Below, piece by piece: positions 1-64,000 of a stretch of 64,000 nt of DNA (positions are counted from its first letter, which is position 1; each line of letters opens with the position of its first letter). The stretch comes from Alphaproteobacteria bacterium. Lineage in GTDB: Bacteria > Pseudomonadota > Alphaproteobacteria > JANQMY01. Location of the stretch: NCBI GenBank assembly GCA_028289425.1, contig JANQPL010000001.1, forward strand, positions 124,001-188,000, in the 5' to 3' direction. The position numbers were made by a program, and so were the translations under genes. The notes below the pieces were generated by a model that was not told where the DNA came from, did not search any database, and was given only the letters and a program-made list of their open reading frames with translations.

Positions 1-1053
1 AACGAAGTACAGACCGGCCACGTATTTGAGCGGTCCGTCTTCGTTGGACGTGAAGCGAAGCTCCTGGGTGTAGACATCAGTCTCATCCCGGTCGCCGGCG
101 GAGAATGCGAAGAGCCTGATCGAATCTTCGTCGATATCGAACAAGAAATCAGAATGGCGATATGTATGGGATGAAATCGACGTAAAGGTCCCGAATGACG
201 CATCGTAATTGAACTTCAGGATGTTGCCCACAATGAGCCGCTCAAAAAACACGTCCTCGGAGAGCTGATTGTCCCGCGGGATTTCATCGAACGCATCGTG
301 CCGTACGAATTGGAAGAACCCGCCATCGTCCAGGTAGATAAAACGGGAACTGAGGTCTATTCGCAGGTTGTCGGTTGGGTGCGCGCGCAAAGCAAGTCTG
401 ACGCCGACCTCATCGCTGTGATCGACATTCGTATCCAGGAAGTTATTGTCGATGAAACCGTCCGTATGCTCTGCAAAAAACGATAGACGGCTGTAGAGCT
501 TTCCTTCCACCAGCGGAATGTCTGCCGCCCCCAAGACAGCGCCGGTGTCCCGGGAACCGCCCTCGCCCACGAAGTATCCGGAGAACTCTTCGCCCGGTTC
601 TTTCAAGACGAATTTGACCGCGCCGCCGACATTGCTGCCACCGTACAGCGTGCCTTGCGGCCCCTTTATGACCTCGATACGCTCCAGCTCTGCCAGCCGC
701 GTTGACTGATCCGTGAAATTCTGAACGTCATCGATGTAAAAGCCGACACCTTGGGTGTTGCCGAACGCACCGACACCCCGGATCACCACATTTGGTTCGT
801 TGTCCGAACGAACGTTGAGATTGACGTTGGGAATGAAAAGACCAATGTCCTCGAGATTTGTGATGCCCGCGCTTTCGATGGTGCCGCTGGACAACGCTGT
901 AACGCTCAGCGGCACATCTAGGACGCTTTCCGCGCGCTTCCGAGACGTGACGATGATCTCATCAATTTGAGCCGAAGCTTGATTGTATCCTTCGATGGGC
1001 AGACCGACCGCAAATGCAATCGCGCTAGCACCCAGCAAAAACCCTCTTCCCAT
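1..1053 (-). CDS. TonB-dependent outer-membrane receptor (3' part outside window)
   Basis: The frame opens at the ATG at 1053, eight bases or so after a strong GGAGGAAG ribosome site, and runs off the left edge, so only about the first 351 residues are present. The N-terminus is a signal peptide (MGRGFLLGASAIAFAVG) followed by the TonB-box-like DEIIVTSRKR, then a plug domain with VPLSVTAL, an IRGVGAFGN motif and GPQGTLYGGSNVGGAV, all typical of sphingomonad-type receptors that import large or scarce nutrients in exchange for proton-motive force. It is divergent from the XRE-cupin repressor at 1239 and shares its operator-rich intergenic region, so its expression is probably controlled by that repressor. 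The ligand is unknown; the adjacent Hyu, SDR and BKACE genes suggest the substrate of that pathway. The family call is secure. Confidence 0.93.
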   Translation of the reverse strand, partial: MGRGFLLGASAIAFAVGLPIEGYNQASAQIDEIIVTSRKRAESVLDVPLSVTALSSGTIESAGITNLEDIGLFIPNVNLNVRSDNEPNVVIRGVGAFGNTQGVGFYIDDVQNFTDQSTRLAELERIEVIKGPQGTLYGGSNVGGAVKFVLKEPGEEFSGYFVGEGGSRDTGAVLGAADIPLVEGKLYSRLSFFAEHTDGFIDNNFLDTNVDHSDEVGVRLALRAHPTDNLRIDLSSRFIYLDDGGFFQFVRHDAFDEIPRDNQLSEDVFFERLIVGNILKFNYDASFGTFTSISSHTYRHSDFLFDIDEDSIRLFAFSAGDRDETDVYTQELRFTSNEDGPLKYVAGLYFV

Positions 1054-1100
1054 TACTTCCTCCCCTTTGGTCCGCCTTTTCGCGGCTGTTGGAAGCAAGC

Positions 1101-1228
1101 TAATGTGCATATACGCAAATCGTCAACACATTTTGTGCGTATTCGCAATTTTTTCTGTTCAGTTGAGACTAATTGTTGCATAACTGCAATAATTTCTCTG
1201 ACTTTTTGTCAAAGTGTGCATATAAGGG
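1101..1228. promoter_or_regulatory. Divergent promoter region with four TGCRTATnCGCA-like operator sites
   Basis: Between the TonB receptor and the XRE-cupin gene lie TGCATATACGCA (1106-1117), TGCGTATTCGCA (1136-1147), the weaker TGCATAACTGCA (1177-1188) and a half-site TGCATATAAGG (from 1217). Starts are spaced 30, 41 and 40 bp, close to whole helical turns. A TTGACG that could be the -35 of the receptor promoter lies at 1126-1121 with the first site in its spacer. The same pair, with the same 30-bp spacing, recurs at 6808-6849, so I infer the binding site of the neighbouring regulator. Confidence 0.7.
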
Positions 1229-1238
1229 AAGCTGTCAC

Positions 1239-1976
1239 ATGCCCCGAGATTATGCGATTGGTTTTGTCACAATGTCCTGCGCGGAACTCGAACAAGCGGA
1301 GAAGTCAAACGTGAAAGCCGAAAAAAAAACCAACATCCGGCGGCGGCGGACAGAACTGGACCTCGGTCAGTCCATCAAGGAACTCAGAAAAGCCCGCGGA
1401 CTTTCCTTAACCGATCTCGTCGACGCAACCGGTGTGTCGCACTCGACCATCTCGCGGATCGAAAACGATAAAATCTCCCCAAGCTGGGAGATTGTCGTCA
1501 ATCTGTGCAAAGCACTGAATGTTGAGATCGGTGAGCTGTTGAGCACCACCGACAAAGAACTGCCGGCCCCGGATCACAATGATGTGTTGGTCATCCGCCG
1601 CGATGAGGCGGCCGTTGCCACGTTTCGCGGTCATACTTATGAACTTCATTCGGACGCCAATCCGCACCGGAACTTTCACGTCACCGTCGTCCGACATAAC
1701 TACTTCAGCCTAGAGGAAGCCGGGGGACTGCAATCCCATAGCGGTGAAGAATTCACTTATGTGCTTGACGGATCATTGGAAGTGCATGTGGAAGGCCGAG
1801 ATCCCGTAGAACTTGGCCCCGGCGACAGCATCCGGTTCCCCAGCACCATTCCCCACGCCTATGTGAGCTTGAGTAAAACAGGCGTGAAAACACTTGAGGT
1901 CACCCACGGCTCAAGTGGGGAACATTTGCAGTTCGTTCCGGCCAAAACGGGTGGCAAAAAGAAACGCAAGAAATGA
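1239..1976 (+). CDS. XRE-family transcriptional regulator with C-terminal cupin sensor domain
   Basis: A 245-residue protein with a Lys/Arg-rich N-terminus, an XRE helix-turn-helix at roughly residues 43-100 (GQSIKELRKARGLSLTDLV, then SHSTISRIENDKISPSW) and a cupin_2 barrel at about 160-230 (HSGEEFTYVLDGSLEV and GPGDSIRFPSTIPHAY). This PuuR-like layout is that of small-molecule-responsive repressors of catabolic operons; the cupin is presumed to bind the inducer. I chose the ATG at 1239 because AAGGGAAG lies at a suitable distance; an in-frame ATG at 1272 is the alternative. The C-terminus ends in a Lys-rich tail (GGKKKRKK). Operator-like repeats directly upstream, repeated in front of the Hyu and SDR/BKACE operons, suggest autoregulation and control of both. 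The ligand is not known. Confidence 0.9.
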   Translation: MPRDYAIGFVTMSCAELEQAEKSNVKAEKKTNIRRRRTELDLGQSIKELRKARGLSLTDLVDATGVSHSTISRIENDKISPSWEIVVNLCKALNVEIGELLSTTDKELPAPDHNDVLVIRRDEAAVATFRGHTYELHSDANPHRNFHVTVVRHNYFSLEEAGGLQSHSGEEFTYVLDGSLEVHVEGRDPVELGPGDSIRFPSTIPHAYVSLSKTGVKTLEVTHGSSGEHLQFVPAKTGGKKKRKK

Positions 1977-2023
1977 CGGGTACTGATTGTTAGCGGTTCT
2001 TCATCCCACGACATTCTTTCGCA

Positions 2024-2779
2024 TTACGCCGCGCACCAGCCCCCATCGACGACAATGGTGGACCCATGCATGGCGTTTGACTCAGCCGACGCTAAAAGCA
2101 CCGCGGCCCCCACCAAATCGTTGACGTTCAAATAGGCCTGCCCATTCGGCGTCTTCGTTTTGAGCTCTTCAACAAACGAACTGTCTACCCGCAAATGTTC
2201 ATTGATGTCGGTGGCGATGTTGCCCGGCGCAATGGCATTCACGTTGATGTTTTCAATGGCAAGATCACTTGCCAGCGCCCGGGTGAGGTTTTCCAATCCC
2301 CCCTTGGACGCACAATAAGCGGTCGAATTAGGGAAGCCCTTAACGCCGGCAATTGAGGTGATGTTGACGACCTTACCGCCGCCCTGGCTCCGGAAAATTG
2401 GCAGAACCGCTTTGACGGCAAAGAACGCTCCTTTGAGATTGAGGTCCAACTGCTCGTCCCAAACGCTCTCACTTGTTTCGTCGATTGAGACCGGGCGAAA
2501 AACGCCTGCATTGTTGACCAGAATATCGAGCCGACCGTAGTCAACGACCACCGCGTCGACCATCTCATTCAACTGTGAAATGCTGCTGCAATCTGCACGC
2601 ACCGAAATTGCCTGCCCGCCACTGGCCTCAATCGTTTGGACAGCTTCTTCCGCCTGTTGTTGGTTTCGCGCGTAGTTCACGGCGACCTTGGCCCCCTCAG
2701 CAGCATAGGCTTCCGCGATAGCCCGGCCGATTCCACGCGAGGCGCCGGTGATCAGCGCCACTTTGTCTTTCAATCTCAC
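2024..2779 (-). CDS. Short-chain dehydrogenase/reductase (classical SDR, FabG-like)
   Basis: A 251-residue classical SDR with TGASRGIG near residue 11 for NAD(P) binding, LVNNAG, an NITSIAG serine and a YCASK catalytic motif. It probably interconverts a hydroxyl and a ketone on a pathway intermediate. I chose GTG at 2779 as start because GGAGGAA lies six bases before it and because it gives the standard SDR N-terminus RLKDKVALITG; the open frame extends a further 33 codons into sequence with no SDR similarity. It is the last gene of the HyuA-HyuB-SDR series: 68 bp separate it from HyuB, all on the minus strand, and all probably start from the operator-bearing region near 6800. The substrate cannot be told from the sequence. 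Confidence 0.9.
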   Translation of the reverse strand: MRLKDKVALITGASRGIGRAIAEAYAAEGAKVAVNYARNQQQAEEAVQTIEASGGQAISVRADCSSISQLNEMVDAVVVDYGRLDILVNNAGVFRPVSIDETSESVWDEQLDLNLKGAFFAVKAVLPIFRSQGGGKVVNITSIAGVKGFPNSTAYCASKGGLENLTRALASDLAIENINVNAIAPGNIATDINEHLRVDSSFVEELKTKTPNGQAYLNVNDLVGAAVLLASAESNAMHGSTIVVDGGWCAA

Positions 2780-2847
2780 AGCTTCCTCCAATATTCTGTA
2801 TACCGATTTAATTCGACTCGTCAGCCAGCCCGGGAAAGAGGTTGGTC

Positions 2848-4614
2848 TCAACCCCTCAACTGCCGGGTTTCGGCCCAATCGATCTGTAAGTCTGACGTAA
2901 TCACCACGCGATAAACCTTTGCTGCGCGGTCGCGGCTCACAATGCCTTCGCGCACATCCTCTAAGACCCGCTTCGGATCTCTTTCCGCAGGAGACCCATA
3001 TCCCCCACCCCCGGCGGCGACCGACAGCAACCGCTCGCCGTCTTCAATCCACACCTGCGAAGACTGGGGCAGCCTCTCGCGCTCCCCATCTTTCTTTATA
3101 TGGTATTGATCTGAAGGAGCGGCCGACCCGCCATCATGCGCCCCTTGCGGGGGGTTTTCATTGCCGTCCGCAACGAAGGCCGCTTGCATCCGGCAATTAT
3201 CAGGACCGAATTCAACTTCAATCGCCGGTGCACCACGGAACTTGCCGGCCCCTTCGCTATCCGCCAACAGCCGGCGACCCTTCACCAGGATCGGTGTATA
3301 GATCTCGTCAAGCTCAACACTGTCGATAAAGCACATGCCGCCATTGCCGCCGTGAAGCATGGTCATCCAGGCGTCTTCCGACGGTGTGCCCGCACCGCCT
3401 GTGTGTCCAAGGAAGAGTTGGTTGACGAATGGAAGGTCGGTGCGCGGATCTGTCCCCGAAACCACGGCGACTGACGGCGGCAGGACCGGACCGATTTCGC
3501 CCATACCGATACCCTGACCGATGTCGGCCAATGCCAGCATGGTGGCGTTTTGCACACGGTCGGCGAGGTTTGTGGTGGCCGCCGAGCAGCTGGTGGGATG
3601 TTGCGGGACGCCCACGACACCACCTTCCTTCAAGTCAATATAGATGCGCCGGAACGAGCCGGCATTCTTCGGCACCGTCGGGTCAATCGAGTTGAACACT
3701 GCGATCATGGCCGCCGTGCGCGTACAGGCCTCCGATACATTGAGGCCCGACCTCATCGCGTCCGGGTTGTCGCGCAGGTCAACGCGTATCGACCCTTGCT
3801 TAGGCGACACTGTAACTTTGGAGCGGATCTCGATTCCCTCAGGCGGCGTGCCCGGAATGGGGTCATGGCGGGACGTCGCTTCTCCCGTGCCCATGGGCAT
3901 CCGCCCCACCGCCTCGATCATTCGTGTCTCCGAATAGTCGAACCACTGTGCGGTAAACTGTTTCAGATGTGCCCATCCCATCTCGCGCCCAAGCTTCAGA
4001 AGCTCGCGTTCTCCAATGAAGGCCGCGCCGAGCATTGCGAGGAAGTCGCCATGCCATTGATCCGGCACGCGTATCCGCATGCGGCACATGCGCACGATGT
4101 CATCATTGACACGATAATCTTCCGCAACCTTTACGGCCGGAAAAATCAAGGCGCCCTCTTCGTAAACATCGATAGCCGTTGCGTGATATGTGGTTGGAAG
4201 CGAGTTGCCGATGTCGGCCTGATGTGCTTTTACCAATACCGTGAACTGATGATTTCCATGATCGTCAATCACCGGCATAAGCAAGGAGTGATCGGCCGGA
4301 TGTGAACACCCGTGATAGGGCGAGTTATGGAGAAAAACGTCCCCACGCCGCACAACCGGATGCTGATCAAGCATGGACCGGGCCATGATATCCGGCCCGG
4401 ACAAGACGTGGATTGGCAGGCTCTCCTCCGCCGCAAGAAGCTGGCAACCCTCTGTGACGATACAGCAGGAAAAGTCTTTTGCCCGGTTCAAAACACCGGA
4501 ACGGCCGGTGCGCAGCAGCGTATTGCCCATTTTCCGGCATATACCCCCAAAGCGGTTGGCGAGGACTGCCAGTTTCGCACCATCTAGTCTGTATACTGAA
4601 TTAAGATCATTCAT
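2848..4614 (-). CDS. Hydantoinase B / oxoprolinase / acetone-carboxylase-alpha family subunit
   Basis: A 588-residue HyuB-family protein. The N-terminal half carries the family's metal-site region (NSPYHGCSHPADHSLLMPV), followed by the long glycine-rich core typical of N-methylhydantoinase B and carboxylase alpha subunits. In known members this subunit, together with an ATP-using HyuA partner, opens cyclic amides (5-oxoproline, N-methylhydantoin, caprolactam) or carboxylates ketones such as acetone or acetophenone. It begins six bases after the HyuA stop, so the two are clearly co-translated partners. It is at the short end for the family, without any obvious truncation. The specific reaction is not determined; the transaminase and aldehyde dehydrogenase at 16-19 kb would fit lactam opening, but they are not in the same operon. 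Confidence 0.9.
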   Translation of the reverse strand: MNDLNSVYRLDGAKLAVLANRFGGICRKMGNTLLRTGRSGVLNRAKDFSCCIVTEGCQLLAAEESLPIHVLSGPDIMARSMLDQHPVVRRGDVFLHNSPYHGCSHPADHSLLMPVIDDHGNHQFTVLVKAHQADIGNSLPTTYHATAIDVYEEGALIFPAVKVAEDYRVNDDIVRMCRMRIRVPDQWHGDFLAMLGAAFIGERELLKLGREMGWAHLKQFTAQWFDYSETRMIEAVGRMPMGTGEATSRHDPIPGTPPEGIEIRSKVTVSPKQGSIRVDLRDNPDAMRSGLNVSEACTRTAAMIAVFNSIDPTVPKNAGSFRRIYIDLKEGGVVGVPQHPTSCSAATTNLADRVQNATMLALADIGQGIGMGEIGPVLPPSVAVVSGTDPRTDLPFVNQLFLGHTGGAGTPSEDAWMTMLHGGNGGMCFIDSVELDEIYTPILVKGRRLLADSEGAGKFRGAPAIEVEFGPDNCRMQAAFVADGNENPPQGAHDGGSAAPSDQYHIKKDGERERLPQSSQVWIEDGERLLSVAAGGGGYGSPAERDPKRVLEDVREGIVSRDRAAKVYRVVITSDLQIDWAETRQLRG

Positions 4615-4620
4615 GGTAAT

Positions 4621-6684
4621 TCATGGGTGTACGATCAGACTGCCGGACCGGTCCTTGTGGAAACGGGCGGCTTGGTCGATTACAATTGTCGTAAAGGGTG
4701 TTTCAATGAGGGCAGCGCCTTCGTATTCCCGCTCGGACTCAAGAGCTGATAATGGAAACACGGGTGTGCTGGTGAGACCGGCTCCGTGAAAATAAGCCTG
4801 GCGCCTTTTGCCAGAGGCCAAACCGGACGTTTCGTGTGCCAGGACGGGCCGACCCTCGCGGCGCACACGGCAGCTAACCGAGGACGACCAACTCACAAAC
4901 TCCACTACAGAGCCCGGATCGCGCACCGCGAACACACGCTCATGGGTTTCGTGAAATCGCTCGACGAGATGTGCCAGATCTCCGGGGTCTTCGACTTGAT
5001 CTTTCGTTAAAGAAACCTCCAATTCCCAGACCTGGCCGGCATAGCGAGCTTCCACACCGAATTCCAAAGAATGCCCAAGTATTTCAATGCCCACATCTTG
5101 AAGAAATGTTTCACCTTGCTGTTTCAGCGACGCGAGCACCTGTTTCACCCCGTCAAAGTCAAATTGATCACTGGCCGTGAAGTGCAGTGCCCGTGATTCT
5201 TGGCGCAGGTCGGACATCAGCGCACCTGCGGCACTGAGGGCGGCGCCGGTTTCGGGAAATACGATCTTTGGGCAGCCAAGGCGGCGCGCAATCAAAACTG
5301 AGTTCAATCCCGCCGCCCCGCCACCCCCTACAAGCACCGCATTTGCTGGATCAATCCCTTGATTGACGGTGATTTCCGCAATCGCCTGGATCATGTTTTC
5401 CGTCGCGACGTCCACCACAGCTAACGCAGCTTCTTCCAGGGGAAGCTCCAGAGGCTTGGCAATTTGTTCCGCTAATGCGTGCGTGGCCGAAGCCACATCG
5501 AGAGTGATCGTGCCCCCAAGGAAAAACTCAGGGTCAAGATAACCCAGCACCAGGCAGGCATCCGTGAGGGTCGCGTGTGTTCCCCCCTTGCCGTAACACA
5601 CGGGACCGGGATCCGCGCCCGCGCTTTGGGGGCCCACATGTAAAACCCCACCGCTGTCCACATGAGCAATCGATCCGCCGCCTGCGCCGACGCTTTTTAT
5701 GTCAATGGATGGAAAGCCTGTCATATGGCCATAAAACGGGCGGCCGATCCAAGTCTCGCTGGTTTTCGGAATAGAGTCGTCCCGAACCAGACTGACGTCA
5801 TAGGTGGTACCGCCGGTATCGGCGATGATGGCACTGTCCGCCGCGCCAGAGGCGGCGGCGTACCAACGACCCGCAATCGGCGCCATCGCCGGTCCGGAGT
5901 TGATGGCGTAAATTGGATGTTGGGCAAGGGTTTTTGCTTCCAGCATGCCCCCCTGGGAGGTGACAACCAATAAACGCCCGGCAAAGCCAGATGCATCGAG
6001 CCGGGAGGTCAGCCCACCAAGATAGTCCTGCATCAATGGCTTCAGAGAGGCATCGATCGCCGTCGCCGATGCCCGGCGGTACTCTCGCAAAACGGGATTA
6101 AGCTTGTGGCCAAGCGTATACGGAATATGGGGTAAATGCTCTTCTAGAAACTGCCCAATCCGTATCTCGTGAACAGGGTTTTTGACAGCCCACAGCAAGC
6201 AAACTGCAATCGCCTCGACGTCCACCTCTTTGAGACGCAAAACGATATCGAACAAGGCGGCGGCGTCCAGTGGCTTCAAGATACTGCCGTCGCTCTTGAT
6301 GCGCTCCGGCACTTCGAAAGTCAGGTGTCTTGGAACATAAGGCGCGGGATAGGGGATCGTGAAGTTGAAAGGTTCCAATCGCCCACCTTCGCGAAGCACG
6401 AGAACATCTGGATGGCCTTCCGTCGTCAAAAACGCCGTGCGCGCCGTGTTGCCCGTAATGATCGCGTTGATCGCATGTGTTGTTCCGTGCACAAGCAAAT
6501 CACATTGCGACAGAAAGGCTTCGATGCTGACTCCGTGGTCTTCGGCCGCGAGGACCAACGAGTTCAATACGCCATCGACGGGGTCGTTCGGGGTGGTTGA
6601 TGCTTTGTACATCTTCACCGTTCCTGCCTCGTCCTCGACGATGAGGTCCGTGAAAGTCCCCCCGGTGTCACACGCAATCCGCAC
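4621..6684 (-). CDS. Hydantoinase A / oxoprolinase family ATP-dependent subunit
   Basis: A 687-residue ASKHA-fold partner of the HyuB protein. Phosphate-binding motifs DTGGTFTD (near the N-terminus) and ADTGGTTYD (middle), and the GGGGAAG loop, mark the ATP site; HGTTHAINAI is a family signature. It activates the substrate by phosphorylation for the HyuB subunit. I chose GTG at 6684, preceded four bases upstream by AGGAGG, since it puts the family start VRIACDTGG at residue 1; an ATG at 6717 would add eleven residues. It is the first gene of the minus-strand operon and faces the SDR/thioesterase/BKACE operon across the operator pair at 6808-6849, so induction by the XRE-cupin system is likely. 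Hydantoinase, lactamase and ketone carboxylase activities are all possible. Confidence 0.9.
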   Translation of the reverse strand: MRIACDTGGTFTDLIVEDEAGTVKMYKASTTPNDPVDGVLNSLVLAAEDHGVSIEAFLSQCDLLVHGTTHAINAIITGNTARTAFLTTEGHPDVLVLREGGRLEPFNFTIPYPAPYVPRHLTFEVPERIKSDGSILKPLDAAALFDIVLRLKEVDVEAIAVCLLWAVKNPVHEIRIGQFLEEHLPHIPYTLGHKLNPVLREYRRASATAIDASLKPLMQDYLGGLTSRLDASGFAGRLLVVTSQGGMLEAKTLAQHPIYAINSGPAMAPIAGRWYAAASGAADSAIIADTGGTTYDVSLVRDDSIPKTSETWIGRPFYGHMTGFPSIDIKSVGAGGGSIAHVDSGGVLHVGPQSAGADPGPVCYGKGGTHATLTDACLVLGYLDPEFFLGGTITLDVASATHALAEQIAKPLELPLEEAALAVVDVATENMIQAIAEITVNQGIDPANAVLVGGGGAAGLNSVLIARRLGCPKIVFPETGAALSAAGALMSDLRQESRALHFTASDQFDFDGVKQVLASLKQQGETFLQDVGIEILGHSLEFGVEARYAGQVWELEVSLTKDQVEDPGDLAHLVERFHETHERVFAVRDPGSVVEFVSWSSSVSCRVRREGRPVLAHETSGLASGKRRQAYFHGAGLTSTPVFPLSALESEREYEGAALIETPFTTIVIDQAARFHKDRSGSLIVHP

Positions 6685-6803
6685 GACGCCTCCTAAGACC
6701 TGCCCAAGACGGAACACCCCTGGGAGAACAATTGGCCCAATGGCAATGGAAAAGCACGCAAGCCCTTTCTCTTGCTGAATTGCGTTTGGTGTGCAGCGAA
6801 CTG

Positions 6804-6852
6804 TATGTGCGTTTACGCAAATACATATGACAAAATGTGCATATACGCAATT
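6804..6852. promoter_or_regulatory. Operator pair shared with the XRE-cupin gene region
   Basis: TGCGTTTACGCA (6808-6819) and TGCATATACGCA (6838-6849) start exactly 30 bp apart, the same spacing and core as the pair at 1106/1136. Both are flanked by TGTGC...GCAA. They sit in the 270-bp gap between the divergent HyuA operon and SDR-thioesterase-BKACE operon. A TTGACG at 6858-6863 may be a -35 for the plus-strand operon, but no convincing -10 follows. Confidence 0.72.
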
Positions 6853-6954
6853 TTTTTATTGACGCAGACCGCTGACCAATTTACGAGCAGATCAGAGCCG
6901 TGCTGTGCGTCCGACTTTCGGAGCCAAGACAGTGGCCTCAAGCAGGAACTCAAA

Positions 6955-7734
6955 ATGCCCAATACGGAAAAGCCATCACGTGGCGTTGTGATCACCGGAG
7001 GTGCCGACGGCATTGGCTTTCAAATCGCTCAGCGTTTCTTGCAAGACGGTCACCCGGTCCATATTGCGGACGTCAACGAAGAGGCTGTCGACCGAGCAAC
7101 CTTACAGCATGCGGGGCTATCCGGCAGCGTCACCAATATGGGCGATGCTGAGTCCGCGAGCCGGCTTTTCGCCGAAGCACGTTCGGCCCTACCGAATATC
7201 TCTGTACTGATCAACAATGTGGGAATCGGCGGACCGCACGCCCCTATCGAAGAGATCTCCAACGAGGATTGGAATGAACAAATTCAAGTCAATCTTTCAG
7301 GCGCGTTTTATCTCACCAAGCAGATCATTCCGCTTTTGAAGGCGCAAAAGTCCGGCTCGATTATCAATATATCGACCGCCTCGGTCAGAACAGTGCCCCC
7401 CTTTCGGGCGGGCTATGTGGTCACCAAAGCCGCCTTGGAGGCGTTCACTATTGCCTTGGCGCGCGAATTGGGTCCGTTCAACATCAACAGCAATGCCATC
7501 AGACCTGGGTTGATGAACAACCCCCGTATGACCCGGATCATCAAACGCAACGCAGCAGCACGAAACATCACCGAACAGGCGCTGATGGATGAATACCTGC
7601 AGCACGTGGACATGAACTGCATGATCGAGATGGACGAAATCGCCGACACGGCATTGTTTTTGGCATCGCCCGCCGCGTCGCACATCACCGCCCAAATCAT
7701 CGCCGTCGACGGCAACATGGTCTCGGAACCTTAG
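6955..7734 (+). CDS. Short-chain dehydrogenase/reductase (classical SDR)
   Basis: A 259-residue SDR with TGGADGIG near residue 15, LINNVG, a serine in NISTASVRT and the catalytic tyrosine in the unusual context YVVTKAALE instead of YxxSK. Residues 180-230 form a substrate lid with IRPGLMNNPRMTR. It presumably oxidises or reduces a hydroxy/keto intermediate. I chose the ATG at 6955, seven bases after AGGAA; the open frame extends 61 codons upstream through the operator region and this part is not coding-like. It leads the operon with the thioesterase (26 bp downstream) and BKACE. It is not close enough to the SDR at 2024 to be a recent duplicate. Confidence 0.9.
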   Translation: MPNTEKPSRGVVITGGADGIGFQIAQRFLQDGHPVHIADVNEEAVDRATLQHAGLSGSVTNMGDAESASRLFAEARSALPNISVLINNVGIGGPHAPIEEISNEDWNEQIQVNLSGAFYLTKQIIPLLKAQKSGSIINISTASVRTVPPFRAGYVVTKAALEAFTIALARELGPFNINSNAIRPGLMNNPRMTRIIKRNAAARNITEQALMDEYLQHVDMNCMIEMDEIADTALFLASPAASHITAQIIAVDGNMVSEP

Positions 7735-7760
7735 TTTTATTGTGAGTGGACCCACGAAGA

Positions 7761-8228
7761 ATGACAGAAGAAAGCACAACGGCATGGCACACGGTTTACT
7801 ACGGATTTGTCCACCCCTGGCATTGCGATGTAATGGGGCATCTGAACACACGCCATTACTTGGCCATGTTCGATGACGCCTCCTATCAGTTGCTCTTCGA
7901 AGCGTTCGGGTATGCGGGTGGGCTTCCGGAGTGGGACGGTCTCGGTTGGGCGGACGTTCACAATGCCATTGACTACAAAGCGGAGCTTAATGCAGGAGAG
8001 CTCATTTTGGTTCAGGCGCGCCTTGGACGCGTCGGCAACAAATCCGTAAGCGTCGAATACCAGATGATCAATCGCGGGTCGGGCGAAGTGGCCGCCACCA
8101 TGTCAGCGACCATTGCCCATTTCGACCTGAAGGCCCGCAAGGCCATACCGCTTTCCGATCAGATGAAAGAACGGGCCAGCCGCTTCGACAGCCAAAGCGG
8201 GGTCAGCAAATCTCGGCAGGAGCGCTAA
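7761..8228 (+). CDS. Hotdog-fold acyl-CoA thioesterase (4HBT family)
   Basis: A 155-residue single hotdog domain. The active-site region HCDVMGHLNTRHYLAMFDDA has the catalytic Asp of the 4-hydroxybenzoyl-CoA thioesterase type and the family's conserved Asn and Tyr. The middle has the usual YKAEL...GEL strand and the C-terminus is a charged tail. It would hydrolyse a CoA ester in the cytoplasm, either releasing a pathway product or recycling CoA. ATG at 7761 is taken as start, although a GTG five codons upstream is possible; ribosome-site evidence is weak for both. It lies between the SDR and BKACE genes, and a thioesterase next to a BKACE fits hydrolysis of the acyl-CoA product made by that enzyme, but this is inference. 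Confidence 0.88.
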   Translation: MTEESTTAWHTVYYGFVHPWHCDVMGHLNTRHYLAMFDDASYQLLFEAFGYAGGLPEWDGLGWADVHNAIDYKAELNAGELILVQARLGRVGNKSVSVEYQMINRGSGEVAATMSATIAHFDLKARKAIPLSDQMKERASRFDSQSGVSKSRQER

Positions 8229-8242
8229 CAGGGTAAGTCCAT

Positions 8243-9178
8243 ATGAAAAACGCAGAGAAAGTCATCATCAGTTGCGCGATCACGGGATCGGTGCATACGC
8301 CGTCCATGTCGCCTCACCTGCCCATCACCCCCACCGAAATCGCCGAACAGTCGATCGACGCAGCGGCGGCCGGTGCGTCTATCTTACATCTTCACGCGCG
8401 CGATCCGGAAACCGGCGCGCCGACGCCGAGCGCTGATGTGTTCATGGAGTTCCTGCCGCGCATCAAGCAATCGACGGACGCCGTGATCAACGTCACCACC
8501 GGCGGCAGCCACACCATGAGCATCGATGAACGCATGGCCGGTGCGAAGCGCGCACAGCCCGAAGTTTGCTCTCTTAATATGGGCCCGCTGATCTTCGATT
8601 TTCGAGCCGCTATGAAGAGTGTGAAGGAATGGAAGTTCGACTGGGAAAAGCCATACATCGAAGGATGCGGCACACGGATCATGTACAACGACATGGACTG
8701 TATTGAGCGCATCTGTACCGAGATCGGAAAAGAGTACGGAACCCGCTTCGAATTCGAATGCTACGACATTGGCCACCTTTACACACTGTCCCATTTCGCG
8801 GACCGCGGCCTTGTTGAGCCCCCCTTCTTCGTTCAGGGAATCTTCGGGGTTCTCGGCGGCATCGGAGCGGACCCCCGCAACCTGGCGCATTTTCAGTCCG
8901 TCGCGGATAGCCTGTTCGGCGATGCCTACTATTTGTCCGTGCTGGCCGCCGGCAAGCATCAGATGAGAATCTGCACCCAGTCCGCTCTTATGGGCGGCAG
9001 CGTCCGTGTCGGTCTCGAAGACAGCCTATTCATCGGCTATCGTCAACTTGCCGAAAGCAACGCCGCGCAAGTTTCAAAGATCCGGCGCATAATCGAGGAA
9101 CTGGGCATGCAAGTCGCCACGCCCGACGAAGCACGCGCCATGCTGTCTCTCAAAGGCGGTGATCAGGTGGCATTCTAA
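8243..9178 (+). CDS. Beta-keto acid cleavage enzyme (BKACE, DUF849; Kce-like)
   Basis: A 311-residue TIM-barrel protein of the BKACE family, which takes a beta-keto acid plus acetyl-CoA and gives acetoacetate plus a new acyl-CoA, without ATP. Recognisable are the N-terminal ISCAITGSVHTPSMSPHLP, the zinc-site HLHARDPETG, the VNVTTGG strand and SLNMGPLIF, where other members have SLNMGSxNF. Family members differ in specificity (3-keto-5-aminohexanoate, dehydrocarnitine, 3-oxoadipate and others), and the residues seen do not let me choose. It ends the operon begun by the SDR at 6955, 14 bp after the thioesterase. A keto acid made by the SDR would be a natural substrate. The downstream hairpin at 9249 probably ends this transcript. 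Confidence 0.92.
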   Translation: MKNAEKVIISCAITGSVHTPSMSPHLPITPTEIAEQSIDAAAAGASILHLHARDPETGAPTPSADVFMEFLPRIKQSTDAVINVTTGGSHTMSIDERMAGAKRAQPEVCSLNMGPLIFDFRAAMKSVKEWKFDWEKPYIEGCGTRIMYNDMDCIERICTEIGKEYGTRFEFECYDIGHLYTLSHFADRGLVEPPFFVQGIFGVLGGIGADPRNLAHFQSVADSLFGDAYYLSVLAAGKHQMRICTQSALMGGSVRVGLEDSLFIGYRQLAESNAAQVSKIRRIIEELGMQVATPDEARAMLSLKGGDQVAF

Positions 9179-9248
9179 CCGCATCAAAGTCACAAAGCGT
9201 ATTTGGCAACTCAATTTGCCGTGCGCGTATTCCTACAGTCCTGCGGTC

Positions 9249-9283
9249 TTAGAGCGCTTCATTGTCATATTGAAACGCTCTAA
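9249..9283. terminator. Hairpin between convergent genes, likely bidirectional terminator or small palindromic repeat
   Basis: TTAGAGCG (9249-9256) pairs perfectly with CGCTCTAA (9276-9283). After one mismatch, TTCA pairs with TGAA, leaving a nine-base loop. It sits between the ends of the convergent BKACE and kbl genes. It lacks a clean T tract, so it could also be a copy of a dispersed palindrome. Confidence 0.55.
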
Positions 9284-9311
9284 TTGGCCGGTCGCAATTT
9301 TCGTCCATTGC

Positions 9312-10502
9312 TTAAATCCCAAGACGGGCCTTTGCGCGATGGAAACACGACAATGCAATCTCCAAGTCCTCTTTGCTGAAGGCCGCGGACATTTGCGTGC
9401 GGATCCGCGCCGTGCCCTTCGGCACCACCGGATAGGAAAACGCCACCACATAAACCCCTTCGATTAGCAGCGCATCGGCAAGTTCGCCAGCTTTCCGGGC
9501 ATCCCCGACCATAATCGGAATGATGGGGTGCCCGCCCGGAAGCAAGTCGAAGCCCAAACGGCTCAAGCCGTCGCGAAAATACTCCGTATTTTCATGAAGC
9601 CGCCGGATGAGATCCGGGGTCGATTTGATGAGATCCAGGGCCGCGAGCGCCCCGGCGACCGCCGGCGGCGCAATGCTGTTGGAAAACAGATAGGGCCTTG
9701 CGCGCTGTCGCAGGATATCGATGATTTCCTGGCGCCCGCTCACGTAACCACCACTTGCTCCGCCGAGTGCTTTTCCGAGCGTGCCGCTGGTAATGTCCAC
9801 CCGGTCGACGCATGCTTGATCCTCATGGGTGCCCATTCCCGTCGCCCCTAAAAATCCGGTGGCGTGGCAATCGTCAAAATGGATAAGCGCCCCATACATT
9901 TCAGCCAGGTCACAGATTGCCGCGAGCGGTGCAACGTACCCATCCATGGAGAAGACGCCGTCCGTCGTAACCAATTTGAACCGCGCACCATCAGAGTCGG
10001 CCTGACGCAGTTGCGCCTCTAAATCCGACAGATCCCGGTTTCGATACCGGTAACGTTTCGCTTTGCATAGACGGATGCCATCGATAATGCTGGCGTGGTT
10101 GAGTTCATCGGAAATGACGGCATCCTGATCATTCAACAACGCTTCAAATAAGCCGCCATTAGCGTCAAAGCATGAGGGAAACAGGATGGTATCCTCGGTT
10201 CCCAAGAAATCGCTGAGCTTCGCCTCAAGCCGTTTGTGAAGTTCTTGGGTGCCGCAGATAAACCGCACGGAGGCAAGGCCATACCCCCATTCTTCTAATG
10301 CGTCCGCCGCGGCTTTCCTTACAGCAGGGTGCTGCGCCAATCCCAAATAATTGTTGGCACAGAGATTGATCACATCATCATGGGACACCGCAATGCGCGT
10401 GCCCTGGGGTGACACAATCTCACGTTCCTCCTTGTAAAGACCTTCGGCGCGAAGAGCGTGAAGCTGCGCCGACATGTGATCGCGAATGGAATGACTAAAC
10501 AT
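9312..10502 (-). CDS. kbl: 2-amino-3-ketobutyrate CoA ligase (glycine C-acetyltransferase)
   Basis: A 396-residue PLP enzyme of the alpha-oxoamine synthase family, about the length of E. coli Kbl. Visible are [12 protein letters not shown] near the N-terminus, the [10 protein letters not shown] strand, the PLP aspartate and histidine in [10 protein letters not shown] and the lysine in [15 protein letters not shown]. The enzyme cleaves 2-amino-3-ketobutyrate with CoA to glycine and acetyl-CoA. Directly upstream, six bases away, is the threonine dehydrogenase that makes that unstable keto acid, so the pair forms the two-step threonine-to-glycine route. The ATG at 10502 is the only sensible start. 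The divergent XRE-cupin regulator at 11626 is a candidate controller. Confidence 0.95.
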
Positions 10503-10508
10503 GAGCGC

Positions 10509-11534
10509 CTAATCCCAATTCAGGACGACTTTGCAGGCCTCGCCCGTTGCCATGGCTTCAAAGCCGTCTTGAAAATCCTGATACGGCAATCGGTGCGTTA
10601 TGACCGGCGCTACGTCGAGCCCCGACTCGATAAACACCGACATTTTGTACCACGTCTCAAAGATCTCCCGGCCATATACCCCCTTTAGCGTCAGCATACT
10701 GAAGATGACTTTCTCCCAGTCAATCGTAACACTGTCCGAGGGCAGCCCCAGCAAGGCGACTTTGCCACCATGGCACATATTTTCGATAATGCTTTGGAGT
10801 CCCGCCTCCGTCCCGGACATTTCCAAGCCGACATCAAATCCTTCAGACATGTGCAGCTCCCGCTGCACGGCTCCGATGTCCTCCCGCGTCACATTGACCG
10901 CTCTGCTTGCTCCCAGGTGCCGGGCCATTTCAAGCCTGCTGTCGATAAGATCGGTCACGACAACATGGCGCGCGCCGGCATGCCGGCAAACCGCCGTCGC
11001 CATAAGCCCAATCGGTCCCGCCCCCGCGATCAGCACATCTTCCCCCAACAAATCGAACTGGAGGGCGGTGTGTACTGCGTTTCCCAACGGATCGAACAAG
11101 GACGCCACGTCCAGGTCGATATGTGCCTGGTGCACCCACACATTGGCCGCCGGCAAGCTCACATATTCGGCAAACGAGCCCGGCCTGTTGACCCCGATGC
11201 CGCTGGTGAACGCGCAGAGATGACGCCGGCCGGCCATGCAATTACGGCAGCGGCCGCACACCACATGCCCCTCTCCCGAAACCACCTGGCCAACGTCAAA
11301 ACCTTGAACGTTGGACCCTACCTCCGCAATTTCACCGACAAATTCGTGGCCGACCACCATGGGCACAGGAATTGTGCGTCGCGCCCAGTTGTCCCATTTG
11401 TAGATATGCATGTCTGTACCGCAAATTGCGGTGCGCCGGACTTTGATCAACACATCGTTGATCCCGGGCTTAGGTTCGGGCACATCCTGAAGCCATAGTC
11501 CCCGCGCATCCTGTTCCTTGACCAATGCCTTCAT
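10509..11534 (-). CDS. tdh: L-threonine 3-dehydrogenase
   Basis: A 341-residue zinc-dependent medium-chain dehydrogenase, the same length as E. coli Tdh. The catalytic zinc region [14 protein letters not shown], the [12 protein letters not shown] helix, the structural-zinc cysteines in [15 protein letters not shown] and the dinucleotide loop GAGPIGLMA are all intact. It oxidises threonine to 2-amino-3-ketobutyrate with NAD+. It is followed after six bases by kbl, an arrangement conserved in many proteobacteria. It is divergent from an XRE-cupin regulator with a gap of about 90 bp that must contain both promoters. Confidence 0.95.
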
Positions 11535-11625
11535 TGTTTTGCGCTTCTCATCCTTCTGCTTTACTGTACGAACTCCATTATCTTAGAATTTGCCACTATG
11601 CAAGAAATTATCCCATATACTGGAA

Positions 11626-12198
11626 ATGCCGTCTCCTGATTTACATCCGGCAACCCAGAGCTTCTCTCAAAGGGTGACCGCGCTTCGGCGGAAGAAAAAG
11701 ATGACGCTTGAGCAGTTGTCGTTGGCCTCCGGCGTGAGCCGGTCGATGCTGTCTCAGATCGAACGCGGCACGGCGAATCCGACGCTCGCCGTTTCTTTCA
11801 AGATCGCCGAAGGATTCGGAATCTCAATTGGAGAACTTCTGAACGAAGACTGGCGCGCGCCAAATATTGAGGTGGTGCACGGCGACGATCCAAAGACATT
11901 GTTTCGGGATGACGCGGGCTGCCGTGTGCGCACCCTTTCGCCGCTACGCATGGAAAAGAGTGTCGAGTTTTACGAAATCACACTAGATCCCGGTGCCGCG
12001 CTTGAAAGCGCAGCCCACTATCAAGACACGCGAGAGCTCCTGACCGTGAGCGCAGGTGAAGTCGAGGTCGTGTCGGGAGACACCATACAAGTTCTAGGTG
12101 CCGGTGACTCTGCTTATTACAAGGCCGATGTTAGCCATTCGATTCGTAACCAAAGCAGGAAACGATGCGTGTGCTTTTTGGTGGTTACTTATCCATAG
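11626..12198 (+). CDS. XRE-family regulator with cupin domain (short type)
   Basis: A 190-residue protein with an XRE helix-turn-helix at about residues 10-65 (KMTLEQLSLASGVSRSMLSQ, IERGTANPTLAVSFKIAE) and a small cupin at 105-188 (TRELLTVSAGEVEVVSG, GAGDSAYYKADVSHSIRN). The ATG at 11626 gives the usual N-terminus; an in-frame ATG twelve codons earlier is possible. The protein is divergent from tdh-kbl and probably represses or activates that operon in response to an amino-acid-derived ligand, as is known for related XRE-cupin proteins. It is clearly not a duplicate of the longer XRE-cupin protein at 1239, sharing only the architecture. Confidence 0.88.
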   Translation: MPSPDLHPATQSFSQRVTALRRKKKMTLEQLSLASGVSRSMLSQIERGTANPTLAVSFKIAEGFGISIGELLNEDWRAPNIEVVHGDDPKTLFRDDAGCRVRTLSPLRMEKSVEFYEITLDPGAALESAAHYQDTRELLTVSAGEVEVVSGDTIQVLGAGDSAYYKADVSHSIRNQSRKRCVCFLVVTYP

Positions 12199-12417
12199 GC
12201 TGATTGCTGCACCTTTACCCACTATTTGTGGCGCTGCCGTCCGGAAATTTGCCCTATTACTGAAAACGTTAGCCGGCGCGAGAGACAAATTCGCGCTCCC
12301 CTCCCCCACAGCCATCTCATCCAGGGTCCATTCCGGACACATCGATAGCCTCCGACTTCCCATTTGAACAGCGGACCGCATCTCGACGAGCCTGTTCGCT
12401 CGCTCCACCAGAAATAG

Positions 12418-12564
12418 ATGGGCGCATGGGGTTCATCCCATGTTTGAACACCTGGCTGGGCCACGCCCCCTCCCAACCACCCGCTAGGGTACCGTATCCG
12501 GGTGGTTGGGAGGGGGAGTGGGCCGGTGATGCACAAAACAACAATGGGTGCATGGGGTTCATCC
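12418..12564. repeat. Composite element: direct repeat - 19 bp - inverted repeat - 19 bp - direct repeat
   Basis: A 21-base direct repeat (12418-12438 and 12544-12564, 20 of 21 identical, containing GCATGGGGTTCATCC) flanks a 26-base imperfect inverted repeat (12458-12483 and 12499-12524, 24 of 26 pairing, core CCCCCTCCCAACCACCCG). The gap between direct and inverted repeat is 19 bp on both sides and the central loop is 15 bases. In RNA or single-stranded DNA the inverted repeat would make a very stable stem. Its nature (small mobile palindrome, recombination remnant, structural site) is unknown. Confidence 0.75.
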
Positions 12565-12684
12565 AAGTTTTTGGGAATACCCCACCGGTGGCAGCGAGGA
12601 TGAGCGCTTGGCCGACCATCTGGGATGGCCTCAGCGGAACTATTCACATGTCAAACAGCGGCCCCGAGATCCCGCCTCCGAGCA

Positions 12685-12761
12685 CAGGATAAGCTTGAGC
12701 GTGGGTCGTGCCAAGGATGCGACCGCACCTCCTTCAATTGAATCGACGGATTGGTTAACGC
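12685..12761. repeat. Degenerate dispersed repeat, copy 1
   Basis: Begins CAGGATAAGCTTGA, has GCCAAGG at its positions 26-32 and ends GACGGATTGGTTAACGC. The stretch at 32539-32603 starts and ends with nearly the same bases and carries GCCAAGG at the same internal position. Reading the minus strand, both encode VNQSV followed by LxLIL, which hints at remnants of one ancestral element. Confidence 0.5.
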
Positions 12762-12827
12762 GACACAAGCCAAAGAGTGCTTGAGCGGCACATAACGACC
12801 GGCCAAAGCCTGCGTTTGGGATGTCGA

Positions 12828-13682
12828 TCACATCTTTCGTCTGATCGGCTGAAGATCCGGATAGTCGGGCTGCCTCTTTTCCTGGCTTGCGGCAAATGTT
12901 TCCAGCAGGTGTTCTTGAGCGAACATGCCTGTCTGCCACAGCGCGATGTGACTTAGGCCGTCTTCAATCGAATGATCTCTGGCAAAATTGATCATCTCTT
13001 TAGACCCGGCGATCGCGACCGGTGGTTTCTCAGCGATTTCGCGTGCGGTCATCAGCGCGTATTCGACCATTTTGTCTTGGGAGTCGAACACCTCATTAAC
13101 CAAGCCAATCTCGCGCGCCCGCGGCGCGCTCAACCGACGCCCGGTGTACGCGAGTTCCCTCACCCACCCTTCGGGAATCAGTTTGCACAACCTGGGAAAG
13201 GTGCCCGCATCGGCGGTCATGCCAATATTGATTTCCTGAATGACAAAGAAAGCATCGGATGTTGCGTATCGAAAATCCGCCGCCGAGCACATGTCCACGG
13301 CACCGCCGACGCAGCCGCCCTGAATGGCGAAGATCACGGGAATTCGCGCACTGTCCAGACACCCAAAACAATTCTGCACACTGCGAATAAAATGCCGGTC
13401 AGCTTCCATCATCGTGGCACGGTCGGTGCGCCGGTCCGGGGCCACGCCCAACCCGTGACCCTCAAAAACCGACAGATCCATCCCGGCGGAAAAGTGCTTG
13501 CCGGTCGACGAAAATACAATGCATCTGGCTAAGGCGCGATCATTTATCTCGCCGACAATTTCCGGCACTTCATTCCAGAAACTTCTTGTCATCTTGTTCA
13601 TTTCGTGAGGTCGGTTCAAAACCACATGGGCGACGTTATCGTCGACCGTCACGTCAAAGCACTCAAACGATTTGTCGATCAT
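12828..13682 (-). CDS. Enoyl-CoA hydratase/isomerase family, dienoyl-CoA isomerase (ECH1)-like
   Basis: A 284-residue crotonase-fold protein. The oxyanion-hole motifs are GKHFSAGMDLSVF and AIQGGCVGGAVDMCSAAD. The segment EINIGMTADAGTFPRLCKLI matches the catalytic Glu and Asp arrangement of delta3,5-delta2,4-dienoyl-CoA isomerases rather than the two-Glu arrangement of hydratases, so an isomerase acting on double-bond positions during beta-oxidation of an unsaturated or cyclic acid is likely. The start is set at ATG 13682, preceded by GGAGA; the open frame continues 13 codons upstream without family similarity. It follows the amidase by 39 bp in the same orientation. The substrate is unknown. 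Confidence 0.88.
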   Translation of the reverse strand: MIDKSFECFDVTVDDNVAHVVLNRPHEMNKMTRSFWNEVPEIVGEINDRALARCIVFSSTGKHFSAGMDLSVFEGHGLGVAPDRRTDRATMMEADRHFIRSVQNCFGCLDSARIPVIFAIQGGCVGGAVDMCSAADFRYATSDAFFVIQEINIGMTADAGTFPRLCKLIPEGWVRELAYTGRRLSAPRAREIGLVNEVFDSQDKMVEYALMTAREIAEKPPVAIAGSKEMINFARDHSIEDGLSHIALWQTGMFAQEHLLETFAASQEKRQPDYPDLQPIRRKM

Positions 13683-13721
13683 AGTCGTCTCCAAGCTTTC
13701 CCTTCCACATCGCGTTGCCAT

Positions 13722-15164
13722 TCAAGATCCAAGTTGCGTTGGGTATTCCGTACACAATGGGTATGCTCTCTCGAATGCGAAACTCGCTTGGAGAACCGCC
13801 AAATCTTGGTACATCGGTCCAATGATCTGCAGGCCGATCGGCAGCCCATCCGATGTAAATCCACAGGGGACACTCGCCGCCGGATTTCGGGTCATGTTGA
13901 AGGGGTAGGTAAATGGCGTCCAATCTTGAAGGTCATTCCCCACTTGGTCTTTCCCCATCAAACGGCCTGTATCGAAAGGCGGCACGGCGACCGTGGGCGT
14001 GACGAGAAAGTCGTACTTGTCCATGAACACGCTGACCGTGGAGCCAAGCTGCTCCATGGTATCGAGCGCTGTCATATATTGTTGTGCCGTTAGGCCGCGG
14101 CTTTGTGCGACAACGTCCCGCAAGGCAGGATCGAGCTTTTCGAGTTCTGCGTCAGGAAGGTCGCCCAGTAGATGGCCGGCTCCCCCCCAAAACAAGATCA
14201 AGAAGGCCTCGCCGGGGTGAGGAAAGATCTCGCCTACTTCGTCGACTTCCGCACCAAGTTCTTGGAATAGTTTGACGGCATTCTGCACACTGATTTCGAT
14301 GTCCGGCCAGACAGACTCCACATACCCAAGACGCGGGCTGTAGGCGACGCGCTTTCCTTTCATCTCCGTCTCAAGCATTTCGAGGTACCCTGTCTTCTCA
14401 TAGGGCAAAGCCTGCCAGTCTCGCGGGTCGGCCTCCGTCAACACGTCCATGAGCAGTGCAGCATCGGCGACGGTCCGGCTCATTGGCCCGTAATGCGCCA
14501 GGGTGCGCGTGTGCGACGGCGGATAGGCCGGCACGCGGCCAAAACTTGGTTTTAGACCAAAGGTGCCCGTGAACGATGCCGGGACCCGAATAGACCCGCC
14601 ACCATCACTACCAATGGACAAGGGGCCAAGCCCCGCCGCAACCGCCGCACTGGACCCACCGCTCGATCCGCCCGGCGTTTTTTCGAGATTCCAAGGGTTT
14701 CTTGTGATGCCGGTGAGCGGACTATCTGTTGTTGCCTTCCACCCAAATTCAGGTGTCGACGTTTTGCCCAAAAACACCATGCCCGCTCGCCTCACGGCAG
14801 CAACCGGTGGCGAGTCCACATTCCAGGGGCCGGCGGGATCAACCGTTAGGGACCCTCGCAGCGTCGGCCAGTCTTTCGTCAGCATAAGGTCTTTGATGGA
14901 GATCGGAACGCCGTCGAGGGGTGAAATTGGTTCTCCCTTCATCCAACGTGCCGTCGACGCCTCCGCCTGCTTTAGGGTGGCTGCCGGGTCCAGCAGACAA
15001 AAACAATTGAGACGTTCGTTGTGGTGTTCGATCCGCGCAAGCAGTGCTTCGGTTACTTCCAAAGGAGAAAACCGGCGGTCCCGATAGCCTTGCGAGATCT
15101 CAATGGCGCTCAGCCAATGGACCGGGCGATCTGACGATTGCCCGCCGTTGTAACCATCCAACAT
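13722..15164 (-). CDS. Amidase signature (AS) family amidohydrolase
   Basis: A 480-residue amidase with the Ser-cisSer-Lys triad region: KDLMLTKDWPT carries the lysine, GGSSGGSSAAVAAG is the glycine/serine-rich signature and GSDGGGSIRVPASFTG contains the nucleophile serine. Such enzymes hydrolyse amides (aryl or alkyl amides, amino-acid amides) in the cytoplasm. I chose ATG 15164, five bases after AAAGGGG; a GTG two codons upstream overlaps that ribosome site. It lies between the enolase-superfamily gene and the dienoyl-CoA isomerase-like gene, all on the minus strand with gaps of 40-45 bp. With the transaminase and aldehyde dehydrogenase further upstream, it suggests a nitrogen-containing substrate. 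Confidence 0.92.
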   Translation of the reverse strand: MLDGYNGGQSSDRPVHWLSAIEISQGYRDRRFSPLEVTEALLARIEHHNERLNCFCLLDPAATLKQAEASTARWMKGEPISPLDGVPISIKDLMLTKDWPTLRGSLTVDPAGPWNVDSPPVAAVRRAGMVFLGKTSTPEFGWKATTDSPLTGITRNPWNLEKTPGGSSGGSSAAVAAGLGPLSIGSDGGGSIRVPASFTGTFGLKPSFGRVPAYPPSHTRTLAHYGPMSRTVADAALLMDVLTEADPRDWQALPYEKTGYLEMLETEMKGKRVAYSPRLGYVESVWPDIEISVQNAVKLFQELGAEVDEVGEIFPHPGEAFLILFWGGAGHLLGDLPDAELEKLDPALRDVVAQSRGLTAQQYMTALDTMEQLGSTVSVFMDKYDFLVTPTVAVPPFDTGRLMGKDQVGNDLQDWTPFTYPFNMTRNPAASVPCGFTSDGLPIGLQIIGPMYQDLAVLQASFAFERAYPLCTEYPTQLGS

Positions 15165-15209
15165 TTTCACCCCTTTCTCTCATTCGGAAGAACTCGATAA
15201 GTTTTTCTG

Positions 15210-16385
15210 TTACTGGTCGACCGGCGCACCATCCCGGCCCAAACGCATGTCCAGCGACCGCGTGACGACAGGGCGGCGTGCCTGAGCATCGTCGACCAAC
15301 CGCACGCCAAGACCCGGACGATCGCTCATCAGCAGATATCCCTCCTCCACGCGAGGGGCCCAGTCCACGACGTCCTGCCCCAGCAGCCGCCGGCTTGACC
15401 GCAGCTCGAACCCCTCGAGCCCCGTCGGAAATTCCAGGATCGCGAAGTTTGGTATGGACACAGATAAATGCATGCTGGCCGCAAGGGTGACAGGCGACAA
15501 AGGGCAATGCGGCGCGATATCGACACCATGCGCTTCCGCGATCGCCGCTATCTTCTTACCACCTGTAATTCCTCCGCAGACCCCCAGACTTGTGCGTGCA
15601 TACTGAGCACCGTTTCGGACGAAGAGCATTTGAAACTGCTGAAGATTGATGAAGCGTTCGCCGGTGGCGATCGGAATCGGCGAACGCTGTGCCAACCAAG
15701 ACATGGCATCCAAGTTTTCCGGTCTGATAGGATCCTCAAGCCACATCGGACCGGTATGCGCCATCGATTCCGCAAACGTTAGCGCCTCGGCCGGTGACAA
15801 CCGCCGATGTAACTCAACTAGTAAGTCGCAATCATGCCCCACTTCGTCCCGAAAGCGTTCCACATTGTCTTTCGCCGTCGATAGGTATCCGACTTTCGTA
15901 TCGGGCAAGGGCGTATCGAAGTCTTCATCGAGAAACGGATTCAAATGACCGATCGCCGTAAACCCGTCCTCCCTGAGACTTCGGCACGCGGTCAGCACAC
16001 CCGCGATCGTGCGATCATAGGCATGCCCATAAAGGCGCAGCTTCGAGCGGACTGGTCCGCCGAGAAGCTCATAGATCGGCACGCCCAGGGCTTGGCCTTT
16101 CAGGTCCCAAAGGGCCACATCAATTGCAGATATGGCCCCGTTGATGGCCGCACCCTGAAAATAGGATGATCGATGCATCACATTCCAATGATGCTCGACG
16201 GCATTCGCTGTTTGGCCGCGAAGGTAATCGCCGAACGTTCGGATCGCGGCCTCGGATGCATCGAGATGCCCCCACGCACCCGATTCACCGAGACCCGTCA
16301 ATCCGTCTTCGGTGACAATCTGGACGAATAGAAATTGCCCAACTCGGTGCGGTACAACGGCCTCGATCTTAAACCCTGCGGACAT
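15210..16385 (-). CDS. Enolase-superfamily dehydratase (mandelate racemase/ManD-like)
   Basis: A 391-residue protein with the N-terminal capping domain and a (beta/alpha)7-beta barrel. Metal-site strands are DCDLLVELHRRLSPAEA, MWLEDPIRPEN and ATGERF, and IAPHCPLSP brings the C-terminal catalytic histidine. In mannonate and galactonate dehydratases the first strand reads D-x-H; here the metal ligand position appears to be Glu (VELHRR), a conservative change. The family abstracts the proton alpha to a carboxylate and usually eliminates water from a sugar acid. It starts three bases after the aminotransferase stop, so it belongs to the same transcript. Substrate uncertain: a sugar acid, or a hydroxy acid of the same pathway. 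Confidence 0.88.
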   Translation of the reverse strand: MSAGFKIEAVVPHRVGQFLFVQIVTEDGLTGLGESGAWGHLDASEAAIRTFGDYLRGQTANAVEHHWNVMHRSSYFQGAAINGAISAIDVALWDLKGQALGVPIYELLGGPVRSKLRLYGHAYDRTIAGVLTACRSLREDGFTAIGHLNPFLDEDFDTPLPDTKVGYLSTAKDNVERFRDEVGHDCDLLVELHRRLSPAEALTFAESMAHTGPMWLEDPIRPENLDAMSWLAQRSPIPIATGERFINLQQFQMLFVRNGAQYARTSLGVCGGITGGKKIAAIAEAHGVDIAPHCPLSPVTLAASMHLSVSIPNFAILEFPTGLEGFELRSSRRLLGQDVVDWAPRVEEGYLLMSDRPGLGVRLVDDAQARRPVVTRSLDMRLGRDGAPVDQ

Positions 16386-16388
16386 GGT

Positions 16389-17774
16389 TTAGACCACCTT
16401 CGCGAGCTGTTTCAGCCCTTTGATCAGTACCCCAACGATATCTGATATGTCGGCATCGGTGACGACAAGCGGCGGCGCAATGGCGACAATATTGCTGTTC
16501 ATGAGCGGTCTTAGTATGACGCCGTTTTCCATACAGACCCGCGCGAGTACAGATGCCGGTGAGGTGGTGTCACTCCATTTCGCATCGATCCAAACCGGGT
16601 CCAATTCGACACATGCGATTAGTCCGACACCCCTTACGTCGCCAACCGCTTGCATCGGAGCCACCTCAGTCTGAAGAAGATGCAGCAAGAGCGCTCCCTG
16701 TTCAGCGGCGTTTTGCACAAGTGCTTCGTTCTTGATGATATCCAAGCTCGCATGCGCCGCAGCGGCAGCCACCGGATGTCCTGAATAGGTGTAGCCGTGT
16801 CCGAACACATTTCCGTCGGCGGCACCGGACGCAACAACGTCCCAAATATGAGGCGAGATGAAACTTGCCGACATGGGCACATAACCGCTGGTCAAGCCCT
16901 TGGCGACCGTCATGATATCCGGCGCAATGTCATAGGTTTCCGCCGCAAACATGTTGCCTGTGCGGCCGAACCCCGTAATCACCTCGTCGAGCAATAATAG
17001 AACATCGTGCCTTTTGAGGATGTCCTGAACACCTTGCCAATAGCCGTCTGGCGGAACCAGCACACCCCCTGCACCCGAAATCGGTTCGGCCAAGAACGCG
17101 GCGACCGTATCCGCCCCTTCGTTAAGGATCGTCGCTTCCAGTTCCGACAGCAGATGAGCGGCATAGTCCGCTTCTGACCAACTTTTATCCGCACGCCAAT
17201 AATAACAGGCCGGACTAACACGGCGGAACGTTTCCTGAGGCAGATCAAATTTTGCGTGCAGTGTCGGCAGACCTGAGGCTGCTGCCGTCAAGACCGTCGA
17301 CCCATGATAGGCCCTGCGGCGAACAATGACCTTCCGTTTTTCCGGCTTACCCCTCAAGATGTTGTAGTGCCGGACAAGTTTAAGATTGGCGTCGTTCGCA
17401 TCGGAGCCGGAGTTTCCGAACAGCACGCGCGAATTGCGTATGGGAGTGATTTCCGCAAGCCGTTTCGCCAGGCTAATCGCAACATCCGTGCCCATGGACG
17501 CAAATGAATGGTAAAAGGACAGCCGTTCACATTGTCTGGCAATGGCCGCCGCAATTTCTCGGCGCCCATAACCGACATTTACGCACCAAAGTCCCGCCAG
17601 ACCATCAATATGGCTTTTGCCGTCAATGTCCGTCAGACGCACTCCCTGACCACTGGTCACGATGTGCGGCCCAAATTGCGCGTGCCGGCGCAGATCGGTG
17701 AAGGGGTGGAAGTAGGACTCCTGATCGGATCGTAAAAGCTCATCCGCTGAGCCGTATGGGCTTTCTGCTGCCAT
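16389..17774 (-). CDS. Class III (omega-amino acid) aminotransferase
   Basis: A 461-residue PLP fold type I enzyme. GLWCVNVGYG near residue 60, the PLP-binding aspartate in LLLDEVITGFGRTGNMF, and the Schiff-base lysine in TVAKGLTSGYVP identify the omega-transaminase family (beta-alanine/pyruvate, putrescine or diamine types). The ATG at 17774 overlaps the stop of the aldehyde dehydrogenase as TGATG and has GGAGAG upstream, so translation is coupled. The pair is the classical route from an omega-amino compound to the corresponding acid: transamination to the semialdehyde, then oxidation. A start at 17795 is possible but would lengthen the overlap. Confidence 0.93.
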   Translation of the reverse strand: MAAESPYGSADELLRSDQESYFHPFTDLRRHAQFGPHIVTSGQGVRLTDIDGKSHIDGLAGLWCVNVGYGRREIAAAIARQCERLSFYHSFASMGTDVAISLAKRLAEITPIRNSRVLFGNSGSDANDANLKLVRHYNILRGKPEKRKVIVRRRAYHGSTVLTAAASGLPTLHAKFDLPQETFRRVSPACYYWRADKSWSEADYAAHLLSELEATILNEGADTVAAFLAEPISGAGGVLVPPDGYWQGVQDILKRHDVLLLLDEVITGFGRTGNMFAAETYDIAPDIMTVAKGLTSGYVPMSASFISPHIWDVVASGAADGNVFGHGYTYSGHPVAAAAAHASLDIIKNEALVQNAAEQGALLLHLLQTEVAPMQAVGDVRGVGLIACVELDPVWIDAKWSDTTSPASVLARVCMENGVILRPLMNSNIVAIAPPLVVTDADISDIVGVLIKGLKQLAKVV

Positions 17775-19201
17775 CACACGTCTCTCCTGCGACAAATTGT
17801 TTTGGTACGGAGATAAGATTGCGTTGCCTCCGCACCGCCCTCAACGCCAAGTCCGCTTTCTTTCCACCCTCCGAGCGGCAGTTCAGGGAGATGCGCCGGC
17901 AAGCAATTGATGCCCACAATTCCCGCTTCGAGCCGACGTGCAATCTCGTCCTGCGTCTTTGGATCGGGGCTGAAGGCATAGGCCGCAAGACCGTATTCAA
18001 GACAATTCGCTTTTGTCAGTGCCTCATCAAGGGATCTGAACGAGCTGACGGGCGCAACGGGCCCGAATGGCTCGTCCCGCATAACAACAGCATTGGAGGG
18101 CACATTATCGAGAACGGTGGGCGGGACGAAAAAGCCACCCGACAGCTCGGCGCTGCCGCCGGTTTGCAGGATTGCGCCTGAATCCAAAGAGCTTCTGATC
18201 ATCTCAGAAACCGATTCCCTGCGGCGCGCATTCGCAAGCGGGCCCATTTGCACACCTTTATCATGGCCGGGACCTACCACGATCTGATTAGCGCCCCTGG
18301 CGAAGGCGTCTACGAATGCCTCATGAAGATCGACATGAACAAAGAATCGGGAGGGTGAGATGCATGCCTGCCCCGCATTGTGGAACTTCTTGCTCACAAT
18401 CTGCGGCACGATTTGTTCGAGATCGCACCCCGGCATGACAATGACAGGTGCGTGCCCCCCTAGTTCTAATGTGATGGGCTTGACGTAGGCCGCCGCCTGA
18501 TTTGCGAGCAATTTGCCCACGGAGATCGACCCGGTAAAAGTCACTTTCCGAATGTCTGAATGACTGATGAGAAACTCGGAAATCTCGCTTGGGTTTCCCA
18601 AAACAAGATTGAGCGCCTGCGCGTTCACCCCAGCGTCAATGCAAGCCCGCACCAAAAGCGTCGGCGCCGTTGGCGTCTCTTCCGAGGGTTTCAGAACGCA
18701 CGCGCACCCCGCCGCAAGCGCCGCAGCAATTTTTTTGGCAACCAACACAACCGGGTAGTTCCACGGTGTAAACGCGCAGACCGGTCCCACAGGCACATGG
18801 CAGACTCTCTGATCCTCGCCAGAACGTGCGGGAATGCACCGATCATAAATGCGAACCGCTTCGCCAGCGGCCCATACGAAAAAATCCGCCGCGCGTTCGA
18901 CCTCCGTTCTGCTCTCGCTCAGTGGTTTGCCTTGTTCTTCCGTAATCGCTTCCGCAATCTGTTCCAGACGTTGTCGAATGTTCGCGGCCGCGCGCTCTAA
19001 TATTCTTCCTCGTTCCCATGCGGACACCTGACTCCAAGCGCTGAACCCGCGGACGGCGGAAGCCACGGCATCGGACAAGTCTTCCACAGATGCTGAGGGA
19101 TACTGGTCAACGAGTTCTCCTGTCGCCGGATTCCAAATGGACTGTAATTCCCGGCCGCGCCCTAATCGCCATTTACCGCCAATATGCTGTTTGATGCTCA
19201 T
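17774..19201 (-). CDS. NAD(P)-dependent aldehyde dehydrogenase, succinate-semialdehyde-dehydrogenase type
   Basis: A 475-residue ALDH. CAFTPWNYPVVLV is the oxyanion asparagine region, FTGSISVGKLLA is the Rossmann part, LELGGHAPVIV holds the general base and NAGQACISPSRFF the nucleophilic cysteine. It should oxidise the semialdehyde made by the coupled aminotransferase. Starts at 19201 or, four codons earlier, at 19213 are possible; I prefer 19201 because the predicted transcription start lies only about ten bases before 19213. No good ribosome site is seen for either, so a short-leader mRNA is possible. Its promoter carries the LacI-type palindrome at 19214-19229. It leads the minus-strand operon that runs to 12828. 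Confidence 0.93.
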   Translation of the reverse strand: MSIKQHIGGKWRLGRGRELQSIWNPATGELVDQYPSASVEDLSDAVASAVRGFSAWSQVSAWERGRILERAAANIRQRLEQIAEAITEEQGKPLSESRTEVERAADFFVWAAGEAVRIYDRCIPARSGEDQRVCHVPVGPVCAFTPWNYPVVLVAKKIAAALAAGCACVLKPSEETPTAPTLLVRACIDAGVNAQALNLVLGNPSEISEFLISHSDIRKVTFTGSISVGKLLANQAAAYVKPITLELGGHAPVIVMPGCDLEQIVPQIVSKKFHNAGQACISPSRFFVHVDLHEAFVDAFARGANQIVVGPGHDKGVQMGPLANARRRESVSEMIRSSLDSGAILQTGGSAELSGGFFVPPTVLDNVPSNAVVMRDEPFGPVAPVSSFRSLDEALTKANCLEYGLAAYAFSPDPKTQDEIARRLEAGIVGINCLPAHLPELPLGGWKESGLGVEGGAEATQSYLRTKTICRRRDV

Positions 19202-19213
19202 ATCATGTTTCAT

Positions 19214-19257
19214 ATGTTAACGTTATCATTTATAGTAGCCATTGTGGCAGGCCGCAA
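19214..19257 (-). promoter_or_regulatory. Aldehyde dehydrogenase promoter with LacI-type operator
   Basis: On the minus strand TTGCGG (19257-19252), a 17-base spacer and TATAAA (19234-19229) form a sigma-70-like promoter. ATGATAACGTTAACAT (19229-19214, 15 of 16 matching a perfect palindrome with a central CG) begins at the last base of the -10 box, where a bound repressor would block initiation. Confidence 0.78.
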
Positions 19258-19412
19258 GTGCGAATACGAACGCCCTGTCGGAGGGGGGTGGAGATGTTTG
19301 ACGGAAGGAGAATTCGCTCGCACCGAAGGCTCAAATCAAGGCCGTTCGCGTCGGCACCATTCGAACATGGTAGTGTTCCTGTGAACGACCACATGCGAAT
19401 CAAATTTAACGA

Positions 19413-20423
19413 ATGACAAAAAAGCGCCCTCCTCGCCTGCGCGATATAGCAGAAGAAACCGGCTACTCCGTCATGACGGTACAAAGGGCCATCATGACTC
19501 CTGAGTTAGTCGCCGAGCGCACGCGAAAACGCATTCTCACCGTTATGAAGAAAGTAGGCTACGTCCCCGACCGGAACGCGGCCGCCCTGGTAAAGCAGTC
19601 AACGGGATTTATGGGCCTGATCGTCTCGTCAATTACGAGTTCCACTTTCGCTCCGGAAATAGAAGGCTTAGCCGAATTCGGATTAACGACCGGGCGGGAG
19701 ATTTTACTGGCGCACACCAATTACGAAAATGAGCGGGAATATGACGTCTTGCGAAATATGCTGGGCCGCCGTCCGGATGGCTTGGTCCTCACATTTTCCC
19801 CAACGGATGCCAGTGCCCGCAAACTATTGAAAAACTCTGGCGTTCCGATCGTCGAAACATGGAATGACCCGGCCAAGCCGATTGATATGGTTGTCGGTTT
19901 TTCGAACGATGAAGCCGCGCGAAAGATTGCGCGCCACTTTCATTCGAACGGCAGAAAGAAGCCGGCCGTATTTAGTCAGCTTATTGGGCGCGACATTATT
20001 CGCTGGGAGGGATTTTCCGACGAGTTCATGAAGCTTGGCGGAAAACGGCCGGTAAACATTCCCATCGGCAGCGGGACGAAAGTTAGCGAAGAGAGTTTTT
20101 CGAGCGGCGCCGATTTTTTCACAGGCGCGGCTCAACTGGGCGAGGGGTTCGACTGTGTTTTCTGCACATCGGACGTAACGGCCGCGTCCGTCTTGTTTGA
20201 AGCCCAGCGGCGGGGGATCATCGTTCCGGACGACCTGGCGGTTGCCGGATTCGGCGATTTGGAGTTTGCCGATTCTCTTTTTCCACGCCTCACGACAATA
20301 AAGGTTCCCGCATACGAAATGGGGCGCAAATCAGGCGAGTTGATTCTCGCCCGTCTAACCGGACAGGCAGGCCGAAGGAAGGTCATTCTTGATACCGACC
20401 TCATCGTGAGGGATTCAAGTTAA
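19413..20423 (+). CDS. LacI-family transcriptional repressor
   Basis: A 336-residue protein with an N-terminal LacI helix-turn-helix ([19 protein letters not shown]), a hinge helix around NAAALVKQ at about residue 50-60 and a periplasmic-binding-protein-like sensor domain ([48 protein letters not shown]). It most resembles GntR-type LacI members. It is divergent from the aldehyde dehydrogenase operon and just upstream of the acyl-CoA dehydrogenase. The palindrome ATGATAACGTTATCAT, with the central CpG typical of LacI-family sites, occurs at three promoters around it (19214, 20454, 27195), which makes it the best candidate repressor for them. No clear ribosome site precedes the ATG. The inducer is unknown. 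Confidence 0.93.
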
Positions 20424-20443
20424 CCGCGCGCTGTTCTCTTTGC

Positions 20444-20472
20444 TTGACTCAAAATGATAACGATAACATAAA
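20444..20472 (+). promoter_or_regulatory. Acyl-CoA dehydrogenase promoter with LacI-type operator
   Basis: TTGACT (20444-20449), 17 bases and CATAAA (20467-20472) give a plausible promoter. The spacer holds ATGATAACGATAACAT (20454-20469), 14 of 16 matching the palindrome found at 27195. It follows the LacI gene by 20 bases, so the enzyme genes have their own repressed promoter. Confidence 0.72.
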
Positions 20473-20503
20473 TAATTTGGATCTAAACAGGGGTTCGGTA
20501 GCC

Positions 20504-21754
20504 ATGGATTTTCAAGCAAGCGCGCGGCAGCGCGAATGGTATGAGCGCGTTGCCAGTTTCATGGACACAAAGATTTACCCGTCGATCCCCGCCTATGAAG
20601 AGGAAATGGCAGTGACCGGTGAAGACCGGTGGAAGGTAATCACGGTCGTTGAAGAGTTGAAGGCCCTCGCAAAATCAGAAGGCCTTTGGAATCTGTTCAT
20701 GCCGCCGCATCCGTCGGATGCACAGGGGTCTGAGAATTTCGTCTTCGATGCGCCGGGTCTGACCAATCTCGAATACGCGCCAATTGCCGAACTTACGGGT
20801 CGTGTCTTGTGGTCGCCGGAGGTGTTCAATTGTTCCGCGCCCGATACCGGCAATATGGAGATATTGCTGCGCTACGGCACGCCGGAACAAAAGGAGCGTT
20901 GGCTGCGGCCCCTCATGAACGGCGAAATCCGATCTGCATTCTTGATGACGGAACCGCAAGTGGCCTCCTCCGACGCCACGAACATCGAAACAAGTATTTC
21001 TCGTTCGGGGGATGAATTCGTGATCAACGGACGAAAATGGTGGTCATCCGGCGTGGGAAGTCCGAGGTGCGAGTTCGCCATCGTCATGGGGAAAACGAAT
21101 CCGAATGCGCCGATTCATTTGCAACAATCCCAAATCATCGTCCCAATGGATACACCGGGCGTTCATATCGAGCGAATGATTGACCTTTTTGGTTATGACG
21201 AGGCGCCCTACGGCCACGCTGAAGTGGAACTTCGGGACGTACGCGTGCCCGCTAGCAACGTGCTCTACGGCGAAGGCCGCGGGTTTGAAATCGCACAAGG
21301 ACGACTTGGTCCCGGGCGCATTCACCACTGCATGAGAACCATTGGCGCCGCAGAGGCAGCTCTTGAACTTATGGTGAAACGGTTGGTGTCGCGGGAAGTG
21401 TTCGGAAAAAGAATCTCCGAGTATTCTGTGTGGGAAGAGCGGATCGCCAAAGCCCGCACCAATATTGAGATGACCAGACTTCTCTGCCTTAAGGCCGCAG
21501 ATGTAATTGATCGCGCGGGGAACAAGGCGGCTCGACATGACATCGCAATGATCAAGTACGCTGCGCCAACAATGGCACTTAAGGTGATTGACGATGCGAT
21601 ACAAGCATTTGGCGGCGCGGGTGTAACTGACGATTTCGGTCTGGGCCTGAGCTATGCCTTTCACCGCGCCTTGCGGATCGCGGACGGGCCGGACGAGGTT
21701 CACGCGCGGACCATCGCTCGATCGGAAGTGAAGAAACACGCTGAAGACCTGTGA
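20504..21754 (+). CDS. Acyl-CoA dehydrogenase, ACAD10/ACAD11-like
   Basis: A 416-residue flavoprotein with the ACAD layout: alpha domain to about residue 140, beta domain with [17 protein letters not shown] (FAD contact), [12 protein letters not shown], and a C-terminal helical domain with [17 protein letters not shown] and [15 protein letters not shown]. Length and motifs resemble the long-chain/ACAD11 group and the LvaC-type enzyme that, together with an LvaA-like kinase, converts phosphorylated 4-hydroxyacyl-CoA to enoyl-CoA. Such a kinase is encoded at 36390-37466. Ordinary alpha,beta-dehydrogenation is equally possible. ATG 20504 follows AGGGG at about eleven bases; the frame is open from 20444 through the operator. 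It is followed 18 bp later by the LeuCD-like pair, probably one transcript. Confidence 0.9.
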
Positions 21755-21772
21755 CAGGTTTGAGGGGAAATC

Positions 21773-23200
21773 ATGTCTGCCACTCATACGCCCTTAACCC
21801 TGTACCAAAAGCTCTATCAGCAGAACACGATTACAAAGATCGATGCCGACCATGTCCTGCTCTATGTCGATTTTCATGTTCTGAACGAATACACGTCGCC
21901 CCAGGCATTCTCCGGGCTCCGTGCGAAGGGACGCCGTGTGTGGCGGCCAAAATCAAACTTGGCCATCGTCGATCATGTGAACTCGACCCGCGATCTTGAA
22001 TTATCCCACATGCGCGACGCCCAGGCGGCAGAACAAATTCGCTACCTGCGGAAGAACTGCGACGAGTTTGGCATAGAACTGTTCGACCTGGTTGATCCGC
22101 GTCGAGGGATCGAACACGTTGCCGTGCCGGAGCAAGGCATGGTCCGGCCGGGCATGGTCATCGTCTGCGGCGACAGTCACACCACCACCTATGGCGCTTT
22201 TGGCGCGTTGGGTTTCGGCATCGGCACGTCCGATGTGGAACACGCCTTGGCCTCACAGTCTCTTGTTTACAAACCGCTCAAGGACTTCAGGGTCGACGTC
22301 CACGGGCACCTGCCCCAGGGCGTGACGGCAAAAGACCTTGTGATGAATGTGATCGGCATCGTCGGAGCATCCGGCGCTACGGGTTACGCCGTTGAGTTCT
22401 GCGGCTCGGGTATTTCGGCCCTTTCGATGGAATCTCGAATGACGATTTGCAACATGGCGATGGAATGCGGGGCGCGTGCCGCAATCATAGCGCCGGATCA
22501 AACGACAATCGACTATATGCGGCAAAAGCCGCGGTCGCCTTCTGAAGAAATTCTCGGCGACTGGCGGAACTATTGGGGTCATCATTATACGGATGCCGAT
22601 GCTGAGTTCGATCGATCGATTGGTGTCGATGCAGCCAAAATCGCTCCCTTTGTAACGTGGGGCACAAGCCCCGACCAAGTTGTTCCGATTACCGGCCGCG
22701 TGCCTTTTCCCGAACAGGTGGAAAACGACCAATCCCATGACGCCGCCCTACGCGCCCTTGCCTATATGGACCTGGTTCCAGGCACGCCGATTCAACAAGT
22801 GACCATCGATCACGCTTTCATTGGTTCCTGTACAAACAGTCGGATTGAAGATCTGCGTTCGGCGGCGGATGTCCTTCGCGGTCGAAACGTTGCACCGGGC
22901 GTTCGCGCGATCGTCGTCCCCGGATCACAATCCGTCAAACGGCAGGCGGAAAAAGAGGGCCTGTCCAGCGCTTTTAAGGCGGCAGGCTTCGAATGGCGAG
23001 AGTCCGGCTGTTCCATGTGCCTCGCCATGAATGACGACATATTGCCGCCTGGAAGCCGATGCGCTTCCAGTACAAACCGAAATTTTGAGGGCCGGCAGGG
23101 CCGAGATGCCCGAACTCATCTCATGAGTCCGGCCATGGTGGCGGCCGCTGCCATTAAAGGCCGGCTGACCGATGTGAGAACATTAGGGTCCAGCGCATGA
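21773..23200 (+). CDS. leuC: LeuC-like hydro-lyase/isomerase large subunit (aconitase family)
   Basis: A 475-residue aconitase-family large subunit. The [4Fe-4S] cysteines lie in IGSCTNSRIEDL and SGCSMCLAMN, and CGDSHTTTYGAFGALGFGIG is the family signature. In leucine biosynthesis LeuC isomerises 2- to 3-isopropylmalate. The N-terminus differs from housekeeping LeuC: YVDFHVLNEYTSPQAF has Asn where LeuC usually has His before Glu, and DHVNSTRD replaces the usual DHNxPT. With its place behind an acyl-CoA dehydrogenase in a LacI-controlled unit, a catabolic substrate (a citramalate, dimethylmalate or similar hydroxy-diacid) is a real alternative. The symbol is given for the family, not as proof of leucine synthesis. 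Confidence 0.85.
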   Translation: MSATHTPLTLYQKLYQQNTITKIDADHVLLYVDFHVLNEYTSPQAFSGLRAKGRRVWRPKSNLAIVDHVNSTRDLELSHMRDAQAAEQIRYLRKNCDEFGIELFDLVDPRRGIEHVAVPEQGMVRPGMVIVCGDSHTTTYGAFGALGFGIGTSDVEHALASQSLVYKPLKDFRVDVHGHLPQGVTAKDLVMNVIGIVGASGATGYAVEFCGSGISALSMESRMTICNMAMECGARAAIIAPDQTTIDYMRQKPRSPSEEILGDWRNYWGHHYTDADAEFDRSIGVDAAKIAPFVTWGTSPDQVVPITGRVPFPEQVENDQSHDAALRALAYMDLVPGTPIQQVTIDHAFIGSCTNSRIEDLRSAADVLRGRNVAPGVRAIVVPGSQSVKRQAEKEGLSSAFKAAGFEWRESGCSMCLAMNDDILPPGSRCASSTNRNFEGRQGRDARTHLMSPAMVAAAAIKGRLTDVRTLGSSA

Positions 23201-23829
23201 CGGCACAGGCATTCACCAAAGAACGCGGCATCGCCGCACCGCTTCCCGCGGCCAATATCGACACCGACATCATCATGCCGAAGCAATTTCTCAAAACGAT
23301 CACGCGCGAGAATCTCGGCGACGGCGCTTTTCACGACCTTCGCTTTAATATCAACGGCACCAAAAACCCCGACTTCGTCCTCAACAAGCCGCCTTATGAC
23401 CGGGCGAAGTTCTTAATCGTCGGGCCCAACTTTGGATGTGGGTCCAGCCGGGAACATGCGGTGTGGGGCATTCTCCAGCTTGGTATTCGGGCGATCGTCG
23501 GGTCAAGTTTCGCCGGTATTTTTGCCGACAACGCCTCAAAGAACGGTCTTCTTCTGGTGGCACTGCCGCCCGCCGAGACATCGATACTCTGCGATCAGGT
23601 AACGTGTCCGGACTGCGCCGTATTGGAAATCGATTTGGCCGATCAACAGATATACTGTTCCGGCAATCGCACAATCCCGTTCGATATCTCGCCTCACAAT
23701 AAAACACTGCTGCTGGAGGGCCGAGATCATATCGACCTAACCCTCGCGCATGCAGACGACATACGCGCCTTCGAAGCGCAAAGGCTCGCTCGACAGTCTG
23801 TCTTTGCAGCTCCGAGCGAAACAGCCTGA
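23197..23829 (+). CDS. leuD: LeuD-like small (swivelling) subunit
   Basis: A 210-residue partner of the LeuC-like protein. NIDTDIIMPKQFLKT, the GPNFGCGSSREHAVWGI signature and GSSFAGIFADNASKNG are typical of the small subunit that closes the active site and binds the substrate carboxylate. It overlaps the large subunit by four bases (ATGA), so the two are made in equal amounts. The gene ends 12 bp before the convergent alpha/beta hydrolase. Whether the complex works in leucine synthesis or in the local catabolic pathway cannot be decided here. Confidence 0.9.
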   Translation: MTAQAFTKERGIAAPLPAANIDTDIIMPKQFLKTITRENLGDGAFHDLRFNINGTKNPDFVLNKPPYDRAKFLIVGPNFGCGSSREHAVWGILQLGIRAIVGSSFAGIFADNASKNGLLLVALPPAETSILCDQVTCPDCAVLEIDLADQQIYCSGNRTIPFDISPHNKTLLLEGRDHIDLTLAHADDIRAFEAQRLARQSVFAAPSETA

Positions 23830-23841
23830 CTCGTCGATCCA

Positions 23842-24834
23842 TTATCCGTCGAGCAAGAACTCACCCATCGCCTGTATGGCCGCATTCGCTTCCGGCAAGT
23901 GCGGCGCCATAACCTGATGTACATGGGGCATGTTCCGCCAAATCTGTAAGCGCACGTCGACACCCGCTTCATGGGCCTTCTTTGCAAAGCGGACGCTGTC
24001 ATCCAAATATCCCTCAATTTCACCGGCTTGCAGAAGAACAGGCGGGAACCCTTCCAAGTCCGCATACAGAGGGGAGACCAGGGGATGCGTCGGATCTGTG
24101 TTTCCATAATACAAGGAGAACTGCTTGCCGCCGCCGATAACTTCCGCAGGCGTCAACGTGGACCCCGATTGAGTAAGATCGGTCGCCGGCGACATGGCGA
24201 TGACCGCATCCGGCACCCGAAGCCGTTCCCGCATCGCCTTCAATGTTGTCGCAAGAGCGAGCCCGCCGCCCGCAGAATCCCCGACAATATAGAATTTCCG
24301 GTTTTGTCCCGATCCTGTGGCTGTATCCTCAATGAGGGTTTTGTAGGCTGCAAGCGCATCCTCTAGCCCCGCCGGAAACGGATGTTCCGGCGCAAGCCGA
24401 TAATCGATGGCCAATACGCTGCACTTGGATGCCCGGGAAAGGCGCGCGATAAAACATCGATAATTGTCGATGTCACCCATAACATAGCCGCCGCCATGCA
24501 GGTAAAGCATTACGCGATCGGGCAAAGCACCCTCAGCGGATACCCACTCCGAATTGCGACCGTTGACGACCGTCCGGCGGACAATTACATCGCCTTCCGG
24601 CATTTGAGGGGCGATGGGAAAGCCGCGCCCGATAAGCCTCGCAAGATCCGTGTCAAGAGGATCCTTGAGAATATATTCGGGCGGATTCTTTTCAAGCCCC
24701 TCCACTTCGAAGTATGTGGGATTCATGCCACGTACCAGCGTCATAAAGTGTTCCACGATCGTCTGGAACTCACCTGAGGGGCTGTCGCCGCCGACGCTTT
24801 CAATCCATTCATCTTTCGTCAAAGTGTCTGGCAT
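23842..24834 (-). CDS. Alpha/beta hydrolase, hormone-sensitive-lipase family (esterase)
   Basis: A 330-residue esterase with the HSL-family oxyanion motif LYLHGGGYVMGD, the nucleophile elbow IVGDSAGGGLAL, an acid in EGYLDDSV and the catalytic histidine in NMPHVHQVM near the C-terminus. It would hydrolyse an ester, perhaps releasing an acyl or acetyl group from the imported substrate. ATG 24834 is chosen because GAGGGATC precedes it; the open frame reaches up into the end of the TonB receptor gene and that part shows no family similarity. It lies 130 bp downstream of the receptor on the same strand, so it may share its LacI/TetR-controlled transcript. Confidence 0.92.
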   Translation of the reverse strand: MPDTLTKDEWIESVGGDSPSGEFQTIVEHFMTLVRGMNPTYFEVEGLEKNPPEYILKDPLDTDLARLIGRGFPIAPQMPEGDVIVRRTVVNGRNSEWVSAEGALPDRVMLYLHGGGYVMGDIDNYRCFIARLSRASKCSVLAIDYRLAPEHPFPAGLEDALAAYKTLIEDTATGSGQNRKFYIVGDSAGGGLALATTLKAMRERLRVPDAVIAMSPATDLTQSGSTLTPAEVIGGGKQFSLYYGNTDPTHPLVSPLYADLEGFPPVLLQAGEIEGYLDDSVRFAKKAHEAGVDVRLQIWRNMPHVHQVMAPHLPEANAAIQAMGEFLLDG

Positions 24835-24964
24835 GGTGATCCCTCGACTTTCCGCTCGCGTGCCCAAGACAAAAAGGGAGGCCAGAAGCCCACGGGCTCC
24901 TAGCCTCAGTGCAAATCGACGATTAACTGGGAGGAAGAACCGCTCGCCGATTCTATTTCTAGCC

Positions 24965-27124
24965 TTAGTATTTGAATCCAAGTGTCACTCCGAACGTCCG
25001 GGGCGGTAAGTACTGCGTTTCAATGGGGCTCCCCAAAACGGCACCGCCAATCTGAATCTTGCCCGCAGTCAGTTCATCGGTCGCGTTCTTCACCCAAGCG
25101 GTTACTTCCCAACGCTCATCTTCCGTCTCGAACGTCAGGCGGCCATTCAGATTGTGCTGACCTTCCTGCCGAGACTGCTCAAGATTGAACGGTCTGAAAA
25201 ATATCTCGCTCTTGTAGCTGTACTCCCCACGCAGCGTAAGGCTGCCCACATTCGGAAGAGGTATCGTGTATTGGGGCGCCACATTGACCGCCCATTCCGG
25301 CGTGGCCGTCAAACGATTACCGGACAGATCGAAAACCGCGCCACCTCTTGCAGGGTCCGGTGCGGAGTATTCGTCAAACTCCGCGTCCAAATAGGTGACC
25401 GTGGTGTTGATCAAAAAGTTCTCAACCGGCTGGGCGAGCATTTCAAACTCTATGCCATTAATTGTCGCCTCGGCCGCATTTGTCACCAGGGGAAGGAAAT
25501 TTTGTATTTGAAAGACCTGGAGGTCCGTGTAGTCCATGCGGAAGAAAGAAATATTCGAAACAAGGCGACGGTCGAAGAAGTCCGTCTTAAGGCCGATCTC
25601 ATAGTTCGTGACTTTCTCCGGACTAAAACTCTCCCCTTGAAAGCCAAACATGTTGAAACCACCTGCTTTGAAGCCACGACTGACCGTGGCGTAGGCATTG
25701 ATGTTTTCCGTGATTGCGTAGCTGACGGCACCCCGAGGCGTCGTGGAGGAGAAACTGTCATCCAGTTCCGCCGTTAGAAACAACGGACCGCCCAAGCCGC
25801 CGCCGAAGAAGTTTTCGACCACGCGTTTCTTATCGCGCCCCCACCGAATACCGAAAGTAAGGTCAAGTTTGTCGGTTGCATGCCACGTGGCGTCACCGAA
25901 CACCGCATAGGATGTGGTGTCGATCTCTCCGGTCAGGCCTGCTGCCGCCGCGGGCATCAGCGGGAACGGAATATCCACCTCCGTCGAGCCGTCCTCTCTG
26001 AAAAAGAACGCGCCCAACACCCAATCAACGCCGTTCGTATCGCCCACAAGATTGAGTTCTTGCGAAACTTGGCTCTGGAATTCCGCCGCGGGATCAAATG
26101 CAGCGCCGTCGAAATCTGAGCCGTCTATGTCGTAAACCAGAACCGAAGAAAGCTCGCGATAGGCGCTAACCGACTTCAAGGATACGGCTCCAAAATCCCA
26201 CTCAAGTGTGGCGGAAGTGCCATACATTTCGGCATCATAGTCTTTGCGAAAATCGTGATTGACCCGCCGGCCGCTGGCAATCGTTCCACCCGCAAGTTCC
26301 TGAGGTGTAGGGGTTGCCGGATCAAACCGGGAGTCAGGTGTGATTGCTCCAAATCCACCGACCCGGCGATAATCCCCACTGAGATCGATGGTGAAATTGT
26401 CCGTTGGTTCGAACAGAACACGAAGTCGAACCAGCGCCTCATCCGCATCATCATATCTTTCGCCATTGAAAAGGTTTGGCGTGTAGCCTCGGTGATCCCT
26501 TGTCTTGAAAGCGAGACGTGCCTTCACTTTGTCTGAGACAATCGGACCGCTGACAGCCCCTTCTGAGGTCACCAACCGATAGTTTCCGACACCCACGCGC
26601 GCATACGCCTCAAAATCATCCGTGGGCGAACGGGAAATAACATTGAGCGCACCGCCCGTTGCGTTTCGGCCATAGAGGGTCCCTTGGGGACCCCGCAAAA
26701 CTTCGATGCGTTCTACATCCAAAAAGGCCGCGCTTTGGTATAGCCGCCTTCCCAGATAAACACCGTCACTGTGGACCGCTACACCAGGATCAGCGGAAAT
26801 GGAGCTGGTATCATTGCCGATACCACGAACGGTAATGAGAGTCTTGTTGAAGAATTCACCAATATGTACGCTGGGTGCCAGGTATTGAATATCCCGAAAA
26901 TCCTGCACCCCATTTTGACGTAGCTCATCTCCGCTCAGGGCAGTGACGGCCATGGGTGTTTCCTTAATTGTCGACTCTCGTTTCTGAGCCGTAACGACAA
27001 TTTCGTCCATTGATGCCATGGCGGGCGCACTCATGAGTGTTGCGGCACCTGCGATACTCAAAATACTCGGCAGAGGCCCCGCCAGGCACCTCCCCAAACC
27101 AGCCATTCTCTTTTCTTTGTTCAT
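24965..27124 (-). CDS. TonB-dependent outer-membrane receptor
   Basis: A 719-residue receptor: signal peptide in the first 40 residues (cleavage probably near SAPAMAS), TonB box DEIVVTAQKRE, plug domain with TVRGIGNDTSSISADPG and RGPQGTLYGRNATGGAL, and a 22-stranded barrel ending in the aromatic FGVTLGFKY. ATG 27124 follows GAGGGGGAGAAA; the open frame runs 14 codons higher into leader DNA. Its promoter is the best-defined in the window: TTGACA and TAAATT with a perfect LacI-type palindrome between them and a TetR-type palindrome just upstream. That suggests uptake is switched on only when both the LacI and TetR signals agree, or that either signal can repress it. The ligand is unknown. Confidence 0.95.
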   Translation of the reverse strand: MNKEKRMAGLGRCLAGPLPSILSIAGAATLMSAPAMASMDEIVVTAQKRESTIKETPMAVTALSGDELRQNGVQDFRDIQYLAPSVHIGEFFNKTLITVRGIGNDTSSISADPGVAVHSDGVYLGRRLYQSAAFLDVERIEVLRGPQGTLYGRNATGGALNVISRSPTDDFEAYARVGVGNYRLVTSEGAVSGPIVSDKVKARLAFKTRDHRGYTPNLFNGERYDDADEALVRLRVLFEPTDNFTIDLSGDYRRVGGFGAITPDSRFDPATPTPQELAGGTIASGRRVNHDFRKDYDAEMYGTSATLEWDFGAVSLKSVSAYRELSSVLVYDIDGSDFDGAAFDPAAEFQSQVSQELNLVGDTNGVDWVLGAFFFREDGSTEVDIPFPLMPAAAAGLTGEIDTTSYAVFGDATWHATDKLDLTFGIRWGRDKKRVVENFFGGGLGGPLFLTAELDDSFSSTTPRGAVSYAITENINAYATVSRGFKAGGFNMFGFQGESFSPEKVTNYEIGLKTDFFDRRLVSNISFFRMDYTDLQVFQIQNFLPLVTNAAEATINGIEFEMLAQPVENFLINTTVTYLDAEFDEYSAPDPARGGAVFDLSGNRLTATPEWAVNVAPQYTIPLPNVGSLTLRGEYSYKSEIFFRPFNLEQSRQEGQHNLNGRLTFETEDERWEVTAWVKNATDELTAGKIQIGGAVLGSPIETQYLPPRTFGVTLGFKY

Positions 27125-27186
27125 TTTTCTCCCCCTCGCCTTCGTCTCGAAAGCAAAGCTCTCCAAACAAGATCGCCAATTCCGGC

Positions 27187-27215
27187 AATTTAGTATGATA
27201 ACGTTATCATGTCAA
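27187..27215 (-). promoter_or_regulatory. TonB receptor promoter with perfect LacI-type operator
   Basis: Minus strand: TTGACA (27215-27210), 17 bases, TAAATT (27192-27187). The perfect 16-base palindrome ATGATAACGTTATCAT (27195-27210) overlaps the last base of the -35 box and fills most of the spacer, a classical repression geometry. Confidence 0.85.
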
Positions 27216-27219
27216 CTTT

Positions 27220-27236
27220 TTACTGAACAGTAAGTA
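27220..27236. promoter_or_regulatory. TetR-type operator upstream of the TonB receptor promoter
   Basis: TTACTGAACAGTAAGTA shares all but the central two bases with TTACTGATCAGTAAGTA in front of the TetR gene (31722-31738). It lies five bases upstream of the receptor's -35 box, so the receptor may be in the TetR regulon as well. Confidence 0.65.
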
Positions 27237-27412
27237 CTAATGAGATTGCCTGTTGGCTGTGTGTTTTCCAGAACGCTTCGGCTCCGCAGACAGGGCTCTA
27301 TGGTCGTGGGTTGGCCTATTCGACGGTCTCAGAGCAGTTTGGTTGCGGGCCGGCCCAGCAGTGAAGATCACGCATAGCCAGGAGATCGAAAAGCCAACAC
27401 GCCGCAAAGGAA

Positions 27413-27892
27413 CTAAGCGTGGGTCTTGTGTTTGAGATCAACTGGCGCGTCCATGAACGATATTTCTCGCGTGAAGAACAGGCGCGTCGCCAAATAGATC
27501 AGCAGACCAAGGGGCCCGGCGGCATAGGTCAGCGCCAATGAAGGCCAGATCAAGACTTGATAGACGCCGTAACGCCGCGCATCTCCGACGATCCACAGAC
27601 CGACCATTAGATCGAACACCAGGTAATGGATCCACGCGGCCAAAAGTATGTGATCGTTATCAAAATTAGCCCGAATATTCTCCATCAAAGGCATAGATTC
27701 GGCCGCCGAATTTTCACCAACGCTATTGAGCCCAACGATAAACAACCAGGCGTACAGTGCACTCAAAATGCCGGGCAGAAACACGGTCTGGACAGCAATT
27801 TTGGTAACACGCCAGTTGGGCGCGAAGGCAATGAGTGCCCACGGCACGAGCATGCCATATGTCAACCACTCGAAAAGAGACTGTAGCGGCAT
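27413..27892 (-). CDS. ABA4-like (DUF4281) integral membrane protein
   Basis: A 159-residue protein with about four membrane helices and the DUF4281 pattern: an N-terminal helix with MLVPWALIAFAPNW, the centre HYLVFDLMVGLWIVGDARRYG, then AAGPLGLLIYLATRLFF. The plant relative ABA4 is needed for neoxanthin formation, and bacterial homologues have no agreed role. It is the last gene of the thiolase operon, nine bases after the enoyl-CoA hydratase, which is an unexpected partner for a membrane protein. A role in handling a hydrophobic, possibly isoprenoid, substrate at the inner membrane would fit, but that is a guess. Confidence 0.8.
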   Translation of the reverse strand: MPLQSLFEWLTYGMLVPWALIAFAPNWRVTKIAVQTVFLPGILSALYAWLFIVGLNSVGENSAAESMPLMENIRANFDNDHILLAAWIHYLVFDLMVGLWIVGDARRYGVYQVLIWPSLALTYAAGPLGLLIYLATRLFFTREISFMDAPVDLKHKTHA

Positions 27893-27901
27893 CTGATTTC
27901 C

Positions 27902-28705
27902 TTACTGATGATCGGAGTTTCGTTCAGACGACTGACCGAAAATGGGTGATCGTTTTTGCTGGAACGCGGAAACACCTTCGAGAAAATCCGACGTTTCAAA
28001 CGCTTTGCCCTGCATTTCTGCCTCAGATCGCAGGGCTTTTTCAGGGCTGGAGTGCCGCGCAAGACGGAGCTGTCGTTTGATCATGCCAATCGCTTGCCGG
28101 GGCATCTTCGACAGGGCAAGCGCGACCGCTCTAGCTTCGGCCATCAATCGATCATCTTCAACGACCTTCCAAATCAGTCCGGCCGTTCGCGCATCTTGCG
28201 CACTGACCGGTGCCGCGAGCATTGCCATGGCGGACGCAAAAGACCGCCCCGCCAATTCCTGCACGAGAAAAGAGGTTCCGGCATCCAATACGGCGGCGAT
28301 CTTGACGAAACTAAGCTGGACGCTTGCGGATCGGCTTGCGATGACAATATCACTTGCAAGCGCAATACCGACCCCCGCACCGGCCGCGACTCCATTCAGA
28401 GCACACACGGTCGGCTTTGGACCGGTGATCATTTCCGTAATGAGGGGGTTAAGCGTCTGCGCAATTACATCTTCGATCGAGCCGATCATGTTTGTGAGTT
28501 CTGCGCCGGATAAGTCAGCACCGGCGCAAAAACCCTTGCCCTTACCTGTCAAAAGGACCGCCCCGATTGTTGGATCGCTGTTGCCCTTCCTCACATGCTC
28601 GAGCAATTGTTCGACCATACCTGACGCAAGCGCATTCACTGCGTCGGGGTTGTTTAGGCAGAGCTCCAGAACACCTTCATTTCGACGCACCAATATTCGT
28701 GACAT
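27902..28705 (-). CDS. Enoyl-CoA hydratase/isomerase, PaaG-like
   Basis: A 267-residue crotonase-fold protein. GKGFCAGADLSG and LNGVAAGAGVGIALASD form the oxyanion hole. KIAAVLDAGTSFLVQELAG and AGLIWKVVEDD resemble PaaG-type isomerases, where an Asp rather than a second Glu does catalysis. It could isomerise or hydrate an enoyl-CoA during side-chain shortening. ATG 28705 gives the normal N-terminus (SRILVRRNEGVLELCLNNP); the frame is open 23 codons upstream into the SDR gene boundary. It belongs to the minus-strand operon controlled from 31670-31793. Confidence 0.9.
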   Translation of the reverse strand: MSRILVRRNEGVLELCLNNPDAVNALASGMVEQLLEHVRKGNSDPTIGAVLLTGKGKGFCAGADLSGAELTNMIGSIEDVIAQTLNPLITEMITGPKPTVCALNGVAAGAGVGIALASDIVIASRSASVQLSFVKIAAVLDAGTSFLVQELAGRSFASAMAMLAAPVSAQDARTAGLIWKVVEDDRLMAEARAVALALSKMPRQAIGMIKRQLRLARHSSPEKALRSEAEMQGKAFETSDFLEGVSAFQQKRSPIFGQSSERNSDHQ

Positions 28706-28763
28706 AAAAGCTCTTTCTGTCTGAATGTCTCCGCACGGCCGATCGAAGACCGCGACGCATGCG

Positions 28764-29582
28764 TCAGAATCCACCCGTTACTTCGATCAGTTGTCCACTT
28801 ATGTAATCGGATTCCGGTAGGCAAAAGAGAAGAACGGCCCCGGCGGCTTCATCCGGCGTCCCGCCCCGGCCCAACGGTATTGCTTGTTTCATCGCTTCGA
28901 TATTCTGCACAGGCACGCCGACGGGTATGGTGTTTCCCGTAACGTTGATCAGCTTTTTTTCGTCTGTCGCCTCGGTCAATCGCGTTTCGATCAGTCCGAA
29001 GGCGACACTGTTTACGGCGACTTTGTATCGCCCCCATTCTTTTGCCATTGTGCGGCTGAGACCAACGATGCCCGCCTTGGCCGATGCATAATTCGATTGG
29101 CCTGCATTGCCTCTTGTGCCCGCAATCGACGAGATGTTCACGACCTTGCGAATGATCTCCTCGCCGCGATTTGCTTCTTCCTTAGTCTTGATGCGAATAA
29201 TTTCCGAAGCGGCCTTAAGCAACCGCCATGGCGCCTTCAGATGCACATCGATCATGGCATCGAACTGATCCTCACTCATCTTCTGAATGACCGAATCCCA
29301 CGTGTATCCGGCATTATTGACGATGATATGCAGGTCACCGAACGCTTCCGTCGCTAAGCCCACCAAACGTTCCGGCATTTCCGGATCGGTGATGCTGCCC
29401 GCGCAGGCGACAGCCTGTCCCCCACTTGACCTAATCTCGCCCACCACGTCTTCGGTCGGGCCACCGTCAAGATCATTGACGATGACGCAAGCCCCCTCCC
29501 GCGCCAAGCGAATGGCAAGTGCCCGGCCTATTCCGCGTCCAGCGCCCGTGACAATTGCCACCCGCCGATCCAACCTTCCCAT
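28764..29582 (-). CDS. Short-chain dehydrogenase/reductase (3-hydroxyacyl-CoA type)
   Basis: A 272-residue SDR: IVTGAGRGIGRALAIRLA, NDLDGGPT (acidic residue after beta-2, favouring NAD), IIVNNAGYTWD, serine in NISSIAGTRG and YASAKAGIVGL. The domain resembles 3-oxoacyl reductases and the SDR part of MFE2-type enzymes, and between two hotdog dehydratase genes and a thiolase it very likely performs the 3-hydroxyacyl-CoA oxidation step of a beta-oxidation cycle. Start ATG 29582 has GGAGG seven bases upstream. Gaps to neighbours are 58 and 22 bp. Confidence 0.92.
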   Translation of the reverse strand: MGRLDRRVAIVTGAGRGIGRALAIRLAREGACVIVNDLDGGPTEDVVGEIRSSGGQAVACAGSITDPEMPERLVGLATEAFGDLHIIVNNAGYTWDSVIQKMSEDQFDAMIDVHLKAPWRLLKAASEIIRIKTKEEANRGEEIIRKVVNISSIAGTRGNAGQSNYASAKAGIVGLSRTMAKEWGRYKVAVNSVAFGLIETRLTEATDEKKLINVTGNTIPVGVPVQNIEAMKQAIPLGRGGTPDEAAGAVLLFCLPESDYISGQLIEVTGGF

Positions 29583-29604
29583 AATCACGCCTCCGATCGA
29601 GTCC

Positions 29605-30018
29605 TCACCAACGAACTTCCGCTTCGCCATCCAACTTGATTTCACCTAGCTTGTTGGCCGCAACAAGTTTGAGGATCGCGACTTCGCCTTTTTCATCGCG
29701 CTTCGTCTCGATTACCCTCCCTGTACAGACGACTGCCTCGCCGACATGAGTGATGGATCGGAAGCGGACTTTGAACCTTTTGAGCTGAGCTTGTGGGCGC
29801 CATCCCGTCACCAACTGGCCGAGATATGCCATGGACAGCATGCCATGTGCGAAGACATCCGGCATACCGGCCTCTTTTGCGAAATCGATATCGATATGCA
29901 TCGGGTTGTGATCCCCTGAGGCCCCCGCAAACAGGGCAAGGGTCGTTCTGGTGATCGGCTCCTTTGTTAGGCAGCCTATGACGCCATCTCCCTTGCTCAC
30001 TGAGCACCGGTCCGTCAT
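29605..30018 (-). CDS. MaoC-like (hotdog) dehydratase subunit
   Basis: A 137-residue hotdog protein with the hydratase-2 motif spread over GASGDHNPMHIDIDFAKEAG and the following FAHGMLSMAYLG; the Asp and His are the catalytic dyad of (R)-specific enoyl-CoA hydratases. It overlaps by four bases (ATGA) the gene for a second, FAS1-type hotdog protein, and the two are expected to form a heteromeric hydratase of the kind seen in steroid side-chain degradation (ChsH1-ChsH2-like or HadAB-like pairs). It would hydrate the enoyl-CoA before the SDR. Confidence 0.9.
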   Translation of the reverse strand: MTDRCSVSKGDGVIGCLTKEPITRTTLALFAGASGDHNPMHIDIDFAKEAGMPDVFAHGMLSMAYLGQLVTGWRPQAQLKRFKVRFRSITHVGEAVVCTGRVIETKRDEKGEVAILKLVAANKLGEIKLDGEAEVRW

Positions 30019-30470
30019 TGGGCATGCTCCGCCCTGCGGACAACAGTGGTGTTACGGAGTTCGACAACTTTCTCGCCGTGCTGGTTCGTCCCTGAGATCT
30101 GCAAGACGACAAACTCCAGCGCGCCACCTTTCTTTACGTAGATATCCTTGATCTCACTCTCAAAGGTTACCTGGTCTCCTGCGTAGATCTGGGAGAAATA
30201 GGTGAATTCCTGTTCGCCATGCAGAATGTCTTCGATGTTAACTCCCAACAGTCGCAGAAAACCAAATGGATCATCGCTTTGCTGATTGAGCGTAAAGGCG
30301 AATGTGGGAGGTGCCGGGATATCGGGATGACCAGCTTCAATGGCCGCCGCCCGATCATAATAGATCGGATCCGAAGCCCCTGTCGCTTTTGCGAAGAACT
30401 GCAATTGTCCACGTTCAACTTGAGAATTGTGTGACGGCAACCGACGACCGATTAATGATCTATCCAACAT
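30015..30470 (-). CDS. FAS1-like dehydratase domain protein (MaoC N-terminal partner)
   Basis: A 151-residue hotdog protein: RRLPSHNSQVERGQLQFFAKA, DPIYYDRAAAIEAGHPDIPAPPTF (without a canonical His-Asp dyad) and a C-terminal strand set (GDQVTFESEI...). This is the FAS1_DH/MaoC N-terminal type that usually serves as the non-catalytic, chain-binding half of a heterodimeric hydratase. ATG 30470 has GGGAG at a fitting distance; the frame is open a further 49 codons into the thiolase gene, which I take as chance. It overlaps the MaoC gene by four bases. Confidence 0.88.
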   Translation of the reverse strand: MLDRSLIGRRLPSHNSQVERGQLQFFAKATGASDPIYYDRAAAIEAGHPDIPAPPTFAFTLNQQSDDPFGFLRLLGVNIEDILHGEQEFTYFSQIYAGDQVTFESEIKDIYVKKGGALEFVVLQISGTNQHGEKVVELRNTTVVRRAEHAQ

Positions 30471-30490
30471 CCCAAGACTCCCCCAAACCG

Positions 30491-31669
30491 CTAGTTTTGG
30501 TAGATTGTTACGACGCAGGCACCACCCAGGCCGAGATTGTGCTGCAGGGCTGTTTTCGCGCCTTCTACCTGACGGGCACCTGCCTGATGTCGCAAGTGCC
30601 ACACAAGTTCTGTACACTGAGCCAGCCCAGTAGCGCCGAGAGGATGCCCCTTCGACAGCAGACCGCCGGAAGGATTGGTCACAACCTTGCCGCCATACGT
30701 GTTGTTACCGTCTTCGATAAAGCGCTCAGCCGTGCCTTCCTCTGTCAAGCCCAGGGCCTCATAGGCCAGCACCTCGTTTGTCGAGAAGCAGTCGTGCAAC
30801 TCCACAACATCAATATCCTCGGGATCAATTCCGCTGTTTTCGTACGCCTGCGTCGCAGCACTTTTTGCCATGTCGTATCCGACCAATTTGATCATCGATC
30901 TATCATCAAAGGTGCTTGGGAGGTCGGTTGTCATAACCTGGGACTTGATTTGTACGGTACGAGAGATGTCGCTTCTTTTGGCAAACGTGTCGCTACAAAT
31001 CACAGCGGCCGCAGCGCCGCAGGTCGGTGGACAACATTGATAGCGGGTCAACGGCCCATAGATTGTCGGCGACGCCAGCACTTCATCCAGTGTCAGTTCT
31101 TGCTGAAAAATCGCAAATGGGTTTTGTGCCGCGTGTTTGCGCGCCTTCACGGAGACTTTGGCAAATGTCTCAGGCCGTATGCCATGCTTTTCGGCATATT
31201 CATGACCAGCCCCACCAAAATATCTGGCGGCAGGAGGTTCCTGACCGTCGCCGATCAACGATTTCATCATCTCCGACTGGCGAAGCATTGGCGGCGGCCG
31301 GTCCGAAAAAACGTCACCAAGCGCGCCCGGAACCATCTGTTCGAAACCAATGGCAAGCGCGCACTCGGCGGCGCCAAACTCCACTGCTTGTCGCGCTAGA
31401 AACAGGGCCGTTGACCCGGTAGAGCAGTTATTGTTTACGTTTGTGACCGGAACGCCTGAGAGACCCAACCGATATGCAGCCGCTTGACCGCAGGTGGAAT
31501 CGCCATAAACGAACCCCGCATATACCTGATCAATAGAGGGGTACGGAACACCTGCATCGTCCAGCGCGATCTTGGCAGCCAAAGCACCCATTTCATCGTA
31601 AGAAGCACTGTCGCCGGGCTTCGTGAAGTTGATCATACCGACGCCGGCAACCACCACTGGTCTTTGCAT
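30491..31669 (-). CDS. SCP2/SCPx-type thiolase
   Basis: A 392-residue thiolase-fold enzyme retaining all catalytic elements: Cys82 in NNNCSTGSTAL, the HDCFSTNE block, NPSGGLLSKGHPLGATG and the second cysteine in LGLGGACVVT. It therefore should cleave a 3-ketoacyl-CoA to a shortened acyl-CoA and acetyl- or propionyl-CoA, as SCPx-type thiolases do for branched or sterol-like side chains. It is the first gene of a six-gene operon (thiolase, FAS1-type, MaoC, SDR, enoyl-CoA isomerase, ABA4-like) that forms a nearly complete beta-oxidation cycle; the acyl-CoA dehydrogenase would come from elsewhere. It is divergent from the TetR gene. Confidence 0.94.
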   Translation of the reverse strand: MQRPVVVAGVGMINFTKPGDSASYDEMGALAAKIALDDAGVPYPSIDQVYAGFVYGDSTCGQAAAYRLGLSGVPVTNVNNNCSTGSTALFLARQAVEFGAAECALAIGFEQMVPGALGDVFSDRPPPMLRQSEMMKSLIGDGQEPPAARYFGGAGHEYAEKHGIRPETFAKVSVKARKHAAQNPFAIFQQELTLDEVLASPTIYGPLTRYQCCPPTCGAAAAVICSDTFAKRSDISRTVQIKSQVMTTDLPSTFDDRSMIKLVGYDMAKSAATQAYENSGIDPEDIDVVELHDCFSTNEVLAYEALGLTEEGTAERFIEDGNNTYGGKVVTNPSGGLLSKGHPLGATGLAQCTELVWHLRHQAGARQVEGAKTALQHNLGLGGACVVTIYQN

Positions 31670-31720
31670 CTGGGGCCTCTTACAATTTTCCCGAAAATGG
31701 GTAATAATCGATTTTCGTAT

Positions 31721-31738
31721 CTTACTGATCAGTAAGTA
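31721..31738. promoter_or_regulatory. TetR operator between the thiolase operon and tetR
   Basis: CTTACTGATCAGTAAG (31721-31736) is a perfect 16-base palindrome in the 124-bp divergent gap. The core TTACTG-N2-CAGTAAGTA recurs at 27220-27236 beside the TonB promoter. Position and symmetry point to the TetR protein encoded 56 bp downstream. Confidence 0.78.
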
Positions 31739-31793
31739 ATAATTCTATAGGTCTTATGCGACGGCGCCGTCAAGCCTATCGGGGAAATTTTTT

Positions 31794-32405
31794 ATGGATC
31801 AAAAAGCCAGTCCGTTTCGCAAAACAAAACGCAAAGGCAACCGCGAAACAAAAAAAGTCGCGATACTGAGGGAAGCGGCGAAGGCGTTTGTGGAGCAAGG
31901 TGTTCACCAAACGTCGCTTGACGATCTGGCGGAACGGTTACAGGTGACCAAACCGGCATTGTATTATTACGTGAAGAACAAGGAAGCCGTGATCCTTGAG
32001 TGTCTGGCCATCGGTCACAAAGACGACAAAGAGAAAATTGCTGAAATTAGGAAATCGGACGCGAGTGGTTGGGAGAAGTTCAAAAACCTCTCACGCTATT
32101 ACGGCAACAACGTCATCACGGATTTCGGCCGATGCCTCGTTCTGATCGACTTGAATTCTCTAAGTAAGGACGGTCAGAGGAAACACCGCAAATCGCAGAG
32201 ATATATCTTCGAAGCCGCACGAGGTTTTTTGGAGGAAGGCATCAAGGACAAATCTGTCAAACCTTGCAATGCCACGGTCGCTACGTTGGCAATCGTTGGT
32301 GCCCTGAATTCCATCGCCCATTGGTATCGTGAAAGTGGCCCGGACAAGATCGACGCGATTGTGGAGCAGATTCTAGAATCATTTGAAAATGGCGTTACGA
32401 CGTAG
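31794..32405 (+). CDS. TetR-family transcriptional repressor
   Basis: A 203-residue TetR protein: helix-turn-helix at about residues 20-65 (ILREAAKAFVEQGVHQTSLD, LAERLQVTKPALYYYVKNKE) and an all-helical ligand domain. Relatives such as FadR/PsrA/KstR2-type TetR proteins respond to acyl-CoA or fatty-acid-like ligands. It is divergent from the thiolase operon and presumably represses it and itself through the palindrome at 31721. The extra copy of that site near 27220 puts the TonB receptor in the same circuit. The ATG at 31794 has only a weak ribosome site; no alternative is better. Confidence 0.93.
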   Translation: MDQKASPFRKTKRKGNRETKKVAILREAAKAFVEQGVHQTSLDDLAERLQVTKPALYYYVKNKEAVILECLAIGHKDDKEKIAEIRKSDASGWEKFKNLSRYYGNNVITDFGRCLVLIDLNSLSKDGQRKHRKSQRYIFEAARGFLEEGIKDKSVKPCNATVATLAIVGALNSIAHWYRESGPDKIDAIVEQILESFENGVTT

Positions 32406-32538
32406 GGGCCATAGCTTTCCAATCGTGGTTGGCCGCTTACTCAATGACAAACGACTTGCTCTTGGTTTTTCCGCAGCCGTTCCTCTGATGGATAACAGCA
32501 GAGACCAGTTCGCCGCAGACTGCCCCCACCTCCACAAT

Positions 32539-32603
32539 CAGGATAAGCCTGATGATCCGGCGCGCCAAGGTCTCGTCCGGAGAACCGACAGATTGGTTAA
32601 CGC
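32539..32603. repeat. Degenerate dispersed repeat, copy 2
   Basis: Starts CAGGATAAGCCTGA, has GCCAAGG at positions 26-32 and ends GACAGATTGGTTAACGC, matching the copy at 12685-12761 except for a 12-base length difference in the middle. It lies in the 236-bp gap between the convergent tetR and transporter genes, where I see no other feature. Confidence 0.5.
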
Positions 32604-32641
32604 CATAGAGGCCCATGCAGTGGGGTTTCTTTGCCATGGTT

Positions 32642-34135
32642 CTAAGCCTGCAAGCGGGTTGGGCTTGCAGCAGTGTCATCACGGGCTGCCAACGCCCGCT
32701 GAATTGCCAGGTGCTCTGCCTTCGTGAGTGGATACGCACGGTAGAGAAAAGCGGCTAGGAGGCCGAGCGACGCCACGGTTACGCCGCTGATCATCCCGAG
32801 ACCGACGATTGTGTCTTGAGAAACAGTTGCGGGGTCGGCGTTGCGCGCCAGTGCTATCAAGGTCAGCAGGATCCCGGCGAGTTGTGCACCGATCCCTGCG
32901 GAAAACTTGGTCGCAAGATTGATCGCGCCAAAGAAGATGCCTTCCTGACGCACGCCCGCTTCCAGCTCATATTGATCCGCGATGTCGGCCAACATCGACC
33001 CTGCGACGACGGGTGGCGACGCGCCGGCAAAAGCGGCCAGGCTATACCCCGTGAAAATCGTGATGACATAAATGGTCGATCCTTCGGCCGGGAAGAAACC
33101 AAGGACTTTCAAAGTGGGCAACAAAACAAAAATCGCGCAGTAGATGGATATGCTGTAGATAAATGAATTTTTTTTGCCAATGCGTTTGCTCGCCGCGGTC
33201 CAGAAAAACGTCCCGGCCAGCATTGCGGCAATTGAGGCGACCGGAAGAAGAAACACGGAATTTTTGTCCAGCCTCCAAAAATAGGTTCCCATGTAGATCT
33301 CGAGTGTCCGCGACACATAAAGCGCGATCGCCCAAAGGAAAAAACTGGCGACAAATATCCTGAAGGCGCGGTTGGAACACACGCCGACGACTTCCCGCCA
33401 AAGCCGGTCTGCCGAGAAGCGTTTGATATCGGCGGATGGTTTGGGCAGGTTTGGAATCACGGAATGTGTTCCCAAGGCAGACAGAAAAATGAGCAGCGCC
33501 ACCAGCCCCCCAAAGATGAGGCCGATCTGCATGTAGGGTAAGGGGTTGAGCTGAGGCACCGCGTAGGCCGGCGTCTCGTAGAACAGAAATCGACCGGCAA
33601 CAAAAATGGCCCCGCCGCCGAGATAACCGAAGAAAGCCCGATAGGCGACAATTCGTGTCCGCTCTTCATGATCGTCAGACAGTTCGGCACCGAGTGCATA
33701 GTGGGGAATGACGTAAAGTGTCATGAAATTCCGTGCAATGATGACCCAGGCGAGAAGCCAAAGGAAAAGTCCGGTCTGAGTTAGATCAGGCGGCGGCAGA
33801 AAAAGAGCGGCAAAACTGATACCGAACGGCAGCGCCGCGGCATACATAAAGGGGTGTCGACGGCCCCACTTATGCTTTAGCGAGTCGGAAAGAGACCCTA
33901 CGATAGCATCGCTTATTCCATCCGTGACCACGCCGACCAGCAATGCCAAGCCGGCAAGCGACGGTTCCAAACCGAGCACCTGACTGTAGTAGAAAAGAAG
34001 CAGTGAAGAAAGCGCGGCATTCTTTATCCCCTCTGCCGCCTGCCCAACACCAAACCAAAACTTTATCCCGAATGTTATGGGGCGGCCGCGAGCAGCGCCG
34101 CCTGAGTCCAAAGTCGCGTTTTTTCTTTTGCTCAT
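32642..34135 (-). CDS. GPH-family (MelB-like) major facilitator transporter
   Basis: A 497-residue protein with about twelve hydrophobic segments and MelB-like blocks: GIKFWFGVGQAAEGIKN, VTDGISDAIVGSLSDS, KWGRRHPFMYAAALP. The glycoside-pentoside-hexuronide family symports sugars or glycosides with Na+ or H+, but many members in degraders of steroids and terpenoids sit in non-sugar clusters. It stands alone, convergent with tetR, with a 179-bp upstream gap shared with nothing divergent. In the gap a TTTACGCA sequence (34152-34159) resembles half of the XRE-cupin operator but lacks the other half. Substrate unknown. Confidence 0.9.
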   Translation of the reverse strand: MSKRKNATLDSGGAARGRPITFGIKFWFGVGQAAEGIKNAALSSLLLFYYSQVLGLEPSLAGLALLVGVVTDGISDAIVGSLSDSLKHKWGRRHPFMYAAALPFGISFAALFLPPPDLTQTGLFLWLLAWVIIARNFMTLYVIPHYALGAELSDDHEERTRIVAYRAFFGYLGGGAIFVAGRFLFYETPAYAVPQLNPLPYMQIGLIFGGLVALLIFLSALGTHSVIPNLPKPSADIKRFSADRLWREVVGVCSNRAFRIFVASFFLWAIALYVSRTLEIYMGTYFWRLDKNSVFLLPVASIAAMLAGTFFWTAASKRIGKKNSFIYSISIYCAIFVLLPTLKVLGFFPAEGSTIYVITIFTGYSLAAFAGASPPVVAGSMLADIADQYELEAGVRQEGIFFGAINLATKFSAGIGAQLAGILLTLIALARNADPATVSQDTIVGLGMISGVTVASLGLLAAFLYRAYPLTKAEHLAIQRALAARDDTAASPTRLQA

Positions 34136-34314
34136 CTTAATTGGTAGTTTGTTTACGCACTATTTTTTCAAACGTGTTGCGAGACAATGAAATGGCCGGC
34201 CCCTCTTTTAATCTGTGTCCTTGTTTCATCCTTTCGAACGGCAATCGAAACGAAACACAGAAAGCTTGGAACGATAGGTTTCCAGGCGGCTCCGAACGGG
34301 CCTCCGAAGACTTG

Positions 34315-35691
34315 CTATTTCATATTTTTCGACCGCAATTCACGAAATGGTTTTAGACCGAACATAAGGAATCCGAAGGCAAGCGGTGCACAAGCAAAGT
34401 TGACGACGGCAAGCGAATATCTCACATCTTCTTCAGCCAAGAAGACGTAGTCCGTCAGTAGGCCAACAATCAGTGGGCCAAACCCAAGCCCGACAACATT
34501 GATCACTGTTTGATAAAGCGCCGTGATTTGTCCGCGTATCTCGTTGGGCGAGATCAACTGAATCGCCGTACCCGCGAGGGGATATGGCAGGCTGCTGAGA
34601 AAGATGGCGGGGCCAAGCAGCAGCAAGGCGAGCTCGGGACTGGGCATCAGGGGCGCCAGCCCGCCAAAGACACCCGTGCCGAGATACCCATAACCTGCAA
34701 CTCGCAAGGGGGCATCCAAGTATCCTCGGGCGGTGAGGCGATCGCAAAGCCAGCCCCCCAGAATGGCCCCCGGCAACGCAAACGCCAGATAGGTGACGCC
34801 GTACCAAAACCCAACTTCCAACGGCGTCCAACCGTATGTCCGGATAAAAAAGGCCGGCGTCCAAACGGTCGAGGCGACGCCGGACACTGTAATCAGAGAA
34901 AACCCTGCAAGAAGAAAACCCAAGGCTTTCCGCCGGGCCGACACTTCTTGCACAACACGCCGAAGGGGCATGGGCGCTCGACGTTCGGACTTGCTGACCG
35001 ACCCCCGACGGGCGGGTTCGGGCACGGTTAAAAGCAATAACGCGATGGCTATGCCGGGAAGACTGACCAAAATAAACGCCATCTGCCAGGGGCGAAGCTC
35101 ACCGACCCAGGGGATGGAAACACTCCCGAACCCTTCAAGCAATTGGACCACGGCCCCACCCGCGATGTAGGCCACTCCAATGCCGAGAAAGGCGCTCCCC
35201 ACAAACACACTCATGGCTCGGGCCAGACGCTCCGGCGGAAAGTAGTCGCTGATTGTCGAATAGGCAGCAGGCGTCAGGCTGGCTTCCCCGAGGCCGACCC
35301 CCATTCGGGCAAGGAAGAGTTGAATGTAGTCTCTGGCCAGTCCGGAGAAAGCGGTAAATGCGCTGAACAAAAGCACACCCCAGATCGCGACACCGCGACG
35401 GCTGTAGCTGTCTGCAAGCCGCCCAAACGGGAAGGCCATGAGTGTGTAACAAAGGCCGAACGCAACGCCCGTCAGCAAGCCAAACTGAGTGTCGGAGATC
35501 TGCAGGTCTGCTTTGATCGGCACGACCATTAGATTGATCAGGATACGATCCACATAAGAGAGGATATAGGCGAGGGAAAGCACAGCCACCGCGTACCATG
35601 CCGTCCGGCTGGACGGCCACGGCTGTTCCCCGAGCGCGACGGGGGGTGCTCCGGCGGACAGTTTTTGAGGGCCGTTCAAATCGGATTTCAT
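34315..35691 (-). CDS. MFS transporter, spinster-like family
   Basis: A 458-residue MFS carrier with twelve predicted helices. YILSYVDRILINLMVVPIK in helix 1, GRLADSYSRRGVAIWG in the loop 2-3 and GVGLGEASLTPAAYSTISD in helix 4 are hallmarks of the spinster-like group, which moves lipids, carboxylates or hydrophobic compounds with protons. It follows the VOC and kinase genes on the same strand after a 153-bp gap that holds no gene and no clear promoter. A second member of this group lies at 54754; both may carry pathway substrates across the inner membrane after TonB uptake. Confidence 0.92.
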   Translation of the reverse strand: MKSDLNGPQKLSAGAPPVALGEQPWPSSRTAWYAVAVLSLAYILSYVDRILINLMVVPIKADLQISDTQFGLLTGVAFGLCYTLMAFPFGRLADSYSRRGVAIWGVLLFSAFTAFSGLARDYIQLFLARMGVGLGEASLTPAAYSTISDYFPPERLARAMSVFVGSAFLGIGVAYIAGGAVVQLLEGFGSVSIPWVGELRPWQMAFILVSLPGIAIALLLLTVPEPARRGSVSKSERRAPMPLRRVVQEVSARRKALGFLLAGFSLITVSGVASTVWTPAFFIRTYGWTPLEVGFWYGVTYLAFALPGAILGGWLCDRLTARGYLDAPLRVAGYGYLGTGVFGGLAPLMPSPELALLLLGPAIFLSSLPYPLAGTAIQLISPNEIRGQITALYQTVINVVGLGFGPLIVGLLTDYVFLAEEDVRYSLAVVNFACAPLAFGFLMFGLKPFRELRSKNMK

Positions 35692-35844
35692 CTAAGTCTT
35701 TCCCAAAGCCCTCTAAGGGCCGAAACAATCTGTGTGGAGGGTTGGTGCGGATCGAGCCGGCTCATACCGGAACGACCGGGGTCGCTAACACCACCCTTGA
35801 GTTAATCTGTGTACCTCACAATAGGAAAATTCGGCCTGGGCCCA

Positions 35845-36381
35845 TCACTGGTCTTCAATGTCGGTAAAGGATCTGACGGGGCTGCAGCCATCCCAGTTTT
35901 CGCAAACCTGCGACAGACGTGCATATGTTGCGCGTTTCTTTTCCTGAACCTCCACAATTTCCAACATGCAGCCATAGGCGTGCGTCGTGTCGAAATACGC
36001 AAAACGCGCACCCGGCCCACCGCCGGACAGGGCTTCGACAAAGCCCTCCGCCTTGTAGTGGGTGTCGTCGGCTGCAAAGTCGTTGCTCCAGCACGCCACG
36101 TGATGAAAGCGCGGCACCGTTTGCCGGTTCGGCAGGCCGAACACGCCGCCATTCTCTCCTCGGGGTTCGATCAGTTCGATTTGCACGGGCCCCGCCTGAG
36201 ACGTCGCGATCCGTGCGTTGAGTTCGCCGGGTTTTCCAAAGAACGATAGGCGAATGCCGTAGAGTTCCCGCAAAAAGAACGGTCCAACCCCAAGGTCCTT
36301 GGTCCACACGGTGATCGCTTCTTCAAGATCGGGAACCACCCAAGCGTTCTGAAATATGCTCCTCTTACGAACGATACTCAT
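35845..36381 (-). CDS. VOC-superfamily (glyoxalase/epimerase-like) protein
   Basis: A 178-residue vicinal-oxygen-chelate protein with two beta-alpha-beta-beta-beta modules: FQNAWVVPDLEEAITVWTKD...LGVGPFF, VQIELIEPR, and a second with FHHVACWSNDFAADD and CMLEIVE. His in FHHVA and the Glu in IELIEP/LEIVE are the likely metal ligands. Family members epimerise methylmalonyl-CoA, isomerise or cleave C-C bonds; the exact reaction is not readable. ATG 36381 follows TTTAGGATC. It starts eight bases after the kinase stop, so both are in one operon. Confidence 0.85.
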   Translation of the reverse strand: MSIVRKRSIFQNAWVVPDLEEAITVWTKDLGVGPFFLRELYGIRLSFFGKPGELNARIATSQAGPVQIELIEPRGENGGVFGLPNRQTVPRFHHVACWSNDFAADDTHYKAEGFVEALSGGGPGARFAYFDTTHAYGCMLEIVEVQEKKRATYARLSQVCENWDGCSPVRSFTDIEDQ

Positions 36382-36389
36382 CGATGATC

Positions 36390-37466
36390 CTAAACCGCGC
36401 CTGCGCGCTGCGCTTCCCGCCACGCAGCTTCGGCAAGCGGCTGAACCCGTTCGGCTTGCTCGGACGCATTGGCTGCCGCCGCAGTACCTATCTGCGCCCG
36501 TCCGACAATGCCTTGCACAATGGCCGCGACACGGAACAGATTGTACGCCTTGTAAAAACTAGGGTTTTCGATAGGCGCCCTGCCCGTTCGCTCGCAATAG
36601 CGCGCCATGTAAGCCTCAATGGTGGGAATGCCGAGGCTATCAAGATCAAGCCCGTGCAATGTGCCACGGGAATCGACACCGGGCGGCCGGTACCATTCCA
36701 TCATGTGATACATGAGATCACCCAATGGGTGCCCGGTCGTGGACAATTCCCAATCCAATACAGCGACCACTTTCGGTTCTGATGGGTGGATCAAGACGTT
36801 GTGGAACGAATAGTCACCGTGAACGAGCGAAGTGGCGTCATCATCCGGGATCGCGCCGGGCAACCAATCGATCAATCGATCCATGGCCGGTATGTCAGAC
36901 GTCTTGGACGCGTCATACTGTTTCGACCAGCGTGCGATTTGGCGGGCGAAATAGTTTCCGGGCCGCCCGAAATCCTCAAGCCCCAGCGCGGCGTAATCCA
37001 CACTGTGGAGCGCCGCCAGCGTTTCATTGACGGAATCGAATACCGCCGACCGTTCTGCGGGCAACAGGTCAGGCATGGTGCAATCCAGAAAAACCCGGCC
37101 CGGCACAAAATCCATAATGAAGAACATGGTGCCCAATACGGACTCGTCGTCGCACAACACATGGACACGAGGCACCGGAAAACCGACGTCGCCCAATGTC
37201 GACATCACGCGGTATTCCCGGTCCACCGCATGGGCCGATTTCAGTAGGACACCTGGTGGTTTGCGGCGCAGGACATATTTGTTGGTCGGGGTGTCGATCA
37301 AATAGGTCGGGTTCGATTGGCCGCCTTCGAATTGCTTGACGGTCAGGGGGCCGTCAAACCCGGTCACCATATCCGCCATGAAGGTGTGCAGCTTTTGCAG
37401 ATCGATCTCATGACCTTCCCGGACCGGTCCCGTTTCGCCGAGATACTTTTTCTCCGTCGCGATCAT
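36390..37466 (-). CDS. APH-family phosphotransferase, ACAD10/LvaA-like acyl-CoA kinase
   Basis: A 358-residue kinase-fold protein: GGQSNPTYLIDTPTNKYVL and RRKPPGVLLKSAHAVDREY in the N-lobe, HGDYSFHNVLIHP (catalytic loop) and VLDWELSTTGHPLGDLMYH (metal site). These strings are those of the kinase part of ACAD10/11 and of LvaA, which phosphorylate the hydroxyl of 4-hydroxyacyl-CoAs so that an acyl-CoA dehydrogenase homologue can eliminate phosphate and form the 2-enoyl-CoA. An ACAD11-like protein is encoded at 20504. It is therefore more likely a catabolic enzyme than an antibiotic kinase. ATG 37466 follows TAGGGGGT. It begins the kinase-VOC-MFS series. Confidence 0.9.
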   Translation of the reverse strand: MIATEKKYLGETGPVREGHEIDLQKLHTFMADMVTGFDGPLTVKQFEGGQSNPTYLIDTPTNKYVLRRKPPGVLLKSAHAVDREYRVMSTLGDVGFPVPRVHVLCDDESVLGTMFFIMDFVPGRVFLDCTMPDLLPAERSAVFDSVNETLAALHSVDYAALGLEDFGRPGNYFARQIARWSKQYDASKTSDIPAMDRLIDWLPGAIPDDDATSLVHGDYSFHNVLIHPSEPKVVAVLDWELSTTGHPLGDLMYHMMEWYRPPGVDSRGTLHGLDLDSLGIPTIEAYMARYCERTGRAPIENPSFYKAYNLFRVAAIVQGIVGRAQIGTAAAANASEQAERVQPLAEAAWREAQRAGAV

Positions 37467-37629
37467 CGCACCCCCTAAATGGTCCACTTGAACAATGGAT
37501 ACGGTTGCTTATCTGTGCTAATCATAATCATATAAGATCGGCGCGTCGAGTAGAAGCGGCGCGCGGCCGACGAATGACCCGGCCCCGCTTCGCGGCGGAA
37601 CGAATAATCGGATGGAAGGGAGCAACGCC

Positions 37630-38085
37630 ATGTCCGACGACACGCTGGCTAATTGGAATGTACCGCATGACGTGCGTCTCGATCTTGAGGCGCTGTGCTT
37701 GGAATATCTGTATCGAGTCGACCATGAACATTTCGACCAGGTGCCGGAGCTCTTCACATCCGACGGAACATTTGAAACGCCGTGGTCCAAAATGGAAGGG
37801 GAACGAGAACTGGTGGAAGGATGGAAGGCACGCGGCGAACGAAAGATCAAGGTGCGCCACTTTCTGGGCAATGTACGGCTTTCGATGAGTGAGGCCGACC
37901 GCGCGCAAGGGTGCATCGGTTTCACCCTTTACCAACATGACGAGATGGATGGGGGGACACCCGAACCGAAGCTGGTGGCCGAACATCTTGACGTATACGA
38001 ACGGGGGCCCGATCAGCGATGGCGGTTTAAATCCCGCCGGGTGGTACCGGTTTTTGCTGCCGAGTCCTTTGGGATCAGCCGTTAA
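37630..38085 (+). CDS. SnoaL/NTF2-like protein
   Basis: A 151-residue single-domain protein of the cone-shaped NTF2-like fold: LEALCLEYLYRVDHEHFDQVPELFTSDGTFETPW, then strands with VRHFLGNVRLSMSE and the C-terminal WRFKSRRVVPVF. Residues Tyr, Asp and His in the first helix region (YLYRVDHEHFD) are where ketosteroid isomerase, SnoaL cyclases and aromatic dioxygenase small subunits keep catalytic or binding groups. It could be an isomerase, dehydratase or cyclase of a cyclic intermediate. It is divergent from the kinase operon and convergent with the Rieske gene. ATG 37630 has GGGAG at eight bases. Confidence 0.82.
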   Translation: MSDDTLANWNVPHDVRLDLEALCLEYLYRVDHEHFDQVPELFTSDGTFETPWSKMEGERELVEGWKARGERKIKVRHFLGNVRLSMSEADRAQGCIGFTLYQHDEMDGGTPEPKLVAEHLDVYERGPDQRWRFKSRRVVPVFAAESFGISR

Positions 38086-38125
38086 CTAGAGCGTCACGCG
38101 AGATATTTGCGTCGGCCCGCTTCGA

Positions 38126-38443
38126 TTACAATTTCACTTCTATCGTGTCGCCGACAATCCGCGTCGGAAACGTGCGAATGGCAGCAAAGGCGGGAGGTCC
38201 CATGGCGCTGCCGTTCTTAAGATTGAAGCGGGCACCGTGATGCGGACAAACGATGGTGCACTTGCGAATCCGCCCACCTTGCAACGGCTCGAAATCATGG
38301 CTGCACCGGTTCTCGATCGCAAAGACCTGATTTTCGCTGCGGCATAGAAGAACGGCGCGGCCTCCGACGGACACCAACCGTTGCCCCTCATCGGGAACAT
38401 CGGCCAGCGGCGCGGCCGCAATAAACCCATCCAAATCCGTCAT
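38126..38443 (-). CDS. Rieske-type [2Fe-2S] ferredoxin
   Basis: A 105-residue soluble Rieske domain. Cys47-x-His49 (RCSHDF) and Cys66-x-x-His69 (VCPHHGARF) ligate the cluster, and the fold ends in strands IRTFPTRIVGDTIEV. It transfers single electrons to an oxygenase. No Rieske oxygenase alpha subunit is in the window, so its acceptor is either outside or one of the P450s, which would be unusual. ATG 38443 follows GAGGAA at nine bases; the frame is open further upstream into the DUF2889 gene. It lies 13 bp after that gene and is co-transcribed with it. Confidence 0.9.
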   Translation of the reverse strand: MTDLDGFIAAAPLADVPDEGQRLVSVGGRAVLLCRSENQVFAIENRCSHDFEPLQGGRIRKCTIVCPHHGARFNLKNGSAMGPPAFAAIRTFPTRIVGDTIEVKL

Positions 38444-38456
38444 ATTCTGTGTTTCC

Positions 38457-39236
38457 TCATTTTCCTTTACCGCGTTGGCCGGTGGTTTGCAGGCCCGGCA
38501 GCAGCTGGTCGGTCTGCGTGCTGAAGTCGCGCACTGACCCCACATTACGCTTGCCCCGTGGCGCGATGTGAGGCTGAAAAGAATGACACACGCCGTGGGC
38601 GCCGAAACTCACCGCGTCCGGAATGCTGTCGAGTTCCAATTGACGGCCGATCGAAGTGCGCACGCACCGTCGCAAGATCAGAATGCATTCGGCGATTTCA
38701 GGCGGGAAATTGAATTTGGCCCATTGCCCAAGGTTAGCCGTAGACTGACCTTCAAACGCCTTAGGACTCAGAATCATCGTATTCTTGACTTCCCATTCGA
38801 GGATCGTAACCCCGTCTCGCGCAATGGCAGCGGCCTGAACGCCATCCACAGGGTCGTGGACCGTTGCATCAAAGCGGAGCTGCCCGTTACCCCTGGCTGC
38901 TTGCGCAATGGCAAGACCCGCAAGCTCGAACATATGGGTGCATTGAAAAGCACCATCCGTGTAAAGATAAACATCGGAGGACAACGAATTGATTTTCATG
39001 CCGGCCAAACGGGATAAGTTGTCCGCAGCTTCGGCGCAGGTAGACCATGGATAACGTGTTGCCCGTCCGGCAACCTCCGTCACCGTGTCGCCGTCATGAC
39101 GGACGGTCACACCAAAACGGTGGAAATCGTCCTCAAGCTCAGCGACCGCCATATTGTGATCTGAACTGACGCAAACCCGCCGGCGAAAAACGCCGCCAGT
39201 TGCAGGTCGCCAATAGGCCTTCCAGCGATTGTTCAA
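38457..39236 (-). CDS. DUF2889 family protein
   Basis: A 259-residue protein of the DUF2889 family, whose members recur in actinobacterial and proteobacterial clusters for steroids and other polycyclic compounds but have no proven activity. Typical blocks are RRRVCVSSDH, ELEDDFHRFGVTVRHDGD, RYPWSTCAEAADNLSRLAG and FELAGLAIAQAARG. There is no ATG in front of the family's first strand; I chose the TTG at 39236, which has AGGAG eight bases upstream, and a second TTG at 39254 would add six residues. It heads the DUF2889-Rieske pair and is divergent from the SDR at 39423 across an AT-rich promoter region. Confidence 0.8.
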   Translation of the reverse strand: MNNRWKAYWRPATGGVFRRRVCVSSDHNMAVAELEDDFHRFGVTVRHDGDTVTEVAGRATRYPWSTCAEAADNLSRLAGMKINSLSSDVYLYTDGAFQCTHMFELAGLAIAQAARGNGQLRFDATVHDPVDGVQAAAIARDGVTILEWEVKNTMILSPKAFEGQSTANLGQWAKFNFPPEIAECILILRRCVRTSIGRQLELDSIPDAVSFGAHGVCHSFQPHIAPRGKRNVGSVRDFSTQTDQLLPGLQTTGQRGKGK

Positions 39237-39330
39237 AAAAACGGCTCCTAACAAGAATCTCGCAAACGCTGCTGTCGGCGGGAGACACGACGGGTCGTCG
39301 ACAACGCGCTATTCAGCCGTTCGCAAAACT

Positions 39331-39365
39331 ATTAGATATAATAATTCTAATCATTCGTATAGAAT
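39331..39365. promoter_or_regulatory. AT-rich divergent promoter region with inverted repeat
   Basis: ATTAGA (39331-39336) and TCTAAT (39346-39351) form an inverted repeat, followed by CGTATAGAATTGG. GTATAGAATTG occurs again at 41884-41894 in front of the EthD gene, at a similar distance from its start, which suggests a shared -10 region (TATAGA) for the SDR at 39423. Confidence 0.5.
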
Positions 39366-39422
39366 TGGCAAGGACGCGTGACGAAGCAAGGATCACGTCC
39401 GTCGCAGGAGGGCAGAAAGCAA

Positions 39423-40196
39423 ATGAGCATATTGGACAGGTTTCGGTTGGACGGCCAAGTAGCCCTGATCACCGGCGGCGGTGGCGGGCTGGGCCACGCC
39501 ATGGCAACCGCCTTTGCCGATGTCGGTGCGGATGTCTGCGTCACGGCCCGCAAGCTTGATAAATTGGAAGCGGTACGGCGCGATGTGGAAGCCCGTGGCC
39601 GCCGCTGCACCGCCATTTCGGCGGACGTGACTTCAGAAGATGGCCCCGCCACCATCACAGAACATGCGTTAAAGGAACTCGGACCGATCACAATCCTCGT
39701 CAACAACGCGGGCGGACTCGGCGGCGTGGACAAGGCGCCTCAACCACTGATGAAAACATCGGATGCCTCGTGGGAGGCACAGATCGCTCTCAACCTTACC
39801 AGCGCTTGGCGCATGACGAAGGCATGTGTTCTGGAAATGAAAGATGGCGGCGTGATTATCAACATTTCTTCCATCCTCGGCTTTAAGCCTCAAGGGGCCG
39901 GCGGGGGGTATGGCGCGTCAAAAGCAGCCATGAACAATATGACGATCGCACTAGCGCATGATCTCGCGCCCCGCTTTCGCGTGAATGGCATCGCACCTGG
40001 GCCCGTACCGACGGAAGCTTTCAAGAAAGCCCGCAAGGTGACAGAAGCTGATTTTCCTCGGGTGGCGCAGGAATGGGGCGTCCCCTTGGGCCGAGTGGGC
40101 ACGCCCGAAGACGTGTCGGCCACGGCGGTCTATCTGGCATCCGATGCGGGAAGTTGGATGACCGGGCAAACCCTTTTGCTTGCCGGCGGCATGTGA
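39423..40196 (+). CDS. Short-chain dehydrogenase/reductase
   Basis: A 257-residue SDR: LITGGGGGLGHAMATAFAD, TARKLDKLEAVRRD (basic residues after beta-2, favouring NADP), ILVNNAGGLGG, NISSILGFKP and YGASKAAMNNM with intact Ser-Tyr-Lys. It resembles gluconate 5-dehydrogenase and 7-alpha-hydroxysteroid dehydrogenase types. The ATG at 39423 follows GCAGGAGGG by about eleven bases. It is monocistronic or nearly so, ending six bases before the convergent EthD-like gene. Substrate not determined. Confidence 0.92.
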   Translation: MSILDRFRLDGQVALITGGGGGLGHAMATAFADVGADVCVTARKLDKLEAVRRDVEARGRRCTAISADVTSEDGPATITEHALKELGPITILVNNAGGLGGVDKAPQPLMKTSDASWEAQIALNLTSAWRMTKACVLEMKDGGVIINISSILGFKPQGAGGGYGASKAAMNNMTIALAHDLAPRFRVNGIAPGPVPTEAFKKARKVTEADFPRVAQEWGVPLGRVGTPEDVSATAVYLASDAGSWMTGQTLLLAGGM

Positions 40197-40202
40197 GGCC
40201 GC

Positions 40203-40892
40203 CTATTCCCGTACGAAGAACGGCTCTTTGGTTCGTCCATAGAGGAAGCCAAAAGCATCCGACGACACAGAATCGACGGTCTGAAGCGGTTCATACGCCA
40301 ACATCTTCGCGAGGGCCGTTCGGGCATGGGGCACATCCATGGCCTGCGCTGCAATAATCCAGGTTTGCCCATCGATCGTGTCGCTCGGGTGCGGCGCCGC
40401 GCCAGTCGACCGACGTGGCGCGGCGGTGATTTCCGCATCCATTTCCAGCAGCACGGCGCCCAATTGGCCCTTGCCGGCCGCAAGGTCGGGAAACAATGTG
40501 CCGGCCACCCGCTGGCGCAAGCGCTCCAGGTCACCTGAAGCAACGAACCTCACCATGGCCATGGCGCCGGCATCGCCGTGAAATGCGCCCGCGCTGCGCC
40601 GAGCTACAATCCGGCTGTGCCTTTCGATATGGCTGATCGACTTGCGCGTCCAGGGTGACAGATTGGCCAAAAGGTCCAGATAGACCGGTTCGGCAAACCG
40701 GCCGATGGCTTCAGCCTCGTAAAAGGCGAGATAGGTGGACTGCCCGTCCGCATTGCGAAAACGACGCCCCCGCGTCCACCCAGGCAGGTGGATCAAATCG
40801 TCCACATGTTCGTAATTGTACCATTCATTGAATTCTTCTTCGTAGTCGGACTTGATATCGATGAAATTGACAAGCGCCCCGTCACCCAACAT
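40203..40892 (-). CDS. EthD-like / dimeric alpha-beta barrel protein
   Basis: A 229-residue protein whose first 100 residues have the ferredoxin-like dimeric barrel pattern (EFNEWYNYEHVDDLIHLPGW, then RGRRFRNADGQSTYLAFYEAEA); the second half is a more diverged repeat. The N-E-W-Y-N-Y-E-H signature occurs in many catabolic clusters next to SDR and P450 genes, but no reaction is established; roles as isomerase or oxygenase helper are suggested for relatives. It follows the SDR at 40921 by 28 bp in the same orientation, forming an operon. ATG 40892 has AAAGGA upstream. Confidence 0.75.
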   Translation of the reverse strand: MLGDGALVNFIDIKSDYEEEFNEWYNYEHVDDLIHLPGWTRGRRFRNADGQSTYLAFYEAEAIGRFAEPVYLDLLANLSPWTRKSISHIERHSRIVARRSAGAFHGDAGAMAMVRFVASGDLERLRQRVAGTLFPDLAAGKGQLGAVLLEMDAEITAAPRRSTGAAPHPSDTIDGQTWIIAAQAMDVPHARTALAKMLAYEPLQTVDSVSSDAFGFLYGRTKEPFFVRE

Positions 40893-40920
40893 CGGTCGAT
40901 CCTTTTCATAGAGCCCGCTG

Positions 40921-41784
40921 TTACGTGTATCGCCATTCGAAAGCAGCGCGCAGCGCCTTTACCCGCTCCTCGTTCGGTTCGCCCTTAAACGAATCCCTCA
41001 ACGCGGCATGCCGGTCGTCCAGGTAAGGCAGAAACTCGGGATGCGTATTGATGTAAAGGCTGTTGTCGCGAATGCCTTGAAGGACCGCTTCACCGATTTG
41101 CTTGGGCTGTACATCCAGTTCGCGGTGAGATTCTTCACGCACCGCCGAATGCTCGCGTTCAAACGTTCCTTGAAGATGGGCAGGCCGGTTCCGTGCCGCC
41201 GAGCCTAAGGCCGTATGCACATGGCCCGGGCAAAGGATCGAAACGCCGATCCCATGGGGAATTAGATCCGCTTTCAAACATTCGGACAAACCGACAACGG
41301 CAAACTTGCTCGCAGCATAGATGCCGATATTCGGCATGCCGATGAGACCGCCAACAGAGGCCGTGTTTACCACATGCCCGCCCTCGTCATGGGCCGTCAT
41401 GCCGGGCAAGAACGTCATCAAGCCGTTGATGACACCACCAAGATTGACACCCAAAAGCCAATCCCAATCCGCATAGGCGGCTTTGTCCAGCGGTGTGTAC
41501 ACCTGCACGCCGGCATTGTTGCACAGCACGTGAACGTTTCCGAACGCATCGGCAACCGCATGTGCGCTTTCTTTCATAGCGTCGCGGTCTGACACATCCA
41601 CGACGACAGGCAAGACCCGATCATGCGACCCCTTCAAACGCTTCGCGGCAGACAACAGCGCGCCTTCCTCCACATCCGCCAGGGCAATGTTCATGCCGGC
41701 GCCGGCAAGCGCTTCCGCTATGGCATATCCAATGCCACTTGCACCGCCTGTGACAAAAGCCGTTTTGCCAGCGAGATCTTTCAT
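40921..41784 (-). CDS. Short-chain dehydrogenase/reductase
   Basis: A 287-residue SDR: VTGGASGIGYAIAEALA, ADVEEGALLSA (acidic residue for NAD), VLCNNAGVQVYTPL, a serine in NTASVGGLIGM and YAASKFAVVGLSE. The long C-terminal part and the YAASKFAV string resemble dehydrogenases found next to P450s in terpenoid and steroid degraders. It probably oxidises an alcohol produced by one of the P450s, by inference. It is the first gene of the pair with the EthD-like protein and is divergent from the EthD gene at 41935 across an AT-rich promoter region. Confidence 0.92.
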   Translation of the reverse strand: MKDLAGKTAFVTGGASGIGYAIAEALAGAGMNIALADVEEGALLSAAKRLKGSHDRVLPVVVDVSDRDAMKESAHAVADAFGNVHVLCNNAGVQVYTPLDKAAYADWDWLLGVNLGGVINGLMTFLPGMTAHDEGGHVVNTASVGGLIGMPNIGIYAASKFAVVGLSECLKADLIPHGIGVSILCPGHVHTALGSAARNRPAHLQGTFEREHSAVREESHRELDVQPKQIGEAVLQGIRDNSLYINTHPEFLPYLDDRHAALRDSFKGEPNEERVKALRAAFEWRYT

Positions 41785-41857
41785 GGGCTGTCCCTTCCGA
41801 AAACAATCGACATTGTTTGGCTGGATCGCGCGAGACTTTCCGCACGTCAGCTTCTTT

Positions 41858-41894
41858 TATAATGATTATTATAATAACTATATGTATAGAATTG
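41858..41894. promoter_or_regulatory. AT-rich divergent promoter with inverted repeat
   Basis: TTATAAT and ATTATAA face each other four bases apart just after 41855, and GTATAGAATTG (41884-41894) repeats the string at 39358-39368. TATAGA at 41885-41890 would serve as -10 for the EthD gene 45 bp downstream. The sequence stands out sharply from the GC-rich surroundings. Confidence 0.5.
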
Positions 41895-41934
41895 CCGGAC
41901 ATCAAGACGGCCGGTTCCACCGAGGAGGCGCCCT

Positions 41935-42636
41935 TTGCTTGGCAACGTCAAATCGTTCCGCTTATTGCACCGCAAATCCGGCATGAACACAGAGGCGTTT
42001 CAGTTACACTGGCGCACTGTTCACGCGGAACAAGCTTTGAAACTCAATGCGTATCTCCAACGCTACGTTCAAAATCATGTTTGGCCTGAACCGATTGCCG
42101 ATTTTCAACGGCCCTGCGACGGCTCACCGGAGCTCTGGTACCAGGATGCCGAAGCCGCGCAGCGCATGTCCCAAAGTCCAGAGTTTCGCGATGGGGCGGA
42201 ACAGGACATTCCGAATTTCATTGGTGCCGCCGCTGCCATTAACGTCACCGAACAAGCCGTCAAGCCGGGGCCAGTCATGACCGGCACGCCGCACTCGATT
42301 AAGGCGCTCTTCTTCGTCAAACGCAACGCAAACCTCACCTCGGAAGAGTTCCGCATGCAATGGCAGCAATCAAATGACGCGTTGGTGGGCGTGGCGCCGC
42401 GGGCCATACGCTACATCCGGTCATTCACCATTGACGGTTACGGGACCGACGACGACCGGCCGCCTTATGACGGATCCGAAGAAATTTGGTGGCCGGACGA
42501 AGAAGCGTTTTTGCGTGACCTAGATAAATGGGAAATTCCGGCTACGGCAAAAGAGATCATTGATGTGAATAAAACCGCTGGGGCGCGAGTCGATGAATTG
42601 CGGTTCATCTGGCCACCCTATGAACAGCCCGGGTAA
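41935..42636 (+). CDS. Tandem EthD-domain protein
   Basis: A 233-residue protein made of two dimeric-barrel EthD units: residues 1-105 (SFRLLHRKSGMNTEAFQLHW, RTVHAEQALKLN) and 120-230 (ALFFVKRNANLTSEEFRMQW, SNDALVGVAPRAIRY). EthD is required with a P450 and its ferredoxin system for ETBE degradation in Rhodococcus, although its action is unknown, so location just before a P450 gene fits the family's habits. The start is a TTG at 41935 with a perfect AGGAGG six bases upstream and no better ATG, which may keep its expression low. Confidence 0.85.
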   Translation: MLGNVKSFRLLHRKSGMNTEAFQLHWRTVHAEQALKLNAYLQRYVQNHVWPEPIADFQRPCDGSPELWYQDAEAAQRMSQSPEFRDGAEQDIPNFIGAAAAINVTEQAVKPGPVMTGTPHSIKALFFVKRNANLTSEEFRMQWQQSNDALVGVAPRAIRYIRSFTIDGYGTDDDRPPYDGSEEIWWPDEEAFLRDLDKWEIPATAKEIIDVNKTAGARVDELRFIWPPYEQPG

Positions 42637-42679
42637 GGAGACCACGCGCAATGAAGTTGCGAGCCCTGAGAAACGTAGT

Positions 42680-42696
42680 ATGATAACGATTATCAT
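42680..42696. promoter_or_regulatory. Palindrome upstream of the first P450 gene (LacI-variant or Fur-like)
   Basis: ATGATAACGATTATCAT has arms ATGATAA/TTATCAT separated by three bases, whereas the LacI-type sites at 27195 and 19214 have two (central CG). With an odd centre, TGATAAC-G-ATTATCA also fits the 7-1-7 Fur-box layout with one mismatch. It lies 32 bp before the P450 ATG. Confidence 0.55.
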
Positions 42697-42728
42697 AGAT
42701 TTTATGTGATCAGCCCAGGAAGGTGACA

Positions 42729-44036
42729 ATGTCAGATACAGGCCGGGTTAAACCGAAGGAACAGCCGGAAGATTTCGATCTGTTGGATCCCGAGGTTCGG
42801 GAATGTCCCTATCACGCCTACCGCGTCTACCGCGAAAATTCGCCCGTCTACAAATCTCACGAAAACGGCGCCTATGTGGTGACGAGTTACGACGAACTGC
42901 GCGAAGCGCTGCGTGACCCGGAGCGGTTTTCGCGAGATACGACCGGCTATTTCGATCCGGAAATCCAGTCGGATCGATATGGTTCTTGGCAGTACAAGGA
43001 GGAAATCAAGAAGCTATTCCTCGAAGAAGGCTGGGAAGGGTGGCCACAAGCGAGCACGTTAAACAGCGAGCCGCCGCTCCACACACATTTCCGGCGTCTA
43101 GCCGACCGGTCGTTTACGGCAAGCCGGGTGAAGAAGATGGAGCCTTATGTGCAGGCCCTGGTCGCTGAACTGGTCGATACCTTTATCGATGACGGCGAGG
43201 TGGAATTCGTCAGCCAATTCGCCATCCCCCTACCCATGCATGTCATTGCGGATCGGTTGGGTCTGCCCCGCGCCGACCTACAACAAGTGAAACATTGGTC
43301 AGCGGTTCAGGCGGAAATCTTGAACGCCTATCCCCGGTCGCTCGATGAAGAGGTAGCGCTTGCCCGCGACTTGATCGCTTTTCAACACTATCTGGCGCAA
43401 AAGCTCGAAGAAAAAAAGCAAAACCCCGAAGAGGACATCATCTCTGACATGGCGGTGGCCGAAGCGATCGACGGCACTCCCCTGCCCATCAGTCTTAAAA
43501 TCTCCGTGCTCATGTCGCTGGTCATCGGCGGCAATGAGTCGACAACCAACGCTCTGTCTTCCGGCATGCTGATGCTCATGGAAAATCGCGAAATACTGGA
43601 TGCGATTATCGCCGACCGTTCGCTGCTCCCCAATTTCATTGAAGAATCGCTGAGGCTGGAGGCACCGTTTCAGACCCTCGCTCGTGCCGTTCGGCACGAC
43701 ACGCAGCTTGGCGGCGTAGAGCTGTCCAAGGGCTGTCTACTCGATCTTCGTTGGGGAGCGGCAAATCGGGATCCGAAGCATTTCGACCGGCCTGATGAAA
43801 TCGACTTGGAACGGAAGAACCCAGGGCGGCATCTAACGTTCGGGACCGCTCATCACCACTGCATCGGAGCGCCGCTGGCGCGTCAGGAGCTCATGGCTTC
43901 TTATGAGAACATGCTTGATCGCATGGAGAATATCCAACTGGCGCCCGGTAAGAACACCTTCGAGCACTACCCTCACAACGTGCTGAGGGGGTTGAAAGAA
44001 CTGCATCTGACGTTCGACAAGAAAACCGACGGCTGA
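42729..44036 (+). CDS. Cytochrome P450 (paralogue 1)
   Basis: A 435-residue soluble bacterial P450. I-helix GGNESTTNALSSG (oxygen-activation Thr), K-helix ExxR in EESLRLEAPF, and the heme loop HLTFGTAHHHCIGAPLAR with the cysteine ligand are intact. It needs two electrons from a ferredoxin system, none of which is adjacent. The closest relative I can see is the P450 at 57304, which shares long stretches such as FIDDGEVEFV and PLPMHVI. Hydroxylation of a hydrophobic substrate is expected. The ATG at 42729 follows AGGAAGG; a GTG two codons before is possible. The promoter carries the palindrome at 42680. It is followed 61 bp later by the NmrA-like gene. Confidence 0.95.
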   Translation: MSDTGRVKPKEQPEDFDLLDPEVRECPYHAYRVYRENSPVYKSHENGAYVVTSYDELREALRDPERFSRDTTGYFDPEIQSDRYGSWQYKEEIKKLFLEEGWEGWPQASTLNSEPPLHTHFRRLADRSFTASRVKKMEPYVQALVAELVDTFIDDGEVEFVSQFAIPLPMHVIADRLGLPRADLQQVKHWSAVQAEILNAYPRSLDEEVALARDLIAFQHYLAQKLEEKKQNPEEDIISDMAVAEAIDGTPLPISLKISVLMSLVIGGNESTTNALSSGMLMLMENREILDAIIADRSLLPNFIEESLRLEAPFQTLARAVRHDTQLGGVELSKGCLLDLRWGAANRDPKHFDRPDEIDLERKNPGRHLTFGTAHHHCIGAPLARQELMASYENMLDRMENIQLAPGKNTFEHYPHNVLRGLKELHLTFDKKTDG

Positions 44037-44097
44037 CGCTGCAACCGACAAAACAAGACTATGTTCTGACTACGGAACATATCCTGAGGAGAAGCCC

Positions 44098-45033
44098 GTG
44101 GAAGATCAAACTGTCGTCGTTTTCGGCGCGAGTGGCCGGCCCGGTTCGGCCCAATTGCGCCAATTAAAGAAACAAGGATTTGGGATTCGCGCCGTAACCC
44201 GCCAACCCCATCTCAAAAATCCTTCCTTCGACGATGTCGAGATCGTCACGGCCGATTATGCGGACCCCGCATCATTGAAACGCGCCTGCGCCGGAGCGGA
44301 TGCGGTGTTTTTCACACCGCCTGCGTTTACGGATGTGCCGCGTGCCCTTGAAAATGTGCACAATCTCGGACGGGCGGCCGCCGAAGCAGGCATCAAGCGG
44401 CTGGTTTACAACACCACCAGTTGGCACCCGGATGAACCTGTCGGTGTGCCCACGATGGACCGCGGGTTAGAGCGGGTGAAGGCGATGGAATCGACGGGCG
44501 TACCGTTGACCGTGGTGCGCCCTTCTCTTTTCATGGACAATTTGCTTACGCAATGGGTAAAGCCTTTTCTGATTGAAGAGAACGAATTCTCCTACCCCCA
44601 CAACCCCGACCTTGAAGTGAGCTGGATTTGCCTCGATGACGTGGCCCTGTTCATGATCGAGACGCTTAAGCGCGAAGATTTCTTGGGCGAGAGAATAGAT
44701 GTGGGCGGACCGCAAGCGCTTCGACCCGGCGAGGTGGCCGGCATTTTGAGCGAGGTTTTGAAGAAGCCCATCACGTTCCGCTACATCACGCCACGCGAAT
44801 TTGGCGAACGACTCTACGACCTCTTTAAGGGAGTCTCTGGGCTCGACCGCGAAGCCTACGTGTCGATGCTTGAAAAGCACTACGTCTTCAAGAACGAGTT
44901 CAACCCGTTCTTCGTGGACCCGGAACCGGTGTTAAAGCGGCTGCCGGTAACACTCACCCCCATGGCCAATTGGGCGCAAAACCAAGATTGGTCGCTCGAG
45001 GAAAGCGAACGCATCGGATCTGTTTCCGGCTAA
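44098..45033 (+). CDS. NmrA-like atypical SDR (NAD(P)-binding)
   Basis: A 311-residue protein with the Rossmann loop VVVFGASGRPGSAQL at the N-terminus, RAVTRQPHLKNPS (basic cluster for NADP), ADAVFFTPPAFTDV and YNTTSWHPDEP; it lacks the SDR YxxxK and matches the NmrA/isoflavone-reductase-like group. Such proteins reduce quinone-like or enone compounds or act as redox sensors. GTG 44098 has GAGGAGAAG upstream. It sits downstream of the P450 and may share its transcript, so reduction of a P450 product is an attractive but unproven role. Confidence 0.88.
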   Translation: MEDQTVVVFGASGRPGSAQLRQLKKQGFGIRAVTRQPHLKNPSFDDVEIVTADYADPASLKRACAGADAVFFTPPAFTDVPRALENVHNLGRAAAEAGIKRLVYNTTSWHPDEPVGVPTMDRGLERVKAMESTGVPLTVVRPSLFMDNLLTQWVKPFLIEENEFSYPHNPDLEVSWICLDDVALFMIETLKREDFLGERIDVGGPQALRPGEVAGILSEVLKKPITFRYITPREFGERLYDLFKGVSGLDREAYVSMLEKHYVFKNEFNPFFVDPEPVLKRLPVTLTPMANWAQNQDWSLEESERIGSVSG

Positions 45034-45073
45034 CGCCAAGGGACAGTAGGGTCATCCCCAGTTGACCTATCCA

Positions 45074-45092
45074 TGCGTATAATTATAATAGT
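45074..45092 (+). promoter_or_regulatory. TGCGTATnnTTAT promoter element (copy 1)
   Basis: TGCGTATAATTATAATAGT contains two overlapping TATAAT-like boxes. The string TGCGTATnnTTAT recurs at 49645 and 57252 and, with one change, at 52078, each time in the promoter region of an island gene. Here it precedes the thiolase-fold/DUF35 pair by about 115 bp. Confidence 0.55.
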
Positions 45093-45208
45093 ATTGTCTT
45101 ATTTGCCGATTAAGAGGCGCGCCAAATGGGCAATCGGGCATTCAAATGGCCCCGGACAGAGAGCGCGCGCCTAAGAAATTGAAACGGCCAACAGAAAGGC
45201 ATCCCAAG

Positions 45209-46354
45209 ATGAATAGTCTGACCCCTGTGGCGATCACTGGTGTGGGAGAATCGGAATATGGCCGCGTCCTCGAACCACCCCTATTCGACTTGATCGCAAA
45301 TGCCGCGCGCAAAGCGATCGAGGACGCCGGACTTTCCGCCGCCGACATTGACGGCTTTGCGTCAACCCCTGGTGTTCCGCCGGCGGATGAATTGGCAGCA
45401 GCGCTTGGCGTGAAGGAACGGCGGTTCACGGCACAAGCCTCTGTCGCGGGGGCCGGCACGGTGGGGGCGGCTCAATTGGCCCAGTTGGCGATCAGCGCAG
45501 GCCTCGCCAAGCACGTTCTTGTTTATTATGGGATCAAAACATCGCGTCCAGGCGGCGCCTATGCATTTCATGCCGCCGATCCGCACAAAGCCGATCTCGA
45601 AATGCCGCTTGGGTTTTATGGGCAGCCGCTTTATTTCGCGGCTCTCGCACAGCGCTATCGCCACGAATACGGTCTGACGGACGAACAATTGGGCGAAGTG
45701 CCCGTTGCCGCGCGCGCTTGGGCACGCATGACCCCCGGTTCCCAGAAGCAGGATCCCTTAACGCTGGACGACTATCTTGAGAATCCGGTAATCGCAACGC
45801 CCTTCAGGAAGCTTGACTGCTGCCTGAATTCGGACGGTGCCGCCGCCTATGTTGTCAGTAGCCTGGAAGCGGCGCGGGACCTGCCGAATCCGCCCGCGGT
45901 CGTCGCCGGTGTCGGCTTCGGAGCGCTTCCTGTCACCTTGTCGGAAATGTTCACCCAAAACCCCGACCTCATACAATTCGCCGGTCACCTCTCGTCCAAG
46001 CGCGCATATGAACAAGCCGGCCTCGGACCCAAAGACGTCGACTTTGCCGAAATCTACGACTGCTTCACGATCTCTGTCCTCCTCCAGATGGAAGAACTGG
46101 GTCTGTGCGGACGCGGCGAAGCAGCAAGCTTCGTCGAAGGGGGCCGCATCGGCCCGGGCGGCGACATGCCGGTGAACACCCATGGCGGACACATGTCGAA
46201 CGCCTATATTCCGGGTACGAATCATGTGGTGGAAGCCGTTCGACAAATACGGGGCGTGCGCGGCGAAGCACAGGTGAAGGATGCCGAAGTAGGCGTCATT
46301 GCAGGCCTGGGCGGCAACGAGCATGCGACAATGGTTCTGACGGTGGATGGGTAA
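45209..46354 (+). CDS. Thiolase-fold protein without catalytic cysteines, Ltp2-type aldolase-like
   Basis: A 381-residue SCP2-thiolase homologue. At the place of the nucleophilic Cys (Cys82 in the thiolase at 30491) it has Ala80 (ASVAGAGTVG); the His of HDCF is Tyr283 (IYDCFTI); the GHPxGxTG block is NTHGGHMSNAY; and the C-terminal Cys is absent (GLGGNEH). It therefore cannot run the Claisen mechanism. Ltp2-type proteins with the same losses act with a DUF35 partner as retro-aldolases that remove the last side-chain carbons of steroids, and a DUF35 gene follows after seven bases. ATG 45209 gives the family start; the frame is open 21 codons upstream. Aldolytic C-C cleavage of a beta-hydroxyacyl-CoA is the best hypothesis. 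Confidence 0.88.
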   Translation: MNSLTPVAITGVGESEYGRVLEPPLFDLIANAARKAIEDAGLSAADIDGFASTPGVPPADELAAALGVKERRFTAQASVAGAGTVGAAQLAQLAISAGLAKHVLVYYGIKTSRPGGAYAFHAADPHKADLEMPLGFYGQPLYFAALAQRYRHEYGLTDEQLGEVPVAARAWARMTPGSQKQDPLTLDDYLENPVIATPFRKLDCCLNSDGAAAYVVSSLEAARDLPNPPAVVAGVGFGALPVTLSEMFTQNPDLIQFAGHLSSKRAYEQAGLGPKDVDFAEIYDCFTISVLLQMEELGLCGRGEAASFVEGGRIGPGGDMPVNTHGGHMSNAYIPGTNHVVEAVRQIRGVRGEAQVKDAEVGVIAGLGGNEHATMVLTVDG

Positions 46355-46360
46355 CTGATC

Positions 46361-46777
46361 ATGGGGCTACCCTTCTTCGAACCGCGGCTTGATACGGATC
46401 TGATGCGACCCTATTGGGATGCGATCCGCAACAATGATCTGAAACTTCCCGCCTGTTCCGTATGCGGCGCATGGCTATGGTATCCGCCGGAATCGCTGCC
46501 TTGCCACCCGAACGGTCATCTGGAATGGAGACCTGTTCCCAAAACGGGAACGGTGTACACTTTCACCACCGTTGAACGATGCCTGCTGCCGGGCGACCAC
46601 AAGGACGAAACACCATACACCAATGCATTGGTGGAACTCGACGACGTGCCGGGCGTCCGGCTTGTCACGATCCTGGTCAATCTGAACGGCACACCGCCTA
46701 AGATCGGTATGCGGGTCCGCTACGCACCGACAAAAGTCAACGATCAGACGTTGCCCACATTCGAACCCGAGACCTGA
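46361..46777 (+). CDS. DUF35 OB-fold/zinc-ribbon protein (ChsH2 C-terminal-like partner)
   Basis: A 138-residue protein: helix FFEPRLDTDLMRPYWDAI, zinc ribbon with Cys32, Cys35 and Cys48 (CSVCGAWLW, PCHPNGH; the fourth ligand seems to be His rather than Cys) and an OB-fold with GTVYTFTTVER. DUF35 proteins bind the acyl-CoA and complement thiolase-fold partners; ChsH2-Ltp2 is the studied case. It follows the thiolase-fold gene by seven bases. The His substitution in the ribbon is a small oddity. Confidence 0.9.
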   Translation: MGLPFFEPRLDTDLMRPYWDAIRNNDLKLPACSVCGAWLWYPPESLPCHPNGHLEWRPVPKTGTVYTFTTVERCLLPGDHKDETPYTNALVELDDVPGVRLVTILVNLNGTPPKIGMRVRYAPTKVNDQTLPTFEPET

Positions 46778-46842
46778 GCGGGAAGGTAGCCCGCGCGAAA
46801 GCAACTCGGCAAGCTTTGCTGACAAGAGAGGAATAACGCCAC

Positions 46843-47994
46843 ATGCCACGGTTTAAAATGATCTCTGCGGTCAGCGCAATTACCGAAGCGCCCGATCTTT
46901 GGGAGCAACGGCTGACACAAGATTTTCGCGACCAGTGCCCCCGCATGATCGAAACCAAGGATGGGATCGCCTGGTCGGTCAATGGCGAAACAGGGGCCCC
47001 CTGCGCCGGCATGGAGGCGGCGTCCGCCAGGCAGACCAATAACGGCAAGGGAGCAGCGATAAGCGACTTGCAATGGCTGTCCACCGCAGATGGGCGACGC
47101 TGGATTCAGAAGCGCGACGACATGGACGGCGAGGTGCTTTATGCGCTTTCCGATGTCTGGCGACTGATCAACAAGAGTGAAGACCAGAGGTTCAAACTCG
47201 CGTGCTACAAGGCCTATAATGATTGGCTTGCAGAACTGACCGCACAGGATCCCGATGCCTTCATCGGCCTGGCCAAAATCCCCACCACCGGTGCGCAGGA
47301 TGCCGCAGACGAATTGCAAAGATCCGTGGGCGAATTGAAACTGCGTGGGGCGATCTTGGACTGCTGGCCCGGTGGCCCGGAAAGCTCGGCAGCCGACGAG
47401 GAAGCAGACATTTTCTGGGACGCTGCCAACGAACTCGGTGCGCCGCTCAGCATCCATCAATCTCTGTCGGGCGAAAAGACCAAAAAACCCCTGGTGGCGG
47501 CGGGCGGACCGCCAGGCTATGCCAGCGACTTGAACGCGTTGGTCTACGCCAACATTTTCGACCGATTCCCAAAACTGCGCGTTGTATCGGCATCGCCCAG
47601 TGTGGGCTGGGCACCGTCCCAATTCGAAGGCGTCGACGAAACCTACATGCGTACAGCAGGCTCACGTACCATGAAGCTTGGCGACCCGGACTTGCTGCCC
47701 AGTGATTACCTGCGGCGGTTCTTCTGGTTTGCCGTGCAGGACGATCGATTCGCCATACTTAACCGAAAATATTTCGGCGATGCGCATGTAATGTGGGCTT
47801 CATTCGCCTTGACTGACGTGGACTCGGCGTGGCCCAACACGCGGCAGTTGTTCGAGCGGCTGACCGGAGGGATGCCTGACACGGATAGGCAAGCGTTGGC
47901 GAGTCAGGTGGTGAGTCGCTTGTACGGCATCGGTAGCATAAAGCCCTTCAAGCCAACGGAAATCACCGAATACGAACGCTACGCGCTGCTTTGA
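46843..47994 (+). CDS. ACMSD-type amidohydrolase-fold protein lacking metal ligands (probable pseudoenzyme)
   Basis: A 383-residue homologue of the amidohydrolase at 49696; shared landmarks are CYKAYNDWLAE/CFRAYNDWMAE, IPTTGAQDA/IPTTGIKDA and FDRFPKLRVV/FDRHPTVKFV. The metal motif ADSHVNE of the paralogue is AVSAITE here, so both N-terminal ligands are gone. The MWSSDFPH strand carrying the last Asp reads MWASFALTD. The barrel His in SIHQSL is kept. The protein is full length and in frame, which argues for a conserved non-hydrolytic role (a regulatory or structural partner) rather than decay. ATG 46843 has AGGAA upstream. It is followed 18 bp later by an LLM oxidoreductase. Confidence 0.85.
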   Translation: MPRFKMISAVSAITEAPDLWEQRLTQDFRDQCPRMIETKDGIAWSVNGETGAPCAGMEAASARQTNNGKGAAISDLQWLSTADGRRWIQKRDDMDGEVLYALSDVWRLINKSEDQRFKLACYKAYNDWLAELTAQDPDAFIGLAKIPTTGAQDAADELQRSVGELKLRGAILDCWPGGPESSAADEEADIFWDAANELGAPLSIHQSLSGEKTKKPLVAAGGPPGYASDLNALVYANIFDRFPKLRVVSASPSVGWAPSQFEGVDETYMRTAGSRTMKLGDPDLLPSDYLRRFFWFAVQDDRFAILNRKYFGDAHVMWASFALTDVDSAWPNTRQLFERLTGGMPDTDRQALASQVVSRLYGIGSIKPFKPTEITEYERYALL

Positions 47995-48012
47995 AGATCG
48001 GGCTCAACGTTG

Positions 48013-48924
48013 ATGATTAAATTGGGCGCCATGTATATGGGCGGTGCCGTACGGCCCAAAGAGTTTGCCCTGGCTGTCGAAAAAGCAGGCTTTCATTCTT
48101 TGTGGGCCGGCGATCACATCCTTCATTATGTAGACGGCATCGCAACGTTGGGCTGTTTTGCAGGCTGTACCGACAGGATCGAATTGGGCACCTCCGTGAT
48201 TGTTGTGCCCTTTCGGCCGCCGGCCGTAACCGCCAAAGGAATTCTGACCGCCGGTTGGATTGCGGGGCGCGAGATTATCGCCGGTTTCGGTCCCGGCGGC
48301 GACGTGCCCAAGGAATTCGATGTGTGTGGCGCCAACATAAAAGAGCGTGGCGCCTATACGGACGAAGCACTGGAGGTGATGTCTCTGCTGTGGCGCTGCA
48401 ATGAAGTGTCGTTCGAAGGCCGTTGGTCGTCCTTTACCAACGTACGGATGCAGCCAGCAGACGCCCCAAAGCCAAAAATCTGGATCGGCGGCCGTTCCGA
48501 AGCTTCTCTGCGGCGCGCCGTCGCTTATGGATCGGGCTACATCCCCTATCTTGTCGGGCCCGAGCAATTGGCGCGCCGTGTGGCACGGCTTCGTAAAATC
48601 GCCGAGACAGAAGACCGTAACCTCGACGGCTTCACGGTCGCTTGTGCCACCTTCATGATTCCTGCAAAGTCAGTAGACGAAGCCGTGGCCATCGGCCAAT
48701 CCAATGTTGGGTTTCAGAATGTAACGCCGGAACGCATGGCCGCCTTCTACATTCTCGGCAACCGGCAGGACCGACTCGCGAGGGTGCAGCAATACATTGA
48801 GGCTGGAGCGACACATGTGGTGCTGGGCTGTGCGCCCGGACGCGCGGATCAACTCGAAAGATTTGTCGAAGCGGGGCAAGAGCTGATAGACGACCTTCGG
48901 CCTAACCTAGCAGCCCTGGCCTGA
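48013..48924 (+). CDS. Luciferase-like (LLM) flavin/F420-dependent oxidoreductase
   Basis: A 303-residue LLM TIM-barrel protein. [17 protein letters not shown] near residue 27, [29 protein letters not shown] and [13 protein letters not shown] are family signatures. In actinobacteria such enzymes use F420; in a proteobacterium FMN-dependent monooxygenation or reduction is more likely, but I see no cofactor-biosynthesis gene to settle this. It lies between the metal-less amidohydrolase and a ferredoxin gene in a tight plus-strand series. Two more LLM proteins are at 56144 and 62488, all different from one another. ATG 48013 is one codon inside a possible TTG start. Confidence 0.9.
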
Positions 48925-48949
48925 CCGTTGTGCTGTCGCGGAGCTTCCT

Positions 48950-49378
48950 ATGACTGCAGTGCCACAAGCGGCAGAAAAAAACAGCCTTCACGACAAAGTC
49001 GATCGCCTCGGAATCACAAGACTGACGCGGCACGTGCTGTTGTGTGCCGATCAGACAAAGCCTAAATGCTGTTCCCGGGAATTGGGTTTGAAATCTTGGG
49101 ACTACCTAAAGAAGAGGCTGGTCGAACTCGGACTTGTGGGCCAGGGAGGCGTTTTCCGAACCAAAGCCAACTGCCTGCAAATCTGTCAGGGCGGACCAAT
49201 CGCCGTGGTTTATCCAGACGGAACCTGGTATCGAAATTGTACGCCCGAAGTGCTTGAGCGCATCATCCAGGAACATATTGTCGGTGGACGAGCTGTGGAA
49301 GAATTTGTCATCACAACATGCGCGCTGACGGAACAGAATTGTGGGGTCGGCGACACGCTGCCCGGCCCCAAGGAATGA
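48950..49378 (+). CDS. Thioredoxin-like [2Fe-2S] ferredoxin
   Basis: A 142-residue protein with the thioredoxin-like ferredoxin fold. Cys32 and Cys40/Cys41 ([10 protein letters not shown]) and Cys75/Cys79 ([10 protein letters not shown]) are placed as in Shethna-type and NuoE-like 2Fe-2S proteins, followed by [14 protein letters not shown]. It could pass electrons to the LLM or P450 enzymes; typical P450 ferredoxins belong to another family, so this is open. A C-terminal extension of about 25 residues carries two more cysteines ([11 protein letters not shown]). It begins 25 bp after the LLM gene and is followed by a tiny Cys-rich gene after 13 bp. Confidence 0.88.
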
Positions 49379-49391
49379 GGAGAGAACGGTC

Positions 49392-49604
49392 ATGTGTAAA
49401 AAGGGCCACACAACGTGCACGGACGGATGCGAGATCGTCGTATGCCGAACCTATCAAGAATTGCGGGCACATGGGGTCGACGATCTTGCGGCCTTCTCGT
49501 CTGCGCTCAACGTCTACCGCCTGCGCCATCCATCCCAATCGCGTGCGGAGGCGATCTATTGGGTTTCCGAATGGCTAAGTACGGATGGGGAAATGGTGAA
49601 TTGA
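49392..49604 (+). CDS. Small Cys-rich protein of unknown function
   Basis: A 70-residue protein. The first 18 residues MCKKGHTTCTDGCEIVVC hold Cys2, Cys9, Cys13 and Cys18 plus His6, a plausible metal or cluster site; the rest is a helical segment (ELRAHGVDDLAAFSSALNVY, then SRAEAIYWVSEWL). ATG 49392 has a clear AGGAGAG ribosome site and the gene lies 13 bp behind the ferredoxin, so I consider it real. I do not recognise a family. It may be an accessory or redox partner of the ferredoxin, but no function can be given. Confidence 0.7.
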   Translation: MCKKGHTTCTDGCEIVVCRTYQELRAHGVDDLAAFSSALNVYRLRHPSQSRAEAIYWVSEWLSTDGEMVN

Positions 49605-49644
49605 GCCGCCGCCTACATTCTTTCGAATGCGATTGAAAAAACTA

Positions 49645-49663
49645 TGCGTATCATTATATTGTT
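49645..49663 (+). promoter_or_regulatory. TGCGTATnnTTAT promoter element (copy 2)
   Basis: TGCGTATCATTATATTGTT lies about 35 bp upstream of the amidohydrolase ATG; TATATT at 49654 would be a fitting -10. The same 13-base pattern is seen at 45074 and 57252. GTCACAA follows a few bases downstream, half of the palindrome found at 57221. Confidence 0.55.
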
Positions 49664-49695
49664 TTTCGTCACAACGTTAGGCGAAAGGAACGGCG

Positions 49696-50892
49696 ATGCA
49701 ATACAAGGCGATTTCCGCGGACTCTCATGTAAATGAGCATCCTGAGCTTTTTGTAAAGCGGGTACCTGCAAAATTTAGAGATCGCGCCCCGAAGCTGATC
49801 GATCTCGACAATGGGGGGCAAGCCTGGTCTATCGAAGATGCGCCAGACCCGATTTCCTTCAGTGGCACGGCGGTCAATCACCGGTCTTCCAAGCGCTTCG
49901 ATCGCGCGAATTTCAAGGCCCGCTTTCAAGAATTTAAGGACGGGATCAGCCAGGGCGTACGCTATGAAGATATTCTGCCCGGCTCGTGGGATCCTGCCGC
50001 TCGGTTGAAAGAACAGGACGAAGACAATGTGGATGCGGAGGTTCTTTATTCCAGCCCGCAAGTGTGGGGTGGCGTAAAAGCCATGAAGGATAAAGAGCTG
50101 ACGCTCGCTTGTTTCCGCGCCTACAATGATTGGATGGCTGAGTTTTGCTCGCACAGCCCACACCGTCTTCTTGGCGCCGGCCTTATTCCAACGACGGGCA
50201 TTAAAGATGCGGTCGACGAATTGCGCCGATGCCTGATCGATCTCGATTTGCCGACCGTGGCCTTGGAGAGCTATCCCTCCGGTTCTTATACTGACCCCAC
50301 GCCCGACGACGATTTGTTCTGGGCGACGGCCGAAGAGATCGGCAAACCCATCGGGCTTCATTTCTCGATTAAAGTACCGCAAAATGCCGTCACCGCCTTC
50401 GCCAAAGGCGGCGATGACGTACGCCGCGCGATCGCCAGTGGCCATTTCGGTGTTGTCCTTCAGAACCTAATTCTTGACGGCGTATTCGACCGACATCCGA
50501 CGGTGAAGTTTGTCGGCGCCGAGGTGAACTGTGGTTGGCTGCCCCACTACTTCGACCGGTTCGACGCGAGTTACAAAAGAAATTGGCGGTCCCTCGACCA
50601 GCGTTTGGAATTGCTACCCAGCGAGTATTTCGCGCGCAATGTCTACGTGACCTACATTATCGATCAGGTGGGTGTGAACAATCGCTACATGACCGGGGTC
50701 GACCGCCTTATGTGGTCGAGCGATTTCCCCCATTCGGTCAGCAATTGGCCGATCGATGTAGAACTGGCCCACGCCCAACTTGAAGCGGCAGGGGTGCCCG
50801 ACGATGAATGGGAACGTATGATGTGGCGCACATGCGCGGATCTCTACAATTTGCCCTACGAAACGACGGCGAGCCAGAAGAAGGCCGCGTAG
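49696..50892 (+). CDS. ACMSD-type amidohydrolase (amidohydrolase_2 family)
   Basis: A 398-residue TIM-barrel protein. Metal ligands appear complete: Asp9 and His11 in ISADSHVNE, a barrel His in IGLHFSI, VGAEVNCGWLPHYFDRFD on strand six and the Asp of MWSSDFPHSVSNWP. Members decarboxylate or hydrolyse ring compounds and diketones using a divalent metal. It follows the Cys-rich gene by 91 bp with its own TGCGTATnnTTAT promoter element. The metal-less paralogue at 46843 raises the possibility of an active/inactive pair acting together. AAAGGA precedes the ATG. Confidence 0.92.
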   Translation: MQYKAISADSHVNEHPELFVKRVPAKFRDRAPKLIDLDNGGQAWSIEDAPDPISFSGTAVNHRSSKRFDRANFKARFQEFKDGISQGVRYEDILPGSWDPAARLKEQDEDNVDAEVLYSSPQVWGGVKAMKDKELTLACFRAYNDWMAEFCSHSPHRLLGAGLIPTTGIKDAVDELRRCLIDLDLPTVALESYPSGSYTDPTPDDDLFWATAEEIGKPIGLHFSIKVPQNAVTAFAKGGDDVRRAIASGHFGVVLQNLILDGVFDRHPTVKFVGAEVNCGWLPHYFDRFDASYKRNWRSLDQRLELLPSEYFARNVYVTYIIDQVGVNNRYMTGVDRLMWSSDFPHSVSNWPIDVELAHAQLEAAGVPDDEWERMMWRTCADLYNLPYETTASQKKAA

Positions 50893-51040
50893 CTTCTAGT
50901 TTCCAAACAAGTTGCACTCTTGCTTCACTAAGGTGAATGCAAACGATCCCCTCGGTGTGCTTGACAGTCGGGCATTTGCCGCCTTAGTGATGAACGCGGG
51001 TGACGGCTCTATTGTGGGTTGCGATGGGTCTTCTCCGATG

Positions 51041-51865
51041 ATGTCGCGGTGCGGAGAGGGGGCCGATTTGCAAAAAGACAGTCAAGGCAAAGTGCGGAAG
51101 AATGCACTCCGCGCGCCGGCGGATCCGCCGGCGAGCCGGACGACACATCGCTTACTCAAAGCCTCTGAGCTTGTCGCCCGCGAGATCGTGGCGGATATCG
51201 CCAACCGAGAATTACAACCCGACGATACTTTGCCGCCCGAGGCCAAGATGCTGCAGCAATACGGTGTCGGGCGCGCTACCCTGCGCGAAGCTATCCGCCT
51301 TCTCGAATCACAGGGCCTCATCAGTATCAAGCAGGGCCCACGCGGCGGACCCGTGGTGGGAACAGCCAGTGGGGAGAACCTGGCCCGGGTCACGACTTTA
51401 TTTTATGGTTTAGCTGGGGCTACCTATAACGATCTCACTGAAGCGACGTTGCTCTTCGAACCGCTCGCGGCCGAGATGGCGGCGCGCGCAACAAAAACTC
51501 AAGCAGAAAAATCGTATCTTTCGGAAATTGCCAGTTTCGGCATCGACCTTTCCGAGGACGGCCGGTCGAAGGAAATCAAGCTGCGCGACTTCCATCGATT
51601 TGTCATTGAGCTTTCCCGCAATCCGATCGTCGGCTTAATCTGCGAGTCCTTGTCCCAAATCTGTACTGAACATCTACTGAACAATACGGATATTACGCCG
51701 TTTCAAGATACAGCCATGAAGGATCACAAGGCGATAGCGGCCGCCATACTTGCCGGACGCGCCGCTAGCGCGAGGAAACTCGCCTACGACCATAATCTGA
51801 GGCTGGTCGAGCACTGCCGAAACAACGTACCCGGCCTGCTTGACCAATTGGTGGAGTGGCGCTGA
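51041..51865 (+). CDS. GntR-family regulator, FadR/FCD subfamily
   Basis: About 274 residues: winged helix-turn-helix (LVAREIVADIANRELQPDD, QYGVGRATLREAIRLLESQG) and an FCD ligand domain with the metal/acid-binding residues DFHRFVIEL and MKDHKAIAAAILAGR followed by AYDHNLR. FCD regulators respond to carboxylates or acyl-CoAs. The start is unsure: ATG 51041 lacks a ribosome site, while TTG 51068 has GGAGAGGGGG just before it and would remove nine residues; the open frame reaches back to 50912. It lies in the middle of the island and is the only regulator gene there, so it is the leading candidate for the TGCGTATnnTTAT and other AT-rich sites. Confidence 0.88.
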   Translation: MSRCGEGADLQKDSQGKVRKNALRAPADPPASRTTHRLLKASELVAREIVADIANRELQPDDTLPPEAKMLQQYGVGRATLREAIRLLESQGLISIKQGPRGGPVVGTASGENLARVTTLFYGLAGATYNDLTEATLLFEPLAAEMAARATKTQAEKSYLSEIASFGIDLSEDGRSKEIKLRDFHRFVIELSRNPIVGLICESLSQICTEHLLNNTDITPFQDTAMKDHKAIAAAILAGRAASARKLAYDHNLRLVEHCRNNVPGLLDQLVEWR

Positions 51866-52065
51866 TCGCAGAGGCGCAACAATTGTGATCGTTGCGACCA
51901 CAGATCGTTGGTAACCGCTTCGACCACATAGAGGTTGTGTTGCCGAAAGAACATCGTCTTTACAACCACGTATTCCGGAAACGCCAGAATTCTGCCGAGC
52001 ACGTACGATCGTTGCAAAATTGCACCCATCCTCCCGAAAAACTATCCGCATAGTTGTCAGCATTA

Positions 52066-52093
52066 TTGACATGATCATGCGCATGGTTATCAT
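52066..52093 (+). promoter_or_regulatory. Probable promoter of the third TonB receptor
   Basis: TTGACA (52066-52071), 16 bases and TATCAT (52088-52093). The spacer contains the palindrome CATGCGCATG (52076-52085) and a TGCGCATGGTTAT version of the island element (52078-52090). The leader to the ATG at 52300 would be about 200 bases. Confidence 0.6.
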
Positions 52094-52218
52094 CAAATGC
52101 ACAAAAAGATGACCAGGAGCGAAACGCAACATTAGTAGTTTTCGGGGCGGCGCGGGAAGGAACACCAAATCATCATTACTCGGAATATTCCGTCACGCGC
52201 ACGGCCGCAACAAGACTG

Positions 52219-52269
52219 TGTAGGTGTCCCCGCTTCTGAGGGCACCGCCAGTTTATCAGTACACCTGCA
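52219..52269 (+). promoter_or_regulatory. Stem-loop in the leader of the third TonB receptor
   Basis: TGTAGGTGT (52219-52227) can pair over nine bases, with one G-U pair, with ACACCTGCA (52261-52269), closing a 33-base loop. It lies 30 bases before the start codon and just before the ribosome site. I do not recognise a riboswitch class; a B12 box is not seen. Confidence 0.35.
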
Positions 52270-52299
52270 ACGTTAGGGAGCAAAGGGAGGGACTGTTGA

Positions 52300-54597
52300 A
52301 TGTCCAATCGTGCATTCGAAAGACAAAACAAATTCGGAAACCTTTGGGGCAGAAGGCCGGGCCGCACACGCGGTAGGTTCTGGACACTATCAAAATCACA
52401 CGCGTCAGCATTGGCACTCGCCGTCGGAGCGATACCAATGTTCGCTATCGATGTCGCCATCGCATCAATGGATGAGATTATCGTAACCGCGACCCGGCGC
52501 GAGGAGTCCATTCAAGACGTTCCCATCGCGGTGAGCGCGTTTGACGGCGACTTCATCGAAAACGCTCGGATACAAACTTTTGATGACGTACTTTCGCTCA
52601 TTCCGGGCGCCGTTTTCTTTGACATCACCGGGTCGAACGGTTCTTTCCCATCTATGCGCGGTAGTGCGTTTACAGACGATTCGCCGGCGGCCGACTTGCC
52701 AGTCGCCTTTTTCATTGACGACGTCTATGCGGGCTCGGGATCGGCATTCAACACAGACTTCTATGATATTGAACAGGTCGCCGTGTTGCGCGGGCCGCAA
52801 GGAACGACTTTCGGCCGAAATGTGGTAGGCGGTGCCATTCAGATCACGACGCGGAAACCGGAGCTGGGTGAACGCAGCGCTGAGCTTACCGTCGGCGGCC
52901 GCAACCGGCCCGGCTTCGAAGCACGCGGGTTTGTGAACCAGCCGATTAATGATCGGCTGGCCGCCCGGGTATCGTTCCAGCAGCGGCGCGTGGATGGCCA
53001 CACATTCAACGAAACCACCGGCAATGATGTCGGCGAGATCGATGTCTGGAGCGTACGCGCCCAAGCACTTTATCAAGCATCGAGTGCGTTGGATGTTTTG
53101 GTCTCGGGCAGCTATTCCCGCGACACTTCCAAGGGACTGCCGAGGGATCTCATCATCCGTGGTGCTCAACCCTCTCTACTCCCGGTCGGACCGACCGGAC
53201 TCGCCCTCAACCCGGATCCGCGCGTCGTCAATAACAACGAAGACGGCTTTACGGACCGGTATACTTGGGCAGGCCAGATTCGCCTGGATTGGAACACCTC
53301 TTGGGGCAATCTTGTATCGATCACCGCCGGACGCGGATTTGAAGGCGGCTCGGCTGAAGACGTGGCGGCAGGTCCCCTGCCGGAACTTCTCGGCAAGCTT
53401 GACTTCCAAGACGAGGCCCAATTCACGCAGGAAGTACGTCTCGTGTCGCCCGGCGATGGACGAGCGATCGACTATGTGTTCGGTGTCTTCTTCTTGAAAG
53501 CCTCGGCCCAGCGGACGGAAAATAATCCGTTTATTCCCATCCCGGGCACGGTTCTTGCGTCGTTGACGCCACCGATTGTCGGTTCCACGCACCAGCAAAT
53601 AGATACCCTCAGTGTTGCGCCGTTCGGTGAATTGGTATGGAACGCAACCGACTGGCTTGCCTTGCGGGCGGGTATTCGATTTACGTATGAAGACAAGGAA
53701 GGCGAGATCGAACACTTCAACGATCCCAATCCCTTCACGGGTCCTGTCTTCACGGTGCCAATTTCCGAAAGTTGGACCGCCACGACGCCACGCTTCGGTT
53801 TGGAGATTTCGCCAACGGACGACATCTTGCTGTACGGCACCATCTCTAAGGGCTTCAAGAGCGGCGGTTGGTCATTGAACAACGCTACACCGGCAACCGC
53901 CCAACAACCGTTCGACCCCGAAGAAGTATGGAGCTATGAAGTGGGTGTTCGGACCGAATGGTTCGACAATCGGATAACCTTTAACGGCACAGCGTTCTTA
54001 GCCGAGACCAATGATCTGCAGATTCGACAGTGGGACGGTGTCGCCACCTTCCTCACCACGAATGCGGCCAAAGTGGAAGCTAAGGGCATAGAGCTGGAGT
54101 TGTTCGCTCAGCCGACGGACGAATTCGGTTTTGGTGTCGTCTACGGCTATACGGACTCCCGCTTCGACAGCTTCCCGAATTGCGCCGTCGGCGTCGACTG
54201 CGATGGCAACCGTGTTCCGTACGTGCCTTTGCACACGGCAACCGTATATGGTCAGTACGCGACGCCACTTCCAAACTTGGACGCAACTTTGTCGTTCCGG
54301 GCGGAGTATAACTTTAACAGTGAGTATCGGCTGAACGACCTGAACAATGTCGCGACACGCAATCAGACAAAGCGGGATGCCTACGTCAACGCGTTCATGA
54401 CTTATGAACCGGACCATGGCGATTGGAGCCTGTCCTTGTGGGGTCGCAATATTCTGGATGACGAAGCGATCTCGGGATCCAGCAACTTCTCCATCTTCCA
54501 CTATTCCGCCGCTGAAATCGCTGCAGGCAATCAGGCTTTCCGGGCCGTTTATGATACGCCGAGACAATGGGGCGGTTCAGTGAGTTTCCGCTTCTAA
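52300..54597 (+). CDS. TonB-dependent outer-membrane receptor
   Basis: A 765-residue receptor with a long charged N-terminus before the signal hydrophobic stretch (ASALALAVGAIPMFAIDVAI), TonB box MDEIIVTATRREE, plug domain with VLRGPQGTTFGRNVVGGAI, barrel strands such as YGTISKGFKSGGW, and C-terminal GGSVSFRF. GGGAGGGA lies about eight bases before the ATG. The plug residues differ clearly from the receptors at 1 and 24965, so a different ligand form is likely. The long structured leader and a promoter overlapping the island element suggest tight control. It is followed by two hairpins and then an MFS carrier, which gives an outer- plus inner-membrane import pair. Confidence 0.95.
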   Translation: MSNRAFERQNKFGNLWGRRPGRTRGRFWTLSKSHASALALAVGAIPMFAIDVAIASMDEIIVTATRREESIQDVPIAVSAFDGDFIENARIQTFDDVLSLIPGAVFFDITGSNGSFPSMRGSAFTDDSPAADLPVAFFIDDVYAGSGSAFNTDFYDIEQVAVLRGPQGTTFGRNVVGGAIQITTRKPELGERSAELTVGGRNRPGFEARGFVNQPINDRLAARVSFQQRRVDGHTFNETTGNDVGEIDVWSVRAQALYQASSALDVLVSGSYSRDTSKGLPRDLIIRGAQPSLLPVGPTGLALNPDPRVVNNNEDGFTDRYTWAGQIRLDWNTSWGNLVSITAGRGFEGGSAEDVAAGPLPELLGKLDFQDEAQFTQEVRLVSPGDGRAIDYVFGVFFLKASAQRTENNPFIPIPGTVLASLTPPIVGSTHQQIDTLSVAPFGELVWNATDWLALRAGIRFTYEDKEGEIEHFNDPNPFTGPVFTVPISESWTATTPRFGLEISPTDDILLYGTISKGFKSGGWSLNNATPATAQQPFDPEEVWSYEVGVRTEWFDNRITFNGTAFLAETNDLQIRQWDGVATFLTTNAAKVEAKGIELELFAQPTDEFGFGVVYGYTDSRFDSFPNCAVGVDCDGNRVPYVPLHTATVYGQYATPLPNLDATLSFRAEYNFNSEYRLNDLNNVATRNQTKRDAYVNAFMTYEPDHGDWSLSLWGRNILDDEAISGSSNFSIFHYSAAEIAAGNQAFRAVYDTPRQWGGSVSFRF

Positions 54598-54617
54598 GAA
54601 TCGGTAATGTTCCTCCC

Positions 54618-54650
54618 CGCGCCCCTCGACCAGCGGTGTTGAGGGGCGCG
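54618..54650 (+). terminator. GC-rich hairpin after the TonB receptor gene
   Basis: CGCGCCCCTCGAC pairs with GTTGAGGGGCGCG over 13 positions, one of them G-U, around a seven-base loop. It starts 21 bases after the stop codon. There is no T tract, so termination may be partial. Confidence 0.6.
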
Positions 54651-54659
54651 CAACTAGAC

Positions 54660-54692
54660 GGGCCGCACAAAGACCTTAAGAATGTGCGGCCC
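54660..54692 (+). terminator. Second hairpin, possible attenuator before the MFS gene
   Basis: GGGCCGCACA (54660-54669) pairs perfectly with TGTGCGGCCC (54683-54692) around a 13-base loop. It follows the first hairpin by nine bases and precedes the MFS start by 61, so the two may together lower read-through from the receptor into the carrier gene. Confidence 0.55.
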
Positions 54693-54753
54693 AATTTCAC
54701 GAGACCGTACCTGTCCTTCGGCGGACAGATTAAATGATCAGGTATTGCGACCG

Positions 54754-56178
54754 ATGAAGGCCCCCGCGCCCGATGACATCACCCCCAGCTATCGATGGTA
54801 TGTCCTTGGCATATTGACGGTCGTCTACATATTCAATCTGGTTGATCGTAGTATCCTGGCAATACTGCAAGAGCCGATCAAAGAAGAATTGGGGCTTTCC
54901 GATACGCAATTGGGAGCGTTGACCGGGCTCGCTTTCGGACTCTTTTATTCAACATTGGCGGTTCCGATCGCGATTCTTGCGGACCGCACGGTTCGAAAGA
55001 CAGTCGTGGCCGGCGCTCTTGCCCTGTGGAGTTTGGCGACGGCCTTGTGCGGTGTCGCGACCAACTTTCTCACTTTGCTGATCTTCCGCATAGGTGTTGG
55101 CGTTGGCGAGGCGGGCGGCGTGCCACCGTCAGTCTCAATTCTCTCCGATTATTTTCCGCGCGCAAAACGCGCGACAGCCATGGCGATTTATGGCATCGGG
55201 CCGCCCCTCGGCCTCGCATTCGGCATGTTCGCAGGGGGGTGGCTGAATGAAACTTTAGGATGGCGGGTTGCTTTTTTTCTCATCGGGATTGCCGGCGTGA
55301 TTTTGGCCCCTATCGTGTATCTAACCGTCAAAGAGTTGCCCCGCGGGTACGCCGACCGGCTGGAGGGCGCGCCGGTGCCAGAAGAAGCGCCCTCACCCAG
55401 TTTTCGTCAGGCGGTGGACACCCTTTGGGCCCTAAGATCATTCCGCCATCTCTTATGGGCCGGTGCAACACACGCACTCGCCACCTACTCGGTGATGAGT
55501 TGGAATCCATCGTTTTACATCCGCGTGCACGAACTCGGCACTGCGGAAGCGGGCATGTATCTCGCATTACTTGTGGGCGGTGCCGGCATCATCGGAACTT
55601 TCCTTGGAGGTGTGATCTCCGACCGATTGGGAAATGCCGATGTGCGCTGGTACATGTGGATCCCGGGCATTGCCATGGCGGCGTTCGTGCCTGCGGCATT
55701 CCTACAGTACTGGGTCGCAGATCCATATGTGTCCTTTGCCGTGGCCTTCATTCCCTACTTGCTCTCGCCACTTTATATCGGCCCCTATCTTGCGACCGCG
55801 CAGTCTTTGGCCAATCCGGAAATCCGCTCGCTCACACAAGCAATCGTGCTCATGGTCTACAACATAATCGGCCTTTCCTTAGGGCCCATGATGACCGGCG
55901 CCTTAAGCGACACATTCACCAACAACTATGGATGGGGTGCTGACGGATTGCGTTATGCGCTCATGATCATGATCTTGTTCAATCTTTGGTCTGCTGTTCA
56001 TTTCTATTGGGGCTCCAAATATCTGCATGACGACCTGAATCGGGACCGCAGCGGCGAAATTGCCAAAGCACCAACGCCGGCCGCCGCTACCACCGCCAAA
56101 CCAAGTTCGCTTCAAGCCGAAAGCTTGAAAAAGGAAACTCAAGATGACAGCAGACTTAAAGATCGGGATCTGTCTTAG
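54754..56178 (+). CDS. MFS transporter, spinster-like family
   Basis: A 474-residue carrier: VYIFNLVDRSILAILQEPIK in helix 1, AILADRTVRKTVVAGAL between helices 2 and 3 and GVGVGEAGGVPPSVSILSDY in helix 4, the same family marks as the carrier at 34315. The C-terminal 40 residues are hydrophilic and Ala/Thr/Lys-rich, overlapping the next gene. ATG 54754 is chosen to match the family; the ribosome site is weak. It probably imports the compound delivered by the TonB receptor upstream or exports a product. Its 3' end overlaps the LLM start by 35 bp, indicating co-translation. Confidence 0.93.
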   Translation: MKAPAPDDITPSYRWYVLGILTVVYIFNLVDRSILAILQEPIKEELGLSDTQLGALTGLAFGLFYSTLAVPIAILADRTVRKTVVAGALALWSLATALCGVATNFLTLLIFRIGVGVGEAGGVPPSVSILSDYFPRAKRATAMAIYGIGPPLGLAFGMFAGGWLNETLGWRVAFFLIGIAGVILAPIVYLTVKELPRGYADRLEGAPVPEEAPSPSFRQAVDTLWALRSFRHLLWAGATHALATYSVMSWNPSFYIRVHELGTAEAGMYLALLVGGAGIIGTFLGGVISDRLGNADVRWYMWIPGIAMAAFVPAAFLQYWVADPYVSFAVAFIPYLLSPLYIGPYLATAQSLANPEIRSLTQAIVLMVYNIIGLSLGPMMTGALSDTFTNNYGWGADGLRYALMIMILFNLWSAVHFYWGSKYLHDDLNRDRSGEIAKAPTPAAATTAKPSSLQAESLKKETQDDSRLKDRDLS

Positions 56179-57199
56179 ATTCAAGAATCCCGAACCTTGG
56201 CATCGCGATTGGCGGGACGTCTATCAAGCGCATCTCGACTACGGCGCGCGGGCCGAAGCATTGGGGTTCGACGGGATTTGGGTACCCGAACATCACTGTG
56301 TGCCATCGGGATACAATCCCGCCCCGCTTGTGGCGCTCACCGCCTTGTCCCAGGTGACGTCCAAAATACAACTGGGCACCCAGCCCCTGCTGATCCCGCT
56401 CCACAATCCAATCCTGGCCGCCGAGGAGGCGGCCGTCCTGGACGTATTGTCCGGCGGGCGCCTCATAATAGGCGTGGGTGCCGGCTACCGGCCGGGAGAC
56501 TTTCGCGCGCTCGGAAAAGACCGAAGTGAGCGCGGCGGCCGCATGGACGAAGTGCTGCCGCTTTTCATAAAGGCGCTGGCCGCGCGAGAGCCCTTCGATT
56601 TTTCCGGACGCTTTTATTCCGTGAGCGGCGTGCAACTAAGCCCGCCTCCGGTGCAGACACCCCATCCTGAAATTCAGTATACGGCACGCTCAGCAGTAGC
56701 GGCCAAACGGGCGGCACGGCTGGGCCTTTCGCTCAATGTGCTAGCCCAACCCAACGTCCCTAAACTGGGCCCACTCGTCGCCGAGACAGCTGCCACGGCA
56801 GGTCACGACCCGGCAAAGATCGGCGTGTCGCTTTTACGCGGCGGATTTCTAGGGAAGAACCGGGAACAGGCGGTCGAAGCTGTGCGTCCCTATCATGAAT
56901 GGGACGTGCAAGAATATGACGAATGGCAAGCCGAGGCGCCGGACCCCGACGACGTGCGCTTGCTTGAAGAACGCAAGGCAAAAGCAAAATCGCGACAAAG
57001 CGAACCGCCTCCCGGCCATTTTACACCCGAGGAGTGGATATCCGCGGTCGCGTCCGATGCGGCCGCCATTAAGGCCGTCGGACTGAAGCCCGGCTGGGTT
57101 AACGTCACCTTGTGGCCGCCCGGCATGCCGCTTGCCCAGGCGTTGGATTGTCTAGAGCAATTCGCCGAAGAGGTTTTGCCGCACCTTCGCACGGCATAA
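56144..57199 (+). CDS. Luciferase-like (LLM) oxidoreductase
   Basis: A 351-residue LLM protein: GFDGIWVPEHHCVPSGYNPA, QLGTQPLLIPLHNPILAAEE, LSGGRLIIGVGAGYRPGDF, and a C-terminal extension beyond the usual barrel with EEWISAVASDAAAIKA. The pattern is close to F420/FMN-dependent monooxygenases of the TIGR03619/alkane-sulfonate group. The ATG lies within the MFS gene, seven bases after AAGGAA, so its translation depends on the carrier's. The reaction could be a Baeyer-Villiger-like or hydroxylating step, not decidable here. The next gene is a P450. Confidence 0.9.
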   Translation: MTADLKIGICLRFKNPEPWHRDWRDVYQAHLDYGARAEALGFDGIWVPEHHCVPSGYNPAPLVALTALSQVTSKIQLGTQPLLIPLHNPILAAEEAAVLDVLSGGRLIIGVGAGYRPGDFRALGKDRSERGGRMDEVLPLFIKALAAREPFDFSGRFYSVSGVQLSPPPVQTPHPEIQYTARSAVAAKRAARLGLSLNVLAQPNVPKLGPLVAETAATAGHDPAKIGVSLLRGGFLGKNREQAVEAVRPYHEWDVQEYDEWQAEAPDPDDVRLLEERKAKAKSRQSEPPPGHFTPEEWISAVASDAAAIKAVGLKPGWVNVTLWPPGMPLAQALDCLEQFAEEVLPHLRTA

Positions 57200-57220
57200 T
57201 CCGCTTGCGGACAGCCTCTC

Positions 57221-57267
57221 TTGTGACGTCACAAAAGATAAGCCATAATAATGCGTATGTTTATAAT
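57221..57267 (+). promoter_or_regulatory. Promoter region of the second P450: palindrome plus TGCGTATnnTTAT element (copy 3)
   Basis: TTGTGACGTCACAA (57221-57234) is a perfect 14-base palindrome. TGCGTATGTTTATAATAGT follows at 57252; TATAAT at 57262-57267 is a good -10, placing transcription start about 30 bases before the P450 ATG. No -35 consensus is visible, which suits an activator-dependent promoter. Confidence 0.6.
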
Positions 57268-57303
57268 AGTTAGTACTGACGCATTTTGAAGCGGGGCCGC
57301 GAT

Positions 57304-58605
57304 ATGAAACACGGCGAAGAACAGAAGAAAGCGAATCCCACACCGGACGACATCAACCTTCTCGATCCGGCGGTTCAAGCTTGCCCCTACGCGGCATATT
57401 CGACGCTTCGCGAACAGGCCCCCGTGCGGCTTGCCCCCGAAACGGGCATGTTTGTGCTTACCAAATATGACGACGTGAAAGTTGCGTTCCAAGACCATGA
57501 AAGGTTCTCGAAAGACACGTCAGGGACCTTTGACCCTGAAGTGACGCCTTCGGGCTATGGGGGATGGAAGAACGCCGAAGCAGTTCGGAAGGTCTTTCAA
57601 GAAGAAGGATGGGAAGCCTGGCCCCAAGTCAATTCCCTGGGCAGTGAGCCCCCTATTCATGCCAAGTTCCGCAAGTTGATCGACCCTTCCTTCACGGCGG
57701 GCCGCATCAAGAAAATGGCTCCCTATATCGAAAAACTGATTCACGAACTCATTGACGAGTTCATTGATGACGGCGAGGTGGAATTCGTCGGCCAGTTTTG
57801 CGTGCCGCTGCCCATGCATGTGATCTCGGACCGCCTGGGGCTGCCGAAGGAAGATCTGCCAAAGCTGAAGGCGTGGTCGGGTGATCAGATCACCAGCATC
57901 AGCCGCCTTTTGTCGCCGGATGAGGAAGTCGACTGTGCCCGCCGGCTGGTGGCGTTTCAGCATTATCTCGTGGACCAGCTCGAGAAAAAGCGCAAGGAGC
58001 CGGCGGATGATATTCTGTCGGATCTTGCCCGCGTCGAGATTGGCGGGCCGTCAGGCGTCCGACTGGAAGATCTGATCTCGGTCATTTTCTCCGTTCATGT
58101 AGGCGGAAATGAATCGACCACGAATGCCTTGTCGTCCGGCTTGCTGCTTCTGCTCAAACATCCGGAAGTGATGAAGCGCATCCAAGATGACCGCGCCCTG
58201 ATCAGAAACTTCATCGAGGAAGACTTACGCCTGGAGTCACCTTTTCAAGCTTTTGCGCGACTGGTGCGCAAAGATTCCGAATTGCGGGGCGTTGCACTCC
58301 CGAAAGAATCGCTTCTGGACCTGCGGATGGGGGCCGCCAACCGGGACCCTGACGAGTTCGACAGACCGGATGAGATCAATCTGCAACGAAAGAATCCAGG
58401 CCGACACCTGGCGTTCGGCGTAGGCCATCACTATTGCGTCGGGGCGCCCTTGGCCCGTTTGGAAATGACGCTGGCATTCAACATTCTGTTTGACAGGTTG
58501 GCAAACATTCGCCTCACGCCCGGAAAGAACAAGCTTGATTACGTTCCGCACTATTTGGCGAGAGGTTTGAAGGAGCTGCATCTCACCTTCGACAAGGTGT
58601 CCTAG
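57304..58605 (+). CDS. Cytochrome P450 (paralogue 2)
   Basis: A 433-residue P450 with I-helix GGNESTTNALSSG, ExxR in EEDLRLESPF and heme loop HLAFGVGHHYCVGAPLAR. It is an evident paralogue of the enzyme at 42729, with the same lengths, the same EEGWEAWPQ/EEGWEGWPQ insertion near residue 95 and nearly identical helices. Two paralogous P450s in one island suggest successive oxidations or regio-variants on related substrates. ATG 57304 is chosen as the family start; an upstream TTG at 57286 is possible. It is followed nine bases later by the CoA-transferase gene, so they form an operon. Confidence 0.95.
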   Translation: MKHGEEQKKANPTPDDINLLDPAVQACPYAAYSTLREQAPVRLAPETGMFVLTKYDDVKVAFQDHERFSKDTSGTFDPEVTPSGYGGWKNAEAVRKVFQEEGWEAWPQVNSLGSEPPIHAKFRKLIDPSFTAGRIKKMAPYIEKLIHELIDEFIDDGEVEFVGQFCVPLPMHVISDRLGLPKEDLPKLKAWSGDQITSISRLLSPDEEVDCARRLVAFQHYLVDQLEKKRKEPADDILSDLARVEIGGPSGVRLEDLISVIFSVHVGGNESTTNALSSGLLLLLKHPEVMKRIQDDRALIRNFIEEDLRLESPFQAFARLVRKDSELRGVALPKESLLDLRMGAANRDPDEFDRPDEINLQRKNPGRHLAFGVGHHYCVGAPLARLEMTLAFNILFDRLANIRLTPGKNKLDYVPHYLARGLKELHLTFDKVS

Positions 58606-58614
58606 GAATTTCTG

Positions 58615-60936
58615 ATGAGGCAGAGAAAGTCGGGACCTTTACGGGGACTACGGGTGGTCAGCCTAGCCGAGAAGATGACGGCCAAATTGGTCGGCATGAT
58701 GTTGGCTGACAATGGCGCCACGGTCGTCGAAGTGGAAAGTCCCGGCAATGTGCGCGAACCCAATTGGGAAATCACCGAAGAAACATGGAGGCGGGGCAAG
58801 AACATCGTGCCGCTCGAAGGTCCAACGCAGCTTGCCCATTTGATTGGCGCCGCTGACGTGTTTGTGACCGACCTGGCGGCTCAAGCTCTTCAAGATCTTG
58901 ATGCCTCACCGCAAGTGCTTGCGGATCGCTGCAACAAGCTTGTGGTTTTGCAGATCAGCGGTTATGGCGCGTCGTCCGCGCGGCGCGACGCGCCATGGTC
59001 GGAAACATTGGTCATGGCCGAAATGGGGTTCCCCTGGCTGCAAGAAGGCCCACGCGACGGTCCGCGCATGCCAAGTTTTCAAGCCGGCTCCTATGCGGCC
59101 GCCTTTAACGGCATGTCGGGTCTTCTTGCAGCCCTTCATATCCGACGGGAAACCGGTAACGGCCAAATCATCGATACCTCGATTCTCGATGGTTTGACCG
59201 CCCAGCAACCCATGGGTTGGTATTGGAACGAGCGTCATCGGACACCCGACACTCCCATCGATATCGCCGGCGGCGGCATGGGCCGACTGGTTCTGGCGGC
59301 CTATCGCTGTCAAGATGATGAATGGGTCCACATTCATACCGGCGCGAAGGGCGCCTTCTCGCGTTTGATGGCACTTGCCGGCCTGGATGAGCAGATTCCT
59401 CCGCTGCCGATCACTGGCCAATCGGAAATCGGCCAACCCATCGAAAAATGGCAGCTGGAACTTATTCACGAAACGTTGCCGAAGCTCTTTGCCACCAAAC
59501 CCCGGCAGGCGTGGATCAAGATCCTACGCCGCAACGAAATCTCTGCCATGCCGGACCTTTTACCGGGGGAGTGTTTCGTCGATGAGCAGGCACTTGAAAA
59601 CCAGCTAAGCGCCCTAACCACATTGTCCAGCGGCGAAAGCGTGCGGGTCGCGGGCGCCGCTCTCAAGTTCTCCGAAACGCCGGCAGTAATGGGGTTTATT
59701 CCGGCGCAGCTGACAACGACGGAAGACGCAATCGACGAATTGCTCAAACACGCAAAAGAACCGGCCAGTTCAAAACGCAAGACGACGCCAAAGTATCCCT
59801 TGGCCGGTTTGCGGGTTGTGGATTTCGGGATCTATTTCGCAGGACCCTACGCGTCGCGTCTGCTTGCCGATCTAGGCGCGGATGTGATCAAGCTCGAAAA
59901 CCTTAATGGCTGTCCTATGCGCGCCATTTCGCAGGGCCGCTATTTCAACGCCGCCAATCATCACAAACGAACCATTGCCGTCGATTTAAAGCAGCCTCAA
60001 GCGCGCGACATCATTGCCCGGCTGGTGGCACAGTCCGACGTGGTCCATCATAATCTGCGGCCCGGCGTAGCAGAGACGTTAGGGATGGGGTATGCGGATC
60101 TTCAGGAAATCAACCCCTCACTTATCTATTGCCATTCTTCCGCCTTCGGATCGCTTGGGCCTTATAGGTATTTGCCGGGCTTTGAACCCTTATCGTCGGC
60201 CGTCACCGGGCTTCTCATGCGTCACGAAGGATGCCGCGATACCGGACCCTATGCCGCGATCGGCAGCATGGACCCCGGCAACGGTCTATTGGGCGCGGCA
60301 GGCATTCTTATGGCCCTGTATCACCGGGATAGAACCGGCGAAGGGCAACTGGTGGAATGCCCTCAAATGGGATCGGCGATCATGCATCTCGCCGACACGG
60401 TCATTCGTGAGGACGGCACGATACTCGATCCTTGCCGGGTCGATCGGGACCAGTACGGATTTGGCTGGTGGAAGCGCCTGTACCAATGTTCCGACGGCTG
60501 GATTGTCTTGGACGCGTGGTGCAAGGAAGCACGTTCCGCTTTGCTCCGCATGGCCGATGCTGACGAAGGGAACGCGCTCGACCGCCTGGGAAGCTGGGCA
60601 TTGGGGCAAAGTGTCGACGATGCCCTCGCTACTCTGAAGGAATTGTATGTGCCTGCAGGACGGGTGGGGCCACCATTCAGCAGCGATCGATTCTTCTTCG
60701 ATGAAGAAAACGTCCGTCAGAAGCGGGTGATTGAGTTTGCCGATCACCCCAAATGGGGACGCTATCGAGATCTTGGGCTTTTCTGGCGTTTCTCGCAGAC
60801 ACCTCTCCGAACGGCCGAGGACGGCCACTATGCGCCGGAGATCGGCCGGCATACTGCCGACATTCTCGGGGAACTCGGCTTCGACGAAGACCGCATCGCC
60901 GCGTGGTCGAAGCGCAAGATCGTGCGGGTGGCTTGA
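58615..60936 (+). CDS. Double-length family III CoA-transferase (CaiB/BaiF fusion)
   Basis: A 773-residue protein made of two complete CaiB/BaiF units, residues about 8-375 and 395-770, joined by a Lys/Ser-rich linker (EPASSKRKTTPK). Family III enzymes swap CoA between a donor thioester and a free acid through an Asp nucleophile. The N-terminal unit keeps it: Asp192 in IIDTSILDGLTA. The aligned position of the C-terminal unit is Gly586 (VECPQMGSAIM), so that half looks inactive and may bind substrate or maintain the interlocked fold, as family III dimers are intertwined. It probably activates the P450 product or the imported acid as CoA ester. AGGAA lies six bases before the ATG. Confidence 0.93.
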   Translation: MRQRKSGPLRGLRVVSLAEKMTAKLVGMMLADNGATVVEVESPGNVREPNWEITEETWRRGKNIVPLEGPTQLAHLIGAADVFVTDLAAQALQDLDASPQVLADRCNKLVVLQISGYGASSARRDAPWSETLVMAEMGFPWLQEGPRDGPRMPSFQAGSYAAAFNGMSGLLAALHIRRETGNGQIIDTSILDGLTAQQPMGWYWNERHRTPDTPIDIAGGGMGRLVLAAYRCQDDEWVHIHTGAKGAFSRLMALAGLDEQIPPLPITGQSEIGQPIEKWQLELIHETLPKLFATKPRQAWIKILRRNEISAMPDLLPGECFVDEQALENQLSALTTLSSGESVRVAGAALKFSETPAVMGFIPAQLTTTEDAIDELLKHAKEPASSKRKTTPKYPLAGLRVVDFGIYFAGPYASRLLADLGADVIKLENLNGCPMRAISQGRYFNAANHHKRTIAVDLKQPQARDIIARLVAQSDVVHHNLRPGVAETLGMGYADLQEINPSLIYCHSSAFGSLGPYRYLPGFEPLSSAVTGLLMRHEGCRDTGPYAAIGSMDPGNGLLGAAGILMALYHRDRTGEGQLVECPQMGSAIMHLADTVIREDGTILDPCRVDRDQYGFGWWKRLYQCSDGWIVLDAWCKEARSALLRMADADEGNALDRLGSWALGQSVDDALATLKELYVPAGRVGPPFSSDRFFFDEENVRQKRVIEFADHPKWGRYRDLGLFWRFSQTPLRTAEDGHYAPEIGRHTADILGELGFDEDRIAAWSKRKIVRVA

Positions 60937-60947
60937 TGGGAGGAGCC

Positions 60948-61214
60948 ATGAACACCGACGCGCCTGACATTGGTGCTTGGCTTTTCATCCTCGGCACCGC
61001 ATTGCTGTTTGTTGGCGCCTTGGCATTTCGCATCAACGGAATGCCGCGTCGATTGCGGCCGGGGCCGCGGAAGTCGACAGGCCCGACGGCCCTATCCATA
61101 GACGAACGGGGATTACGCTGGCTCGACCAATTTTCGTTCATGGTACTGACGATCCTCGTGATCGGGATGGCCTTGCTGCTTGCATCCCTGTGGCGCTGGG
61201 CCGGCGGCCCATGA
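60948..61214 (+). CDS. Small membrane protein of unknown function
   Basis: An 88-residue protein with two hydrophobic helices (IGAWLFILGTALLFVGALAF and SFMVLTILVIGMALLLASLW) separated by a basic, Pro-rich loop (RRLRPGPRKSTGP). ATG 60948 follows GGGAGG; an ATG at 60936 overlapping the CoA-transferase stop is an alternative. It is placed between that gene and a MAPEG gene, 16 bp before the latter, so it is probably a membrane partner of the MAPEG protein. I do not recognise a family. Confidence 0.7.
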   Translation: MNTDAPDIGAWLFILGTALLFVGALAFRINGMPRRLRPGPRKSTGPTALSIDERGLRWLDQFSFMVLTILVIGMALLLASLWRWAGGP

Positions 61215-61230
61215 GAGCCAGAGGCCCCCG

Positions 61231-61629
61231 ATGACGATTGGATCCACATTTCCGGTCACTTTCTTTTACGGTTCGCTGCTGGGGCTGATGCTGGTCTTCA
61301 TTTCAATTGAAGTCTTGCGGTATCGGGTGCGCGCCGTCGACCTGGGTGAAGACATCGCCCAGCGTATGCCGCGCGTCCAAGGCAACTTCATAGAATATGT
61401 CCCGCTGGCACTTATCCTCTTGGGGTTGTTGGAAGAAACCGGCGCCCCTGCCGCGGTTCTCCACGGACTCGGGATCACACTGCTCGTCGCACGGGTCATG
61501 CACGCCTACGGGCTTGGCTATCTAGGCTCGGCGAACTATCCGCGAACGGTTGGCACGCTTCTCACCTTTGTGGTGCTCGCGGCATTGAGCGTAGCAGGTC
61601 TCTACACGTCGGCGCAGGTCCTGCTTTGA
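61231..61629 (+). CDS. MAPEG family membrane protein
   Basis: A 132-residue protein with four membrane helices and the MAPEG signature RVQGNFIEYVPLALILLGLLEE, followed by VARVMHAYGLGYLG. Human relatives conjugate glutathione to, or reduce, lipophilic electrophiles and lipid hydroperoxides; bacterial members are glutathione-transferase-like. Near P450 and LLM oxygenases it may detoxify reactive epoxides or enones. AGAGG lies six bases before the ATG. It closes the P450-CoA-transferase-small protein-MAPEG series. Confidence 0.9.
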   Translation: MTIGSTFPVTFFYGSLLGLMLVFISIEVLRYRVRAVDLGEDIAQRMPRVQGNFIEYVPLALILLGLLEETGAPAAVLHGLGITLLVARVMHAYGLGYLGSANYPRTVGTLLTFVVLAALSVAGLYTSAQVLL

Positions 61630-61697
61630 AGGTCTGGCCGTGCGAACGATGGACAACTAAGGAAACGATGCAATGAGGCTTTCGCAGGAGGAACAAA

Positions 61698-62465
61698 ATG
61701 GGTCGGGTTGACGGCAAAGTCGCCATTGTAACGGGCGGTGCAGTGGGCCTTGGGCGCGCAGACGCGGTGTTGTTAGCGCAAGAAGGTGCACATGTGGTGG
61801 TGACTGACGTGGACACACAACAGGGATCTGCGGTTGCCGAAGAGATCGGCGGGTCCGCGTTTTTCCTGCACCATGACGTTACCAATGAAGCAACCTGGAT
61901 CGAGCTCATCGACACAGTCATGAACCGCCTGGGCCGGCTCGATATTTTGGTGAACAATGCTGGGATCGTTGTGCCGGAAAATCCCGAGACCACCACCCTC
62001 GACCAATTCAGGCAGGTGTGCGCCGTGAGCGTCGAGGGCACATTCTTGGGCTGCAAATATGCCATTCCAGCCATGAAAAAGTCCGACGGCGGATCGATTA
62101 TCAACATGTCTTCCGTGGGCGCCATCAATCCGCAGCCCGACGTGGCCGCTTATGCAGCGGCAAAAGGGGCCGTTCGCTCCTATACGCGGGCGGTTGCCAT
62201 CCACTGCGCCCAAAACGGTCTCAACATCCGGTGCAACTCCGTTGCTCCGTCTTCGATGGCAACGCCGATGGTCGCGGAGATTCAGAAGCAACTCGTTTCC
62301 AAGGGGCGGGTGGGTCCCAAACGTTCCGGCATGGGGGAACTCGGAGATCCCAACGATGTGGCCCATGCAGTGCTTTACTTGGCGTCGGACGAGTCAAGGC
62401 TGGTGAGCGGCGCAGAGATCGTGATCGACCATACAGTGACCGTCACTCAAGGGCTCGTACCCTAG
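61698..62465 (+). CDS. Short-chain dehydrogenase/reductase, hydroxysteroid-dehydrogenase-like
   Basis: A 255-residue SDR: KVAIVTGGAVGLGRADAVLL, VVTDVDTQQGSA (Asp for NAD specificity), DILVNNAGIVVPE, NMSSVGAINPQPDVAAY and YAAAKGAVRSYTRA. These strings resemble 3-beta/20-beta/7-alpha hydroxysteroid dehydrogenases and cyclopentanol dehydrogenase. CAGGAGGA precedes the ATG. It may oxidise a ring hydroxyl after the P450 step. It precedes the LLM gene by 22 bp; both probably share a transcript with the cyclase gene. Confidence 0.92.
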   Translation: MGRVDGKVAIVTGGAVGLGRADAVLLAQEGAHVVVTDVDTQQGSAVAEEIGGSAFFLHHDVTNEATWIELIDTVMNRLGRLDILVNNAGIVVPENPETTTLDQFRQVCAVSVEGTFLGCKYAIPAMKKSDGGSIINMSSVGAINPQPDVAAYAAAKGAVRSYTRAVAIHCAQNGLNIRCNSVAPSSMATPMVAEIQKQLVSKGRVGPKRSGMGELGDPNDVAHAVLYLASDESRLVSGAEIVIDHTVTVTQGLVP

Positions 62466-62487
62466 GCCGGTCAAGGAGAATCCAGCG

Positions 62488-63348
62488 ATGAAGTATGGAA
62501 TGGCGATTACGCTAACGATGGGGGGCAGTCCGGAAGATATCCTCACCTTGGCGCGAGCCATCGAAGAGCGGGGGTTTCATTCTCTTTACGTGCCCGAACA
62601 TGTCATCACTTTCGATGATATCCAGTCACCTTTTCCGTACACGGAAACAGGGGAAATCCCTGGCGGACAGATTATCAGTGCCATGGATCCGCTCATGGTC
62701 TTGGGATGGCTGGCAGGGCAGACAAAGACCATCCGCTTGACCACGAGTGTTTGCATTATACCTCAACGACATCCGGTTTACACAGCCCGCCACGCCGCGG
62801 ATGTCGACATACTTTCGGGGGGGCGACTCGATTTCGGCGTAGGAATCGGCTGGCTTAAGGAAGAATTCGACGCGCTGCACGTTCCCTTTAATGGTCGCGG
62901 CGCCCGCACCGTCGACTACCTGCACGTCATCAAGGCGCTCTGGTCGGAAGGGGTTTCGGAACATCACGGAGAATACTATGACTTGCCGGCCTGCGTGCAA
63001 ACCCCGAAACCGATTCAGCGTCCGGGACCGCCTATCCTAATGGGAGGGAACTCGGAAACTGCCATGCGCCGGACGGCGCAAATTGCTGATGGTTGGTATC
63101 CATTTCGCCTTTCTGTCGCGGAAGTGTCTGAAAAACTCTCCATACTGAACGATTATCTGCGGGAAGAAGGACGCTCACCGAAGAATTTTGAAATCCGTCT
63201 TGGCGCCCCAATGAAACAGATCGACCCGGGGCTTGCAGACCAATACGAGAATGCCGGCGTTCACCAACTGATCCTGCGGCCGCGCGGCCGCACCATGGAC
63301 GACCAACTAGCCTGGCTCGATGAGGCGGCGAAACTTGCATTCGATTAA
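62488..63348 (+). CDS. Luciferase-like (LLM) oxidoreductase
   Basis: A 286-residue LLM barrel protein of the TIGR03619 type: GFHSLYVPEHVITFDDIQSP, RLTTSVCIIPQRHPVYTARH, LSGGRLDFGVGIGWLKEEFD and PILMGGNSETAMRRTA. It shares the fold but little detail with the LLM proteins at 48013 and 56144. CAAGGAGAA lies before the ATG. Its last 29 bases overlap the start of the cyclase gene, a sign of translational coupling and hence of a shared job. Cofactor (FMN or F420) unknown. Confidence 0.92.
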   Translation: MKYGMAITLTMGGSPEDILTLARAIEERGFHSLYVPEHVITFDDIQSPFPYTETGEIPGGQIISAMDPLMVLGWLAGQTKTIRLTTSVCIIPQRHPVYTARHAADVDILSGGRLDFGVGIGWLKEEFDALHVPFNGRGARTVDYLHVIKALWSEGVSEHHGEYYDLPACVQTPKPIQRPGPPILMGGNSETAMRRTAQIADGWYPFRLSVAEVSEKLSILNDYLREEGRSPKNFEIRLGAPMKQIDPGLADQYENAGVHQLILRPRGRTMDDQLAWLDEAAKLAFD

Positions 63349-64000
63349 CCCAAACACCTCACTGAAAACTGAAGTTTCACGAGCGCTCGACAGGTCGCTG
63401 GAATGGGCCGCATCGCGCCAGGCCGACGGTGGATGGTGGGTCGGCCAATTTGAGTCGAATGCCAGCATTGATGCCGAGTGGATTACTGCACTTCACATTA
63501 TGAACCTCTCAGATCACCCAATCATCGAGGGGCTTGTCCACTCACTCGTTGAGCGTCAGCGGCCGGATGGCTCCTGGGACACACATTCCGGCGCGCCGAG
63601 CGGAGATATCAGCACGACGGTGGAAGTCCATTTGGCCCTGCGGATCTCGGGCATGCCCGCCACATCAAAAGTGCTGGAGAAGAGTCGGGATTGGATTCTC
63701 AAACATGGGGGTCTTCGCGAAGTTCGCGTATTTACCCGTTATTGGCTGGCCATGGTTGGTGAATGGCCATGGCGGCATACGCCCAATCTTCCGCCGGAGA
63801 TTATCTGGCTCCCCAAGTGGCTTCCCTTTAACATCTATCATTTCGCCGCATGGGCGCGGGCAACCCTACTGCCCCTCATGGTGCTTAGCGCCAATCGGCC
63901 GGTCTGGACGTGCGGTGGACGTGCGCAGCTCGACGAATTGTTCCCGGGCGGACGGCACGCATTCGACTATTCATTGCCTAAGGCCGGCCCGAAAAGTATT
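63320..64000 (+). CDS. Squalene-hopene cyclase family protein (N-terminal part, runs off window)
   Basis: The frame opens at ATG 63320 inside the LLM gene and is open to the window end (227 codons, roughly one third of a normal cyclase of 630-720 residues). Residues 18-45 have RALDRSLEWAASRQADGGWW and ESNASIDAEW; then come the QW-type repeat ERQRPDGSWDT, GDISTTVEVHLALRISG and, from about residue 120, GGLREVRVFTRYWLAMVGEW and PWRHTPNLPPEIIWLPKWLP, NIYHFAAWARATLLPLMVL. These are characteristic for class II triterpene cyclases that turn squalene into hopene or related polycycles at the membrane. The catalytic DxDD motif would be beyond the edge. Coupled to an LLM and an SDR gene rather than to hopanoid genes, it could work on a different isoprenoid. 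Confidence 0.92.
   Translation, partial: MRRRNLHSINPNTSLKTEVSRALDRSLEWAASRQADGGWWVGQFESNASIDAEWITALHIMNLSDHPIIEGLVHSLVERQRPDGSWDTHSGAPSGDISTTVEVHLALRISGMPATSKVLEKSRDWILKHGGLREVRVFTRYWLAMVGEWPWRHTPNLPPEIIWLPKWLPFNIYHFAAWARATLLPLMVLSANRPVWTCGGRAQLDELFPGGRHAFDYSLPKAGPKSI

Follow-up and report, generated by a model that had tools for sequence, protein, structure and literature searches.

A second, divergent squalene-hopene cyclase-type gene at the end of a catabolic-type gene run in a probably exchanged alphaproteobacterial island

Introduction

Squalene-hopene cyclases (SHCs) are normally taken as markers of hopanoid synthesis. For the enzyme of Alicyclobacillus acidocaldarius (AaSHC), the A306W exchange, combinations including L36V, and changes of I261, G600 and L607 are reported to turn the protein toward shorter terpenes (PMC11165016), and variant 215G2, used on geranylgeraniol, has I432T among its three changes (PMC12282579). 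Two SHC copies are present in some Acidobacteria (PMC5462960). The other described systems that the present locus recalls are steroid side-chain degradation clusters, and for the Ltp2-type aldolase the roles of a YDCF motif and of Tyr344 have been described (PMC12329534).

Here we analyse a window of 64,000 nucleotides, by which we mean the whole stretch of DNA, corresponding to positions 124001-188000 of contig C16 of an alphaproteobacterial genome (G000). Its last open reading frame, 63320-64000 on the forward strand, has no stop up to the window end; the original prediction had read it as the N-terminus of a class II triterpene cyclase lying behind an oxidative, catabolic-looking set of genes. 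The complete gene product is called the C16 cyclase in the following, and the other copy in the same genome the C19 SHC.

Gene content of the island

The features of the window that bear on the cyclase are as follows.

35851-64000, no strand: in-window part of a probably exchanged block, 92-95% identity to the sister species
42723-44036, forward: cytochrome P450; nearest solved structures a reconstructed CYP125 ancestor, CYP150A6 and CYP142
45146-46774, forward: thiolase-like protein with a DUF35/ChsH2-like OB protein; the two resemble Ltp2-ChsH2, the steroid side-chain aldolase of 6OK1
50912-51865, forward: GntR/FCD regulator
52300-54597, forward: TonB-dependent receptor, possible first gene of a co-directional run
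54682-56178, forward: MFS transporter
56144-57199, forward: second LLM-class oxidoreductase
57286-58605, forward: cytochrome P450; nearest solved structures CYP150A6 and CYP107A1
58615-60936, forward: fused double CoA-transferase family III (CaiB-like)
61180-61629, forward: MAPEG-family small membrane protein
61698-62465, forward: SDR; nearest solved relative the 3beta/17beta-hydroxysteroid dehydrogenase 1HXH
62488-63348, forward: LLM-class (luciferase-like) oxidoreductase; TIGR03619 244.9 bits, cut-off 166.9; overlaps the cyclase start
63320-64000, forward: N-terminal 227 codons of a second squalene-hopene-type class II cyclase (profile match, motif, predicted fold)

The cyclase is the last of nine genes in a co-directional run (52300-65347) that comprises the TonB receptor, the MFS transporter, an LLM protein, a P450, the fused double CoA-transferase, the MAPEG protein, the SDR, the other LLM protein and the cyclase itself. 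Profile matches bore out the predicted identities of the SDR, MAPEG, double CoA-transferase, P450 and LLM genes upstream of the cyclase. Between the two species compared below, the MAPEG gene (61180-61629) has a dN/dS of about 0.56, which is much looser than for most other genes of the operon.

Further upstream, the thiolase-like protein of 45146-46774 carries the YDCF motif and the equivalent of Tyr344, and the pair that it forms with the DUF35 protein probably works as a retro-aldolase, not as a thiolase. By inspection only, further thiolase-like/DUF35 pairs were seen at L152:4484-6120 and at window-equivalent 93274-94853, near the right end. Judged from these similarities, the CYP125/142-like P450, the Ltp2/ChsH2-DUF35-like proteins, the CoA-transferase and the HSD-like SDR would represent enzyme types typical of steroid or isoprenoid side-chain degradation. 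Genes of the KstD, Ksh and Hsa types for steroid ring degradation were not recognised among the genes examined.

The cyclase gene and its protein

On the genome contig, the reading frame continues beyond the window without internal stop to a protein of 675 amino acids (window-equivalent 63320-65347; L003:3320-5347), and the frame is intact in the sister species, too. The predicted 29-bp overlap with the LLM gene of 62488-63348 holds for a start at ATG 63320. A TTG in the same frame at 63335, with GAGG in front of it, could also serve as start codon and would shorten the overlap to 14 bp. In the sister species, the LLM gene next to the cyclase (L045:9168-10004, corresponding to 62488-63348 here) has a frameshift close to the 3' end, caused by an insertion of 1 bp, which weakens the idea of an obligate partnership between LLM protein and cyclase.

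The assignment of the frame to the class II triterpene cyclases is confirmed by a match to Pfam SQHop_cyclase_N (E=1.4e-68), and the QW-type repeat and the NIYHFAAWARATLLPL motif had both been read correctly. The full protein scores 610 bits against the squalene-hopene cyclase model TIGR01507 (cut-off 431) and 484 bits against TIGR01787 (cut-off 322.7), and it stays far under the cut-offs of the oxidosqualene cyclase and tetrahymanol synthase models (TIGR03463, 189 vs 851 bits; TIGR04277, 182 vs 500 bits). The DxDD motif and the C-terminal QW repeats, which the original prediction proposed to look for past position 64000, are present: DVDD stands at residues 391-394 within DVDDTAV (391-397; D391-V-D393-D394-T-A-V), and seven Q..GxW repeats at residues 34, 80, 266, 431, 500, 548 and 607 spread over both domains. 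The His partner of DxDD is H472, corresponding to AaSHC H451. In the alignment, AaSHC W169, D313, F365, D374/D376/D377, F434, D447, H451, W489, F601 and F605 are retained, and Y609 and Y612 (Aa numbering) are retained by motif.

An AlphaFold2 model based on a 33-sequence alignment reached a pLDDT of 87.1 and a pTM of 0.89, with pLDDT below 50 only at residues 1-10 and 626-644. In Foldseek searches the best solved structures were 3SQC, 1SQC and 2SQC (target-normalised TM 0.94-0.95), and the predicted fold is the SHC double alpha-barrel, with a TM of 0.95 to 2SQC.

Hopanoid genes and SHC loci elsewhere

The original prediction stated that squalene-synthesis genes are absent. This is right for the window and for contig C16 as a whole, where no gene of the squalene-synthase family (SQS_PSY) was found; the hpnCDE genes that the original prediction proposed to look for beyond position 64000 are not on this contig, and no hpn operon adjoins the cyclase. 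It does not hold for the genome, which carries an hpn cluster on contig C9 with HpnA-like, HpnB, HpnC, HpnD, HpnE, HpnG-like, HpnN and HpnM; the scores of HpnB, C, D, E, M and N exceed the respective TIGR cut-offs, and those of A and G lie slightly under them. The argument that the cyclase cannot be hopanoid-related for want of squalene genes is thereby ruled out. Since the C9 cluster has no SHC gene, the other SHC of the genome, on contig C19 (L005:16221-18302), is presumably HpnF. By its sequence it is the ordinary SHC of this genome, about 70% identical to its orthologues vs 49% to the C16 cyclase. With hpnCDE and an ordinary SHC elsewhere in the genome, the C16 cyclase is a second copy and squalene should be available in the cell.

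SHC genes are present in 106 of the 385 sampled genomes of the class, and genomes with two SHCs were found elsewhere, too (G613, G677, G629 and G490). The setting of the C16 cyclase had been called unusual, and a survey of 73 other SHC loci, with flanks of mostly +/-1.5 kb, agrees: an hpn gene flanks the SHC gene in 58, and neighbours of the types in this operon occur in none. Loci of clade A, the AaSHC-like subclade, have neither hpn nor operon-type neighbours in their flanks. Because ordinary copies of this subclade are likewise unlinked, the lack of hpn linkage in the C16 cyclase does not argue for a new function, and this line of reasoning was ruled out.

Two side observations concern the genome at large. 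On contig C13 (L043:3201-12379), crtE, crtI/D-type, crtC and crtB-like genes, named partly by eye, adjoin bchO- and bchD-like genes, a crt/bch-like cluster that may point to aerobic anoxygenic phototrophy in this organism. A REP/BIME-like element of about 120 bp (L171, about 5382-5512) has about 40 matches over many contigs, often in both orientations.

Probable exchange of the island between two species

The DNA at C16:159851-229036 (window-equivalent 35851-105036) forms a block of 69 kb or more that matches contigs C431, C85 and C192 in the genome of a congeneric sister species (G001) at 92-95% identity; about 6.4 kb of the block, between C85 and C192, were not found in that genome. Outside the block, identity between the two genomes is about 73-83% in the DNA sampled, with mostly 74-78% in the hpn region, 83% for the C19 SHC and 78% for its 3.8-kb locus; dS is 0.10-0.31 within the block vs about 1.2 for the C19 SHC. 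In the sister species, the block adjoins on its right side DNA that is 73-79% identical to contig C15 of our genome, on the one unbroken contig C192, and in our genome the DNA after the block has no counterpart in the sister genome. In view of the high identity of the block relative to the remaining DNA and of its different chromosomal site in the sister species, a recent exchange of the island between these species, with insertion at different sites, is probable. Contamination of the sister assembly (G001 is 10% contaminated) by a closer relative was considered and argued against: it is less likely because one and the same contig, C192, crosses from 92% identity into the 73-79% DNA, mis-assembly being possible. 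No tRNA was found at the island edges and no integrase was recognised among the ORFs at the right edge; at the left edge the sister contig C431 ends.

Divergence from the ordinary SHC

The C16 cyclase is 49% identical to the C19 SHC and 47-51% identical over the C19 SHC and the SHCs of three other alphaproteobacterial families, to whose single SHCs the C19 SHC is 61-71% identical. In trees, where the original prediction had wanted the full protein placed, it falls within the AaSHC-like subclade on a long stem of 1.1-1.45 changes per column. The sister grouping of C16 cyclase and C19 SHC received an AU p of 0.28, so that a recent duplication of C19 is neither supported nor rejected. Among the proteobacterial SHCs, we observed two deep types, a small AaSHC-like one with R127, Q262, A306, F437 and H451 and the main one with N127, F/Y262, P306, H437 and R451 (AaSHC positions); the His partner of DxDD is therefore an Arg in 65 of the 74 aligned sequences.

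At about 125 near-invariant SHC columns, the C16 cyclase differs at 12, including L36F, Y95H, G259C, I432T and P443H, and the C19 SHC at one. Further differences are A306V, L607T and F486L, the last at a position where most of the subclade has Trp, and the cavity replacements L36F, A306V, I432T, F486L and L607T are found in the C16 cyclase of both species. Although the cavity-lining residues are less conserved than in the C19 SHC, a concentration of changes in the active site is ruled out: the C16 cyclase departs from the subclade consensus at 13 of 46 cavity positions vs 108 of 384 in the whole protein (odds ratio 1.0). At the same cavity positions, chosen in part from what is generally known of AaSHC, the C19 SHC departs at none and the distant SHC L046 at 10. 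Of the replacements, I432T alone is identical to a published engineered substitution. R613S, which we take to be an engineered AaSHC change, was dropped as a natural counterpart, with Ser at the equivalent position in 16 of 77 (motif search).

Comparison with the sister species gives the C16 cyclase a dN/dS of 0.127 (674 codons) and thus shows purifying selection; the C19 SHC has a dN/dS of 0.03, with dS near saturation.

Alternative explanations and proposed mechanism

We put the chance at about one half that the C16 cyclase, which is complete, is an active SHC-type isozyme serving the island, with squalene as the favoured and a shorter isoprenoid as a possible substrate. In this reading the gene is a second, fast-evolving paralogue beside the ordinary hopanoid cyclase and closes the nine-gene run of a probably exchanged island. 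What the data show directly is an unbroken reading frame, the active-site residues, the predicted fold, purifying selection, the setting in operon and island, and squalene genes elsewhere in the genome. A redundant hopene cyclase would instead make hopene or diplopterol like the C19 copy, either as an island-induced hopanoid booster on encounter with hydrophobic substrates or as a passenger without a role in the pathway; this is possible, though we lean against it. Every catalytic residue is retained, the TIGR01507 equivalog is passed, second SHC copies are known from other genomes and the cavity changes are not enriched over background, but the long stem, the 12 departures at otherwise near-invariant columns vs one in C19, and the finding of the C16 type only together with catabolic genes speak against this reading. 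Loss of function in a cyclase gene merely carried into the island would fit the accelerated evolution and the frameshifted LLM neighbour in the sister species; with an intact gene in both genomes, the low dN/dS and an intact predicted fold, such decay is very improbable.

The original prediction had proposed that the island may make a decorated triterpenoid or that the cyclase may have been recruited to another isoprenoid. Recruitment of the cyclase to a shorter or oxidised isoprenoid (C15-C20, acid or CoA ester), taken up by the island and converted into a cyclic intermediate for P450-, SDR- and CoA-dependent degradation, appears unlikely, even though the operon with its TonB receptor, MFS transporter, P450, CoA-transferase, SDR and LLM genes, and the Ltp2/DUF35-like retro-aldolase and CYP125/142-like P450 of the island, would suit it. 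Positions 36, 306, 432 and 607, at which engineering shifts AaSHC to farnesol or geranylgeraniol (PMC11165016, PMC12282579), are replaced; however, L36F, A306V and L607T differ from the published substitutions, I432T being the exception, the C16 cyclase lacks the partner changes M132R and A224V of AaSHC, and our literature search found no earlier case of an SHC taking part in a degradative pathway or in terpene catabolism.

For the isozyme reading, we infer activity, substrate, product and a role in the island pathway. Asp393 of D391-V-D393-D394 (AaSHC Asp376), together with His472 (AaSHC His451), would deliver a proton to the terminal double bond of a linear isoprenoid folded beforehand, after which a cation cascade would close the rings until deprotonation or hydration ends it. 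Squalene from the genome's own hpnCDE would be the likeliest substrate, and the product may be other than plain hopene, since several residues of the cavity differ. In the most far-reaching reading, a horizontally exchanged degradative island would carry its own class II cyclase to put a linear isoprenoid into rings for breakdown or remodelling, so that cyclisation would serve catabolism rather than membrane hopanoids, which we consider unlikely. The link between the cyclase and the island chemistry comes from the gene order in two genomes of one genus, which hardly count as independent cases because the block they have in common was probably exchanged recently.

Significance and comparison with known systems

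A divergent yet constrained second SHC in an exchanged catabolic island would offer a natural test case for another SHC substrate or product. For terpene biocatalysis, the C16 cyclase may be of use as a protein that naturally has I432T and changes at 36, 306 and 607. Moreover, hopanoid capacity should not be inferred from shc genes alone.

The island contains predicted counterparts of the enzyme types of steroid side-chain degradation clusters (Ltp2/ChsH2-DUF35, CYP125/142, HSD, CoA activation), and differs from them in containing a cyclase and in having no recognised KstD/Ksh/Hsa-type genes among the genes examined. With the ordinary C19 SHC and its orthologues (families f40, f92 and f183) the C16 cyclase shares the AaSHC-like subclade and an additional segment in the C-terminal part, between AaSHC P602 and F605, whereas the orthologues keep the cavity strictly and the stem of the C16 cyclase is several times longer. 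The A. acidocaldarius SHC (1SQC/2SQC/1GSZ) is 41% identical to it and has the same predicted fold, DxDD-His pair, QW-type repeats and conserved aromatic cavity residues; unlike that enzyme, the C16 cyclase is a second genome copy, unlinked to hpn genes, with several cavity residues replaced, and it ends a catabolic run.
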